Source: Microcaldota archaeon
GTDB taxonomy: Archaea > Micrarchaeota > Micrarchaeia > Micrarchaeales > CABMGC01
DNA length: 40,345 nt
NCBI GenBank assembly: GCA_021803245.1
Contig: JAJZLT010000033.1
Coordinates: forward strand, 1 to 40,345
Direction of reading: 5' to 3'
In this document: positions 1 through 40,345 of the stretch, in pieces
How positions within the stretch are numbered: position 1 is the first letter of the stretch
Layout of the letters: each line of letters begins with the position of its first letter
Position numbers and translations under genes: made by a program
Notes under the pieces: generated by a model
What the model saw: only the letters and a program-made list of their open reading frames with translations
Database searches by the model: none
Told to the model about the DNA's origin: nothing

Positions 1-390
1 ATAATCGATAATCATGCTGTTCATACTCGATTCAAGAACCGAATATACAAGAAATGCTGTGGAGGCAAGGCTAAACGCATAGTAAGCCCGTTTTATGGGC
101 CTTGATCTGGACAATTGCATGGAACCGAGTGCGAGAAGCTCAACCAGCACTGCCACGAGCAGCAGATACGCCCTCATCATTACGCCTGAATACACGCCAA
201 AAGCGAATATCAGCTCCATAAGTACTCCTATCGAGAATAGCCATAGGCCAGCCGCCCAGAATGCCAGAGACGCGTGTCTCTTAATGGCATATCTCCTGGT
301 TATGGTTACGGATAGTCCAACCGAAAGCAGGAGCGTGATCAGCGATGTCAGTATAGCAGAGAATTGTGATGCAAGTATACCTGTAGCCAT
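1..390 (-). CDS. Polytopic membrane protein, C-terminus cut by the window edge
   Basis: The minus strand is open from an ATG at 388-390 to the window edge, giving 130 codons without a stop. The product begins MATGILASQFSAIL and shows about four hydrophobic segments (roughly residues 5-28, 43-66, 70-90 and 103-122) separated by short basic loops such as TRRYAIKRH and SRSRPIKR, so it is an integral membrane protein. It starts only 11 nt after the stop of the cytochrome b gene and on the same strand, so the two are probably co-transcribed and may work in the same membrane redox complex. I do not recognise the family. The overlapping plus-strand reading frame at 95-394 is a shadow without membrane or domain character. 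Confidence 0.7.
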   Translation of the reverse strand, partial: MATGILASQFSAILTSLITLLLSVGLSVTITRRYAIKRHASLAFWAAGLWLFSIGVLMELIFAFGVYSGVMMRAYLLLVAVLVELLALGSMQLSRSRPIKRAYYAFSLASTAFLVYSVLESSMNSMIIDY

Positions 391-401
391 TTAATCAACC
401 A

Positions 402-1880
402 TCATACGCCTATCTTTTTCCTACCCTTGCCCTTACGCGATCTAAGCTCAGGTACTGTGGAGCTGTTCCAGAAGAGCTTGTACAGCTTAAATCTGTCAGG
501 TATGTCTCTCAGGTAAGGTATATACGGCAGGAACATCAGTAAGACAAATGCAATCAGAGCTACGGTACCATTCTGGAGGTCGTTCCACCATGTTATTCCA
601 GAAGTTGCAATCTCCATGATATTATACGGTAGAAGCCAATACATCATATACTGTTGCCATAAGGCGCCATTTCCTATGCTGAGCATGCCTAGTTGCGAGA
701 CCTGCAGCCCGTTTTCTGTGGTCTCATTGTCGAATGCTTCGGAATCAGAGAGTAATAAGAGAGAGTAGGTCCTATTGGATGAGCTCGAAGACTCAGACCT
801 GAGAACCGGACCGTATATGCCGCTCTGTGCCATACCTGTAAGGGTTTTCATGACGCTTATCAGAGGACCTGTCTGGTTTTGGGCCAGCTGGGACTGCGTT
901 CCGTCACCGAAATATTCGAACGCCTCAGCTATGCCTGCACTCTGCTCCGCGGGAGCCTCTAGAAGGAATGCCTGCAGTTGATTCGTCTGATGCGTTGCAT
1001 TTATGTATTCATCGTATGGCACCGTAACGTACACTTCCCTGGTGCTGAACCTATACGGATTTATCGTATCCAAGTATGTGGCTGTACCTGAGCTGTAGTT
1101 AAACTCACTAAGAAGCGTAAGCGCAAAGGTGTTTGGCGATGATTTTGCCCATGATTGCATGGTCATCGGAGGAGAGTATGGCGCAGGCAACAGGAGCGCG
1201 AACAGCAGTATGATGGCAAAGATGTATCCGGTGCGCCTGTACATGGCTTTGTGGTTTGCAGCAACCATGCTGTACGGTATATCCTTCCTGTAAGGCGTGC
1301 TTATGCCCTTCTTCTTCACAAGAATATAATGCGTGAACATCAGAATAACCAGCAACAACGGCACTACGGCTATATGCCATCCCAGAACTGCATTTCTGTT
1401 TAGTGGATTTATCCAGAACCCCAGCCCCATTCCATTCCACAGGTCTGCGCCGGATCTGGCATTGACTTGCGCGACGAAATCGTTTGGAAGCGCAATTCCA
1501 AAGGCAAACTCTAGCAAAACCAGGAACAGCATCGCACTGCCGAGGATCCAGACCAGCCTCCTTCGCCTGAACATTGAGGTAGAGAAGTTCACGAGCAGGT
1601 GAAGGAAGATGAGCGTCACGAACGCTTCTGCCGCCCATAAGTGCACGCTGCGTACAAAGTTGCCTATTCCGGAAGTGTAACCCCACTGGACCCCGAATAC
1701 CATCATTATCACTCCGGTAATGGCAAGAAGACCGAATAGCGCAAGGAGATAAACGCCTATTGTAAAGAAGAAACTGTTTCCGTATGAAGGCACCTTCTTT
1801 ATGTAAAAGAAACTGGCTATCGAGCGGAAGTCTGCCAATATGGAATTGCCTGACTCTCTCTTTTTCTTCAAAACACTCAT
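402..1880 (-). CDS. Cytochrome b (bc1/b6f type), diheme membrane subunit
   Basis: This 492-residue protein is a diheme cytochrome b of the quinol-oxidising bc1/b6f class. Two axial His pairs sit in predicted helices B and D: H80/H94 with 13 residues between them, and H169/H184 with 14 between, the latter spacing being the b6-like one. The N-terminal four-helix core (about 40-190) is well conserved. Beyond helix E (about 217-234) the usual PEWY quinol-site motif is not visible. Instead a hydrophilic stretch of about 165 residues (238-405), rich in Ser, Thr, Asn and Gln, precedes a segment around WQQYMMYW and two last helices. A basic tail closes the protein. No Rieske or cytochrome c gene is in the window. 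The next gene downstream is a membrane protein 11 nt away. ATG at 1878-1880 is the only good start. Confidence 0.88.
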   Translation of the reverse strand: MSVLKKKRESGNSILADFRSIASFFYIKKVPSYGNSFFFTIGVYLLALFGLLAITGVIMMVFGVQWGYTSGIGNFVRSVHLWAAEAFVTLIFLHLLVNFSTSMFRRRRLVWILGSAMLFLVLLEFAFGIALPNDFVAQVNARSGADLWNGMGLGFWINPLNRNAVLGWHIAVVPLLLVILMFTHYILVKKKGISTPYRKDIPYSMVAANHKAMYRRTGYIFAIILLFALLLPAPYSPPMTMQSWAKSSPNTFALTLLSEFNYSSGTATYLDTINPYRFSTREVYVTVPYDEYINATHQTNQLQAFLLEAPAEQSAGIAEAFEYFGDGTQSQLAQNQTGPLISVMKTLTGMAQSGIYGPVLRSESSSSSNRTYSLLLLSDSEAFDNETTENGLQVSQLGMLSIGNGALWQQYMMYWLLPYNIMEIATSGITWWNDLQNGTVALIAFVLLMFLPYIPYLRDIPDRFKLYKLFWNSSTVPELRSRKGKGRKKIGV

Positions 1881-1906
1881 CCTTGCCCATGCCCCTGTAC
1901 TAATCT

Positions 1907-1965
1907 GTATCTTAGTAGATACTTGACGCTGGGCTTATTTAACCTATTAAGTATCCAATTGGATA
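1907..1965 (-). promoter_or_regulatory. Cytochrome b promoter with two inverted repeats (candidate operator)
   Basis: On the minus strand a TATA-like element (TTAAATAAG, 1934-1942) lies about 55 bp before the cytochrome b ATG. A 6-bp inverted repeat (GTATCT-TAGT-AGATAC, 1907-1922) falls where transcription should start. A perfect 14-bp palindrome (TATCCAATTGGATA, 1952-1965) lies just upstream of the TATA element. The adjacent HxlR-type regulator gene is the obvious candidate for binding, but that is inference. Confidence 0.5.
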
Positions 1966-1969
1966 GCTG

Positions 1970-2386
1970 CTACCTAGAGTGCAAAATCGCCTGCTCTTTC
2001 ACGGAACTCTGTTGTGTTCCTCCTCCGATAAAGTCCATGCATGTACTGCATCTGGTGCTTGTGCAGTGCCGCTCCAATCCATACCAAGCCACGCCTGCCT
2101 GCTTTATGGCCTTTACAACCTCTTCGGCCCCCTTCCCGCGCTGCGTGAGAAGATAGACAATGCGCTGATCTCCGCACGCGCCAGTCTTGCGCTTCACCAC
2201 AATCGACTCGTCTTGGAGTACCTTTAAGCTCTTGCTCAGATTCCTGGCGGTTATGCTCCGCAGCGACGCCTGTATGTCGTTGAACTGCATACCCTCTCCG
2301 GAGGAATATAACTCTTCGATTATGGGGATAGTCCATTTCATTCCCAACACATGAATGAATGATAATGTGGGGCATGTGTTTGCCAT
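1970..2386 (-). CDS. HxlR-family winged-helix transcription regulator with Cys cluster
   Basis: The 138-residue product has the HxlR (DUF24) layout: an N-terminal Cys (C5), the GMKWTIPIIEEL helix, a recognition region around SITARNLSKSLKVLQDE (about 44-60), and a wing followed by YLLTQRGKGAEEV. Members bind palindromic DNA as dimers and often sense redox or electrophilic stress through cysteines. Here C5 and C71 are joined by a C-terminal HCTSTRCSTC segment (C108, C113, C116), which could bind a metal or form disulfides. The start at 2384-2386 is supported by a strong GGGAGG ribosome-binding site 6-7 nt upstream. The gene ends about 90 bp before cytochrome b on the same strand, so it may control cytochrome b expression. 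A longer overlapping frame (1974-2459) is a shadow. Confidence 0.85.
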   Translation of the reverse strand: MANTCPTLSFIHVLGMKWTIPIIEELYSSGEGMQFNDIQASLRSITARNLSKSLKVLQDESIVVKRKTGACGDQRIVYLLTQRGKGAEEVVKAIKQAGVAWYGLERHCTSTRCSTCMDFIGGGTQQSSVKEQAILHSR

Positions 2387-2700
2387 AAGTTTCCTCCCAA
2401 TGGATAATAGAAATATACATTTTTACGCTTATCCCTGTAAGGGTATTATCAACTTGCAACGCATTTCTTATGCAGCCTTTTCAGGATATCGCTATTGTAT
2501 AGTAGAATATCCATCGCACATATAAGTATCTGCAAATAGGGTATTTGTAATCGCTCCGTTTTACCTGCTTTCCATGATCAAGCGTGGTTCACCTGAAATA
2601 ATACTCGTTCTTTCCATGACAAATGCGCATGCTCTGCCAGGAAACAGAAATGCGGCACACTCTTTTATATTTTTCAAGCACCATATCATGTGTGTTTGAC
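2387..2700. other. Intergenic region between divergent HxlR and aldo/keto reductase genes
   Basis: No convincing gene lies here. On the minus strand are the HxlR ribosome-binding site, a TATA-like stretch (TGTATATTT, about 2410-2420), an imperfect dyad TATCCCT-GTA-AGGGTAT (about 2437-2454), and TATCCATTGG (2397-2406 read on minus), which resembles the palindrome in the cytochrome b promoter. On the plus strand TTTTATATTTT (about 2662-2672) lies about 30 bp before the reductase ATG and is its likely TATA box. A 41-codon frame starting near 2574 overlaps that box and is not credible. Confidence 0.5.
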
Positions 2701-3747
2701 ATGGCCAGCATGAAATATATAAAAGTCGGAAGCACAGGAGTCTATTCCTCTGTATTGGCATTCGGGGCAATGACATTCGGAACAAAGAATACCATGCAGC
2801 TTGCAGGAGTGAATCAAGAACTCGCCAATAAAATGGTCAAGGAGTGCATAGATGCAGGCATCAATTTTTTCGATACGGCAGATGTTTATGATGAAGGCGG
2901 CAGCGAGACACTTCTTGGCAATGCGCTTAAGGATTACAGGGAGCAGGTTCTCCTGGCCACAAAAGTAAGAGGCAAAATGGGCCCGGGAATAAATTCTGTG
3001 GGCCTCTCAAAGCATCATATAGAAATAAGCATAAGAAAGAGCCTTGAGAGGCTTAAGACCGACTGGGTTGATTTTTATCAGTTTCATGGATGGGACGAAC
3101 ACGTTCCGCTAAAAGAATCTATTGAAGCTATGCAGAGGCTTGTGAATCAGGGGAAGGTGCTCTATCCGGGAGTCTCGAATTTCTCTGCATGGCAGATGGC
3201 ATATCTGCAGGCGCAGTGCAAAGCAAAGGGCTATTCGCACTATCAGACCGCGCAGATGAACTACAGCCTCCTAAATAGGGACATAGAGCACGAGATCTAT
3301 CCATTTCTAGGCTACAGTGGCATGACTCTCTTGGTATGGAGCCCGCTTCATGGAGGAATACTGGCTGGCAAATATGACAAGGATTCGCAGCCAAAGCCAG
3401 GTACAAGAATGGCAAATCGAGGAGGAGAATGGGGGAAGGACAACTTTCCTCCATTCGATTTCGAGAAAGGCTTTTCTATAGTTGAGAAGGTAAAAGAAAT
3501 TGCAAAGGAGCAGGGCGCAACTCCTGCCCAGGTTTCGCTTTCATGGCTGTTATCTAAGAAGAGTATAATCATACTCGGTGCAAAGACCATAGATCAGCTC
3601 AAGGAGAATATAGCCTCACTTGATGTGAATCTGACAAAGCAGCAGCTCGAAGAGCTCGACTCCATAACAAAACCTAAAACGATGTATCCTAATTGGATGA
3701 TAGAAAGACAGGCAAGCAGAGGAAGGGAATTCAGCAAGGTAGAATAA
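2701..3747 (+). CDS. Aldo/keto reductase
   Basis: This is an NADPH-dependent aldo/keto reductase of the (beta/alpha)8-barrel superfamily, 348 residues from ATG 2701 (ATG 2710 is equally possible). The catalytic tetrad is intact: D58 in FFDTAD, Y63 in DVYDEG, K88 in LLATKVRG and H129 in FYQFHGWD. The late segment SWLLSKKSIIILGAKTIDQL corresponds to the cofactor phosphate-binding region. Reading frames extend upstream to 2623, but a TATA-like element at 2662-2672 places transcription start at or very near 2701, so I take the shorter leaderless form. It is probably cytosolic and reduces an aldehyde, ketone or quinone; the substrate cannot be told. The gene stands alone, divergent from the HxlR regulator, which may also respond to reactive carbonyls. 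Confidence 0.93.
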   Translation: MASMKYIKVGSTGVYSSVLAFGAMTFGTKNTMQLAGVNQELANKMVKECIDAGINFFDTADVYDEGGSETLLGNALKDYREQVLLATKVRGKMGPGINSVGLSKHHIEISIRKSLERLKTDWVDFYQFHGWDEHVPLKESIEAMQRLVNQGKVLYPGVSNFSAWQMAYLQAQCKAKGYSHYQTAQMNYSLLNRDIEHEIYPFLGYSGMTLLVWSPLHGGILAGKYDKDSQPKPGTRMANRGGEWGKDNFPPFDFEKGFSIVEKVKEIAKEQGATPAQVSLSWLLSKKSIIILGAKTIDQLKENIASLDVNLTKQQLEELDSITKPKTMYPNWMIERQASRGREFSKVE

Positions 3748-3794
3748 AACCGATACAATTTTGCTGCAATTCCATATATTCGTGATAGAAGCGT

Positions 3795-3841
3795 CTAATG
3801 CGGGCAAACTTGCGCAAGAAAGCAAAACCTCTTCGCATTAG
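3795..3841. repeat. Inverted repeat with internal palindrome, possible structured RNA or terminator
   Basis: CTAATGCG (3795-3802) is repeated inverted as CGCATTAG (3834-3841). The 31-nt interval contains a perfect 10-bp palindrome CTTGCGCAAG (3809-3818). It sits 50 bp after the reductase stop in the gap between two convergent genes. A terminator-like or small structured RNA element is possible. The rest of the gap (to 4015) shows no gene. Confidence 0.35.
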
Positions 3842-4015
3842 TAAGTATTTCCAATGTGGCAGTGCAATGGATATGCCAAAACCTATGGACAGCACCGATG
3901 TTTTGTGACATCAGGCCTATGCTCAAGAATAGGGCAATTCAATCTTTCCCGCATCCTTATTATTTATTTTTGCAATTAATACCTGCGGCACAGGATCTTC
4001 AGATGCTATTCATGC

Positions 4016-5179
4016 TCAACGGGAGCGCCTCCGCATCGCACTGTCTTCTCCACCCATCAGCGCAGGCAGAACCAGAGAAAGTATTACTGTGCCAAGTATT
4101 ATTATTGAATAAAGGTCCGTGTTTATATCACCCTGAAGCAAGGCTATATTGGCTATTATGATTCCTACGGCTCCCCTGCTGCCCAGCAAAGCTACTGCAG
4201 TAACAGGCCTCAATTTTTTAAGCAATTTTGAACCTGCAAGGTAGCTAAGTATTCCACCTATTGACCCGCTAACAATTATGAGCACCACCATAAGCCAGAG
4301 GTAATCCGAAGGCCTGACAACCTGCAGACCTGCAATGCTAAAGAATATTGGTATAAAAAAGCTGTTTGTTATGCGGCTGAATGTTCTTTTTAGTATGCCG
4401 TATATTCGCTTGCCAACAATAGCATCATGTATAAGTAGCCCTACAAAAAATGCCCCTAGCACGTAAGTTATGCCTGCAATCTGGAGAACTGCCGAACCAA
4501 TAAGGCCCATCAGTATTATTCCTGCAAAGATCAATTCTTCCCCACCCCTGGTCCGATACTTGCTGATCAGCCGCTTTCTAATAAATGCGGCGTGATAGCG
4601 TATCATCCTGTCTATGGCAAGAAGTACCAGAATGAATGCTAGAACAGAAATGATTACAATATAAATGGGTACGGAACTGACGCCTATGGCTGCCAATACC
4701 ATAAATGCAATAACGTCAGTAAGAACAACGCTTGAAACTATTCTGGCTCCATCCTCTGTTCCCAGAAGGTCATACCGCATTACCAAAACAGATATTATAG
4801 ATATTGAGGGTACGCCTATTGCAATCGAAGTAATTATCGCCTGGGCAGTATTAAGATGAAAAACAAATGCGGCTATCAGCATCATTATCGATGCGGGTAA
4901 AATGAAGCTTGATGCTGACAATACTACTGCGCTCCTTATGTGCTTTGTGAGGAGCTGTGTTGTTGCCTCTATTCCAACCAGGAGCATTATAAAGAATAAG
5001 GCTATTTCAGATATTCCTGAAAGCCCGCTGCTGTAGTTCAGCAGGCCGAAAACTGCAGGTCCGAGAATAATTCCTGAAATTATGTTTCCCACTACCGTAG
5101 GTATTCCAAACCTTTCAGCGATGCTGCCAAGTATCAATGCAAAAGAGAGCAGCGCCAGAATAGCCAATATTATTTCCAT
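4016..5179 (-). CDS. Cation/proton antiporter, CPA2 (NapA/KefB-like) membrane domain
   Basis: The 387-residue protein is almost wholly hydrophobic, with about 11-12 transmembrane segments and the typical Na+/H+ exchanger start (GIPTVVGNIISGIILGP, about 25-41). The ion-binding helix reads SSVVLTDVIAFMVLA with D155 preceded by T154. NhaA/NapA proteins have DD here and KefB/C proteins have QD, so this one keeps a single acidic residue. That fits an electroneutral or K+-type exchange, but the ion is not certain. There is no C-terminal RCK/TrkA domain; the protein ends in a short basic tail. It should export Na+ or K+ against protons, useful to an acidophile. It is monocistronic and convergent with the aldo/keto reductase. 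Confidence 0.85.
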   Translation of the reverse strand: MEIILAILALLSFALILGSIAERFGIPTVVGNIISGIILGPAVFGLLNYSSGLSGISEIALFFIMLLVGIEATTQLLTKHIRSAVVLSASSFILPASIMMLIAAFVFHLNTAQAIITSIAIGVPSISIISVLVMRYDLLGTEDGARIVSSVVLTDVIAFMVLAAIGVSSVPIYIVIISVLAFILVLLAIDRMIRYHAAFIRKRLISKYRTRGGEELIFAGIILMGLIGSAVLQIAGITYVLGAFFVGLLIHDAIVGKRIYGILKRTFSRITNSFFIPIFFSIAGLQVVRPSDYLWLMVVLIIVSGSIGGILSYLAGSKLLKKLRPVTAVALLGSRGAVGIIIANIALLQGDINTDLYSIIILGTVILSLVLPALMGGEDSAMRRRSR

Positions 5180-5259
5180 ATGCGTTCAGCTGATTTTAGG
5201 CGATGATCATATAATCCATACGCCCTGCTAAAAGGTTATTCTTTAATTTCTTAATATTT

Positions 5260-5321
5260 TGCCAGAAGAGCTCTGGCATGAATATAATAAGCTGCTTGAT
5301 ATGCTCATCAGTACAAGCAGC
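5260..5321 (+). other. Two consecutive stem-loops upstream of the large membrane protein
   Basis: A 7-bp perfect stem TGCCAGA/TCTGGCA with a 5-nt loop occupies 5260-5278. An 8-bp stem GCTGCTTG/CAAGCAGC with a 15-nt loop occupies 5291-5321. They lie 130-190 bp upstream of the gene at 5448. A TTAATATTTT box at 5251-5260 could start a transcript near 5278. A 30-codon leaderless frame (5278-5370) overlaps the second stem. Whether this is a structured leader, a small RNA or a small gene cannot be decided by eye. Confidence 0.35.
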
Positions 5322-5447
5322 ATTTCAAAGAGCAAAGGATGCAAAGAGCCGCTTCCTTATGTTCTGGTAGAGACAGTTCCTTTTCCTTTTTGTAAGATGG
5401 TTCTCAGTCAGATCGAACGGGAGCACAGGGACTAAGAAAAGAAATAC

Positions 5448-7184
5448 ATGAGAGGATATTTCAACTACAAAGTCCGCTACTATCCTACCAGATTAGGTAC
5501 ACTTGTAAATGTAAATGTATTTATACCTTCCGATTCACTGTCAAATCAGGCATGGGTGATAGTGCTGGAGGCAGAGAGTAAAAGCGAAGAGATCGAGGTA
5601 AAGTATTACGACATATACGGCGAGAGTGGCATAACACCAAACAAGTACAATATGCCGCACAAAGGCTACAAGCATTCAATGAAGACATACGTCTGGATAA
5701 CGCTGCTAATTATCGGAGTTCTGTCGGCCCTATGGTTTCTTCTAGGCGTAGTTCCTAATGCAGATGGCACCATGCCTCCTTCATTTTCTTTCGGTCCATC
5801 TGATATGTTCTTCCACTCAATTGCCATAGGAATCACGGCATTGGTGGTGTATTTCGTGATTATGGCTTTCAATTTAGATAAATACGAGCCAAACATAGAT
5901 TTCCCAATAGCATACCGGGCGCTACTCGCCACCATCCTGGGAGCTATCGCAGCAGCCTTTTACTTATCTCCAGTCTTTAATGCAGCCACAACCCCTATAA
6001 CTGACATTATAATGTTTGCTGCACTGCTGCTTCTGGCAGATGTGGGGGGAGCGCTCATAGTACAGCTATACCTGCTTCCTGCAAAGCAGTCCGGAAGATA
6101 CGATCCATACAATAACACGATGGGAATGTTTCCCAAGCTAAGTCAGCTTCCAACATTGAGTGACCTGAAGAAAATGGATTATGCATACTGGTTTGTCTTT
6201 ACTGCAGTGATAGTAACATTTATAGCTGGGATAATGGGCTTCATAGCGCTGTGGATCAACCCAAACCACGTCTTCATAGCCGCACCTGCATTCCTGAATG
6301 GCTATGAGGCATCGCTTGGCGGCGCTTCAGCATTTTTCGATGCACTGATAGGGTCACATTCCCACGTAATAGGCATCTCCATCATACTCGGAATAGTGGC
6401 TGTCACGGCTAAGAGATTCGATGTATTGAACCTGAAAGGATTAGGAAGTAGAGTTGCTAAACTTGGGATGCTGGTAAGCATATTCGGACTGATGATTATG
6501 ACTATGGTATTCCTGTTTGAAGCCTTTGATGCATACGTTCCGCCATTAATATTTGCCAGTAATCCGGGAGGTCCACTCCAACTCTGGTCCTTTACCGCAG
6601 CTAACGGGATGGCTGGGGATGACAGCACAATGTTCCTGGCCAGCCTAGGCGCAATGATAATGTTGCTCCCCCTCATGCTCACTAAAATAAGAGACAGACC
6701 TGCATGGAAAGACCCCATACGCCTCTCAATATTGGCAATGTGGGTAATTGCATATATAGCTACGCCCCTTGAGGGTTTCTTTATAGAGTTCCACGAAGCC
6801 ACCCTAAGCGGCTCTCCTGTAGACATAGTCTTCGGCAATTTGCAGTACTTCTCGCTTTTTGCAGTCGCTATGATTACCCTTGCCTTCCTTGCTGTAGACT
6901 TCTTCCAAGGAAGAGAAAATGTAAGAAAGAAAGTTGCAGCATCAGGGATTGCCGTAACTGTATTTGCATTGATCGCGGGCTTTATCTACGCCTTCTTTGA
7001 CCCTGGCGCGCTTGATGCAACCGGGAGCTTAGCAGGTTTGACTATATGGGGGTGGATATTTTCAGCTGGATTATTCCTTATGTCGGTCATCGTAATAGTC
7101 GCAATGTTCGTTGTTCGCTCCGGAACTAAATGGGATAGTGCTGAAAGTGCCGCAGTGATCAAAATCGTCAGTAAAAATGCATAA
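5448..7184 (+). CDS. Large polytopic membrane protein, family not recognised, possible heme-linked
   Basis: The 578-residue protein has a soluble N-terminus (1-78) and about 13 predicted transmembrane helices between residues 80 and 556. Histidines are few and lie in or near membrane segments: H123 (DMFFHSIAIG), H274 (INPNHVF), H304 and H306 (GSHSHVIG) and H449 (FIEFHEATL). Conserved-looking acidic residues include E287, D298, E358, D361 and E442. This would suit a heme- or metal-binding membrane enzyme, and the next gene, convergent and 31 nt away, is heme o synthase. It does not show the classical heme-copper oxidase HPEVY or HH motifs, so no function is assigned. The start is uncertain: ATG 5448 gives a plausible N-terminus, but ATG 5652 (MPHKGYKHSMKTYVW) immediately precedes the first helix. 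Confidence 0.75.
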   Translation: MRGYFNYKVRYYPTRLGTLVNVNVFIPSDSLSNQAWVIVLEAESKSEEIEVKYYDIYGESGITPNKYNMPHKGYKHSMKTYVWITLLIIGVLSALWFLLGVVPNADGTMPPSFSFGPSDMFFHSIAIGITALVVYFVIMAFNLDKYEPNIDFPIAYRALLATILGAIAAAFYLSPVFNAATTPITDIIMFAALLLLADVGGALIVQLYLLPAKQSGRYDPYNNTMGMFPKLSQLPTLSDLKKMDYAYWFVFTAVIVTFIAGIMGFIALWINPNHVFIAAPAFLNGYEASLGGASAFFDALIGSHSHVIGISIILGIVAVTAKRFDVLNLKGLGSRVAKLGMLVSIFGLMIMTMVFLFEAFDAYVPPLIFASNPGGPLQLWSFTAANGMAGDDSTMFLASLGAMIMLLPLMLTKIRDRPAWKDPIRLSILAMWVIAYIATPLEGFFIEFHEATLSGSPVDIVFGNLQYFSLFAVAMITLAFLAVDFFQGRENVRKKVAASGIAVTVFALIAGFIYAFFDPGALDATGSLAGLTIWGWIFSAGLFLMSVIVIVAMFVVRSGTKWDSAESAAVIKIVSKNA

Positions 7185-7215
7185 GAATCGCAGTGGCGTT
7201 TCTTTGTCTATATCT

Positions 7216-8064
7216 TCATACAAGCCTTGCAATAATTACCGCTATAAACACGAACATAAGGTATACGGAAGAAAACTTAAAGAGAGGCCATGCCCATGCT
7301 CTGCACAGAAATGTTCTAAAGCTGAGGTAGAGTATTAGGGCAAGCGGTATTGCTATTACCGCAGCATAATACGCTCCGAAATCCAGCGCAAGATATGCCG
7401 AGAGCAGAGCCATGAAAATGTTGAAAAAAGCAATAACGGCTGTTCCTGTCCTGGGGCTAACCACTGCGGTAAGCATAGGTACTCCTGCTTTGTTGTAGTC
7501 GTCTTTGTACTTGATTGCAAATGACCATATGTGCCCCGGAATCCAGAAAAGCACAAGAAGGCCAAGCAAGAGCCCCGAAAAGGTAATACTATTTGCAGCT
7601 GCAGTTACGCCTGCCCATACGCAAAAGCTTCCGGCAAGCCCGCCTATTACAACACTGAACCTGCTCCTCCTCTTCAACACTTTTGTGTAGACTATAATGT
7701 AAAAGACTACGCCTAGCACTATCATCAGTGCGGTCAGCGGATTTACGATATAGCCTGCGGCGATTCCGAGCGCAGTGAGAGTTATTCCGTATGCCATCCC
7801 ATAATTGGCATTTATCATCCTGCGCACTGTTAGCCTGTTCTTGGTCCTCTCCATCTTGCCATCAATATCCCTTTCCAGTACCTTGTTCATTAGCTCAGCT
7901 CCAGAGGCAGAGGCAGTTATCCCAAGGATTATCAGTGCAATATCCATAAGCGGGTGCCGCATACTACCTTTGTAAGCTACAAAAAAGCCTCCAACGGAGG
8001 AAAGCACAAGGAGCGCAACAATCTTAAACTGCATTAATTTCAAGTAGTTGCGAAGAGATCCCAT
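7216..8064 (-). CDS. ctaB: Protoheme IX farnesyltransferase (heme o synthase)
   Basis: CtaB is a UbiA-superfamily membrane prenyltransferase that adds a farnesyl group to heme b to make heme o for terminal oxidases. The 282-residue product has about nine helices. The first signature is NKVLERDIDGKMERTKNR starting at N60: the family's NxxxDRDIDxxMxRT motif with the first Asp replaced by Glu (E64) while D66 and D68 remain. The second motif is KYKDDYNKAGVPML. The presence of CtaB implies that this organism uses heme o or a, yet no recognisable heme-copper oxidase gene is in the window. The only partner candidate nearby is the unknown membrane protein that converges on it. Confidence 0.93.
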   Translation of the reverse strand: MGSLRNYLKLMQFKIVALLVLSSVGGFFVAYKGSMRHPLMDIALIILGITASASGAELMNKVLERDIDGKMERTKNRLTVRRMINANYGMAYGITLTALGIAAGYIVNPLTALMIVLGVVFYIIVYTKVLKRRSRFSVVIGGLAGSFCVWAGVTAAANSITFSGLLLGLLVLFWIPGHIWSFAIKYKDDYNKAGVPMLTAVVSPRTGTAVIAFFNIFMALLSAYLALDFGAYYAAVIAIPLALILYLSFRTFLCRAWAWPLFKFSSVYLMFVFIAVIIARLV

Positions 8065-8311
8065 AAAATCAACAAGATTCGGAGGTTCTGAAGATTCTCA
8101 GGCCATTAGGAATAGTAAACCCCAAGCCTAAAATATGCTTCCTTTTTCAGAGGTCCCGAAGTCTTATCCGCAACTGACATGGTGCATAAACTCTAGTACG
8201 CGATATTTATACTTGCGGCACATAGCTTAAGAGACAAAGAGCATGACAAAGCGATTCAGGATGCTATTACTGCCAGGTGAAAGGTGCTGCACTCAACGAA
8301 TGGATCTGAAG

Positions 8312-8863
8312 TTAGATTTTTACCTTTGAGAAGACAAGCATATAATGAGTCCCAAGATCCTGCTTCTTGATGAGAATAAGATCTTGTTTTTCTAACTTGC
8401 CTATCACATCATTTTCAGAGAACCTTATTGAAACCGGAGGACCGAATGCGGTCTCTTTCTTCTTCCAGTCAAGGTCTATAAATCTACCATCTTTATTCAA
8501 AACCCTGCTTATTTCCTTTTCATATCCTTCCGGAACATCATGAAAAGAGTTTGCTGCGAAGACAATATCTATGCTGCTGTCGTCGAACGGCAAGGCATTC
8601 CTTGGTGCCTTAATTATCTTTACATTTCCAAGTCCCGCCAGGTTCCTGTGCATTGCCTCTATGGCTTCATCAGATACATCAACGCTGTATAATCTTTCGA
8701 CATATTCGCTTAGTATCCTTGAAAATCTTCCGCCGCCTGCCCCTAGATCTATGCCTATTTGCGCCTTTATATATTCGCTATCCTCTTTTATTGCATCTAT
8801 GAACGTCTGTTCCACTTGTGTAATATTCAAATTGTGTCTGTGAAAATGTCTTCCATCACTCAT
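8312..8863 (-). CDS. Class I SAM-dependent methyltransferase
   Basis: A small (183-residue) Rossmann-fold methyltransferase. Motif I is IGIDLGAGGGRFSRIL (about 37-51), with the acidic ribose-binding residue in YSVDVSDEA (D62) and motif III/IV around PFDDSSIDIVFAANSFHDVPEG. It is of the Methyltransf_11 type, active on small molecules or proteins; the substrate is unknown. An N-terminal HFHRHNLN stretch could bind metal. Its start overlaps the end of the upstream Cys-rich small protein by 8 nt, so the two are translationally coupled and probably share a function. Confidence 0.85.
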   Translation of the reverse strand: MSDGRHFHRHNLNITQVEQTFIDAIKEDSEYIKAQIGIDLGAGGGRFSRILSEYVERLYSVDVSDEAIEAMHRNLAGLGNVKIIKAPRNALPFDDSSIDIVFAANSFHDVPEGYEKEISRVLNKDGRFIDLDWKKKETAFGPPVSIRFSENDVIGKLEKQDLILIKKQDLGTHYMLVFSKVKI

Positions 8864-9080
8864 AATACCGCTCTTCTACTATATGTGCTAACGCCTTTAT
8901 AGAGGCCTCTCTAAGACAGCATTGTCTATTTCGTAATAATAGTTTGTTGCCTTCAGTTAACTTCATCTCGAATGCCAATGCGTCTGGGCAGCAAATTACA
9001 TCCCGGCATGCATAACATACCTGACACCAGCATATTGCAATATCTGCTTGTTTGCAATTGCATGCGCATGCAATAAACAT
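8856..9080 (-). CDS. Cys-rich small protein coupled to methyltransferase
   Basis: This 74-residue frame contains 11 cysteines, mostly in the first half (ACACNCKQAD, CWCQVCYACRDVICCPDA) with a CC pair at RNRQCCLREA, followed by a helical tail. The pattern suggests metal (Zn, Cu, Fe-S) binding. It ends 8 nt inside the methyltransferase start, a typical coupled arrangement, and its codons from residue 24 onward look like those of the neighbouring genes. The upstream part coincides with an 18-bp palindrome (9057-9074), so the true start may lie further in; the only later Met is at residue 40 (MKLTEGNK). I do not recognise the family. Confidence 0.5.
   Translation of the reverse strand: MFIACACNCKQADIAICWCQVCYACRDVICCPDALAFEMKLTEGNKLLLRNRQCCLREASIKALAHIVEERYYE
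9057..9074. promoter_or_regulatory. Perfect 18-bp palindrome, candidate operator
   Basis: ATTGCATGCGCATGCAAT is fully self-complementary. A second perfect palindrome, ATATTGCAATAT, follows at 9032-9043. Both lie at the 5' end of the Cys-rich protein gene and about 75 bp beyond the 3' end of tRNA-Ile. They could bind a dimeric regulator if the small gene starts further downstream than ATG 9080. Confidence 0.4.
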
Positions 9081-9147
9081 CTGCGTCTAAAGCCGCAACA
9101 AGATGCAAACTGCTGCTTTTATGGAAAGGAATACCTCTTTACAGCAA

Positions 9148-9222
<75 letters not shown>

Positions 9223-9250
9223 ATAACTTCCACTATTTATTAGGTAGTCG

Positions 9251-9259
9251 TTTTTATAA
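9251..9259 (-). promoter_or_regulatory. TATA box of tRNA-Ile
   Basis: TTATAAAAA on the minus strand lies 29-37 bp before the first base of tRNA-Ile, the normal archaeal spacing. It is in the short gap after the Nudix-UDG gene. Confidence 0.6.
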
Positions 9260-9273
9260 CCCTTGCTGGAGGA

Positions 9274-10245
9274 TTACTTTTTCTTCAGCAGCCGGCCCAG
9301 CAGCCTGAAATCATCTTCCATCATTTTGCCCTTCTTTTTGAAGCGCAGTACTGCTGCCGGGTGCAGTGTTATCAGATACTTTACCGCATCTCTCTCAATA
9401 ATCTCTCCATGCCTTGTTTCTACACCCCTGAAACCCAGTACGGATCCTGTTGCAGTATTGCCCATGAGCACGACGTATTCTGGTTTTATTATCTCTATCT
9501 GCCCGGATACAAAGTCCCTGCATAATGCGATTTCTTCCCTCGTCGGCTCCCTGTTCCTGGGAGGATAGTACTGCACTGCGCTTGCTATATATACCTTGCT
9601 TCGTTTCAATCCCGCTTTCAAGATCATGGTATCAAGAAGCTTCCCGCTCCTTCCTACAAAAGGCCTGCCCAGCCTGTCTTCGTTCAGTCCTGGCGCCTGG
9701 CCCAGCAGGAAGACCTTTGCATCCAATGGCCCTTCTCCAGGAACAAAGCTCTTGCTTAATCTCCATTTCTCCACCTTGCCGGGAAGATTCGCATATTCTT
9801 CGTTGAGTTTCAGCATAAGTTCGTGTTTTTCTGCGTATTCATTAGCCTTGGCTACCAGCTCCTTCATGTTTCTGTAATGCAGCTTCCTGATTGCGGCAGC
9901 GGGCTCAAGCCACTCATAGCCTTTATGTTCATAAGAGATCTTAACATCAGAGCTGGATACCTTTGAAAGGAAGTACCTGACCTTCTTGAGAACCTTCTTC
10001 CCATCCCTGTAAAAATAATACGCGGTGTAGGCCATAAAGCCGGGAATGAATTCAGCTTCTATTCCAGATTCCTCCATTATTTCCCTCCTGGCCGCTGTTT
10101 CTGCATTCTCTCCTTCTTCGACATGACCTTTCGGTACGTCAAGATCATTGTTTGGCTTTATCAGGAAGAGAAAGAGCAGCTTCGCATTCTCTCCATCTCC
10201 ATCCTTTCTGTATACGAACGCGCCTGAGCTGTATTCAAATGTCAT
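9274..10245 (-). CDS. Nudix hydrolase - family 4-like uracil-DNA glycosylase fusion
   Basis: A 323-residue two-domain protein. Residues 1-130 are a Nudix hydrolase: the Nudix box starts at G40 (GHVEEGENAETAARREIMEE) and runs to I62, preceded by DVPKGH as in Ap4A-type hydrolases. Residues about 150-323 are a uracil-DNA glycosylase of family 4/5 type, with FVPGEG, LLGQAPGLNEDRLGRPFVG (181-198) and the HPAAVLR motif (295-301). Family 4 enzymes carry a [4Fe-4S] cluster on four Cys, but here the expected positions read KVEKWRLSK and VQYYPPRN, and the only Cys in the whole protein is C242. The cluster is therefore absent. The fusion could pair nucleotide-pool cleaning with uracil removal. Its ATG overlaps the archaeosortase stop by 4 nt (ATGA). 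Confidence 0.9.
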   Translation of the reverse strand: MTFEYSSGAFVYRKDGDGENAKLLFLFLIKPNNDLDVPKGHVEEGENAETAARREIMEESGIEAEFIPGFMAYTAYYFYRDGKKVLKKVRYFLSKVSSSDVKISYEHKGYEWLEPAAAIRKLHYRNMKELVAKANEYAEKHELMLKLNEEYANLPGKVEKWRLSKSFVPGEGPLDAKVFLLGQAPGLNEDRLGRPFVGRSGKLLDTMILKAGLKRSKVYIASAVQYYPPRNREPTREEIALCRDFVSGQIEIIKPEYVVLMGNTATGSVLGFRGVETRHGEIIERDAVKYLITLHPAAVLRFKKKGKMMEDDFRLLGRLLKKK

Positions 10246-11771
10246 GTGTCAGTCACCTTTGAAAAGAGGCAGTAGGCGCTGCGCATCCTGTCGCCGGTTG
10301 CGCCGTAAAAGCCCGTATTGGCCAGATTAAGCAATGTGGTGCCGTATGCTTCATATAGTTTGCACGCAGGACTGCCATTAACCTCACTTGCCGGCACTAC
10401 TCCGAACACTCCTGCCTGCGCCACGCTATCCGACTGCACATAAGGAATTGTAGCCGTATAGACGAAGAAGCTTACATTGCCTGATTCAACTTCGTACACC
10501 GAAGAGCTTATGCCCTTTGTGTCTAAAACATTAATCTCTGCCTCGAGCATACTGTTGTCCATCAAGATGCTCCTTAATTTTTCTGCATTGCTGCCAAGAT
10601 AAAGCAGGAGCGGGTTATTCGCATTTATACTTGAATTGTAAAGAAAAATATACTCTCCGACAGGATAACTCCCATTGTAAGCAAGGCTGTAATTCATCCC
10701 GAAACCCGCTGTATTCACAAGACTGCCTGCGCTGGTGTTCATAAAGAAATAAGAAAGGTTGCTGTTCTGCGAGTTTGCAAGCAGCAGCGGAGAGATATAA
10801 AGGCCTGAAGAGTAGTAGAGCGTAAGCATGAAGTAGAATAGAGCAAAGAGAAGCGCAAGGGCAATGCCTATGCCGTAATAAGCCGGCGAAGGAAGCTTCG
10901 CCTTTCGTTCTGAGAATACGCCTATTCTGCCTATATTGAGCCCGAATCTGCCTGCTGCCAATATCATTACTATTATATCTATGTAAAAGAGCAGTATGCC
11001 TGCAAATGAGTGTACTGTCGATATGGCGGAGCCGGGGCCATAGTACAGCCAGACTATTGTTATAAAGAGCATTCTGAGAAAGTTGAGAAATATAAAAAGG
11101 ATTACACCTGCGGCTGTCCATATAATTTTGTCCCTCCGGGCTCCGGAATAGAACTTGGAGAGCGCAAGGAAGAAAAGCGCAATGGCTATGATCGCGCCGA
11201 GCCCTACACAGGCGTTTCCTATACCTATGTGGTTTGTACCAAGCGTAAGCGTTATAGGGTATGAATAAGCAAGCCTTTGGGTAAATGCACTTATTATGTG
11301 GTATATGGCCTGGGTATTCAGTATTGCGAAGCCTGTGTTAAGCCCAAAGAGCGGGGATAAAATGAGCGGCGAGGCGAATAAAGAGTAGACTAACAGCGGT
11401 ACAAATAGCTTTACGTTTGACTTTCCGAATAGTAGAAGAACAAAAGATAGCAGCAGAAGCGGATATAGGATGAAGTCTATACTATAGCTCAGGAAGTAAT
11501 ACGAGAGTTCAAATCTGAGGTACAATGTAAGCGCGATAAAGACGAGAAAGAAACCGATTCCGAGCGCTACGCTGCGCTTTGTTAGTTTTGGCTGCACACC
11601 ATCCTTAATTACAAAAAACGCCAGGACAGGGAGCATTAGCATGGGTATTACTACGTATGTAGATGGATCGGTGTCACTGATGTAAGGGTTAGTGGACAGC
11701 AGCGGGTTTACCATAGTGATTACTATTGCGACTAAGAAAATCACATACAGGAATCTTCTATTCGGCCGCAA
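10242..11771 (-). CDS. Archaeosortase/exosortase-family transpeptidase
   Basis: A 509-residue membrane protein with about ten helices in residues 1-325 and a C-terminal extracytoplasmic domain. The exosortase/archaeosortase catalytic triad is visible: C188 in GNACVGLGAII, R233 in LNFLRMLF and H254 in STVHSFAGILLF. Such enzymes cleave a short motif next to the C-terminal membrane anchor of surface proteins and link them to lipid. No clear cognate sorting signal (PGF- or PEF-like) was found in this window. The start is TTG 11769-11771, supported by GGTGAG five bases upstream; no in-frame ATG precedes the first helix. It is the first gene of a pair with Nudix-UDG (ATGA overlap) and is divergent from archease. 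Confidence 0.85.
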   Translation of the reverse strand: MRPNRRFLYVIFLVAIVITMVNPLLSTNPYISDTDPSTYVVIPMLMLPVLAFFVIKDGVQPKLTKRSVALGIGFFLVFIALTLYLRFELSYYFLSYSIDFILYPLLLLSFVLLLFGKSNVKLFVPLLVYSLFASPLILSPLFGLNTGFAILNTQAIYHIISAFTQRLAYSYPITLTLGTNHIGIGNACVGLGAIIAIALFFLALSKFYSGARRDKIIWTAAGVILFIFLNFLRMLFITIVWLYYGPGSAISTVHSFAGILLFYIDIIVMILAAGRFGLNIGRIGVFSERKAKLPSPAYYGIGIALALLFALFYFMLTLYYSSGLYISPLLLANSQNSNLSYFFMNTSAGSLVNTAGFGMNYSLAYNGSYPVGEYIFLYNSSINANNPLLLYLGSNAEKLRSILMDNSMLEAEINVLDTKGISSSVYEVESGNVSFFVYTATIPYVQSDSVAQAGVFGVVPASEVNGSPACKLYEAYGTTLLNLANTGFYGATGDRMRSAYCLFSKVTDT

Positions 11772-11863
11772 AAGTTCTCACCAAATTGTCCTCCGGCGAT
11801 ATAGGCTTCATCATATCTCAGCAGTTACTCTTCTCTTCACAGGACAGTATGCCATCTCAATAA

Positions 11864-11875
11864 ATATATATAGTC
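11864..11875 (+). promoter_or_regulatory. TATA box of archease, leaderless promoter
   Basis: AAATATATATAG lies 22-33 bp before ATG 11897, so transcription should begin almost at the start codon. No Shine-Dalgarno sequence precedes the ATG. Confidence 0.6.
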
Positions 11876-11896
11876 CTTTTTGTAAGGGTTAAATAT

Positions 11897-12340
11897 ATGT
11901 TCAGGAAATACGCATATGTGCCGCATACTGCCGATATAGCATTTATTGCTTACGGCAGAAGCGTGGAGGAAATGATCGAGAATGCCGCACTTGCACTCAT
12001 CAATGTGATGTCAGACGTAAAGAAGATAAAAAAGGATACTTCCCGCATCTTCAGCATGCATATCAAGGAAAAGGCCGGGAGCATCGATGACCTTGTCTGG
12101 ATGACACTACAGGATCTTCTCTCAAGGAAATATTCCCTGAATCTGGCATTGCTTGGCATAAAGGTTTCCGGGCTTGACATCTCTGGCGACGAGAAGGCAC
12201 TCAAAGCCAGCATACTCTACAAGAAACCATCAGCGTCGGCAGATTACTCGCTGCTTGAAGTAAAGGCAGTTACGCCGCACAATCTAAAGGTAAAGAAGCG
12301 GAAAGGAATATGGTGCGTAGAGATAACTGTAGATATATAA
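11897..12340 (+). CDS. Archease, tRNA-ligase (RtcB) activating protein
   Basis: Archease is a small metal-binding protein that promotes guanylylation and turnover of the RtcB RNA ligase in tRNA splicing and repair. The 147-residue product has the family signature at the N-terminus (YVPHTADIAFIAYGRSVEEM, with H10 and D13), the central SIDDLVWMTLQDLL helix, and the C-terminal LEVKAVTPHNLKVKK...VDI strand region with the terminal Asp-Ile. The length is normal. It stands alone, divergent from the archaeosortase, and converges on the ABC permease 4 nt away. RtcB is not in this window. Confidence 0.95.
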   Translation: MFRKYAYVPHTADIAFIAYGRSVEEMIENAALALINVMSDVKKIKKDTSRIFSMHIKEKAGSIDDLVWMTLQDLLSRKYSLNLALLGIKVSGLDISGDEKALKASILYKKPSASADYSLLEVKAVTPHNLKVKKRKGIWCVEITVDI

Positions 12341-12344
12341 AGTG

Positions 12345-13649
12345 CTATTCAGTCCTAAGAGCCTTAATTGGATCTGTAGAAGAGGCTTTCCATGCGGGGT
12401 AAAGGCTTGCCAGTACACTCACTACGATTGCCAGGAGTATGGCGCTTAATATTATTGTCGGGCTTATATCCGGGCTGAAAGAGAAGCCTGAAGAGGAGCT
12501 GGAAGGGCCGGATGCAGAACTTGAGGAAAATGCTGTGTTTCCTCCTCCTCCGAATCCAGCATGTGCGCCTCCACTTGTGGCGAGCCCCGAGTTTGTGCCG
12601 GCCGAAGGCGTAGCCGATGAGCCTCCTGAAAAGATTGCGCTGAGAACATAGGAACCGCCTCCGCCTACTGCCACTCCCATTACCCCCCCAAGGAAGCCTA
12701 TTATCAGCGCTTCAGAGAGGAACAGGACCATTATGTCACTGTTCTTGAAACCTATAGATTTCAGTATCCCTATCTCATGTATTCTTTCGTTTACTGAAAC
12801 CATCATTATGCTCAGTATGCTTATTCCGGCAACTATCAGCGAGATGGCAGCTATGCCTCCAAGCAGCAGGCCAAGAGCATTGGTTATGGAAGCAACGGTA
12901 GACGCTATCTGCTGTATTGATATTATCGATGCGCTGTTCCCATATATATTGGTCAGAAGCGTGTCCAGAGGACCGACAGAACTGGAGTTTGACGCCTGCA
13001 CCAGCAAGATATTATAAGTGTCGGTGCCGGTCAGGCTCTGTGCTGCGGACAACGGCACGAAGATTGATGAATCAGGATCTATAAAAAACGCGGTTCCGTA
13101 CTTGTCAAGTATGCCTGTTGGTATTATTGCTATTGTCTTTGACGCAGATGTAGTCAGGTAGAATGGCCTGCTAATCGCTACGGACGGGGATGCCTGCCCG
13201 GAGGAAGGAAATGCAATGTCATATCCGATGACCCCTACCGGGGCAATCGTATTGTTGTATACGGAGCCTTCCAGAAGCTTTACGCCTCCGGTTACGTTCT
13301 GCAGACTGTAATTATTAACGCCTATTATTGTAGCGGTGACGTTCTGACCCCCTATCGAGCCGCTGGCCACAAACCTCTCCAGCGGTATCACTGTACTCAC
13401 GTTGGGAAGAGACTCTATCTGGGCGATGTCCGCCACGGTAAAAGAGGTGCCTTTCGGTGTCATGAAGAGTGTGGTGGGGCCTATCGCAGAGAGATCTTTT
13501 GCTATACCCTGGCTGATTCCTGAAACAAGGGAGATAAGCGCGACTATTGCCGCAACGCCTATCATCACGCTCAATACTGTGAGCCCTGTCCTGACCTTCC
13601 TCTCAGAGATACCCTTGACACCAAGCCAGAGCGTATCCTTTATTTTCAT
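12345..13649 (-). CDS. MacB/FtsX-like ABC transporter permease
   Basis: A 434-residue permease with the MacB layout: one helix at about 21-44 after a KVRTGLTVLSVMIGV start, a periplasmic-type domain (about 50-255), then three helices at about 258-283, 308-332 and 400-422, and a cytosolic SSTDPIKALRTE end typical of the family. Between the third and fourth helix is an unusual Gly/Ser/Ala-rich insertion of about 60 residues (about 335-395), on the outer side. Its ATG overlaps the stop of the preceding gene (TAATG). It should pair with the ATPase at 15304-16017 to export or mechanically couple an envelope substrate. Confidence 0.9.
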   Translation of the reverse strand: MKIKDTLWLGVKGISERKVRTGLTVLSVMIGVAAIVALISLVSGISQGIAKDLSAIGPTTLFMTPKGTSFTVADIAQIESLPNVSTVIPLERFVASGSIGGQNVTATIIGVNNYSLQNVTGGVKLLEGSVYNNTIAPVGVIGYDIAFPSSGQASPSVAISRPFYLTTSASKTIAIIPTGILDKYGTAFFIDPDSSIFVPLSAAQSLTGTDTYNILLVQASNSSSVGPLDTLLTNIYGNSASIISIQQIASTVASITNALGLLLGGIAAISLIVAGISILSIMMVSVNERIHEIGILKSIGFKNSDIMVLFLSEALIIGFLGGVMGVAVGGGGSYVLSAIFSGGSSATPSAGTNSGLATSGGAHAGFGGGGNTAFSSSSASGPSSSSSGFSFSPDISPTIILSAILLAIVVSVLASLYPAWKASSTDPIKALRTE

Positions 13650-15307
13650 TACTTGTTCGCCTTATTTCTCTTAATCTTCCTGTAAAGATAGTATGCCGCA
13701 ATGAGTATCACTACTATTGCAATTAAAAGCAGCAGGCCTCCGCCCCCTCCCTTTCGCCGCACCGTTCCTGCCTGCCCGCCGCCAGTGTATATATTTGATG
13801 AATTGACGCCACCTGCGGCGCCCGAGGCATATGCGCCAACATCAACTGTATAATTAAACGTTCTGCTGATTTTCTGGTTTAGATTGTTCGTATAAGACAA
13901 TATTACAGGTATTCTATACGAGCCTGGCTTGACCGAAGCGGAGACATCAAAGCTGACTGTAAAGGATGTGGGAGAACCTACTGCGATGTTTCCTATAAAT
14001 GTGGTATTGTATCCTACGATCTTGAATCCAGATGGAGGCTCAGGCATGACGCTGGCACCGTAAGCGTCTCCAGAACCGAGATTGTTCAAAGTCGAGGTAA
14101 GTGAAAATATAGCGCCCGGCGCAGGCACCGAAGGCAGCAGGACATTGTTGACTTCTGTGAAGTTTATGTAGGAAGGCGTAAGGAAGCTGATAGACCTGCT
14201 AGTGCTCTCAGACTGGCCGTTATCCACGTATGTAAGCGTGGCTCCGAGGCTCGCCACATCCGCAGCGGAGCCCGGCTGGACATATAGTTTAACCGGAAAC
14301 TCAACGCTCTGCCCAGGCATTATCGATTGGAACGCCTTGAAGCCATCTGAATCTATCAGGCTAAGTCCGCTGGACGGCGCAAGAAGGATGGTGATGTTTG
14401 TTATAGTATCAGTGCCGTTATTTGTAAGTATAATATTCTCAGGATCAACAAGTCCTGAAAGCAGGCTCTGATTGGAGGCAGACACTGTAACCGCGCCCTG
14501 CGAGCTTGGAACTACGTAGAGTCCCAATTCCTCTGTTTCGGAAGTGTTGTATCCGTAAGGGTTAAGGTAATGCGAGTCTAAATTCAATGTTACGGGCGAA
14601 CCTGTGCCGCTAGGGCCCACGTAAAAGTAAACAGATACGTTCCTGCTGGAACCCGGGCTCAGTGAGCTGATTTCCTGCGGCTGGCTAAGTATGCTGACTC
14701 CTGAAGCTGGCTCCACACTGGTAGAGATACCCGACAGGTAGCCTGTGCCTGCATTGGTAACTTCTAATGTAAAATTGTAGAGCTTGCCTCCTGGCAGCGC
14801 AGGATTCGGCGTGCTATAGGAAAGGTCGGAAGAGCCTCTGAGCGGTATTCCGAGGTTTATCTGCTGGGTATTCCTTATTGTTGAATTGGTATAGTTCCAT
14901 GCAATATAAAGCGGATATGACAGCACGGTGTTTGGACCCACAGCTGTATTATTTGCTATATTGAGGTAGAAGACCATGCTAAATAACTGCGAGGAGGTAA
15001 GTTCCTGCACATAATCATTAGAGATGCTCGAGCCGTTGAAGTTTGTAAGGCTTCCCCCTAGCTGCAGAGTTCCCTGCACATTGAAGAGATTGCATGCGCT
15101 GTTATAAGTCTGAAGCGTAACTGTCAGAGGCACATCCCTGTTTCCTGGTCCTGCAGAGATCGTATGGTTGGCCGTGCCCCAATTGATGCCTATTATCTTA
15201 AAGCCTATTCCTGACCCAGTCTGGCAATATGCTGCAGCATTTACTGTGCCTGCAGCAATCAAAAATCCCAGCGCGTATAATGCGAACATTGACAATTTGT
15301 TTTTCAT
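13649..15307 (-). CDS. Secreted surface protein with CARDB/NEW3-like repeats and C-terminal anchor
   Basis: The 552-residue protein has a signal peptide (MKNKLSMFALYALGFLIAAG...AAAYC), then several Ig-like beta-sandwich repeats of the CARDB/NEW3 kind (COG1361-like). Recurrent features are NAGTGYLSGISTSVEP, LTNNGTDTITNITILL and LNNLGSGDAYGASV, with many N-glycosylation sequons. A Gly-rich linker (RRKGGGGG), one helix (about 525-543) and a basic tail end the protein. It lies between the ATPase and permease genes, overlapping both (ATGA upstream, TAATG downstream), so it is likely a fixed partner of the transporter, perhaps an extracellular adaptor or substrate-binding part. Similar gene triplets are known in archaea; the substrate is unknown. 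Confidence 0.8.
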   Translation of the reverse strand: MKNKLSMFALYALGFLIAAGTVNAAAYCQTGSGIGFKIIGINWGTANHTISAGPGNRDVPLTVTLQTYNSACNLFNVQGTLQLGGSLTNFNGSSISNDYVQELTSSQLFSMVFYLNIANNTAVGPNTVLSYPLYIAWNYTNSTIRNTQQINLGIPLRGSSDLSYSTPNPALPGGKLYNFTLEVTNAGTGYLSGISTSVEPASGVSILSQPQEISSLSPGSSRNVSVYFYVGPSGTGSPVTLNLDSHYLNPYGYNTSETEELGLYVVPSSQGAVTVSASNQSLLSGLVDPENIILTNNGTDTITNITILLAPSSGLSLIDSDGFKAFQSIMPGQSVEFPVKLYVQPGSAADVASLGATLTYVDNGQSESTSRSISFLTPSYINFTEVNNVLLPSVPAPGAIFSLTSTLNNLGSGDAYGASVMPEPPSGFKIVGYNTTFIGNIAVGSPTSFTVSFDVSASVKPGSYRIPVILSYTNNLNQKISRTFNYTVDVGAYASGAAGGVNSSNIYTGGGQAGTVRRKGGGGGLLLLIAIVVILIAAYYLYRKIKRNKANK

Positions 15308-16017
15308 TTTTTCACCGTTACATATTTTTCTATTATCCCGTCTTTCAGGTATATGCTTCTCTCAGAAAATTCTGCTATGTCCTGCTCATGAGTCACCATG
15401 ACTATGGTTATGTTATTCTCCTTGGCCATTCTTTTGAGCATCTGCATTACTGCATCTGAGGTTTTTGAGTCAAGGTTGCCGGTAGGCTCGTCCGCAAGGA
15501 CTATTGGCGGCCTGTTTATCAGGGCCCTTACAATTGCAACTCTCTGCTGCTGGCCTCCGCTTAGCTCATTGGGCTTAAGCGCCAGCTTTCCGTCAAGGCC
15601 GACTTCCTTAAGCATCTCCCTTCCCCTTTCTATATTCTCCGTTGTATCCAGGCCGTCGACAATCAATGGCAGAGTCACATTCTCAAGCATGTTGAGATAC
15701 GGAACAAGGTTATAAGACTGGAATATGAAGCCTATTTTCCTGTTCCTGAGCACAGCCAGTTCCCTGGAGTCGAGGGTCGATGTGTCTACCCCGTCCAAGA
15801 GTATTCTGCCTGAGGTGGGTCTGTCAAGAGTGCCTATAAGATTCATGAGCGTAGTCTTTCCGCTTCCGGATGGGCCGAGCACTGAAACAAATTCGCCCTT
15901 TTTTACACTCATGGAGATGTCCCTTATTGCAGTGTACTCCGTTTTCTTGGTTCCGTACACCTTCACAACATGGTCCAGCTCTATTACCACCTCTGAGCGC
16001 CTGGTGTTCTTTTCCAT
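15304..16017 (-). CDS. LolD/MacB-type ABC transporter ATPase
   Basis: A 237-residue ABC ATPase with all motifs: Walker A GPSGSGKTT (48-56), Q-loop FIFQSYNLVP, signature LSGGQQQR (152-159), Walker B IVLADEPTGNLDS (172-184) and switch H210. The TGNLDS sequence and the closeness to a MacB-like permease place it in the LolD/MacB/FtsE group. It is first in a three-gene operon with overlapping joints (ATPase, surface protein, permease). Start ATG 16015-16017. Confidence 0.94.
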   Translation of the reverse strand: MEKNTRRSEVVIELDHVVKVYGTKKTEYTAIRDISMSVKKGEFVSVLGPSGSGKTTLMNLIGTLDRPTSGRILLDGVDTSTLDSRELAVLRNRKIGFIFQSYNLVPYLNMLENVTLPLIVDGLDTTENIERGREMLKEVGLDGKLALKPNELSGGQQQRVAIVRALINRPPIVLADEPTGNLDSKTSDAVMQMLKRMAKENNITIVMVTHEQDIAEFSERSIYLKDGIIEKYVTVKK

Positions 16018-16469
16018 AACAATCTTCTTGCCATCAAATAATTACTAGCCATCGCACAGGTAGCGTACAAATTCCCTCCAAGAGTCACTGTCTTAAGCAA
16101 TACTAATAACTACCAGAGTGGTCCAGCTTCTATATCGAATATCCAATATCTATTATCAGATATCGGCTATATAAATCTTGTGCAATGGTTAAGATATATT
16201 GATATTCGCGGTACCTACACGCAATGATTGCAGAAGCAAGTGGGATAGCCAATCAGAATGCGATACCAATAAATTTATAAACTCATTACAATTTCTTAGG
16301 TTTCTTCTCGCAGATTTCGTTGCGTGTCTAACCCGCTCGCCAGCTGCCGTGAAATAAGCGTGTCTTCTCTGCTGCTTTTCCTGACTAATCATCGCTTCTC
16401 TGCCAACGGTGTCAGTGTTTGCTTCCTTGCGAGACTTCTGATCCAGCATCTGCCCAAAGACTATGCACG
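16018..16469. other. Intergenic region between ABC operon and AMP phosphorylase
   Basis: A 452-bp gap with no convincing gene. It contains the five heptad repeats at 16130-16164, a TATA-like CTATATAAAT on plus (about 16167-16176) and an AATTTATAAA stretch (about 16270-16280) that could serve either strand. A minus-strand frame of 86 codons (16189-16449) starts just after the AMP phosphorylase gene. Its translation is hydrophilic, without recognisable features, and it runs through the TATA-like stretch, so I do not call it. Confidence 0.5.
16130..16164. repeat. Five tandem 7-bp repeats, NNATATC-like
   Basis: CTATATC, GAATATC, CAATATC, TATTATC and AGATATC follow one another without gaps. Every unit ends in TATC or ATATC with exact 7-bp period. 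They lie about 115-150 bp upstream of the ABC ATPase start. An array of regulator-binding sites is the likeliest meaning. Confidence 0.5.
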
Positions 16470-18044
16470 CTATCTCTCCAGTGCGAAGTGCGGATGCGAA
16501 ACCTTTACCTTAACTATCCTTTTTATGAGCATTTCATTTCCGCTGCCTATAAGCATGGCAGAATTCTCCCTAAGGTGCTTCTCTGCGTCATTTATCGCAC
16601 CAGAGCTTTCAGAATAGAGCGTAAAGATGGCCTCTCCCTTCTTAACATTCTCGCCTAGCTTTCTGTGCAGGATTATGGCAGCGCGCTTATCCAGCGGTGC
16701 GCCGAGTATCCGCGTTGCGGATGCAAGTGCGATATTGTTCATGCTGAGCACAGTCCCATTGCGGTCTGAAAGGATAGTGGCGCTGCGCCTTCCAAGCGGT
16801 ATCTCTTCCGGCCTTATCTTCGGATCGCCTCCCTGCCAGCTTATTATCTCATTCATCTTCTTTTCTGCCAGACCTCTTCTGAGTATGCTCATGGCAAGCT
16901 TCTTCCCCTGGCGCTTGCCTCCCAATTCCAAGATCATGCCAGCTATGCCGGTGGCTTTGTCAATTATGTCGGGCACGTTCTTAATGTTCCTTATCACAGA
17001 GAGTGCCTCGCGTGCCTCGGCGCCGGCTCCTATGGCGTAGCCTATCGGCTGGTCACCTCGCGTTATTGCTCCATGTACATTTATTCCCATGCGCCTGCCC
17101 AGATACATAAAGTCCCGAATGAGCAATTCTGCATCGGAAGGGCTCTTCTCCTTATCTCCAACAGGCACGTCAAGCACCATGTCTGTTGCACCGGCGGCCT
17201 TCTTCTTGGACATTATAGAGGGCAGCAGCAGCGGGTCTATTGAGAGCGGGTATTCGGCTCTTATGAAAATATCATCGGCAGGAGCAAGATGGACTGCGCC
17301 TCCCCAGACAATGCAGCCATTGATTCTGTTCACTATGCGCCTCATTTCATCAACGTTAAGGTTGACAGGCATAAAGGCCTCTGCCCTGTCTGCGGTTCCT
17401 GCAGCAGAGGTTATGGCCCTGGATGACGTTTTAGGTATCGTAAGTCCTGCCGCAGCCACTATGGGCACTGCCAGAAGCGTTGTCTTGTCACCCGGCGTGC
17501 CGCCTATCGAGTGTTTGTCAAATACTTTTTTTTTCTTCAATCCGAGTACCTCCCCGGTATTAACCATTGCCATAGACATATACTCTGCTTCCTCTATGGT
17601 CAGGCTATGCGCGTGCAGCCCGACCAGGAAAGCGGTTATCTCGTCTCTGCTGAGCCTCCTCTCTACCACATCCTTGACGATGCTGTAAAGGCTTTCATAA
17701 GGTAGTCGACGCCCCCTTAGCCTCTCCTTAATCACTGCAAGCGACTTGGGCTGTTCCATCTTCGCAAGCTTAACCTTGGCTCCATTCCTTAGCCTGAGCT
17801 CCCTGCTCAGCTCGCTTGTCAGGCCCATGCGGTTTCTCCCTGTGATGTTGGAGACGTCAACAATGGCTATGCTCTTTCTGCTGCTGCCTTTTGCATAAAT
17901 TTCGACCCTGTCTCCAGGCGCCAGCCCGTATGCTGTTGCGTCATGCCCATTGATAAGCACCACATTTGCGCCTGTATCTATTCCTACATTCCTTATTTCA
18001 AATTCCATCTCAACACTCTCATGCTGCGGCATAATGCCAGTCAT
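16470..18044 (-). CDS. AMP phosphorylase
   Basis: AMP phosphorylase converts AMP and phosphate to adenine and ribose 1,5-bisphosphate, the first step of the archaeal AMP degradation pathway. The 524-residue product is of the archaeal thymidine-phosphorylase-like type, with the extra N-terminal domain of about 90 residues (INGHDATAYGLAPGDRVEIY) absent from bacterial DeoA. The phosphate-binding signature FDKHSIGGTPGDKTT lies at about 175-189, with the TSSRAITSAAGTADRAE loop after it. Its ATG overlaps the RuBisCO stop by 4 nt (ATGA). M5 or M13 could also serve as start. With R15P isomerase and RuBisCO in the same operon the assignment is very firm. Confidence 0.95.
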   Translation of the reverse strand: MTGIMPQHESVEMEFEIRNVGIDTGANVVLINGHDATAYGLAPGDRVEIYAKGSSRKSIAIVDVSNITGRNRMGLTSELSRELRLRNGAKVKLAKMEQPKSLAVIKERLRGRRLPYESLYSIVKDVVERRLSRDEITAFLVGLHAHSLTIEEAEYMSMAMVNTGEVLGLKKKKVFDKHSIGGTPGDKTTLLAVPIVAAAGLTIPKTSSRAITSAAGTADRAEAFMPVNLNVDEMRRIVNRINGCIVWGGAVHLAPADDIFIRAEYPLSIDPLLLPSIMSKKKAAGATDMVLDVPVGDKEKSPSDAELLIRDFMYLGRRMGINVHGAITRGDQPIGYAIGAGAEAREALSVIRNIKNVPDIIDKATGIAGMILELGGKRQGKKLAMSILRRGLAEKKMNEIISWQGGDPKIRPEEIPLGRRSATILSDRNGTVLSMNNIALASATRILGAPLDKRAAIILHRKLGENVKKGEAIFTLYSESSGAINDAEKHLRENSAMLIGSGNEMLIKRIVKVKVSHPHFALER

Positions 18045-19351
18045 ATGGGCCTCTTCCCTCCCCAGTATTCCAGCGCAGCTTTGAGCGCAGGGCTGTGCCT
18101 AGCATATTCGGCAAGACTCTCGTGTTTCATCGCAGCAGATACTGCATCGCGCATTGCTGCGGCGCCGGCGCCCACTCCGTTTGGATGTCCGTCTATACCG
18201 CCGCCTGCCTGTATTGCAATCTCCGGCCCGAGAAGCTTCATCACATACGGCACCAGGCCCGGGTGAAGCCCTCCGGAAGACACCGGAACGACAGGCTTTA
18301 TGGCCTCCCATTTCTCCTTTAACACTCTTGCATGATCGAGGATGTCGCGATTCACGATTTCATCATCTATGTCTAGTACCTCCGTACGCGGAGAGGAAAG
18401 CTTTCCTACAACCGTGCCTATATGTATCTGGTCAACCCCGATAAGTCTTGCAAGCTTCGCTACGAGGAGCATGCTCATGCCGTGGTCGGCATTCCTAGTA
18501 AAAGCGGCATGGAAGGCCCTATGCGCATGGATAGCCAGGCCCAAGTCCTCGCATTCGTCTCTTATCGTCTGTGCAGCAGCCCAGCCTGCTGTTAGGATAT
18601 CCACCATAACATACTCGCCGCCAAGTTCCTTTACGAGCCTTGCCCTTCTTATCATCTCCTTCGTTTCAGCGGTAATGTTCGCAAGGTAGCTTTTTCTTTC
18701 TCCTGTCTCATTTTCGGCGTAGTCCCTATACTTAAACATGAGCTTCATGCGCGCGTCGAACGGATTGAAATCCTGGTTAGTAAGATTTTCATCATCCTTA
18801 AGAAGATCGACTCCTCCAAGCCATGCTTTTCTTGCGGCATCGGCATGCTCCTTCACGGTCATGCCAACTTTCGGCTTAGGCACATGAACAAGTATCGGCC
18901 TGCGTTTCTTCATCTTGAATATTTTTTCATATACGCCGTCAAGCCCAAACCCTGGTCCTCTGAATGAGCTAAGATAAGCTTTCGGCAAGGAGATGTCCTC
19001 AAGTCTCAGCGAGGCCACCGCTTTCATTCCAAATATGTTTCCAGCCACGGAGCTCATGAGCTGAGGGACAGAGCCTTTTTCGAAAAGTTCTATGGGATAA
19101 GCTACCTTCACATAACTGCCTTTGATGGAAAATGCCCTGGCCCGTATCTTTCTGATATGCTCCTTCAAGGTAGTCAGCTCCGCCCACGTACCGTTGCTGC
19201 TCTCGCTAGCAATCCTTCCCATTGCATTCTCCATGGACATGCCTTTTGCAGGATGCACCTTGAAGAGGCATACTAAGTCATTTTGCTTAGGCCTATGGCC
19301 AAGATCTACAAAATCCTTATACGGATCAATATTTGTTTTCAAAACATCCAC
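18041..19351 (-). CDS. rbcL: Ribulose-1,5-bisphosphate carboxylase large chain, archaeal form III type
   Basis: This RuBisCO fixes CO2 on ribulose 1,5-bisphosphate to give two 3-phosphoglycerates. Here it serves AMP salvage rather than a Calvin cycle. All key residues are seen (local number, spinach number): E50 (E60), N105 (N123), K159 (K175), K161 (K177), the carbamylated K185 (K201) in LLKDDEN with D187 and E188, H277 and R278 (H294/R295), H310 (H327), K317 (K334) in HIGTVVGK, and the S358/S359 region (S379). The GGGIDGHPNG phosphate loop is intact. The 436-residue length is typical of form III. It starts at GTG 19349-19351 inside the R15P isomerase gene (13-nt overlap). Precise subtype (III-a, III-b or III-like) needs a tree. 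Confidence 0.96.
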   Translation of the reverse strand: MDVLKTNIDPYKDFVDLGHRPKQNDLVCLFKVHPAKGMSMENAMGRIASESSNGTWAELTTLKEHIRKIRARAFSIKGSYVKVAYPIELFEKGSVPQLMSSVAGNIFGMKAVASLRLEDISLPKAYLSSFRGPGFGLDGVYEKIFKMKKRRPILVHVPKPKVGMTVKEHADAARKAWLGGVDLLKDDENLTNQDFNPFDARMKLMFKYRDYAENETGERKSYLANITAETKEMIRRARLVKELGGEYVMVDILTAGWAAAQTIRDECEDLGLAIHAHRAFHAAFTRNADHGMSMLLVAKLARLIGVDQIHIGTVVGKLSSPRTEVLDIDDEIVNRDILDHARVLKEKWEAIKPVVPVSSGGLHPGLVPYVMKLLGPEIAIQAGGGIDGHPNGVGAGAAAMRDAVSAAMKHESLAEYARHSPALKAALEYWGGKRPI

Positions 19352-20163
19352 CCATAATGCCCGTGAATCTCGCCCATCAGCGAGCCTGAATCTATCACTC
19401 CAAATTCGGTAATGAAGGCGTTTATGTTTTTCGGTTCCACTTCCTCGAAGACCTTATTTACTATATGTATATTTTTCCTATGCACATTCCAGACTTCAGT
19501 TCCAGATCTTGCCTCTATCTTCTCCTGTTTTCCATAGACTGTTTCAGGATCGAACTTCATTACCGATGAGGCTACGTATACCGGTATTCCAAAACTACGC
19601 GCAATCCCTGCAAAGAGGTTGCTCCCTATTTTATTTATCGCCGAGCCTGAGGAGGTTATGGCATCTGCGCCTATGAGCATCAGATCGGCTTCTTTTATTG
19701 CGTGCAAAGCTGCAGAATCAACATACATATTGACTTCTATTCCATGACTTGCAAGAGCAAGTGCAGTAAGCCTTCCCTGGAATGACGGCCTTGTCTCGGT
19801 AAGGTTTACGGTAAAGCGCCTGCCCTTCTTCCTGGAAAGAAGCATTATCGATTCGGCAGTTGAAGAATGGCAATGCGTATACACTGTGCTGCCATTCTGA
19901 ATGAGATTGCTTCCATATCCTGCTATCCTCGCATCCGCTTCACGTATCATCTCTGCCAGAGCACCCGGGTTCCCATATTTTGACAAGTATCGCATTGAAT
20001 TCCTGAGCATTGGCTCCGTAGGCCTCGCATTCATCAGCACCCGCTCGGCTTTTTTCTTATCGGCACATCCTGACCATGCAGCAATCGCCGCTTTGGCGAC
20101 GTTCTCTGCTCCCTGGATTTTCAAGGCTTTTATCATCTTAACTGTCTTGTAAAGATCATCCAT
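19339..20163 (-). CDS. Ribose-1,5-bisphosphate isomerase (eIF2B-like family)
   Basis: R15P isomerase turns ribose 1,5-bisphosphate into ribulose 1,5-bisphosphate, the RuBisCO substrate. The 274-residue protein belongs to the eIF-2B alpha/beta/delta and MtnA-like family. The catalytic Cys lies in YTHCHSST (C98) and the Asp in LIGADAI (D167), matching the Cys and Asp described for the Thermococcus enzyme. It is somewhat shorter at the N-terminus than typical members (about 320). It is the first gene of the overlapping operon R15P isomerase -> RuBisCO -> AMP phosphorylase. A TATA-like TTTTTAAGG on minus (about 20185-20193) lies about 26 bp before the ATG, which suggests a leaderless mRNA. Confidence 0.92.
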   Translation of the reverse strand: MDDLYKTVKMIKALKIQGAENVAKAAIAAWSGCADKKKAERVLMNARPTEPMLRNSMRYLSKYGNPGALAEMIREADARIAGYGSNLIQNGSTVYTHCHSSTAESIMLLSRKKGRRFTVNLTETRPSFQGRLTALALASHGIEVNMYVDSAALHAIKEADLMLIGADAITSSGSAINKIGSNLFAGIARSFGIPVYVASSVMKFDPETVYGKQEKIEARSGTEVWNVHRKNIHIVNKVFEEVEPKNINAFITEFGVIDSGSLMGEIHGHYGWMF

Positions 20164-20226
20164 CAGTACTTATAAAGTAATAGTCCTTAAAAACCTGTTT
20201 GCATGCCACTCCATCTTCAAAGAGCC

Positions 20227-20259
20227 ATGGCATGTGCAATACATATATTAACATGCCAT
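20227..20259. promoter_or_regulatory. apgM promoter: TATA box inside a 9-bp inverted repeat
   Basis: ATGGCATGT (20227-20235) is repeated inverted as ACATGCCAT (20251-20259). The 15-bp spacer contains the TATA box CATATATTA (20242-20250), about 30 bp before the phosphoglycerate mutase ATG. A protein bound here would block TBP. The divergent R15P isomerase start is only about 65 bp away, so both units could be controlled together. Confidence 0.55.
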
Positions 20260-20279
20260 TCAATCTCCTTAATTGTGAG

Positions 20280-21527
20280 ATGATGAAAACACTTCTTGTC
20301 GTACTTGACGGAGCAGGGGACAGAAAGAATGACGATTTGGGCGGCATGACTCCGCTCCAGAGCGCCAAAATGCCTCACCTAAAAAGCATCTCTTCCGGAG
20401 CGGCAAAGGGCATGCTTTATCCGATAAGCGAGGGGATAGCGCCGGAATCGGATGCCGCTGTTTTCTCAATACTTGGCTATGATGTCGATGATTATACGGG
20501 CAGGGGCCCGCTTGAAGCCTACGGGGCCGGCATTGAAGTTGACGGAAGGACACTGGCCCTGAGGTGCAACTTCGCTACAATCGATTCGCAAAGAAATATT
20601 ATCGACAGGCGGGCAGGCAGGATAGAAAGCGAGGATGCAAAAAAGCTTGAAGGATACATAAACAGCATAGAGCTGGGCATTCCGGGCGTGCGGTTCGCTT
20701 TCAGGGCTACAGTAGGCCACCGTGGCGTAGTTGCATTTTATTTTGATGGGGATTCTGCACCATCTTCAAATGTATCAAACGCAGATATAGGGTATGTAAG
20801 GAAAGGTAAGATCTCTGTGGCAACTGAGATAACTAGCACTATGCTGCCGAGGGTCGAACCGCTCGACGGAAGTGCAGAAGCCGCCAGAAGTGCTGAGATA
20901 ATCAATCTCTTTGTCGATAAGGTAATAAGGAAACTCACGGGATGCGAACAGAATATTGCAAGAAGAGCGGAAGGCCTTCCTGAGGCGAACACGTTACTGC
21001 TTAGGGATGCCGGAGTGGGCCTTCCTAAAGTCAAGCCTCTAAAAGAGAAGTTCGGGCAGAGCTTTGCATTTGTGGCAGAGATGCCGGTTGAGATAGGAAT
21101 CTCGAAGCTGCTCGGCATGGAGCCCATAATGCTAAGACAGATAAAGGATAGAAGGGAAAGGTACGCCGAGATGGCTCGTTTGGTATTGGAAAATGAAAGT
21201 TTGTACGATTTTATTTACGTACACATAAAAGGGCCCGATGAGCCGGGGCATGACGGCAACGCGTTGCTCAAGAAAAAGATCTTAGAGGAGATAGACGCAA
21301 ACTTCTTTAGCACTGTTGAGGGAATAGATGCTGATCTCTGCGTCACTGCAGACCATGCAACGCCCTGCTCCCTCAAAGGACATTCTGCAGATCCGGTGCC
21401 GTTGATGATAAGGCAGAAGGGGAGGAAAGCCGATCCGGAATTGCAGTTTGACGAGTCGATAGGAACGGGGGGCAGCATAGGAACGATAAAAGGAATTGAG
21501 CTGCTGAAAATATTACTAAGCAGCTAG
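20280..21527 (+). CDS. apgM: 2,3-bisphosphoglycerate-independent phosphoglycerate mutase, archaeal type
   Basis: Archaeal phosphoglycerate mutase interconverts 3- and 2-phosphoglycerate and belongs to the alkaline-phosphatase superfamily. The 415-residue product starts MMKTLLVVLDGAGDR (metal ligand D10), has the nucleophile Ser region APESDAAVFSILGYD (S57), GRGPLEAYGAGIE, the late metal ligands in HIKGPDEPGHDGN, and VTADHATPCSLKGHS near the C-terminus. The frame is open from 20199, but the TATA box and family length favour ATG 20280 (or 20283). It is divergent from the AMP pathway operon and takes that pathway's product onward to glycolysis. A T-rich tract follows. Confidence 0.94.
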   Translation: MMKTLLVVLDGAGDRKNDDLGGMTPLQSAKMPHLKSISSGAAKGMLYPISEGIAPESDAAVFSILGYDVDDYTGRGPLEAYGAGIEVDGRTLALRCNFATIDSQRNIIDRRAGRIESEDAKKLEGYINSIELGIPGVRFAFRATVGHRGVVAFYFDGDSAPSSNVSNADIGYVRKGKISVATEITSTMLPRVEPLDGSAEAARSAEIINLFVDKVIRKLTGCEQNIARRAEGLPEANTLLLRDAGVGLPKVKPLKEKFGQSFAFVAEMPVEIGISKLLGMEPIMLRQIKDRRERYAEMARLVLENESLYDFIYVHIKGPDEPGHDGNALLKKKILEEIDANFFSTVEGIDADLCVTADHATPCSLKGHSADPVPLMIRQKGRKADPELQFDESIGTGGSIGTIKGIELLKILLSS

Positions 21528-21551
21528 ACCCGGACTTCTGTGAAATATTCA

Positions 21552-21575
21552 CTTTTATTTAATTTCTTTTTTTTT
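21552..21575 (+). terminator. T-rich terminator after apgM
   Basis: Starting 24 nt after the apgM stop, the plus strand reads CTTTTATTTAATTTC and then nine T, typical of archaeal intrinsic termination. It overlaps the Lys-rich end of the convergent small membrane protein gene. Confidence 0.5.
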
Positions 21576-21953
21576 ATAAGCTTCCTCAAAATCTATTTCT
21601 TTCTTCGGGAGCATGTACGCTATAAATATGAGTACTGCGCTGGCCAGAATTGCCCATACGGGGCTCAGTTCCAGAAGCAGGAAGCCCGCGACAAGCATCA
21701 ACAGCACCATGTCAGTTATCGCACCGAAGCTTACCGAATCAACAAGCTTATCGTAGAATATCTCCTCCTGGTAATTGTCGATGCCAACTGCCATCCGGAA
21801 GGACTCGAGGAGCGCATAGACCAGATCAAGAAATGCCAGAAGTGCAAGGATAATCCATGCTGCAATGATGGCCCTGCCGCTAAGCAAACGCAGCAGTCCA
21901 AGCGAGGCTGTAACTCCAAAAAGTGTCAGAAAAGCTATCCTTCTCCAGGTCAT
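21555..21953 (-). CDS. Small membrane protein, unknown
   Basis: A 132-residue protein with four predicted transmembrane helices (about 5-22, 28-50, 76-93 and 95-115) and a charged cytosolic tail (PKKEIDFEEAYKKKEIK). Between helices 2 and 3 is a polar loop NYQEEIFYDKLVDSVSFGAITD. It is monocistronic and convergent with apgM. A GAGGA ribosome-binding site precedes ATG 21951-21953, and TTTATAG-like boxes stand about 45-70 bp upstream. No family recognised. Confidence 0.75.
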   Translation of the reverse strand: MTWRRIAFLTLFGVTASLGLLRLLSGRAIIAAWIILALLAFLDLVYALLESFRMAVGIDNYQEEIFYDKLVDSVSFGAITDMVLLMLVAGFLLLELSPVWAILASAVLIFIAYMLPKKEIDFEEAYKKKEIK

Positions 21954-22177
21954 CAGAATATCCTCTGCATTAAAGATACAAAATAAGCTTGAATATCTAT
22001 AAACACTCCATGCCTATAAATGTTTTCATTGTACACGGCCCGGATGCAAAATGTCAGTGCGCAGTTTCGCAGACTGCCACGGGAATACCGCTCCAGCTGG
22101 CACCGCCATTGGGCGCTGCCTGCAAATTCAGATGCGCCTCTGTTCGTTACCTATTGCATGCTTCCCAGTACTGGGAG

Positions 22178-22248
22178 AGCCAGGGAAGGGAGTCGAACCC
22201 CTCTATCCCGCTCTGCAGGCGGGCGCATAGCCGATCTGCCATCCTGGC
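22178..22248 (-). tRNA. tRNA-Cys (GCA)
   Basis: Minus-strand cloverleaf of 71 nt: acceptor GCCAGGA/CCCTGGC (last pair A-C mismatched), discriminator T (the U73 expected for tRNA-Cys), D-arm GCAG/ATGC with three good pairs, anticodon arm CCCGC-CTGCAGA-GCGGG giving anticodon GCA, and T-arm AGGGG-TTCGACT-CCCTT. No intron, and CCA is not encoded. A TTAAATG box on minus about 25-30 bp upstream may be its TATA element. The 21954-22177 stretch downstream holds no gene. Confidence 0.93.
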
Positions 22249-22293
22249 GCAGTGCTTCTCTCAGTATGGTTGCATTTAACCTTATCTCTTAGC

Positions 22294-22308
22294 AAATAAA
22301 TATAAATG
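22294..22308 (+). promoter_or_regulatory. TATA box of the CBS/pilin operon
   Basis: AAATAAATATAAATG lies about 45 bp before ATG 22348. Transcription would start near 22327, leaving a short leader with TTGGGG before the start codon. It also abuts the tRNA-Cys promoter in the other direction. Confidence 0.5.
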
Positions 22309-22347
22309 CATAAACCCTTCTAGCTATTAGAATTTGGGGTTATACCT

Positions 22348-23487
22348 ATGAAACTAGCTTTCCAGCCAATACCAAAGGAGTTTGTCTCAGGCACAGAATT
22401 TTTCGACTCAAAATCACCTCTTACAAAGGCGATTGAGAAAGTAAGCAAGTATGGTGCAGTCGTGGTGCTAAACGGGAAGGATTATTTCGGGATAGTTGAT
22501 GAGAGATCGATACAGGCAAAAAAGAACCTCGACATCGGAAAGCGGGAATCCATTTCGAAATTTGCGAAGAAGGCTCCTGTGCTCGACAGCTCAACCTCTA
22601 TAGACAAGGCGATAATAGATTTCTATGAGTCAGGTTCAAAGGCGTTAGCGTATCGCGAGGAAGGCAAGATAAAAGGCATAGTCCACAGGAATTCGCTGCT
22701 CAAGGCCATGCTTTCACTGCATCTCATCTCGGATTACAAGGTGCAGGAGATAATGTCGACTCCGATACTTGCCATAAATGAAGATGCGAACCTGAGCCAG
22801 GCGAAAGCTGCCATGGACAAGAATAGGGTTAAGCGTTTGATCGTAATGTCAAAGAAGGGTGCAAGCGGCATCCTGACGTATAAAGATATAATGAAGTATC
22901 TAATGCAGTCCCGCCGGAGGGTTATCACGCCCAGATCTTCTGTTCAGCCGAATATCAGTGTTGGAGAAGCTTCTAACAGGAATATCTATACAATAAGCAA
23001 GGATGCCAGCATAGACGATGCGATAAGGAGTTTTGTGGAGAACAAAGTTTCTTCGCTAATGGTGGTTGGAGATAGCAAGCCCATAGGTGTGGTTACCGTT
23101 AAGGATGTTTTCGAGGTCATTGCAAAAGAATCCTCAAGCAGGGAGAATAGAATAACCCTTTCTGGACTTGACAGCTATACCAAGGAGTACGAGGAAGATA
23201 TAAAGGAGAACCTTAGTGCGCTGATGGAGAAGCTAAACAGGTTCCATAAGATACAAACCACAGGCGTTTCAGCCAATGTAAAAAGGCTTAAAGACAAGAA
23301 CTACGAGGTAAAACTGCGGATCTTCCTTACCGAAAGAGGCGCAGTTTCGATATCTACTGCAGGCTACTCAATGGAAAGGGTTTTAAACGATGCCATAAAT
23401 AAAGCATACGGCATCATAAGGAACAGAAAAGAGATAATATACATGTCACATAAGCGTGAAAATGTGCCTGAAGAAGATGCAGAGTGA
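22348..23487 (+). CDS. Four-CBS-domain protein with C-terminal S30AE/HPF-like domain
   Basis: A 379-residue cytosolic protein. Residues about 10-262 contain four CBS motifs in two Bateman pairs: for example KAIEKVSKYGAVVVL..YFGIVDE, VQEIMSTPILAINEDANL..GILTYKDIMKYL and IYTISKDASIDDAIRSF..IGVVTVKDVFEVI. These usually bind adenosine nucleotides such as AMP/ATP. Residues about 268-379 resemble the ribosome hibernation factor fold: ITLSGLD, an amphipathic helix, TTGVSANVKRL, YEVKLRIFLTERGAVSISTAGYS and VLNDAINKAYGIIRNR, like the beta-alpha-beta-beta-beta-alpha of S30AE. An energy-sensing ribosome-binding protein is a sensible inference, and CBS proteins are reported as archaeal hibernation factors. 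It is just upstream of the pilin genes on the same strand. Confidence 0.8.
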   Translation: MKLAFQPIPKEFVSGTEFFDSKSPLTKAIEKVSKYGAVVVLNGKDYFGIVDERSIQAKKNLDIGKRESISKFAKKAPVLDSSTSIDKAIIDFYESGSKALAYREEGKIKGIVHRNSLLKAMLSLHLISDYKVQEIMSTPILAINEDANLSQAKAAMDKNRVKRLIVMSKKGASGILTYKDIMKYLMQSRRRVITPRSSVQPNISVGEASNRNIYTISKDASIDDAIRSFVENKVSSLMVVGDSKPIGVVTVKDVFEVIAKESSSRENRITLSGLDSYTKEYEEDIKENLSALMEKLNRFHKIQTTGVSANVKRLKDKNYEVKLRIFLTERGAVSISTAGYSMERVLNDAINKAYGIIRNRKEIIYMSHKRENVPEEDAE

Positions 23488-23497
23488 GTTATGGATG

Positions 23498-23971
23498 TAC
23501 GCTAAAAACAGCAACCGCAGGCTTCAGTCAAGTTTTGAATTGCTTATAACCATGTCTTTTGGCTTGGCAATACTTTTACCGCTTGTCATAATAGCGTTCA
23601 TACAGCTTTCGAATACCAATTCATCCCTTTCATCAATAGAGGCTCAGCAAGCAGCCAACAAATTATCTACAATAGCCACTGTAATAGGCGGAGAGGGCTA
23701 TCCTGCGAAGGAGCTTGTGCAGATAGAAGTGCCCCAGGGTGTGGCCGGCATAGAAATAGGTACTGCAGCAGATGGCATCGGGCATGAGATTATCTTCCTC
23801 GTAAGATCTCCTGTGGGGCTTAGCTATGTAACATCTTACACGCCACTGAATGTCAGCGGCAATCTGGGCGGCCTCTCCGCAGCAGGAACTTATCTCGTCA
23901 ATGTGACTTACCAGCAGAACTGCCCTTCAGACCTCAGCATACCGTGCGTATATATGCTGCCTGAGGTGTAA
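23498..23971 (+). CDS. Pilin-like protein with class III signal peptide
   Basis: A 157-residue protein starting MYAKNSNRRLQSSFELLI, followed by a long hydrophobic helix (TMSFGLAILLPLVIIAFIQL) and an extracellular domain. The LQSSFEL core matches archaeal type IV prepilin (class III) signals, with Glu at position 5 after a cleavage before Q. The exported part has NVSG/NVTY sequons and two Cys (NCPSDLSIPC) near the C-terminus, possibly disulfide-bonded. ATG 23480 would also be in frame and overlap the CBS gene; ATG 23498 gives the shorter leader and has AGTGAG about nine bases before it. It is likely a minor pilin. Confidence 0.75.
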   Translation, partial: YAKNSNRRLQSSFELLITMSFGLAILLPLVIIAFIQLSNTNSSLSSIEAQQAANKLSTIATVIGGEGYPAKELVQIEVPQGVAGIEIGTAADGIGHEIIFLVRSPVGLSYVTSYTPLNVSGNLGGLSAAGTYLVNVTYQQNCPSDLSIPCVYMLPEV

Positions 23972-23992
23972 TGCGCTGAAACAAGTGTTTGA

Positions 23993-26900
23993 ATGAAACT
24001 GCAGATCTCACTTGAATTCATGCTCGTCTTTTCATTCGTACTCGCGGTCTTCATCTTCATCTTCGCGGTCATAGCAAACCAACGGGTACTGGTAGTGAAC
24101 CAGCAGACCTATTCGCAGGTTCAGTCGATAGCGCAGGAGATAGCGCAGCAGATAGACAGTGCAGTCGCTGCAGGCAATGGATATCAGGCAAATATTCCCA
24201 TATACGGGATCAGCGGCATAACCATAGGCGGCATAAACGTCACAGACACTGGGATAGTTACTGTTAATGCATATCTGGCAAAGCAGAAAGTTACAGTGCT
24301 GGCATATAGCGACGCAAAGTCAGTGCTTGCGCCCAGCTCCGGCCTAAGCGGGAATTATGTGCAGATTTATAATTCATATGGGCTGATCTGCATAGACACG
24401 CCATGCACTGCAGCATTAGGCACGTCAGGCGATGTCCTGAACCTAAGCGTACAGAGCACAAATGTGGCAGAATTTGACGGCAGCTCGCAGATAATAATAC
24501 CACAGATAGCTGGCGTAAGCACGCCTGTCTTCACGCTCTCTGCCTGGGTATATTACAATGAATCAGATGCCGGCAAGCAAATCTACAACCTGCCCGGCCT
24601 GGAATCATGCTCTGTCGATACCGGTAACATGCTAAGCTGCGCATTCCCCGGCTCAGCAGTATACAACAGTCTGCAGTTCTACCCTGGTACATGGTATGAC
24701 CTGGTTTCCATAGACACTGGCACGGCCTGCTATGTAGACATAAGCGGTGTGGAAGAGAATTCTCCTGTTCCATGCCTCTTTGGTTCTTCCAACGGCATCG
24801 GAACTATAGGATCGCCTGGTTTCAATGGCCTTATCGCAAACATGCAGCTATATAGCACTACACTAAACGGCGCTTCACTTTATGCAGGCGGGATAGCGGC
24901 TGCACCTTCTTCAACGCAGTATCTGGCAGGCTGGTGGCCACTTTCCGGAGATTTCAATGATTACAGCATATATGATAACAATGGCTATGCCAATGGTGCG
25001 ATAGTCTTTCCTACAACAGGGGAAGTGACTGCCAGGGTAAGCACGATATATGGCGCTCCGGTGCAGAATGCAAAGGTCGCATTCTCAACCTCCATGGGAT
25101 ATTTAAATTCGAACCTTACGCCTTTCACTGTAGGCGCCACAGGATACACTGGCACAGTTTCAGCTTTCGTAAACCAGGGGGTGCAGAGCGGAATTGCCAA
25201 TGTGCGGGCGACCCTGTTCAACGGCCAGGAGGTATCACATCTTTTAACATGGCTTCCGATGAATCAGGGACAGGGCAGAGAGATGTTTAACTTTGCAAGC
25301 AACAGCACCCGCCAATTTACTTCGACTAATGCATCATGGAGCTATCCGGCTTACACGGCAACATTCAACGGAAAAGATAGCTACATCGCTGCACCTATAA
25401 GCTTGTCATCAAGCGTGCCATACACATTCGCATTATGGTTCAATGCCGCTAAGCTAAGCACATCCCAGTCTTCCTGCGCAACAGGTGCGACTATGTTTGA
25501 CAATGGCAACACTGCAGGCGTAGGCATCGGTGCGGGGGTATCCTATAACACCATCTATGTGCAGTATCCTGGCGGATGCGCGTCCATACCTTCGTCCATA
25601 GCCATTGAGCCTGGCCGTTGGTACGATCTTGCAATAGAATTTTCACCTTCCCCAAGCTACTACTCGATCAATGCTTTCATAAACGGCCAGCCTGCCGGCT
25701 CGGTCGCTGAAAGCTCGTTTTCGTCATCCAACCCTGCAAACTACGAGGATATAGGCAGGGCCGGATCGCTCAATTCATTCTTCAATGGATCAATAGCAAA
25801 TATGCAGGTGTATGTTTCTTCAACCCTGACTGAGGCACAGCTCGAGGATCTTTACAATATGGGCATCTCGGATCTTCCCGAAAAGGGCGCGCTTCTTGCA
25901 TGGTATCCTCTCGATGGCGACGCAGAAGACTATGGTCCTGAAGAATACAATGCGACAATCTACGGCGGTCTCCAGTTTTCGAAAACCAGCCTAACCCCAC
26001 TGAACCTCAATTCATCCTCAATACTCGCGGCTAACTTGTCTTCAGTAAATTATATACAGGTATCCAATGCATTATCAATCTCTCCGTCAAGCCAGATGAG
26101 CGCCTTCGCCTGGGTTACGCCAAATCTTAACTACCCTCCCGGAGCCATAACTGCCATACTGCAGAAAGAGGGCTCATACGGCATGTCAATAGGCCAATTT
26201 GGATCTAACGACATCCCCGGGGAATTCTCAGGTTATATAAGCTCTTCGGAAAGCTGCACATCCTCTCCTTACCCGCTCATTCCACATAAACTGTACTTTG
26301 TAGGCTTTACCTTCAACGGCTCCGTTGTGCAGAACTATGTCAACGGATACCCATACTGCTCCTACGAATATAACGGCATAATACCAACAACCAGCAGTGT
26401 CCTCGCATTCGGCGGGCCGTCAGACAGCGATAGCTATGCCAATGATACCCTCTCAAATGTGCAGTTATACGGAAAGGCGCTCTCCAGCAGCCAGGTCTAT
26501 ACCATATACAAAGGAGGCATAGCGGGCCTTCCCATAAGCAACGCGCAGCTTTCAGGCTGGTGGCTTCTCGACGGAAACACTACCGACTACAGCTCCGGAC
26601 ACGATAATGCAACTTCCTATGGTGCAGTATACACTGAAACATACGCATCTACTCCACAATTCGTCTATTCCTTAAGCAAGGGCGGCATGAACTTCAACGG
26701 CTACATGAGCTGCATTACATCGTATACTGCTTCGCCGCACCGTTTCCTGAATTCAAAATCCAACTTCACCATTGCTGCATGGGTCTATCCTTTTGAATAC
26801 GCTCCATCCGGCTCATCAGAGACTATATACTCTGAGGGCTCTCCCGGCTCAACGCTCTCCTTCTTCATCAATTCCAACGGCACATTGGCAGAGAGCGTCT

Positions 26901-27265
26901 ACAACTACCAGGCATCTACAAGGCACAACTATACTTCCACACTGCATGTGCCTCTAGACGCATGGTCTTTTGTGGCAGTCACGCTTTCAAGGGGAGGCGC
27001 AAATACTGGAATAGTGAATATGTACTTGAATACGCTGAACCAGACTGGCACAAGCCAGGACGAGTCAAACCCCAATACCAATTACATGGGAATAGGCTGC
27101 AATATCGGCTATTTGAAAGGCGAGCCGTACCTGAGCATGAATGGCTCGATAGCAGACCTGCAGACATATAACTACACGCTGAATAAGACTCAGCTGTACA
27201 GGATTTATCTCGGCGGGATTCCGCAATCGGAGTCGGCAAGCATGCCCCTGGGTGTGATAAGATGA
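23993..27265 (+). CDS. Giant LamG-domain adhesin with class III pilin signal
   Basis: A 1090-residue surface protein. It begins MKLQISLEFMLVFSFVLAVF, a classical class III prepilin signal, so it should be processed by a prepilin peptidase and enter a pilus. About 150 pilin-like residues come first, then LamG/concanavalin-like beta-sandwich domains at roughly 155-350, 455-665, 680-885 and 895-1080. An Ig/invasin-like domain (about 350-440: TGEVTARVSTIYGAPVQNAK) sits between the first two. Each LamG unit ends with a similar element (NGSIANMQVY..L..LY..G) and a GWWPLSGDFNDYS-like strand. Laminin-G domains bind glycans or proteins, so it is probably a tip adhesin. Its end overlaps the next gene by ATGA. 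Neighbours on both sides are pilin-like. Confidence 0.88.
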   Translation: MKLQISLEFMLVFSFVLAVFIFIFAVIANQRVLVVNQQTYSQVQSIAQEIAQQIDSAVAAGNGYQANIPIYGISGITIGGINVTDTGIVTVNAYLAKQKVTVLAYSDAKSVLAPSSGLSGNYVQIYNSYGLICIDTPCTAALGTSGDVLNLSVQSTNVAEFDGSSQIIIPQIAGVSTPVFTLSAWVYYNESDAGKQIYNLPGLESCSVDTGNMLSCAFPGSAVYNSLQFYPGTWYDLVSIDTGTACYVDISGVEENSPVPCLFGSSNGIGTIGSPGFNGLIANMQLYSTTLNGASLYAGGIAAAPSSTQYLAGWWPLSGDFNDYSIYDNNGYANGAIVFPTTGEVTARVSTIYGAPVQNAKVAFSTSMGYLNSNLTPFTVGATGYTGTVSAFVNQGVQSGIANVRATLFNGQEVSHLLTWLPMNQGQGREMFNFASNSTRQFTSTNASWSYPAYTATFNGKDSYIAAPISLSSSVPYTFALWFNAAKLSTSQSSCATGATMFDNGNTAGVGIGAGVSYNTIYVQYPGGCASIPSSIAIEPGRWYDLAIEFSPSPSYYSINAFINGQPAGSVAESSFSSSNPANYEDIGRAGSLNSFFNGSIANMQVYVSSTLTEAQLEDLYNMGISDLPEKGALLAWYPLDGDAEDYGPEEYNATIYGGLQFSKTSLTPLNLNSSSILAANLSSVNYIQVSNALSISPSSQMSAFAWVTPNLNYPPGAITAILQKEGSYGMSIGQFGSNDIPGEFSGYISSSESCTSSPYPLIPHKLYFVGFTFNGSVVQNYVNGYPYCSYEYNGIIPTTSSVLAFGGPSDSDSYANDTLSNVQLYGKALSSSQVYTIYKGGIAGLPISNAQLSGWWLLDGNTTDYSSGHDNATSYGAVYTETYASTPQFVYSLSKGGMNFNGYMSCITSYTASPHRFLNSKSNFTIAAWVYPFEYAPSGSSETIYSEGSPGSTLSFFINSNGTLAESVYNYQASTRHNYTSTLHVPLDAWSFVAVTLSRGGANTGIVNMYLNTLNQTGTSQDESNPNTNYMGIGCNIGYLKGEPYLSMNGSIADLQTYNYTLNKTQLYRIYLGGIPQSESASMPLGVIR

Positions 27266-27792
27266 AGGCCCAGTTCTGGTCATTCGACATAATCTTTGCG
27301 CTCTTCATATTTATAGTTGCAATACTGGTGCTGACGAGCGTGTGGCTGAGCATAAGCAACCAGTTCGCAATAGCCAACGGCGACAACACCGGCAGCATGC
27401 AGAACGAGCTTCAGCAGCTTGATTCAAAGCTCCTTTCCACAGGCAGTGCGAACTGGCAGGATCTTGTTCAGCCTACGAAGACTTCCACCTGGCAGAATGT
27501 AAGTGTAGGCCTCGGAGTAGGCCAGGGATCGGGGCTTTCATCAGGCAAGATTGAAACGCTCGAAGCTATGTCAAGTCACGACTATCAAGCGACAAAGCCG
27601 ATTCTCGGGATAGCTTACGATTATTACATATATATAGCGCTGAACGGCGGCCTTAACATAACAATAGGCAAGAGTCCGCAGGGCCAGTCTGCCACATCAG
27701 TCCAGGTCTCAAGCCTGCCCATAATAGTTGCCGGTCAGAAAGGGACGATGAAAACAGAGATCTGGACAAACACCACTTTCGGAATAGGGTAA
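27262..27792 (+). CDS. Pilin-like protein with class III signal peptide
   Basis: A 176-residue protein starting MKAQFWSFDIIFALFIFIVAIL. This is a class III-type signal in which Asp takes the usual Glu place, followed by one long hydrophobic helix. The rest is a secreted domain rich in Ser, Gly and Gln, with NVS, NIT and NTT sequons, and ends at TTFGIG. Similar AQFWS-type N-termini occur in archaeal minor pilins. It overlaps the LamG adhesin gene by 4 nt (ATGA), so the two are made in step. It is the last gene of the CBS/pilin operon; a hairpin follows the stop. Confidence 0.75.
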   Translation: MKAQFWSFDIIFALFIFIVAILVLTSVWLSISNQFAIANGDNTGSMQNELQQLDSKLLSTGSANWQDLVQPTKTSTWQNVSVGLGVGQGSGLSSGKIETLEAMSSHDYQATKPILGIAYDYYIYIALNGGLNITIGKSPQGQSATSVQVSSLPIIVAGQKGTMKTEIWTNTTFGIG

Positions 27793-27794
27793 GG

Positions 27795-27814
27795 AGCGGC
27801 GCAAATCCGCTTTA
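27795..27814 (+). terminator. Hairpin after the pilin operon
   Basis: AGCGG (27795-27799) and CCGCT (27807-27811) form a 5-bp stem with a 7-nt loop right after the pilin stop, followed by TTTAAATAAG. It may stop or slow transcription. The TTTAAATA part may also act as a TATA box for the small frame at 27842. Confidence 0.35.
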
Positions 27815-27841
27815 AATAAGAATTCTTCTATGCGCATGGAG

Positions 27842-28006
27842 ATGCGCAGTTATAGTTATGTGCACCTGGCTGCATTACAGAAAAGAGCTGCGGCAAGCAC
27901 TTTTTGGGAATTAACCATAGAAGAACTATCATATAATCCGGCATATTCATCCAAGATGCCCGGAAAGAAAATGGCCAGGCTTCAGTCAAAACAAAGCTCA
28001 AGATAA
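27842..28006 (+). CDS. Possible small leaderless protein, 54 residues
   Basis: A frame of 54 codons, MRSYSYVHLAALQKRAAAST at its start and RLQSKQSSR at its end, so basic and partly helical. In-frame ATGs also lie at 27830 and 27836. A TTTAAATA box at 27811-27818 is about 27 bp before ATG 27842, the spacing seen for other leaderless genes here. It fills the gap between the two convergent pilus operons. No known family; chance occurrence is possible. Confidence 0.35.
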   Translation: MRSYSYVHLAALQKRAAASTFWELTIEELSYNPAYSSKMPGKKMARLQSKQSSR

Positions 28007-28024
28007 CAGGAGCGGCATCTGCCT

Positions 28025-29020
28025 TTAGGTTCCAGGCGCGATGCCGTTGAAGATAGAGCTTATCACAAAGCCTGTAATAAAGAAGACAGTAAATCCTATC
28101 AGAAGGAAGATAGGCAGATATCTTATGCCTCTTATGATGGACCCGTTCATTATCACAGAAACAATGAAAGACCCTAAAGCAGAGATTATCAGTATCGCCA
28201 GTATCGCAAAATCATTGTATTCGCCTTGCGTAACCTTCGGAGGGCTGGGCTTGAGAAAGCTGACCCCTGTGGAGGGCAGACCTCCCGGATTCTGCTGCAA
28301 TATCCCTGCCCATACGTTGTCTGTTATAGCTATCATCTTGTCAGTCAGCGCATAAAGCGCAGGCGCTCCTATTATTGCAGCGAATGAGATGAAGATCGTG
28401 TACATAAAGAGCTGGCCGGATATCTCCTTCTGTATCGTCTGCTGGTTCCTTATGTCCTTTGCTATGTCATTCAGCATATCGGTCATACCGCCGCCGTACC
28501 TCATCGATTCGTTGATCATCCTTACCGTATGCCGCAGCTGCACGGACCTGTAATTGTTACCTAATGAGATTAGCGAATTCTGGAATGTCTCACCGGTATA
28601 AAGCTGCTTGCTTATCTGAACCACGTCATCAGAGAAGTACTTGAATTCAGGCCTCGTGGCAGAGACCATGGCCTTGTCTATCGCCATTCCGCTCCTTATA
28701 TTGGCAGAGGTAAGCTGCAGGTATTCCGGCAAAATGCCCTCTACAAAATTCTTCCTCTGCTCTATCTTCAGCTCAAGAATGCTGTAGATCGCGAATTCCA
28801 AGATTGCCGCAGAGAAGATGCCTGCCAGAACTGCAATGCCGGCGTTTAGCTTGATTAGTGCAAAGACAATCACTGCAACAGCTATAAATGTGGCTATGCC
28901 TCCAATCACTGCAATTCCGATCAGGTTGTTTACGGTGGTCTTGACGCCTGCCAGGTCAAGCTCCCTAGACAGGAACCTTACAAGGCTCCTCGAAACCAGT
29001 TTCTCAAAGCTTATCCTCAT
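28025..29020 (-). CDS. Type II/IV secretion membrane protein, T2SSF/TadC-like (second copy)
   Basis: A 331-residue polytopic protein with the T2SSF domain at about 93-215 (EYLQLTSANIRSGMAIDKAM and RYGGGMTDMLNDIAKDIRNQ). Helices lie at about 32-57, 61-83, 203-225, 270-292 and 300-324. Such proteins (TadC, ArlJ, PilC type) form the inner-membrane platform on which the ATPase assembles pilin. It is the last gene of the five-gene minus-strand operon and lies 10 nt after a second T2SSF protein; paired TadB/TadC-like subunits are usual in Tad-like systems. Confidence 0.88.
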   Translation of the reverse strand: MRISFEKLVSRSLVRFLSRELDLAGVKTTVNNLIGIAVIGGIATFIAVAVIVFALIKLNAGIAVLAGIFSAAILEFAIYSILELKIEQRKNFVEGILPEYLQLTSANIRSGMAIDKAMVSATRPEFKYFSDDVVQISKQLYTGETFQNSLISLGNNYRSVQLRHTVRMINESMRYGGGMTDMLNDIAKDIRNQQTIQKEISGQLFMYTIFISFAAIIGAPALYALTDKMIAITDNVWAGILQQNPGGLPSTGVSFLKPSPPKVTQGEYNDFAILAILIISALGSFIVSVIMNGSIIRGIRYLPIFLLIGFTVFFITGFVISSIFNGIAPGT

Positions 29021-29030
29021 AACATCAACA

Positions 29031-30137
29031 TTAGCCGGCGAAGACAGGGCGTGAAGTCCTCATTATATTAAGGAATATTATCTGCATGAATGCTATCCCT
29101 GCGAGTGCCGCAAGAAGCACTGTGAAATTTATCGTGAATATGCTTATGAAGGTGGTAAGTATTGTTGCGACTGCAAGTCCCATGCTGGGGAAGATCACCC
29201 CGAAAAGCATGTAAAACATGGCAAGCGCATTCAGCCTCTGCCCGTATCTCCTCAGCTCTATCACCCGCTCCTGGTTCACCTCCTCCACAACAGACTGTAT
29301 TGCATCAGTCACTTCCGCGCCTGATTTTATGCTCACGCTTGCCTGCAGCATTATCCGCTTGAAGGTCTTTGACCTGCTTTTTGAGCTGACCTCATCCATT
29401 GCCTGTTCTATAGGCATGCCCAGCTGAACCAGTTCGATGACCTTTCCGAATTCCCTGCTTGCAGCCCCATAGCCTGTGCTTACCGCGCTCATTGCGTTGA
29501 AGAGAGGCATGCCTGATCTTAAGCTTATCACCAGGTCCCTGCCTGCAAAGAGTATGTCCCTCTCCACGAGCTTGCCGTTCTGGCCGAGTCTGGCTTTAGG
29601 GTAATTGAGGAAGTTATTGAAAAGCATCTGGTAAAATGCTATAGAAAGCACAAGACCGAAGACCGCGAAGACAGGCCTGACATAATACAGTATAAATGCT
29701 ATGGCGAACGCGATCACTGCTGTCAGAACTATCGCCTTGATCATTGTGCCTTTTACAAAATCGTACGGGCTCTTCTTTATGCCCGCTTCTTTAAGGAGCA
29801 GCTCATAGTCTTTCTGCTTATTCACTATTTTCTCTATATATCCTGGCCTTTTTCCGGGTGGCATCTTTCCTTGCTTCTTAAGCTGGGCTGGCGGTTTTGC
29901 AGAAGCATTCTTTGGCATTGCTGCCTGCTGTATCGCGGTCTGTTTCTGCAGCGTAGCATTGAGTGGCGTTATGCCTGTTTTGCCGTAAGCCTGCTTTGGC
30001 TTGCGTCTGAAGAGCGAGAATCCCCTCTTCTTCACAGGTCCAGCGTTCTGTGTTGCCTGGTCTGCCTTCTGTGTTGCGGCTGTAGCCTGCGAACTACCCT
30101 GCTGCTTATCGCCATCTCCCATCAGATCAACTTGCAT
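29031..30137 (-). CDS. Type II/IV secretion membrane protein, T2SSF/TadB-like (first copy)
   Basis: A 368-residue membrane protein. The first 110 residues are cytosolic, low-complexity and rich in Gln, Ala, Lys and Pro (for example KQTAIQQAAMPKNASAKPPA). Two helices follow at about 132-180, then a T2SSF domain (about 190-310: GRDLVISLRSGMPLFNAMSA and SVSIKSGAEVTDAIQSVVEE), and two more helices near the C-terminus. It is partner of the T2SSF protein downstream. ATG 30135-30137 is used; M6 is an alternative. The long Lys/Gln-rich N-terminus is unusual for the family and could contact the ATPase or the unknown 208-residue protein encoded next to it. Confidence 0.87.
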   Translation of the reverse strand: MQVDLMGDGDKQQGSSQATAATQKADQATQNAGPVKKRGFSLFRRKPKQAYGKTGITPLNATLQKQTAIQQAAMPKNASAKPPAQLKKQGKMPPGKRPGYIEKIVNKQKDYELLLKEAGIKKSPYDFVKGTMIKAIVLTAVIAFAIAFILYYVRPVFAVFGLVLSIAFYQMLFNNFLNYPKARLGQNGKLVERDILFAGRDLVISLRSGMPLFNAMSAVSTGYGAASREFGKVIELVQLGMPIEQAMDEVSSKSRSKTFKRIMLQASVSIKSGAEVTDAIQSVVEEVNQERVIELRRYGQRLNALAMFYMLFGVIFPSMGLAVATILTTFISIFTINFTVLLAALAGIAFMQIIFLNIMRTSRPVFAG

Positions 30138-30155
30138 TAATCATTACAACAAAGC

Positions 30156-30782
30156 CTATATAACCTTTTTCGCCTTGAGTTTGCTAATTGCCTCGTCGAG
30201 GCGCTTGTTTCTTATTGCAATCAACTCTGCCTCGGCTTTGTCAACAGGCCTGCGTTCCTTCTTTGCATATTTCTTCAGCCCAAGCACTTCCTCCTTTATT
30301 ATTGCCTTATGCTCCCCTTCGAACACATTTTCGTCTAAACCGGACATTATCTGCTCGAGTTCTGAAATCTGGTCCTGGTAAGAAAGCCCGATCATGATAT
30401 TACTGTTGTCCTCCGCAGGCACGGCTTCTTCAACATGCTCTTTCCTATTCTTCTTCATGAGTCCCCCGAATATGCCATGCAGCTCCCCCTGCGCCTTCTC
30501 CATATCCCTGCGCATAAATGCGCCGCCTTTCTTGCTTACTCCTTCGTCGCCTGGCCCTGCAGCTTTGCGCGCATATGCTTCAGCATAACCCTCATGTTGC
30601 ACTGGCGGGAGGAGATCAGCGATTCTGCTTGCTTCTTTGTAGTCGTAACTCACTACAAGCGGCTTGCTGTTTATTATGTTGCTTATCTCTATGCTTGCAT
30701 CTGCATCCTTCTGATTGGCTCCTTCTATCTCCTCTATTATCTTCACTGCATTTTCATAGGTAAGTTCTTCTTCAGCCATCAT
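30156..30782 (-). CDS. Unknown cytosolic protein of the pilus operon
   Basis: A 208-residue soluble, highly charged protein, predicted mostly helical: LTYENAVKIIEEIEGANQ at the start, KAEAELIAIRNKRLDEAISK at the end. A short hydrophobic patch (VVSYDYKEASRIADLLPP) occurs near residue 50 and a disordered Gly/Lys-rich stretch around 80-100. No family recognised. It lies between the ATPase gene (ATGA overlap) and the first T2SSF gene, so it is probably a regulator or connector of the pilus motor. The start is ATG 30782 or the adjacent ATG 30779. Confidence 0.8.
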   Translation of the reverse strand: MMAEEELTYENAVKIIEEIEGANQKDADASIEISNIINSKPLVVSYDYKEASRIADLLPPVQHEGYAEAYARKAAGPGDEGVSKKGGAFMRRDMEKAQGELHGIFGGLMKKNRKEHVEEAVPAEDNSNIMIGLSYQDQISELEQIMSGLDENVFEGEHKAIIKEEVLGLKKYAKKERRPVDKAEAELIAIRNKRLDEAISKLKAKKVI

Positions 30783-32284
30783 TTCACCGCAGCGAGCAGA
30801 TCCGCAGAGTAAGGTGCATTGTCATGTACGATCTGCATCATCTTGTCTTGATGCCTGTAATAGTTGGCCACAACCAGTCCGCATGAAGTAACGTCAAAGA
30901 TTTTGTTCTTTATCATCCAGTCAATAACCTGGCCCTTCTCATCTACATCCTGGTCTATCTCACTTCTTGTATAACCTCCATAAAGCGAGATTATCTCCGC
31001 GAGCCTGGAGAGCTCGCTGACCTTCACGAATGTATCATTTCTAAGGTTCCACCTGCTTATCACATTCGCTTCTCCTGCTCCTGTTACTTCTGCAAACTCG
31101 AGCATACGCCTTATTCCAAGTCTCCTATGCCTGAAAAGAGAGACAACACCTCCTATGGAGTTCATCATTATCTTTGGTATTGCTATCGGAGGATTAGTCA
31201 TCCTTATCATAGTATCTTCTGCGTTGTCCGCGTGTACTGTGCCATATACTGCGTGGCCTGTGTGTATTGCCTCGAAGAGCGTTTCAGCATCGGCCTTCGT
31301 TCTAATTTCTCCAACAAGCATAATATCAGGCCTCTGCCTAAGTGCATTTATCATCAAATCATAAAGGCCTATGGCGCCCTTGCCTTCAGGATTTGCCTGC
31401 CTTGTTAGCATTGGCACCCACTGCATGAATTCAGGAAGCGTAAGCTCCCTAGTCTCCTCTACAGAGATAACCCTCCTGTCGGGTGGCATGAAAATGCTCA
31501 TCGCATTTAGAAAGCTGGTCTTTCCGCTAGCTGTACCACCTGATATCAGCATGCTTATCTCGTTCTGTATACAGAGCCAGAGCAGGCCGGCAAGGTCCTT
31601 CGAGATCGATTTGGCTGATACTAGCGCGGGCATGGTCCATGGATTCTTCGAGAATTTTCTTATGGTGAGTGTGTTGCCGCTCTGAGAAACCGGGAAGAGC
31701 GTTGCATTTACCCTGGAGCCGTCAGGAAGCTCCGCGTCCATAAGCGGCGAAAGATTGGTTATCTCCCTGCCCACTCTCCTGCCTATCTGCTCCGAGTCCT
31801 CGTAAATGGAATTTTCGTCGCCCATCATTATGTTTGTCTTGCACCATCCCCATTTCTTGTGGAAGACCCATACCGGAAACTTCGAGCCGTTTACTGCTAT
31901 CTCCTCAAGTTTGTCGTCAGCTACCGGAGCTTCGAGTTCGCCAAGTCCAAGCATCAGGTTTATAAGATATGCTATCAGCACGCTTTTGGTTTCAGGAGAC
32001 GTGCCAGGAAGGTACTTGTCTATTATGATATGGCAGGCTTCTGAGTACTTGACTGTCAGCTCGTCAAGATACTCCCGATCCTGCACCCTGGTTGGATCTA
32101 TCGGCACAAGATTCAGGAGCTCCGGCCTAAGGGAGAGCAAAAGCACCTTTGTGGCTTCTCCAAGCCCTGGGACAGTAACTTCGTAGAGCGGTACAAAACC
32201 TCCTTCATCCCCTATTCTTACGCTTATCTTGAGTCCGTGAGCCTCAAGTTCATAAGATTCATATTCATTTACTATACTTGTCAT
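30779..32284 (-). CDS. TadA/VirB11-like secretion ATPase
   Basis: A 501-residue hexameric-type ATPase that powers pilus assembly or retraction. It shows Walker A SGGTASGKTSF (about 248-258), the Asp box VISVEETREL, Walker B DIMLVGEIR (about 320-328) and the His box HTGHAVYGTVHADNAED. The N-terminal half holds the usual KYLP and EIAVNGSKFPVWVFHK elements. I take ATG 32282-32284 with GTGAGG four bases upstream; a TTG one codon earlier would also be open. The stop overlaps the next gene (ATGA). It lacks the tetra-Cys of bacterial PilB, as usual for archaeal and Tad forms. Confidence 0.93.
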   Translation of the reverse strand: MTSIVNEYESYELEAHGLKISVRIGDEGGFVPLYEVTVPGLGEATKVLLLSLRPELLNLVPIDPTRVQDREYLDELTVKYSEACHIIIDKYLPGTSPETKSVLIAYLINLMLGLGELEAPVADDKLEEIAVNGSKFPVWVFHKKWGWCKTNIMMGDENSIYEDSEQIGRRVGREITNLSPLMDAELPDGSRVNATLFPVSQSGNTLTIRKFSKNPWTMPALVSAKSISKDLAGLLWLCIQNEISMLISGGTASGKTSFLNAMSIFMPPDRRVISVEETRELTLPEFMQWVPMLTRQANPEGKGAIGLYDLMINALRQRPDIMLVGEIRTKADAETLFEAIHTGHAVYGTVHADNAEDTMIRMTNPPIAIPKIMMNSIGGVVSLFRHRRLGIRRMLEFAEVTGAGEANVISRWNLRNDTFVKVSELSRLAEIISLYGGYTRSEIDQDVDEKGQVIDWMIKNKIFDVTSCGLVVANYYRHQDKMMQIVHDNAPYSADLLAAVK

Positions 32285-32300
32285 CAAGCCTCACGAATCT

Positions 32301-33509
32301 CTATTTAGAAATATTATCTACGCCCTCCTTTACTCTATCTGTCTTGCTAAAGATGTCCTTTATCTTTTGCGATGTATCGGATGATTTTTTCTTTACTGAG
32401 CTTATCGCATCCTGTTTCTTGCCAAGGTCGCCTCCGGCGATGGAGCTTATCGCTCCAGCCTCCACTAGTATCTCATTCAGCGCTTTCTCCACAGCCTCCT
32501 TCTCCTTCGCTATCTCATCTATCTCTTTTTTCAAGTCGTTTATCTGTTCCATGAATTTGCCCAGTTCGCCAAACTTTGTGCGTTCCTGCCCGATAGTCTC
32601 ATTGATTTTATTAAATTCTTCAGCAGCGGCATTGTACATCGCAGTTATGCTGTTCTTGTTATCGGAAAGATCATGGGAGAGAGCCTGCTTCTCCTTTACA
32701 ATGGCATTCTTTATCTCGCCTGCCCTTTTGGTGTACTCTTGATAATCCTTCTGGTAGCCTGAGAAATATCTGCCCTGCTCCGAGACCAGCTCCTGGAGCT
32801 CCTTCCTCTGGCTCTTTATCATCTTTGCTACTTCGTATATCCTGTCTTTCTGCTCCCTGCTCTCGGCTTCGAATCTATTAAGTATATCCTTTACCTGTTT
32901 CTCAGAATCCGTTATTGCGCCAGTCATCTCCTGTATTATCTTTTTCGCCTCATTGTACTGCTGCTCTATCCCCACCGGAGTCGCATTTATCCTGTTGTCT
33001 AGAGTCTCGAGCTTGCCGTTCAGCTCCTCTTCCATCTTCTCTATCGCTTCCTTGCTCTGCCTGATCGAATTGAACTTCGACTTCACTTCTTCATCTACTC
33101 TTTTTATCCTCTCAAGGCCGTTTTTTACCTCCTTTCCGGTGCTCCTGTTAAATACTTGCTCTATATTGTTTATGGATTTGTTGAATTCCTGGAGCTTCCC
33201 CTCGAGCTGTTGCATTGCAGAGAGCTGACGCTTAGCGTCATTCTCAAGCGTGGTGCGCTGTACCTCTATCTTAGATTTTTCCGCGTTCATGTCCTCCTTG
33301 GACATCTGGCGCGGAGATACATACATCTTGCCGACTTTGTATGTAATCTTAATCATGTTGGCTTTTTCAAGTATGTTTGCCCAATCCTCTACAGTCTTCT
33401 CGCTTATTCCAAGGGCCATTGCAAGTGAAGCCCCACCTGTCTCTCCATGTTCATTAATATATTTTAAAAGGGCATCTATTCCAGTTACTATTTCACCAGA
33501 CGCCATCAT
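32301..33509 (-). CDS. Winged-helix plus long coiled-coil protein, first in the pilus operon
   Basis: A 402-residue soluble protein. Residues about 5-75 form a winged helix (VTGIDALLKYINEHGETGGASLAMALGISEKTVEDW..MIKITYKVGKMYVS). The remaining 320 residues are nearly all heptad-type coiled coil rich in Lys, Glu, Gln and Ile, ending in a KKKSSDTSQKIKDIF tail. It heads the operon of TadA and T2SSF genes, so a scaffold or assembly role is likelier than classical DNA regulation. A TATATA box at 33533-33538 (minus) lies about 26 bp before ATG 33507-33509, so I use that start; a TTG at 33524 is also open but would leave no room for the transcript start. Confidence 0.8.
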   Translation of the reverse strand: MMASGEIVTGIDALLKYINEHGETGGASLAMALGISEKTVEDWANILEKANMIKITYKVGKMYVSPRQMSKEDMNAEKSKIEVQRTTLENDAKRQLSAMQQLEGKLQEFNKSINNIEQVFNRSTGKEVKNGLERIKRVDEEVKSKFNSIRQSKEAIEKMEEELNGKLETLDNRINATPVGIEQQYNEAKKIIQEMTGAITDSEKQVKDILNRFEAESREQKDRIYEVAKMIKSQRKELQELVSEQGRYFSGYQKDYQEYTKRAGEIKNAIVKEKQALSHDLSDNKNSITAMYNAAAEEFNKINETIGQERTKFGELGKFMEQINDLKKEIDEIAKEKEAVEKALNEILVEAGAISSIAGGDLGKKQDAISSVKKKSSDTSQKIKDIFSKTDRVKEGVDNISK

Positions 33510-33532
33510 ATTTACCTGTGTCAAGTCATTAG

Positions 33533-33538
33533 TATATA
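33533..33538 (-). promoter_or_regulatory. TATA box of the pilus machinery operon
   Basis: TATATA on minus, about 26 bp before ATG 33509. This spacing predicts a leaderless transcript. The divergent ligase gene has its own AT-rich box (about 33547-33556) and AAGGGG before its ATG. Confidence 0.5.
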
Positions 33539-33590
33539 GAAAGAATAACTAAATAACTTTTCATAATCTAAAGACATAAAGGGGCATTAG

Positions 33591-35372
33591 ATGCTTTTCG
33601 AAGAAGCGGCAATCTATTACGAGAGACTTGAAGACACGTCATCAAGGCTGGCTATGGTGGAGATACTCCGCGAGCTGCTCGGGAAGGCCGAAAAAAAAGA
33701 GATGAAGCCGCTCATCTACATGACACAGGGTGCAATGGGGCCTCCGTTTGCAGGCATACAGCTTGGCATAGCAGAAAAGCTTGCAGAGCAAGCGATAGCC
33801 TACGCTTCGGGCTTCAGCAAGGAAGAGGTTGTGGCAAGCTTTCACAAAACAGGCGACCTAGGAGCAACAGCAGAAGAATTCAGAGAGAAGAGCAGGCTCA
33901 GGCGCATCGAGGAGAGAAAGTACGGGGTGGACGACGTTTTTCAGGCAATGCTCAAGATTGCAAAGACATCCGGCTCCGGCAGTCAGGAAGACAAGATCAA
34001 GCAGCTTGTGAATCTTCTTGCAGGATCCTCATCACTGAGTTCAAGATATATCATAAGGCTCGCGCTTGGCACACTGCGCCTTGGTGCAGGTGATGCAACT
34101 ATACTGGAGGCGCTCTCGCTTTACGCTACAGGCGAGAGGTCAGGAAAGCAGGCTCTGGAGAATGCATACAACATCTGTGGCGACCTCGGGAGAATAGGCG
34201 AGATCCTCGCAAATGAAGGCATGGAAGGTATAAAATCAGTAAAGGTCTCGCTCTTCAGCCCTGTGCGCCCTGCTCTGGCAGAGCGCCTTCCCACATCCGA
34301 AGAGATCCTCAAGCGCATGCGCGGCAGATGCGCTGTCGAGGCCAAGTACGACGGGCTGCGGGCGCAGGTCCATATAGACCGTAAGAATAAAAAGGTTGAG
34401 ATCTTCTCCAGGAACCTCGAGCGTCTTACGGAGATGTTTCCCGAGATAGCGAAGGCTGCGCTCTCTGAAATTCATGCCGAAGAAGCCATACTGGACGGCG
34501 AGGCAATAGCATTCAATGAAGCTACCGGCGAGTTCAGGCCGTTCCAGGAAACCATACAGAGAAAGAGGAAGCACGATATAGAAGCGAAGAGCATTGAGAT
34601 GCCTCTTCATCTCTTCGCATATGACGTAATGCTGGTGAATGGAAAGGACTGCCTTGGCATGCCGATGGACGAGCGGCGCAGGCTTCTAGAATCTTTGCTC
34701 AGCAAGAATGGTCTGATAAGGCCGTCAGACAGGATAATCGTTAATACACCCGGGGAGCTTGACGTTTATTTCGAAAAGGAAGTGGGCGATGGCCTCGAGG
34801 GAATAGTAGCCAAGGATCTCGACGCGCCATACATAGCAGGCGCAAGGAAGTTCAGCTGGATAAAGCTGAAGAGAAGCTACAAGGGAGAGCTTTCAGACAC
34901 TATAGATCTAACGATAGTCGGTTACTATCTTGGAAAAGGTTCGAGGGCAGAATTCGAGTTCGGAGGCCTGCTTGCGGCAGTCTACAATGAGAGGAGAGAC
35001 GTCTTCGAAACAATAACAAAGATAGGGACGGGCTTCACCGAGGAGCAGATGAAGTCGTTCAAGAAACTGCTTAGCAAGTCGAAGGTCAAGAATAAGCCGG
35101 CGCGTGTAGATTCCCTGATAGAACCTGATTTCTGGGTGGATCCCGAGTATGTGGTCACTGTGCGCGCAGACGAGATAACACGCTCTCCAATGCACACGTG
35201 TGGCCGGGAGGAGTCCGGCAGCAACGAAACAGGCTTCGCACTCAGGTTTCCCAGGATAACAAGCGACGGAGTAAGGGAGGACAAGAAGCCAGAGGACTCG
35301 ACAACAACCAAGGAGATAATGGAGCTCTACGCATCGCAGAAGAAGACAAAAGTGACAGTCCAGGGAGAATGA
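33591..35372 (+). CDS. lig: ATP-dependent DNA ligase
   Basis: The replicative and repair DNA ligase of archaea, 593 residues. The N-terminal DNA-binding domain (1-225) includes SSRYIIRLALGTLRLGAGDAT. The nucleotidyltransferase motif I is VEAKYDGLRAQVH with adenylated K252. Motif III SRNLERLTEMFPE, motif IIIa FAYDVML, motif IV EGIVAKDLDAPY and motif V SWIKLKRSY follow. The OB domain ends with the FPRI element (ALRFPRITSDGVREDK). An AAGGGG ribosome site precedes ATG 33591. It is divergent from the pilus operon and upstream of the ftsZ pair, with a separate promoter for ftsZ. Confidence 0.96.
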   Translation: MLFEEAAIYYERLEDTSSRLAMVEILRELLGKAEKKEMKPLIYMTQGAMGPPFAGIQLGIAEKLAEQAIAYASGFSKEEVVASFHKTGDLGATAEEFREKSRLRRIEERKYGVDDVFQAMLKIAKTSGSGSQEDKIKQLVNLLAGSSSLSSRYIIRLALGTLRLGAGDATILEALSLYATGERSGKQALENAYNICGDLGRIGEILANEGMEGIKSVKVSLFSPVRPALAERLPTSEEILKRMRGRCAVEAKYDGLRAQVHIDRKNKKVEIFSRNLERLTEMFPEIAKAALSEIHAEEAILDGEAIAFNEATGEFRPFQETIQRKRKHDIEAKSIEMPLHLFAYDVMLVNGKDCLGMPMDERRRLLESLLSKNGLIRPSDRIIVNTPGELDVYFEKEVGDGLEGIVAKDLDAPYIAGARKFSWIKLKRSYKGELSDTIDLTIVGYYLGKGSRAEFEFGGLLAAVYNERRDVFETITKIGTGFTEEQMKSFKKLLSKSKVKNKPARVDSLIEPDFWVDPEYVVTVRADEITRSPMHTCGREESGSNETGFALRFPRITSDGVREDKKPEDSTTTKEIMELYASQKKTKVTVQGE

Positions 35373-35421
35373 TGTCAGGCTCAGGCCGAAATCGGGTTTA
35401 AATATCATAATCTATTCAATG

Positions 35422-35499
35422 TATACTTTAGTATATAAATTAATACTTAAGTATAAGAATTCCACTATAATAAAACCTGACAAAAAGTATTTAAATATA
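35422..35499 (+). promoter_or_regulatory. ftsZ promoter with two spaced inverted repeats
   Basis: TATACT-TT-AGTATA (35422-35435) and ATACTTAAGTAT (35443-35454) are centred 20 bp apart, two helical turns. Downstream, TATTTAAATATA (35488-35499) is the likely TATA box, about 30 bp before ATG 35528. The repeats share an AGTAT half-site, so one dimeric regulator could occupy both and act on the cell-division operon. Confidence 0.5.
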
Positions 35500-35527
35500 G
35501 CTATAAATAGGATACACAGGCGATCAA

Positions 35528-36586
35528 ATGGTAGATTTTACAAGCGAATTGTTAGGGAAAACTAGCCAAGCTTCGGACAACAGCACCAACTTCAGTCCAC
35601 AGATAAAGATTGTGACAGTCGGCGTCGGCGGTGGAGGAAACAACACCGTAAACAGACTCACAAAGGTGGGCGTGAAAGGCACGGAGCTTGTGGCAGTGAA
35701 TACTGATGTGCAGCATTTCAAGATGCTAGATGACAGAATAAAGAAGGTCTTGATAGGCAAGAGCATAACGCGCGGTCTTGGCGCAGGAGGAGACCCGGAA
35801 GTGGGTGCCAAAGCCGCAGAAGTGGACAGGCAGGCACTTGAAGAGATACTTTATGGCGCACAACTTGTCTTCCTCTGCGCAGGAATGGGAGGAGGCAGCG
35901 GAACAGGCGCAATACCTGTAGTAGCACAGATAGCGAAGGAGCAGGGCGCTATTGTAGTTTCAATGGTAACGTATCCTTTCGATCTGGAAAGAGTCAGGAA
36001 GGTCAAGGCAGAGGAAGGTATACAGAAGCTGAGGAAGTACAGCGACAGCGTAATAATACTTGACAACAACAGGCTGGTAAAGCTTGTGCCGAATCTGCCA
36101 ATGAATGAAGCCTTTGCGGTTGCGGATGACATACTGGCAAAGGCAATAGGCGGCTTGGTCTGGACCATAACGCAGCCAAGCCTGATAAACATCGATTTTG
36201 CCGATGTAAGATCGATAATGGGCAGCGGCGATGTTGGTTTCATCTCGGTAGGAACTGGCAAGGGCAATGACAAAGTGACATCTGCAGCAGAGGCAGTTGT
36301 AAAGAACAAGCTGCTTGATGTTGATTTCGAGAATGCCAAGGGCGCACTTATACACATATCCGGAGCATCGGACTTGACGCTTGGAGACGCGATAAAAGCA
36401 GGCGAGCTTATAACAGAGCGCATGGATCCAAAGGCGAATGTGAAGTGGGGCGCAAGGATAATACCTGGATACGAAGGCCAGCTCGAAATAGTGGCTATAG
36501 TTACCGGAGTAAGCGGCTCAAGTATACTGGGCAAGTTTGAAGAGAGAAAGAAGTCTTCTACTTACGCGGATATAGAGATGATCTAA
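35528..36586 (+). CDS. ftsZ: Cell division protein FtsZ, first copy
   Basis: A 352-residue tubulin-like GTPase that forms the division ring. The nucleotide-binding elements are VGVGGGGNNTVNRL (31-44), the tubulin signature GGGSGTG (121-127) and TYPFDLE. The T7 synergy loop INIDFAD (220-226) is intact, so it should hydrolyse GTP on polymerisation. A variable N-terminal extension (1-25) precedes the fold, and the C-terminal tail is short (KFEERKKSSTYADIEMI). The stop is followed directly by the second ftsZ, so both are made from one mRNA. Confidence 0.97.
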   Translation: MVDFTSELLGKTSQASDNSTNFSPQIKIVTVGVGGGGNNTVNRLTKVGVKGTELVAVNTDVQHFKMLDDRIKKVLIGKSITRGLGAGGDPEVGAKAAEVDRQALEEILYGAQLVFLCAGMGGGSGTGAIPVVAQIAKEQGAIVVSMVTYPFDLERVRKVKAEEGIQKLRKYSDSVIILDNNRLVKLVPNLPMNEAFAVADDILAKAIGGLVWTITQPSLINIDFADVRSIMGSGDVGFISVGTGKGNDKVTSAAEAVVKNKLLDVDFENAKGALIHISGASDLTLGDAIKAGELITERMDPKANVKWGARIIPGYEGQLEIVAIVTGVSGSSILGKFEERKKSSTYADIEMI

Positions 36587-37606
36587 ATGGCCGATAGCTT
36601 CGATTACGATGCATTCGCACCTAAGGTGGCGGTTGTTGGTGTTGGAGGCCAGGGAAGCAACCTTGTAAACAGGCTGCACTCCAATGGCATAAAGAGCGCA
36701 GACACGATAGCCATGAACACAGATATAGGCCATCTGAATATAATACACGCAAATAAGAAGATCCTGCTGGGAAAGGAAATGACGCGCGGTCTTGGTGCAG
36801 GAGGCTTTCCAGAAGTCGCTGCAAAAGCGGCAGAGATGAGCAAATCAGAGATAGAAGCTTCGCTTCAGGGTTACAACCTCGTTTTCATAGCAGCCGGAAT
36901 GGGCGGTGGCACAGGAACTGGCGCTGCGCCAATAGTGGCGCAGGTAGCGAAGGAAATGGGCGCGACTGTAATAGCCACAGTGACATATCCATTCGGGCTC
37001 GAGAGGAGCAGGAAGCAGAAGGCCGAATGGGGCATCGAGCAGCTCAACAAGCAGGCTGATTCAGTCATAGTGGTTGAGAACGACAAGCTGCTCTCATATG
37101 TACCGAACCTTCCTATAGAAAAAGCGTTCGAACTTGTGGACAATGTTACCGGAAATGCAGTAAAAGGCATAGCCGACACAATCACGCTTCCAAGCCTGAT
37201 AAACCTTGACTTTGCCGACCTTGCCAACATTGTAAGGAACACAGGCACTGCAGTGATAAGCATAGGCGCAGGATATGGTTCCGATCGTGTGCAGCAGGCA
37301 ATAAAATCTACAAGGACGCATCCGTTGCTTACTGTTGACTATGACGGTGCAAAGGGCGCGCTGATTCACGTCGAAGGCGGATCGAATCTCACAATAAGCG
37401 AGGCAACTGCAATAGGAAATGGGATAACAGAAGGCCTGGAGGGAAATGCCAATGTAATCTTCGGCGCAAGAATGGTGCCTGAGCTGACAGATCAGATACG
37501 CGTGATGTCTGTCGTTACTGGTGTCAAGGCAAAATTCGGCGAAAAGCGCCAAGAGGAGAGGCATGGCCCTACTCTAAGGATGGAAAGCATGGGAAGGATC
37601 TGGTAG
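36587..37606 (+). CDS. ftsZ: Cell division protein FtsZ, second copy
   Basis: A 339-residue FtsZ paralogue. Motifs: VVGVGGQGSNLVNRL (16-30), GGGTGTG (106-112), TYPFGLE and T7 loop INLDFAD (205-211). It differs from the first copy in the N-terminus and in its tail (KRQEERHGPTLRMESMGRIW). Many archaea use two FtsZ proteins with distinct roles (FtsZ1 scaffold, FtsZ2 constriction); which is which here needs a tree. The gene starts with no gap after the first copy. A pyrimidine-rich T tract follows. Confidence 0.97.
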   Translation: MADSFDYDAFAPKVAVVGVGGQGSNLVNRLHSNGIKSADTIAMNTDIGHLNIIHANKKILLGKEMTRGLGAGGFPEVAAKAAEMSKSEIEASLQGYNLVFIAAGMGGGTGTGAAPIVAQVAKEMGATVIATVTYPFGLERSRKQKAEWGIEQLNKQADSVIVVENDKLLSYVPNLPIEKAFELVDNVTGNAVKGIADTITLPSLINLDFADLANIVRNTGTAVISIGAGYGSDRVQQAIKSTRTHPLLTVDYDGAKGALIHVEGGSNLTISEATAIGNGITEGLEGNANVIFGARMVPELTDQIRVMSVVTGVKAKFGEKRQEERHGPTLRMESMGRIW

Positions 37607-37613
37607 GTCCTTC

Positions 37614-37658
37614 ACTTTTCTTTTCTCCCTTTTTCTCTTTTTATTCTTTACTTTTTTC
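37614..37658 (+). terminator. T-rich terminator after the ftsZ pair
   Basis: From 8 nt after the ftsZ stop the plus strand is almost all T and C with several T4-T6 runs, the form of archaeal intrinsic terminators. No stem is needed or seen. Confidence 0.6.
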
Positions 37659-37706
37659 TGCTTCTCTGTCTCAGTAGACATTAATTTTAAGCTAGCCGGT
37701 CTCTGC

Positions 37707-38180
37707 CTATACCACATAACCTGTCTGGTTTACCATAACAAGACCATCATCGCCTAATGAAGCGTCAAAGCCGTAGCTGTCATCACTGAATGTAGTTTCT
37801 ACGATATACAGCTTATAGCCAGAATCAAGCAGTATAGTCTGATTTTGGCCGCTTCCCTGTATGGCTACCCTTATCTCTTCAGTTCCGTTTGAAAGGAAAT
37901 CAGAGGTCATGTTGAATCCGGTAAGCGCGGCCTTTGCCTCCTGGGAAAGGTTGCTGCCAGAGATCAGGTAGGCATACTGAAAATACGGGGTGCTTGAAAA
38001 GAGCACCTGAGAGGAGCTGCCGGTGTGCGAAGGCGTTATAGATGTTGTAACATATGCTGCATTGCTCCTGAACCCCGCTCCGTTCCCGCTCGCATGGCCG
38101 TAAAGCATAAATGCGGCCAAGCCTACAGCAAGCGCGGAAATTGCAGCATACAATATGGTGCGGTTATTCATCATAATCAT
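37707..38180 (-). CDS. Small membrane-anchored extracytoplasmic protein, unknown
   Basis: A 157-residue protein starting MIMMNNRTILYAAISALAVGLAAFM, an N-terminal signal anchor, then an exported domain with NLS, NMT, NGT and NQT sequons and no Cys. It ends DGLVMVNQTGYVV. The frame extends to 38270, but a TATA box (TTATATAAAG on minus, 38207-38216) lies about 30 bp before ATG 38178-38180, so the shorter form is taken. No family recognised. It is convergent with the ftsZ operon. Confidence 0.7.
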   Translation of the reverse strand: MIMMNNRTILYAAISALAVGLAAFMLYGHASGNGAGFRSNAAYVTTSITPSHTGSSSQVLFSSTPYFQYAYLISGSNLSQEAKAALTGFNMTSDFLSNGTEEIRVAIQGSGQNQTILLDSGYKLYIVETTFSDDSYGFDASLGDDGLVMVNQTGYVV

Positions 38181-38206
38181 CGATATAAGTTTATATTGAA
38201 ACGTAT

Positions 38207-38216
38207 CTTTATATAA
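38207..38216 (-). promoter_or_regulatory. TATA box of the anchored protein gene
   Basis: TTATATAAAG on the minus strand, 27-36 bp before ATG 38180. This supports a leaderless or nearly leaderless mRNA and the short start. Confidence 0.55.
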
Positions 38217-38300
38217 TGCGTTCGTAAAATCCATGCCACTAAGAGGAAGGATATAAGCCCACAGCCACATACATATAAACTCGGATGACGCAATAAATAT

Positions 38301-38378
38301 ATGGCCGTCATGAAATCTATTCCGAAATCCGTGCTTTTCAAGTGCAGGAGAATGTCAATGCATAGCAGCTTGTCTTAG
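38301..38378 (+). CDS. Possible 25-residue leaderless small ORF upstream of the zinc-ribbon gene
   Basis: MAVMKSIPKSVLFKCRRMSM is the start of a 25-codon frame ending in TAG 28 nt before the next likely ATG. A TATAAA box (38273-38278) stands about 25 bp before its ATG, so a leaderless transcript would begin here and read on into the zinc-ribbon gene in another frame. It may be a leader peptide, or only chance. Confidence 0.3.
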   Translation: MAVMKSIPKSVLFKCRRMSMHSSLS

Positions 38379-38406
38379 TGATAACTTGCCAATATTTTCA
38401 GAGGCT

Positions 38407-39186
38407 ATGGAAATAGAGATGAGGCCCTTCGAGAAGATAATAAAGCTCTGCCCTTTCTGCCTAAGGGACACGGAGCAGCAGGCATATTATGTACAGAATC
38501 CAAGCCTTGACCTGACAACTCACCGCCCCACAGTTCCTCCCATACTGGTCAAGGTAAGTGCCGAAGAAGACCATCTCTTTGGCTGGTATGTATTTTCAAC
38601 ATGCTCAACATGCGGCTACACTTACCGGGTGATGGGAGTGCCGAAGCTCAGACAAGGTGCAATACCATACGCAGGCGTTAAATCCGTTATTAAATATGCA
38701 TTGACCGGATGTGACCTATGCTACTACGCAAGCATGGACTGCAGGCTCGGCCGCGTTTTCATAAATCTTAGCAATGGGATGAAAGTATATCTTTGCGATA
38801 GGCATTCAAGAGGCGTGGAAGAGGAGAAGAAGATTACGGGCTCTTATTCTTCTTTAATAAACAAGCTTGGCAGGTGGCAAAAGCTGGGAGACACTTTCGG
38901 CGAAAGCATAACACTTGATAGTGGCAACGAAATAGCAATAAGAAATGCATCAGGCTCTGCCGAAGAGGTGCTGCTTAAGCTAAGCTCCGGAAGCATGGGA
39001 AAGGAGAGACTTATAGGCGAAGCTGCTGGTACAAAAGACAGGCTTGCGATCGAAGAGGATATAAGCTATATGCTGAGTGCAGGAATACTGGTCTCAAGCA
39101 GCTCCGGGCTGCTGGCAAAAAAGGAGCATCTTACTTTAACTGATAGAGGAAAAGCACTCGCAGGTTTTCTCAGAAGCAGGTACTGA
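38407..39186 (+). CDS. Zinc-ribbon and winged-helix protein, unknown function
   Basis: A 259-residue cytosolic protein with three CxxC pairs (C15/C18 in LCPFC, C66/C69 in STCSTCGYTYR, C102/C105 in GCDLC) plus C112 and C130/H133 (LCDRH), enough for two zinc sites. Residues about 175-259 look like a winged helix (EEVLLKLSSGSMGKERLIGE ... LTLTDRGKALAGFL). Such proteins bind nucleic acids. It ends 2 nt before the THUMP-FtsJ methyltransferase, so it may be an RNA-binding partner. A TTG at 38386 is also open; ATG 38407 or 38419 is more likely. Confidence 0.75.
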   Translation: MEIEMRPFEKIIKLCPFCLRDTEQQAYYVQNPSLDLTTHRPTVPPILVKVSAEEDHLFGWYVFSTCSTCGYTYRVMGVPKLRQGAIPYAGVKSVIKYALTGCDLCYYASMDCRLGRVFINLSNGMKVYLCDRHSRGVEEEKKITGSYSSLINKLGRWQKLGDTFGESITLDSGNEIAIRNASGSAEEVLLKLSSGSMGKERLIGEAAGTKDRLAIEEDISYMLSAGILVSSSSGLLAKKEHLTLTDRGKALAGFLRSRY

Positions 39187-39188
39187 AG

Positions 39189-40253
39189 ATGTCCAAATAC
39201 TTTGTCTTCACAAGCTACATCTTCAGGAAAAGCAGGCTTACTGAGCTCAGGTCGCTCTCCGCCTTTAAAATACTGGACAATTTTAACAATGTCTTTATAA
39301 TAGAAGCCGGGCGCGGTCTTGTCGAAAAGGCAAAGGAGGCAAATCTTATCTTCATATACAGCATATTCGAGGTCTGCGATGCAATAGAGCTGAGCAGCGA
39401 GGGATATCTTTACGAAATAGAATCATCGGTAAATAAGCTTGCGATAGATGTGGATGTACCAATGAAATACGAATGCTACGATGTAAACTCCAAGCGCGGA
39501 TACTCTGCCAAGGACGTGGAGGTAATGGTAGGTAGCAGGCTGGAAAATGAAGGTATTAAAATAAACATGGAGAAACCCGCGGCCATTGCATACTCGGTGC
39601 TGATAAATATGAAGTGCTACTCCGGCTATTCCCTTGTAGAAGGACTAATGAAGCCCTTCCTGAATCCGGAGCGCCATTACCTGAAAGCTTACTCCGGGAT
39701 AAGCAGGGCCGAGCTCAAACTGCGCGAAGCTCTTGACGAATTCGATATAGGCGGTAAGAGAGGCATGGCAATTGACATGGGCGCAGCGCCAGGCGGCTGG
39801 AGCAAGGTTCTCTATGATGAAGGTTTTAAGGTTCTGGCTATAGACCCTGCAGATCTGAATTACAGGAAACTGGGCGAGCGTGGTGTTGCTGTAAAGGAGG
39901 CAATAGAAGGCATAGACGCAGGAGAGACGCTGCTGAAATCGGAGAATCCGATTATCCTCCACATAAAATCAGGAACGACTAAGCTGCATAGCTTGGGAAT
40001 ACCTGGCAAGGCCTGCATTGTGGTAAACGACATGAACATCGAGGCAGCAGAGTCTGCAAGGAGCGTGCTCGAGCTTAAAGATTGCTTCGCCAAAGATTGC
40101 CTCTTGATAATGACGGTAAAGTGCATAACTAAAAATGCAGACAAATATCTTTCCATCACAAAGCGAATCTTGGAAGGCGATTTCAAAATACAATTCTGCC
40201 GTGTGCTCCCGTCCAACAGGCAGGAAATAACCCTCTTCGCAAGAAGGATATGA
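39189..40253 (+). CDS. RlmM-like THUMP-FtsJ RNA 2'-O-methyltransferase
   Basis: A 354-residue protein with an N-terminal part and THUMP-like region (about 60-160) and a C-terminal FtsJ/RrmJ methyltransferase. Motif I is AIDMGAAPGGWSKVL (194-208), with DP at 219-220. The K-D-K-E catalytic tetrad of ribose 2'-O-methyltransferases is present: K177 (SRAELKLREAL), D281 (VVNDMN), K311 (MTVKCI) and E346 (NRQEITLF). The layout resembles RlmM, which methylates C2498 of 23S rRNA in E. coli; the archaeal target may differ. It is probably cotranscribed with the zinc-ribbon gene. The last 92 bases of the window hold only a T-rich stretch and a short GGCTATTATAGCC hairpin (40308-40320). Confidence 0.88.
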   Translation: MSKYFVFTSYIFRKSRLTELRSLSAFKILDNFNNVFIIEAGRGLVEKAKEANLIFIYSIFEVCDAIELSSEGYLYEIESSVNKLAIDVDVPMKYECYDVNSKRGYSAKDVEVMVGSRLENEGIKINMEKPAAIAYSVLINMKCYSGYSLVEGLMKPFLNPERHYLKAYSGISRAELKLREALDEFDIGGKRGMAIDMGAAPGGWSKVLYDEGFKVLAIDPADLNYRKLGERGVAVKEAIEGIDAGETLLKSENPIILHIKSGTTKLHSLGIPGKACIVVNDMNIEAAESARSVLELKDCFAKDCLLIMTVKCITKNADKYLSITKRILEGDFKIQFCRVLPSNRQEITLFARRI

Positions 40254-40345
40254 AATTGTGTGGTGTGCCGTAGCCTCTCTTCTGTTTTAGGTGGCATTAG
40301 ACTAAGCGGCTATTATAGCCTTGCATGCACACAGCGCACGCATCG

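Follow-up and report, generated by a model that had tools for sequence, protein, structure and literature searches.

The window analysed here, a 40,345-nucleotide stretch that makes up contig C13 of genome G000 (872,604 bases in 42 contigs, about 80% complete), contains two converging operons between positions 22,348 and 33,509. A scan of named genomes with an alignment of the ATPase encoded there found Candidatus Micrarchaeota; among them, MAS3.bin71 is a sister at 99% identity, and the cultured Ca. Micrarchaeum sp. A_DKE stands at 64%. This bears out the small-genome archaeon expected in the original prediction. All nine open reading frames listed at the outset exist and keep their coordinates, save for changed starts in m24 and cc31. 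They are given below, with a slash marking the predicted cut in each leader.

22348..23487, plus strand: c23, cytoplasmic CBS-domain protein of 379 aa that opens the subunit operon in the window's family (Pfam)
23495..23971, plus strand: m24, minor pilin-like protein (171-aa ORF), class III leader RRL/QSSFELL with E at +5
23993..27265, plus strand: LamG modular subunit of 1090 aa, class III leader KL/QISLEF with E at +5 (Pfam)
27262..27792, plus strand: m26, small subunit of 176 aa, leader KA/QFWSFD with D at +6 (alignments, AlphaFold2)
28025..29020, minus strand: f27, platform protein with a single T2SSF domain, TadB/TadC type (Pfam)
29031..30137, minus strand: f28, platform protein with a single T2SSF domain, TadB/TadC type (Pfam)
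30156..30782, minus strand: p29, accessory protein of 208 aa (alignments, AlphaFold2)
30779..32287, minus strand: assembly ATPase of 502 aa, archaeal GspE/FlaI/TadA (VirB11-type) superfamily
32301..33509, minus strand: cc31, cytoplasmic protein directly upstream of the ATPase (alignment)

The plus-strand operon opens with c23, in which Pfam finds three CBS stretches (4.4e-34). Its earlier label, CBS/HPF-like, holds for the first part and is weak for the second, as the S30AE-like C-terminus stays sub-threshold (Ribosomal_S30AE, 20.0 bits against a cut-off of 23.7). The gene precedes m24 and the LamG gene likewise in L035, L039, L041, L043, L049, L127, L151 and L166, and is a possible candidate regulator in the window's family. 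The 171-aa frame of m24 is present, with its start moved from 23456 to 23495, the most likely position by comparison with relatives and one just past the end of the CBS gene; the leader from this start reads MYAKNSNRRL/QSSFELL. The 1090-aa protein carries four Laminin_G_3 (ConA-like) stretches (1.1e-45) and a sub-threshold Big_1 Ig-like domain (Pfam). For m26, AlphaFold2 predicts a long N-terminal helix (residues 4-58), an alpha/beta head and four C-terminal strands (pLDDT 85.1, pTM 0.70), a predicted helix-plus-head arrangement that is the general shape of a pilin. The same model has no significant fold match in the PDB, which counts against a pilus reading; the matches to ribosomal S3 (TM about 0.25) were discarded as meaningless. 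Sequence searches of the PDB with m26, p29, one platform protein and the LamG protein returned nothing useful.

On the minus strand, the predicted Walker motifs and platform domains are confirmed: the ATPase matches T2SSE (PF00437, 2.7e-32), its Walker A sequence GGTASGKTS is invariant in the alignment, and the two T2SSF domains score 1.1e-12 and 1.2e-14. The platform genes f27 and f28 are the only T2SSF genes in the assembled genome, so that, within this assembled 80% or so, pilins have no other platform. In p29 a variable linker is followed by a conserved C-terminal helical domain with the motif LVLPxLSxxDQISELERIxEGL, and blocks from residue 131 onward are modelled at a mean pLDDT of 95-98; no relative was found by sequence in Pfam, NCBIfam or the PDB, and a fold search found nothing. 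The description of cc31 as a winged-helix/coiled-coil protein agrees with the alignment, which displays a conserved N-terminal winged-helix-like domain and a long coiled coil, and which makes a start at about 33506-33509 more likely than one at the TTG codon at 33524. Matches to cc31 in Pfam, NCBIfam and the PDB were generic coiled-coil ones only. In a subset of the order, seen in L060 (14314-16470, minus strand), L061, L173 and L178, a far more extended coiled coil brings cc31 to about 720 aa instead of about 430 aa.

Comparison with relatives revealed a larger subunit set than that of the window. In most relatives within the window's family the converging operon runs c23-m24-LamG-m26-X-Y, and in a second family LamG-m26-X-Y, with c23 and m24 missing at that place. 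X (about 725 aa) has one or two LamG domains, and a PQQ-type propeller in the L043 protein; for Y (655-1532 aa), the tested proteins each carry two to three LamG domains. In the window and its sister genome X and Y are missing from the pilus locus. Their loss from the window's lineage was considered and rejected, since both genes are intact, paired and next to a lipA-like gene in G001 (L252), the sister with 99% identity, as well as in G013 (L253). The G000 assembly, 80% complete, contains none of the 9-kb X-Y stretch, as expected of an assembly gap at this completeness.

The leaders of these subunits follow a consistent pattern when scored across relatives by the first acidic residue past the predicted cut. 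This residue lies at +5 in m24 (10/12) and LamG (24/25) and at +6 in m26 (37/39) and X (32/33), and Y lacks any acidic residue within the first 14 positions in all 35 of 35 sequences. The three proteins in the window that had been read as carrying class III signals therefore divide: m24 and LamG have the canonical E at +5, and m26 has D at +6. Two features count against a pilus reading or weaken it. The predicted cut in the window's m24 and LamG leaders is preceded by L rather than G or A, and the D at +6 is unusual, making prepilin peptidase processing of m26 and X uncertain. The tip pseudopilin of type II secretion, GspK, lacks the glutamate at +5. By this analogy Y, likewise without an acidic +5 residue, is the best tip candidate, ahead of the window's LamG protein; the original proposal that the latter forms the tip is not sustained, as it has the canonical E5 of subunits packed in the filament.

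As first noted, neither a prepilin peptidase nor a major pilin is present in the window, and both are found elsewhere in the same genome. A single Peptidase_A24 frame above cut-off lies at C22:4771-5076 and carries the FDTFNKRNVP and GAGD motifs; a Peptidase_A24 match is found in 39 of 40 relatives at E<=0.1, 36 of them above cut-off. The genome also encodes nine class III pilin heads of the Q-S-A-M-E-Y-L-x-T-Y-G-W type ('QSAMEYL-TYGWA'), and the 40 relatives have 9-55 class III heads each at a loose threshold. Among seven G000 pilins scanned, Laminin_G_3 is above cut-off in one, DUF2341 is above cut-off in one and just below in another, Big_1 is just below in one, and three are without any domain match. 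Some relatives have arrays of pilins of about 300 residues, with a single LamG domain each. G009, a genome of about 0.8 Mb with 55 class III heads, holds arrays of 290-315-aa LamG pilins with a constant head and a variable lectin part (L217 and L218, contigs C32 and C27). In L219 (G042:C1:580000-598000), a 1974-base unit is repeated head to tail at 3632-11467, with three compared copies 99.4-100% identical; the unit consists of a LamG-type pilin gene and two ORFs that by eye are nucleotidyltransferase-like and HEPN-like, and looks like a recent amplification of pilin genes tied to a toxin-antitoxin-like pair.

The hallmarks of an archaeal type IV pilus are thus present together: a T2SSE/VirB11 ATPase, T2SSF platforms, a genomic prepilin peptidase and class III subunits linked to the motor. 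We consider it likely, judging from genes and their arrangement, that both operons serve one such pilus, the minus-strand operon supplying its motor and the plus-strand operon its minor subunits. The ATPase falls below the cut-off of every NCBIfam subfamily that it matched, including TadA (TIGR03819, 171.6 bits against 373.15), the archaellum FlaI family (NF058587, 249.9 against 550) and the Sulfolobus bindosome BasE family (NF053672, 131 against 1000), and membership in the Tad, archaellum or bindosome systems was rejected on these scores. Of the original TadA-like label, the homology of the ATPase and the TadB/TadC-type platforms remain, and membership in the TadA family does not. With the bacterial Tad pilus the locus has a homologous ATPase and two separate single-T2SSF platform proteins in common, and TadZ, Flp pilin and secretin partners were not seen in the window. 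The archaellum motor (FlaI/FlaJ) also has a homologous ATPase, yet the score here is far below the FlaI cut-off, and no FlaH, FlaF, FlaG or archaellin was recognised by Pfam among the window proteins scanned. The euryarchaeal PilB3/PilB4-type pili (PMC4858521) are similar in ATPase superfamily, in having two TadC-type genes and class III subunits, and in major pilins encoded in trans; they differ in that none of the components described for them can be recognised as cc31 or p29, and in that the locus here has a fixed convergent subunit operon with LamG and propeller domains.

One possible alternative is that the machine is a pseudopilus similar to type II secretion, in which a short internal pilus exports or releases LamG proteins and no long surface fibre is made. 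Sequence does not separate type II secretion motors from those of type IV pili, and the best solved relative of the ATPase in a PDB search, archaeal GspE 2oap (268.8 bits, ahead of FlaI at 232.8 and CpaF at 197.8), carries a type II secretion annotation. Furthermore, the five leader-bearing subunits, one of them without E5, resemble the pseudopilin set generally known for type II secretion. The large lectin domains are nevertheless fused to the subunits rather than being separate cargo, the many small pilins encoded in trans suit a shaft, and archaea are without the outer membrane that type II secretion crosses, all of which makes this explanation unlikely.

That the two operons belong to one type IV pilus is argued for by their conserved linkage, which was followed in ATPase ortholog neighbourhoods from 40 relatives in two families, 41 Micrarchaeales-level loci with the window. 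In these, the gene immediately upstream of the ATPase is cc31 in 40/41 loci and the one immediately downstream is p29 in 35/39 testable loci; the two platform genes come after, without a change of strand, in 36/38. The near-constant position of cc31 and p29 on either side of the ATPase at order level makes both of them probable partners of the motor in the cytoplasm. Past the platform genes, subunit genes occur within 7 kb in 26/34 testable loci, in each of the 26 wholly on the opposite, converging strand. A second set of 80 named ATPase loci, overlapping the first, gave 59/70 for cc31, 53/75 for p29, 61/67 for the platform pair and 37/53 for the subunit genes (34 convergent), the lower values in distant loci being partly a loss of sensitivity, as the profiles derive from the first set. 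The five-gene order with converging subunit genes was found again in dozens of genera and persists at about 50% ATPase identity (L193, L201). The check on linkage in relatives that the original prediction had called for thus supports a single machine, and the arrangement is more than chance. Upstream of cc31 in many relatives (for example L043, 15741-18568), and absent from the window, are three ORFs of the TrkA_N ion-channel-regulator type (two tested) and a Peptidase_M50-like membrane protein of about 231 aa.

A second alternative is that LamG, m24, m26, X and Y form a membrane-anchored coat or stalk that the neighbouring motor does not build, with the locus shared through co-regulation only. 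This would account for the D6 leaders, which are not standard class III, for the relocation of X-Y in the window's clade, and for the loci in which the two halves are apart, about a quarter of those testable at order level, a proportion that counts against the pilus reading. It sits poorly with the convergent linkage, extending as it does to distant families, and with the E5 leaders of LamG and m24. It is also opposed by co-retention at phylum scale: in a sample of 295 genomes, 96 of them good genomes, the ATPase ortholog is present in 262/295 (93/96 good genomes) and m26 in 220/295 (86/96). A few genomes retain m26 at a distant position, as G048 does (m26 at C1:808715, ATPase at C1:478082), which points to a functional tie rather than passive synteny. 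We regard a separate coat or stalk as quite unlikely. We read the locus as a real, well-conserved and probably complete type IV pilus of Micrarchaeota whose modular subunits bear lectin domains, a reading that draws on gene order and convergence, the ATPase and T2SSF domains, the sole platform pair, the A24 peptidase and the pilin heads, and equally on the leader pattern (E5/E5/D6/D6/none), the predicted shape of m26, and the LamG domains on X, Y and the pilins in trans.

In the mechanism that we propose, the A24 peptidase would trim the subunit leaders, and a hexameric ATPase would drive the two platform proteins, pushing subunits out of the membrane, with cc31 and p29 as putative dedicated cytoplasmic partners of the ATPase and platform. 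Y, without an acidic +5 residue, may cap the tip; X and m26 (D6) with LamG and m24 (E5) may form a tip-proximal complex that starts the filament, and the QSAMEYL pilins may make up the shaft. In the window's family c23 may couple expression or assembly to nucleotide levels. Whether at the tip or along the shaft, the LamG modules may attach to glycans or glycoproteins, either on host cells or in biofilm, glycan binding by LamG_3 being a putative property expected at the level of the family. A role in host attachment is plausible, and the pilus is a good candidate for the fibre by which these tiny, probably host-dependent archaea hold their hosts. A pilus for DNA uptake or retractile motility, with adhesion secondary, is very unlikely: type IV pilus roles elsewhere include DNA uptake and twitching, and DNA exchange by type IV pili was speculated on for the ARMAN-2-related Mia14 (PMC5498576), but the subunits here bear lectin and propeller domains and no recognised DNA-binding ones, and, leaving aside the solitary second ATPase on contig C2 of G000, no dedicated retraction ATPase was identified. 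Returning to the adhesive pilus, one could tentatively go further and regard the lectins as present at the tip and also as the filament itself, with one motor polymerising interchangeable LamG-headed pilins into a variable, host-matching adhesive coat akin to antigenic variation. This possibility is suggested by the nine heads of the window's genome (one with LamG) and by the up to 55 in a 0.8-Mb relative, many LamG-headed and in near-identical tandem arrays.

The machine type is that of known archaeal type IV pili, and the broad idea is not new. Mia14, an archaeon of the Micrarchaeota type, was described in 2017 with two type IV pilus systems, one FlaK-like peptidase and a LamG expansion, some LamG genes being linked to pilus loci and key components being common to many Micrarchaea (PMC5498576). 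The main text of that study is without the subunit set, the leader pattern, the cc31 and p29 partners, or LamG fused to pilins encoded in trans. As the fixed subunit set, the leader pattern, the cc31 and p29 families and LamG on pilins in trans are also unreported in the open-licence main texts searched, these features may be new. In bacteria, Streptococcus sanguinis has the modular minor pilins PilC (lectin) and PilB (vWA), with a proposed tip adhesion complex (PMC9934059, PMC8179133). The ConA-like lectin module on a pilin leader, as in PilC, is likewise found in the window's 1090-aa protein, in X and Y and in pilins encoded in trans; unlike the bacterial pili, the system here combines several large subunits that each bear multiple LamG domains with LamG pilins by the dozen. 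In the episymbiont Nanosynbacter lyticus TM7x, thin T4P-2 pili contribute to host binding, and the propeller-bearing PilX2 is an adhesin candidate (PMC12206443). The likeness lies in an ultra-small, host-dependent cell with a propeller-bearing minor pilin; TM7x is bacterial and its pilus was shown experimentally, whereas the Micrarchaeota system is archaeal and predicted from genes.

The locus bears on how DPANN archaea recognise and hold their hosts. Cryo-electron tomography of a co-culture of Ca. Micrarchaeum harzensis A_DKE revealed fine filaments at attachment sites, which the authors linked to the host; pili and LamG go unmentioned there (PMC8975820). The A_DKE chromosome has the same locus with LamG subunits (L163, NZ_CP060530.1, about 411-424 kb), which allows a direct test, in culture, of what makes these filaments. 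Other work has described DPANN pilus loci in which no pilins were annotated (PMC9563170; for nanoarchaea, PMC4858521), and the leader pattern and subunit families offer a way to find pilins in such loci.

Three further observations concern neighbouring or related genes. The solitary second ATPase of G000, also VirB11-type, lies at 4204-5535 on the minus strand of L215 (contig C2) with no platform gene nearby; it has about 27% identity to the pilus ATPase and counterparts in relatives. Within the window, adjacent minus-strand genes at 16470-20163 resemble, by eye, those for AMP phosphorylase, a RuBisCO-like large subunit and ribose-1,5-bisphosphate isomerase, which together make up the archaeal AMP pathway. 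At 10242-11771, also on the minus strand, lies a multi-pass membrane protein that by eye is exosortase/archaeosortase-like, with a C-terminal extension.

Follow-up and report, generated by a model that had tools for sequence, protein, structure and literature searches.

The closest described system is HibA which, according to the main text of the paper that presents it (PMC13324472, Nat Commun, April 2026), is composed of four CBS domains and an HPF/RaiA domain and occupies three positions on the 70S ribosome of P. abyssi. The same text reports that HibA inhibits translation in vitro, an inhibition left unchanged in P. abyssi HibA when both insertions of its HPF domain are deleted, that T. barophilus needs the protein for its 70S pools and for quick recovery, and that 47% of the genomes of archaea, with every major lineage represented, encode HibA. 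It also describes a single AMP/ATP site at the CBS3/CBS4 interface of P. abyssi HibA, AMP and ATP being bound without a clear change in ribosome binding (PMC13324472).

The stretch of DNA analyzed here (hereafter, the window) is one complete 40-kb contig (40,345 nucleotides) of a Micrarchaeota assembly that measures 873 kb in 42 contigs and is 80% complete. It encodes a protein whose architecture is the same as that of HibA and which was filed for this reason as a HibA ortholog; the analyses reported below allow us to assign it with high confidence to the known HibA family, as its Micrarchaeota ortholog.

Domain architecture and distribution of the window protein

The gene, named hibA in the following, and its parts are:

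22348..23487, + strand: HibA ortholog, CBS module plus HPF/RaiA-like domain; 379 aa, ATG start
22348..23142, + strand: N-terminal module of four CBS domains, residues 1-265; Pfam CBS, E 4.4e-34
22900..22959, + strand: linker between CBS3 and CBS4, about residues 185-204, in the P. abyssi PTC-loop region; pLDDT under 50 at 188-199
23143..23484, + strand: C-terminal HPF/RaiA-like domain, from the AlphaFold2 model, the C-terminal profile and the S30AE matches

The first-pass annotation had read four CBS motifs in the N-terminal part of the protein, and indeed Pfam CBS (PF00571) matched it in four stretches; a CBS match was retrieved in 30/30 members of alignment A1, which comprises 30 family members, the window included. 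When the whole model was used in a fold search, the top structural matches of the CBS module were CBS-module proteins, several of them ribosome-bound, the archaeal ribosome-bound proteins Sri and Dri being among the best ones; the module also superposes on MJ1225 (Z 18.4) and AMPK gamma (Z 17.2). The matches to MJ1225/AMPK gamma-type proteins lie almost wholly within model residues 1-263, the C-terminal domain being unmatched. CBS proteins fill the lists obtained with the whole model, and neither P. abyssi HibA nor bacterial HPF is among the best 50 fold matches listed (library to 8 April 2026). The NCBIfam matches of the window protein, all far under the cut-offs, were discarded as a reflection of generic CBS similarity. 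Two other places of the same assembly exhibit CBS matches, with two CBS stretches each. A tRNA-Cys gene (22177-22248, - strand) immediately precedes hibA and is read in the opposite direction.

Concerning the C-terminal part, the AlphaFold2 model (24 sequences in, pLDDT 83.3, pTM 0.80) displays a strand at 269-272, a helix at 279-300, three strands at 304-314, 318-327 and 331-339 and a helix at 342-359, that is, the HPF/RaiA topology, the same that the main text of PMC13324472 describes for the C-terminal domain of HibA. Pfam Ribosomal_S30AE (PF02482) matched residues 283-362 (E 0.0012, 20 bits); the bit score lies under the gathering score (23.7), so that the protein is not filed as a PF02482 member by that cut-off. 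To remove the contribution of the CBS domains, alignment A5 was built with the C-terminal domains only of 42 family members: S30AE matched 27 of them, the window included, with E values not exceeding 1 (the best being 1.7e-5), and every other family matched 2/42 at most. When the A5 profile was compared with the PDB (177,635 sequences), the four best matches, each individually weak, were bacterial hibernation/interface proteins:

8fmw, ribosomal subunit interface protein: E 0.011
4v8h: E 0.044 (like 2rql, it bears the annotation sigma-54 modulation protein; one of the two is also labelled HPF)
2rql: E 0.11
4hei, YhbH: E 0.23

The seven further matches (E 0.3 to 2.3) are unrelated proteins. Two other candidates were rejected: the RnlA toxin N-terminal family (E 0.0032 in the window protein) matches only 2/42 family members, and a second S30AE stretch (22996-23241, 14.2 bits), overlapping CBS4, was put down to chance. 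The window protein is the sole S30AE match in its own 80%-complete assembly, at E up to 10.

At the level of the whole chain, the A1 profile aligned with P. abyssi HibA (chain 9sr9_H) in a single alignment spanning profile positions 19-365 and chain positions 17-374 (E 1.4e-32), along which the domain order is the same in the window family and in P. abyssi HibA. The best A1 match in the PDB by E-value is not HibA, being the CBS-only ribosome-bound chain 9zni_6 (3.2e-34); a single-sequence search with the window protein reached HibA as well, with an aligned stretch that stops at residue 290 and covers mostly the CBS part. With chain 9l96_a, the A1 profile gave two separate matches, at profile positions 21-192 and 204-372. 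This chain is a second solved CBS protein, of 406 aa, whose C-terminal part aligns with the HPF-like domain of the family; among the papers listed in a literature search on chain 9l96 and SriA, none was relevant.

The first-pass annotation had proposed an S30AE/HPF-like fold for the C-terminus, pointing to a profile search and a structure prediction as the ways to check it, and to a lack of S30AE likeness in profile or structure as the outcome that would speak against it. Such a likeness emerged in both, and the A1 and A5 profile matches, the family-wide S30AE signal and the topology of the model together confirm this reading of the domains. The same annotation spoke of an AMP/ATP-sensing ribosome factor: the idea of a hibernation-type factor, combining CBS domains with S30AE/HPF, still stands, and that of a control by AMP/ATP is to be taken as a hypothesis, in view of the lack of a clear effect in P. 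abyssi HibA.

The window linker between CBS3 and CBS4 aligns with the PTC loop region of P. abyssi HibA (residues 190-207), and R191 is kept in 27/30 members of A1, the window included. Concerning the archaeal-specific insertions of the HPF domain, the profile alignment to P. abyssi HibA indicates a similar length for the first one and about five residues less for the one between beta14 and beta15. The motif T/S-x-x-D, which we take to be the CBS nucleotide-site motif, is present in CBS3 and CBS4 of the window protein and absent from CBS1 and CBS2. Within A1, the CBS3 motif has T/S in 25/30 and D/N in 26/30 members, and the CBS4 motif has both T/S and D/N in 30/30; in A3, the corresponding figures are T/S in 24/24 and D/N in 18/24 for CBS3, and T/S and D in 24/24 for CBS4 (the partial locus L056 was left out of A3, and L062 of A4). 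From the sequence, this pattern fits the single CBS3/CBS4 AMP/ATP site of P. abyssi HibA; as AMP and ATP have no clear effect on ribosome binding in P. abyssi, energy sensing by the window HibA is to be considered a hypothesis.

As to the distribution of the gene, 57 of 60 relatives exhibited some HibA match, full-length in 55; G020 and G031 harbor CBS fragments only, and no HibA match was found in G004, G022 and G036. In the whole phylum, profile matches at E 1e-15 or better were retrieved in 175/196 genomes (89/93 among the more complete ones), a figure that counts profile matches, the C-terminal domain not having been checked in each, and that includes at least one CBS fragment only (G031). 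The 24 related named loci (L040-L063) are labelled Candidatus Micrarchaeota in 21 cases and Candidatus Marsarchaeota in three.

The genes adjacent to hibA

The genes downstream of hibA that are discussed in the following are:

23495..23971, + strand: class III prepilin-like gene, directly downstream of hibA and conserved beside it
23993..27265, + strand: large class III-like protein, 1090 aa, with four Laminin_G_3 (lectin-like) stretches (Pfam)
27262..27792, + strand: third short prepilin-like gene of the row; no Pfam match at E 0.1
30779..32287, - strand: Type II/IV secretion (pilus assembly) ATPase (PF00437, E 2.7e-32), convergent with the row and used as a linkage control

According to the first-pass annotation, hibA lies upstream of pilin genes, on the same strand and with almost no gap. 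This was borne out by our analysis, the likely ATG of the pilin-like gene (23495) being located 7 nt past the hibA stop codon, on the same strand. The encoded protein starts with the N-terminus NRRLQSSFELL, which falls within the conserved pattern Q-S/A-S-x-E-L-L (Q11 and E15 invariant, 24/24); we take this N-terminus to be of the class III prepilin signal type. Its model consists of a helix (6-67) followed by six strands; no Pfam match was found, nor did the model retrieve any fold match in the PDB at E 0.001 or better. Beyond the genus, the identity to the window is 43-63% for the pilin-like protein and 30-46% for HibA in the same named loci. The stronger conservation of the pilin-like protein suggests that it is functionally constrained, unlike a surface pilin that changes fast.

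The same annotation had also considered the location of hibA unexpected. It does not appear to be an oddity of a single genome, though, since the arrangement is conserved in relatives. Indeed, the same 55/60 relatives that possess a full-length HibA also hold the pilin-like gene, which is placed directly downstream and on the same strand in 53 of the 55, with -8 to 103 nt between alignment ends. The two exceptions are represented by G037, where it lies 1.6 kb downstream, and G040, where it is about 3 kb off and on the other strand. In this latter genome (L075, 4255-6334) a different ORF, with QSAMEYLMTYGWAIL as N-terminus, overlaps the end of hibA in place of the usual pilin-like gene. As the two genes are adjacent, gaps in the assemblies may account in part for the 5/60 genomes that lack both. 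In the named loci, the stop-to-start distance ranges from -29 to +7 nt in 23/24 and is 2,560 nt in L062, all these values resting on script-picked start codons. The two proportions (23/24 and 53/55) are not independent, because the named loci and the genome set partly overlap (for instance, L040 is the same as G001).

Outside the window's order, the genomes listed include 55 with HibA and 44 with a pilin-like match; among the 33 listed with both, the two genes are adjacent in 20, apart on the same contig in 11 and on different contigs in two. Thus, the hibA-pilin neighborhood is real, conserved in close relatives and looser in the rest of the class. In two members of family f11 (L068 1199-4131 and L069 1104-4136), the row comprises, in this order, HibA, an ORF of about 450 aa, the pilin-like gene and an ORF of about 270 aa; the ORF between HibA and the pilin-like gene looks ThiD-type kinase-like by sequence reading. 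In the ORF maps of L070 and L071, a filter replaced the HibA gene (and, in L070, also the pilin-like gene) by longer overlapping frames.

A homolog of the Laminin_G_3 protein is located downstream of HibA in 17/24 named loci; in L050 it lies about 2.6 kb past the pilin-like gene, and L058 and L063 end soon after the pilin-like gene. This protein (23993-27265) may be regarded as a candidate adhesin of the pilus. The pilus-type ATPase and two T2SSF proteins occupy 28025-32287, convergent with the hibA-pilin row. On the other side of hibA, the region 16470-20163 (- strand) harbors AMP phosphorylase and type III RuBisCO genes (Pfam), together with a gene that reads as ribose-1,5-bisphosphate isomerase-like; this upstream cluster could be read as an AMP-degrading pathway adjoining a putative AMP-binding HibA, and it is found beside HibA only in L040 among the 24 named loci. 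Lastly, two tandem genes that read as FtsZ-like from their sequence (352 and 339 aa) lie at 35528-37606 (+ strand) with no gap between them.

Linkage controls, competing explanations and possible role

Taken as a whole, we propose, with a probability of about 0.9, that the window encodes a Micrarchaeota HibA that would keep idle 70S ribosomes intact, with a probable AMP site and a probable shared transcript with the pilin-like gene. By homology, the HPF domain would sit in the mRNA/tRNA channel of the 30S subunit and the CBS module would explore the vacant tRNA sites of the 50S subunit; judging from P. abyssi and T. barophilus HibA, the Micrarchaeota protein should block translation and preserve idle 70S ribosomes in starvation. 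The kept motif predicts that the CBS3/CBS4 interface probably binds AMP. Finally, hibA is probably co-transcribed with the pilin-like gene, which would tie the output of the dormancy factor to that of the surface filament.

Two different interpretations of the protein itself might be put forward. It could be an ordinary four-CBS adenylate sensor like MJ1225/AMPK gamma, carrying an unrelated C-terminal domain, as the good superposition of the CBS modules might suggest; yet bacterial hibernation factors and S30AE are retrieved with the isolated C-terminal domain, and the alignment of the chain to HibA extends over profile positions 19-365, which makes this interpretation hardly credible. It is also conceivable, even though improbable in our opinion, that the protein regulates the pilus genes (or other targets) by means of its CBS module, its HPF-like domain having been repurposed off ribosomes. 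The conserved place directly before the pilin-like gene speaks for such a regulator, as does the description of certain CBS modules of archaea as transcription factors (CM-3/HhpR, main text of PMC13324472). However, the HPF topology of the model, the S30AE likeness across the family and the matches of the CBS profile to ribosome-bound CBS proteins argue for a ribosomal role, and simple co-expression also explains the linkage.

A different issue is whether the neighborhood has any functional meaning or represents a leftover of slow genome rearrangement, an idea whose odds, in our judgment, fall only a little below even. Outside the order, 13 of the 33 genomes listed with both genes have them separated on one contig or placed on two; in other families, at least nine genomes harbor HibA but gave no pilin-like match at E 1e-5 (G069, G083, G088, G098, G100, G103, G127, G142 and G151) and seven of those listed have a pilin-like match without HibA (G095, G139, G149, G157, G163, G164 and G177). 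Moreover, some gene order is kept in general: the pilus ATPase, found in 60/60 relatives, lies less than 20 kb from HibA in 12/32 genomes of the window's family and on another contig in 20/32, and whenever it shares the HibA contig it is within 15 kb (12/12), so that a looser linkage of this gene to HibA exists in the window's family. In the second family, however, the ATPase is never found within 20 kb of HibA (0/23; five on the same contig at 61-356 kb and 18 on other contigs), and yet HibA and the pilin-like gene are adjacent in 21 of the same 23 genomes. Likewise, the upstream gene next to hibA, which codes for phosphoglycerate mutase, is present in 7/60 relatives, the window's genome included, and in the five other genomes that possess it together with HibA, the two genes share a contig only in the same-genus genome, being on different contigs in 4/5; the five upstream genes tested are near HibA in L040 and in 0/23 of the other named loci, some of which have little upstream sequence. 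These control genes being less linked, HibA keeps a tighter bond with the pilin-like gene than with the others tested, and the gene ends that overlap or nearly touch in 23/24 named loci (again with script-picked starts) also disagree with a mere leftover.

We infer co-transcription from the 7-nt gap in the window and from the touching or overlapping gene ends in relatives; such an arrangement suggests co-transcription and perhaps translational coupling. A TATA-like YTTAWA motif occurs within 100 nt upstream of HibA in 17/23 loci and in the last 180 nt of HibA in 8/23 (L056 was excluded, as it offers too little sequence before the gene); being found both upstream of and inside hibA, it does not discriminate between one and two promoters. 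A sigma-70 promoter scan of the hibA region gave counts at shuffle level, the sigma-70 consensus being inapplicable to archaea.

If dormancy and surface-filament genes share their expression, as we would expect from this arrangement, then it is possible that Micrarchaeota make a dormancy factor together with an attachment filament. According to the text of PMC5864196, some members of the phylum have been reported to live in contact with other archaea, and some Micrarchaeota contact Thermoplasmatales cells via pili-like structures. We can speculate that hibernation and the surface filament constitute one inherited Micrarchaeota module, in which dormant cells, for example off their host, would keep both ribosomes and filament, or in which the state of the filament would feed back on hibernation; this is a tentative idea, which we consider rather doubtful. 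No report of a hibA-pilin linkage was found among the papers listed in searches on hibernation/pili in Micrarchaeota and on CBS-domain/pilin/class III signal, and the text of a census of archaeal type IV pili (PMC4858521) makes no mention of CBS. HibA was described only in 2026, from experiments on Thermococcales, and the window contributes a well-supported ortholog from a phylum whose members are tiny; the conserved hibA-pilin pairing, in turn, offers a concrete starting point, open to testing, for asking how such organisms may coordinate dormancy with surface attachment.

Comparison with described systems

The window protein is most similar to P. abyssi HibA (PDB 9SR9 and related), in which four CBS domains are likewise followed by an HPF/RaiA-like domain in one chain. 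The two chains have a similar length (379 aa in the window vs 392 aa in P. abyssi) and share the linker between CBS3 and CBS4, although they are distant in sequence. They also differ in what is described of their surroundings, hibA of the window being placed directly upstream of a class III prepilin-like gene, whereas the main text of PMC13324472 makes no mention of operon or pili.

The bacterial HPF/RaiA proteins (YfiA; PF02482) share with the C-terminal domain of the window protein the topology and a weak, family-wide sequence likeness; the bacterial hibernation chains matched by A5, of 95-101 aa, are too short to contain a CBS module. Dri and SriA-SriD have the fold of the CBS module in common with the window protein and are ribosome-bound in solved structures; unlike the window protein, Dri consists of two CBS modules (main text of PMC13324472), and the Sri chains matched (257-281 residues) could not accommodate an HPF domain in addition to a CBS module. 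Lastly, MJ1225/AMPK gamma-type proteins exhibit a four-CBS disk like that of the window protein, the HPF-like C-terminal domain being present only in the latter.
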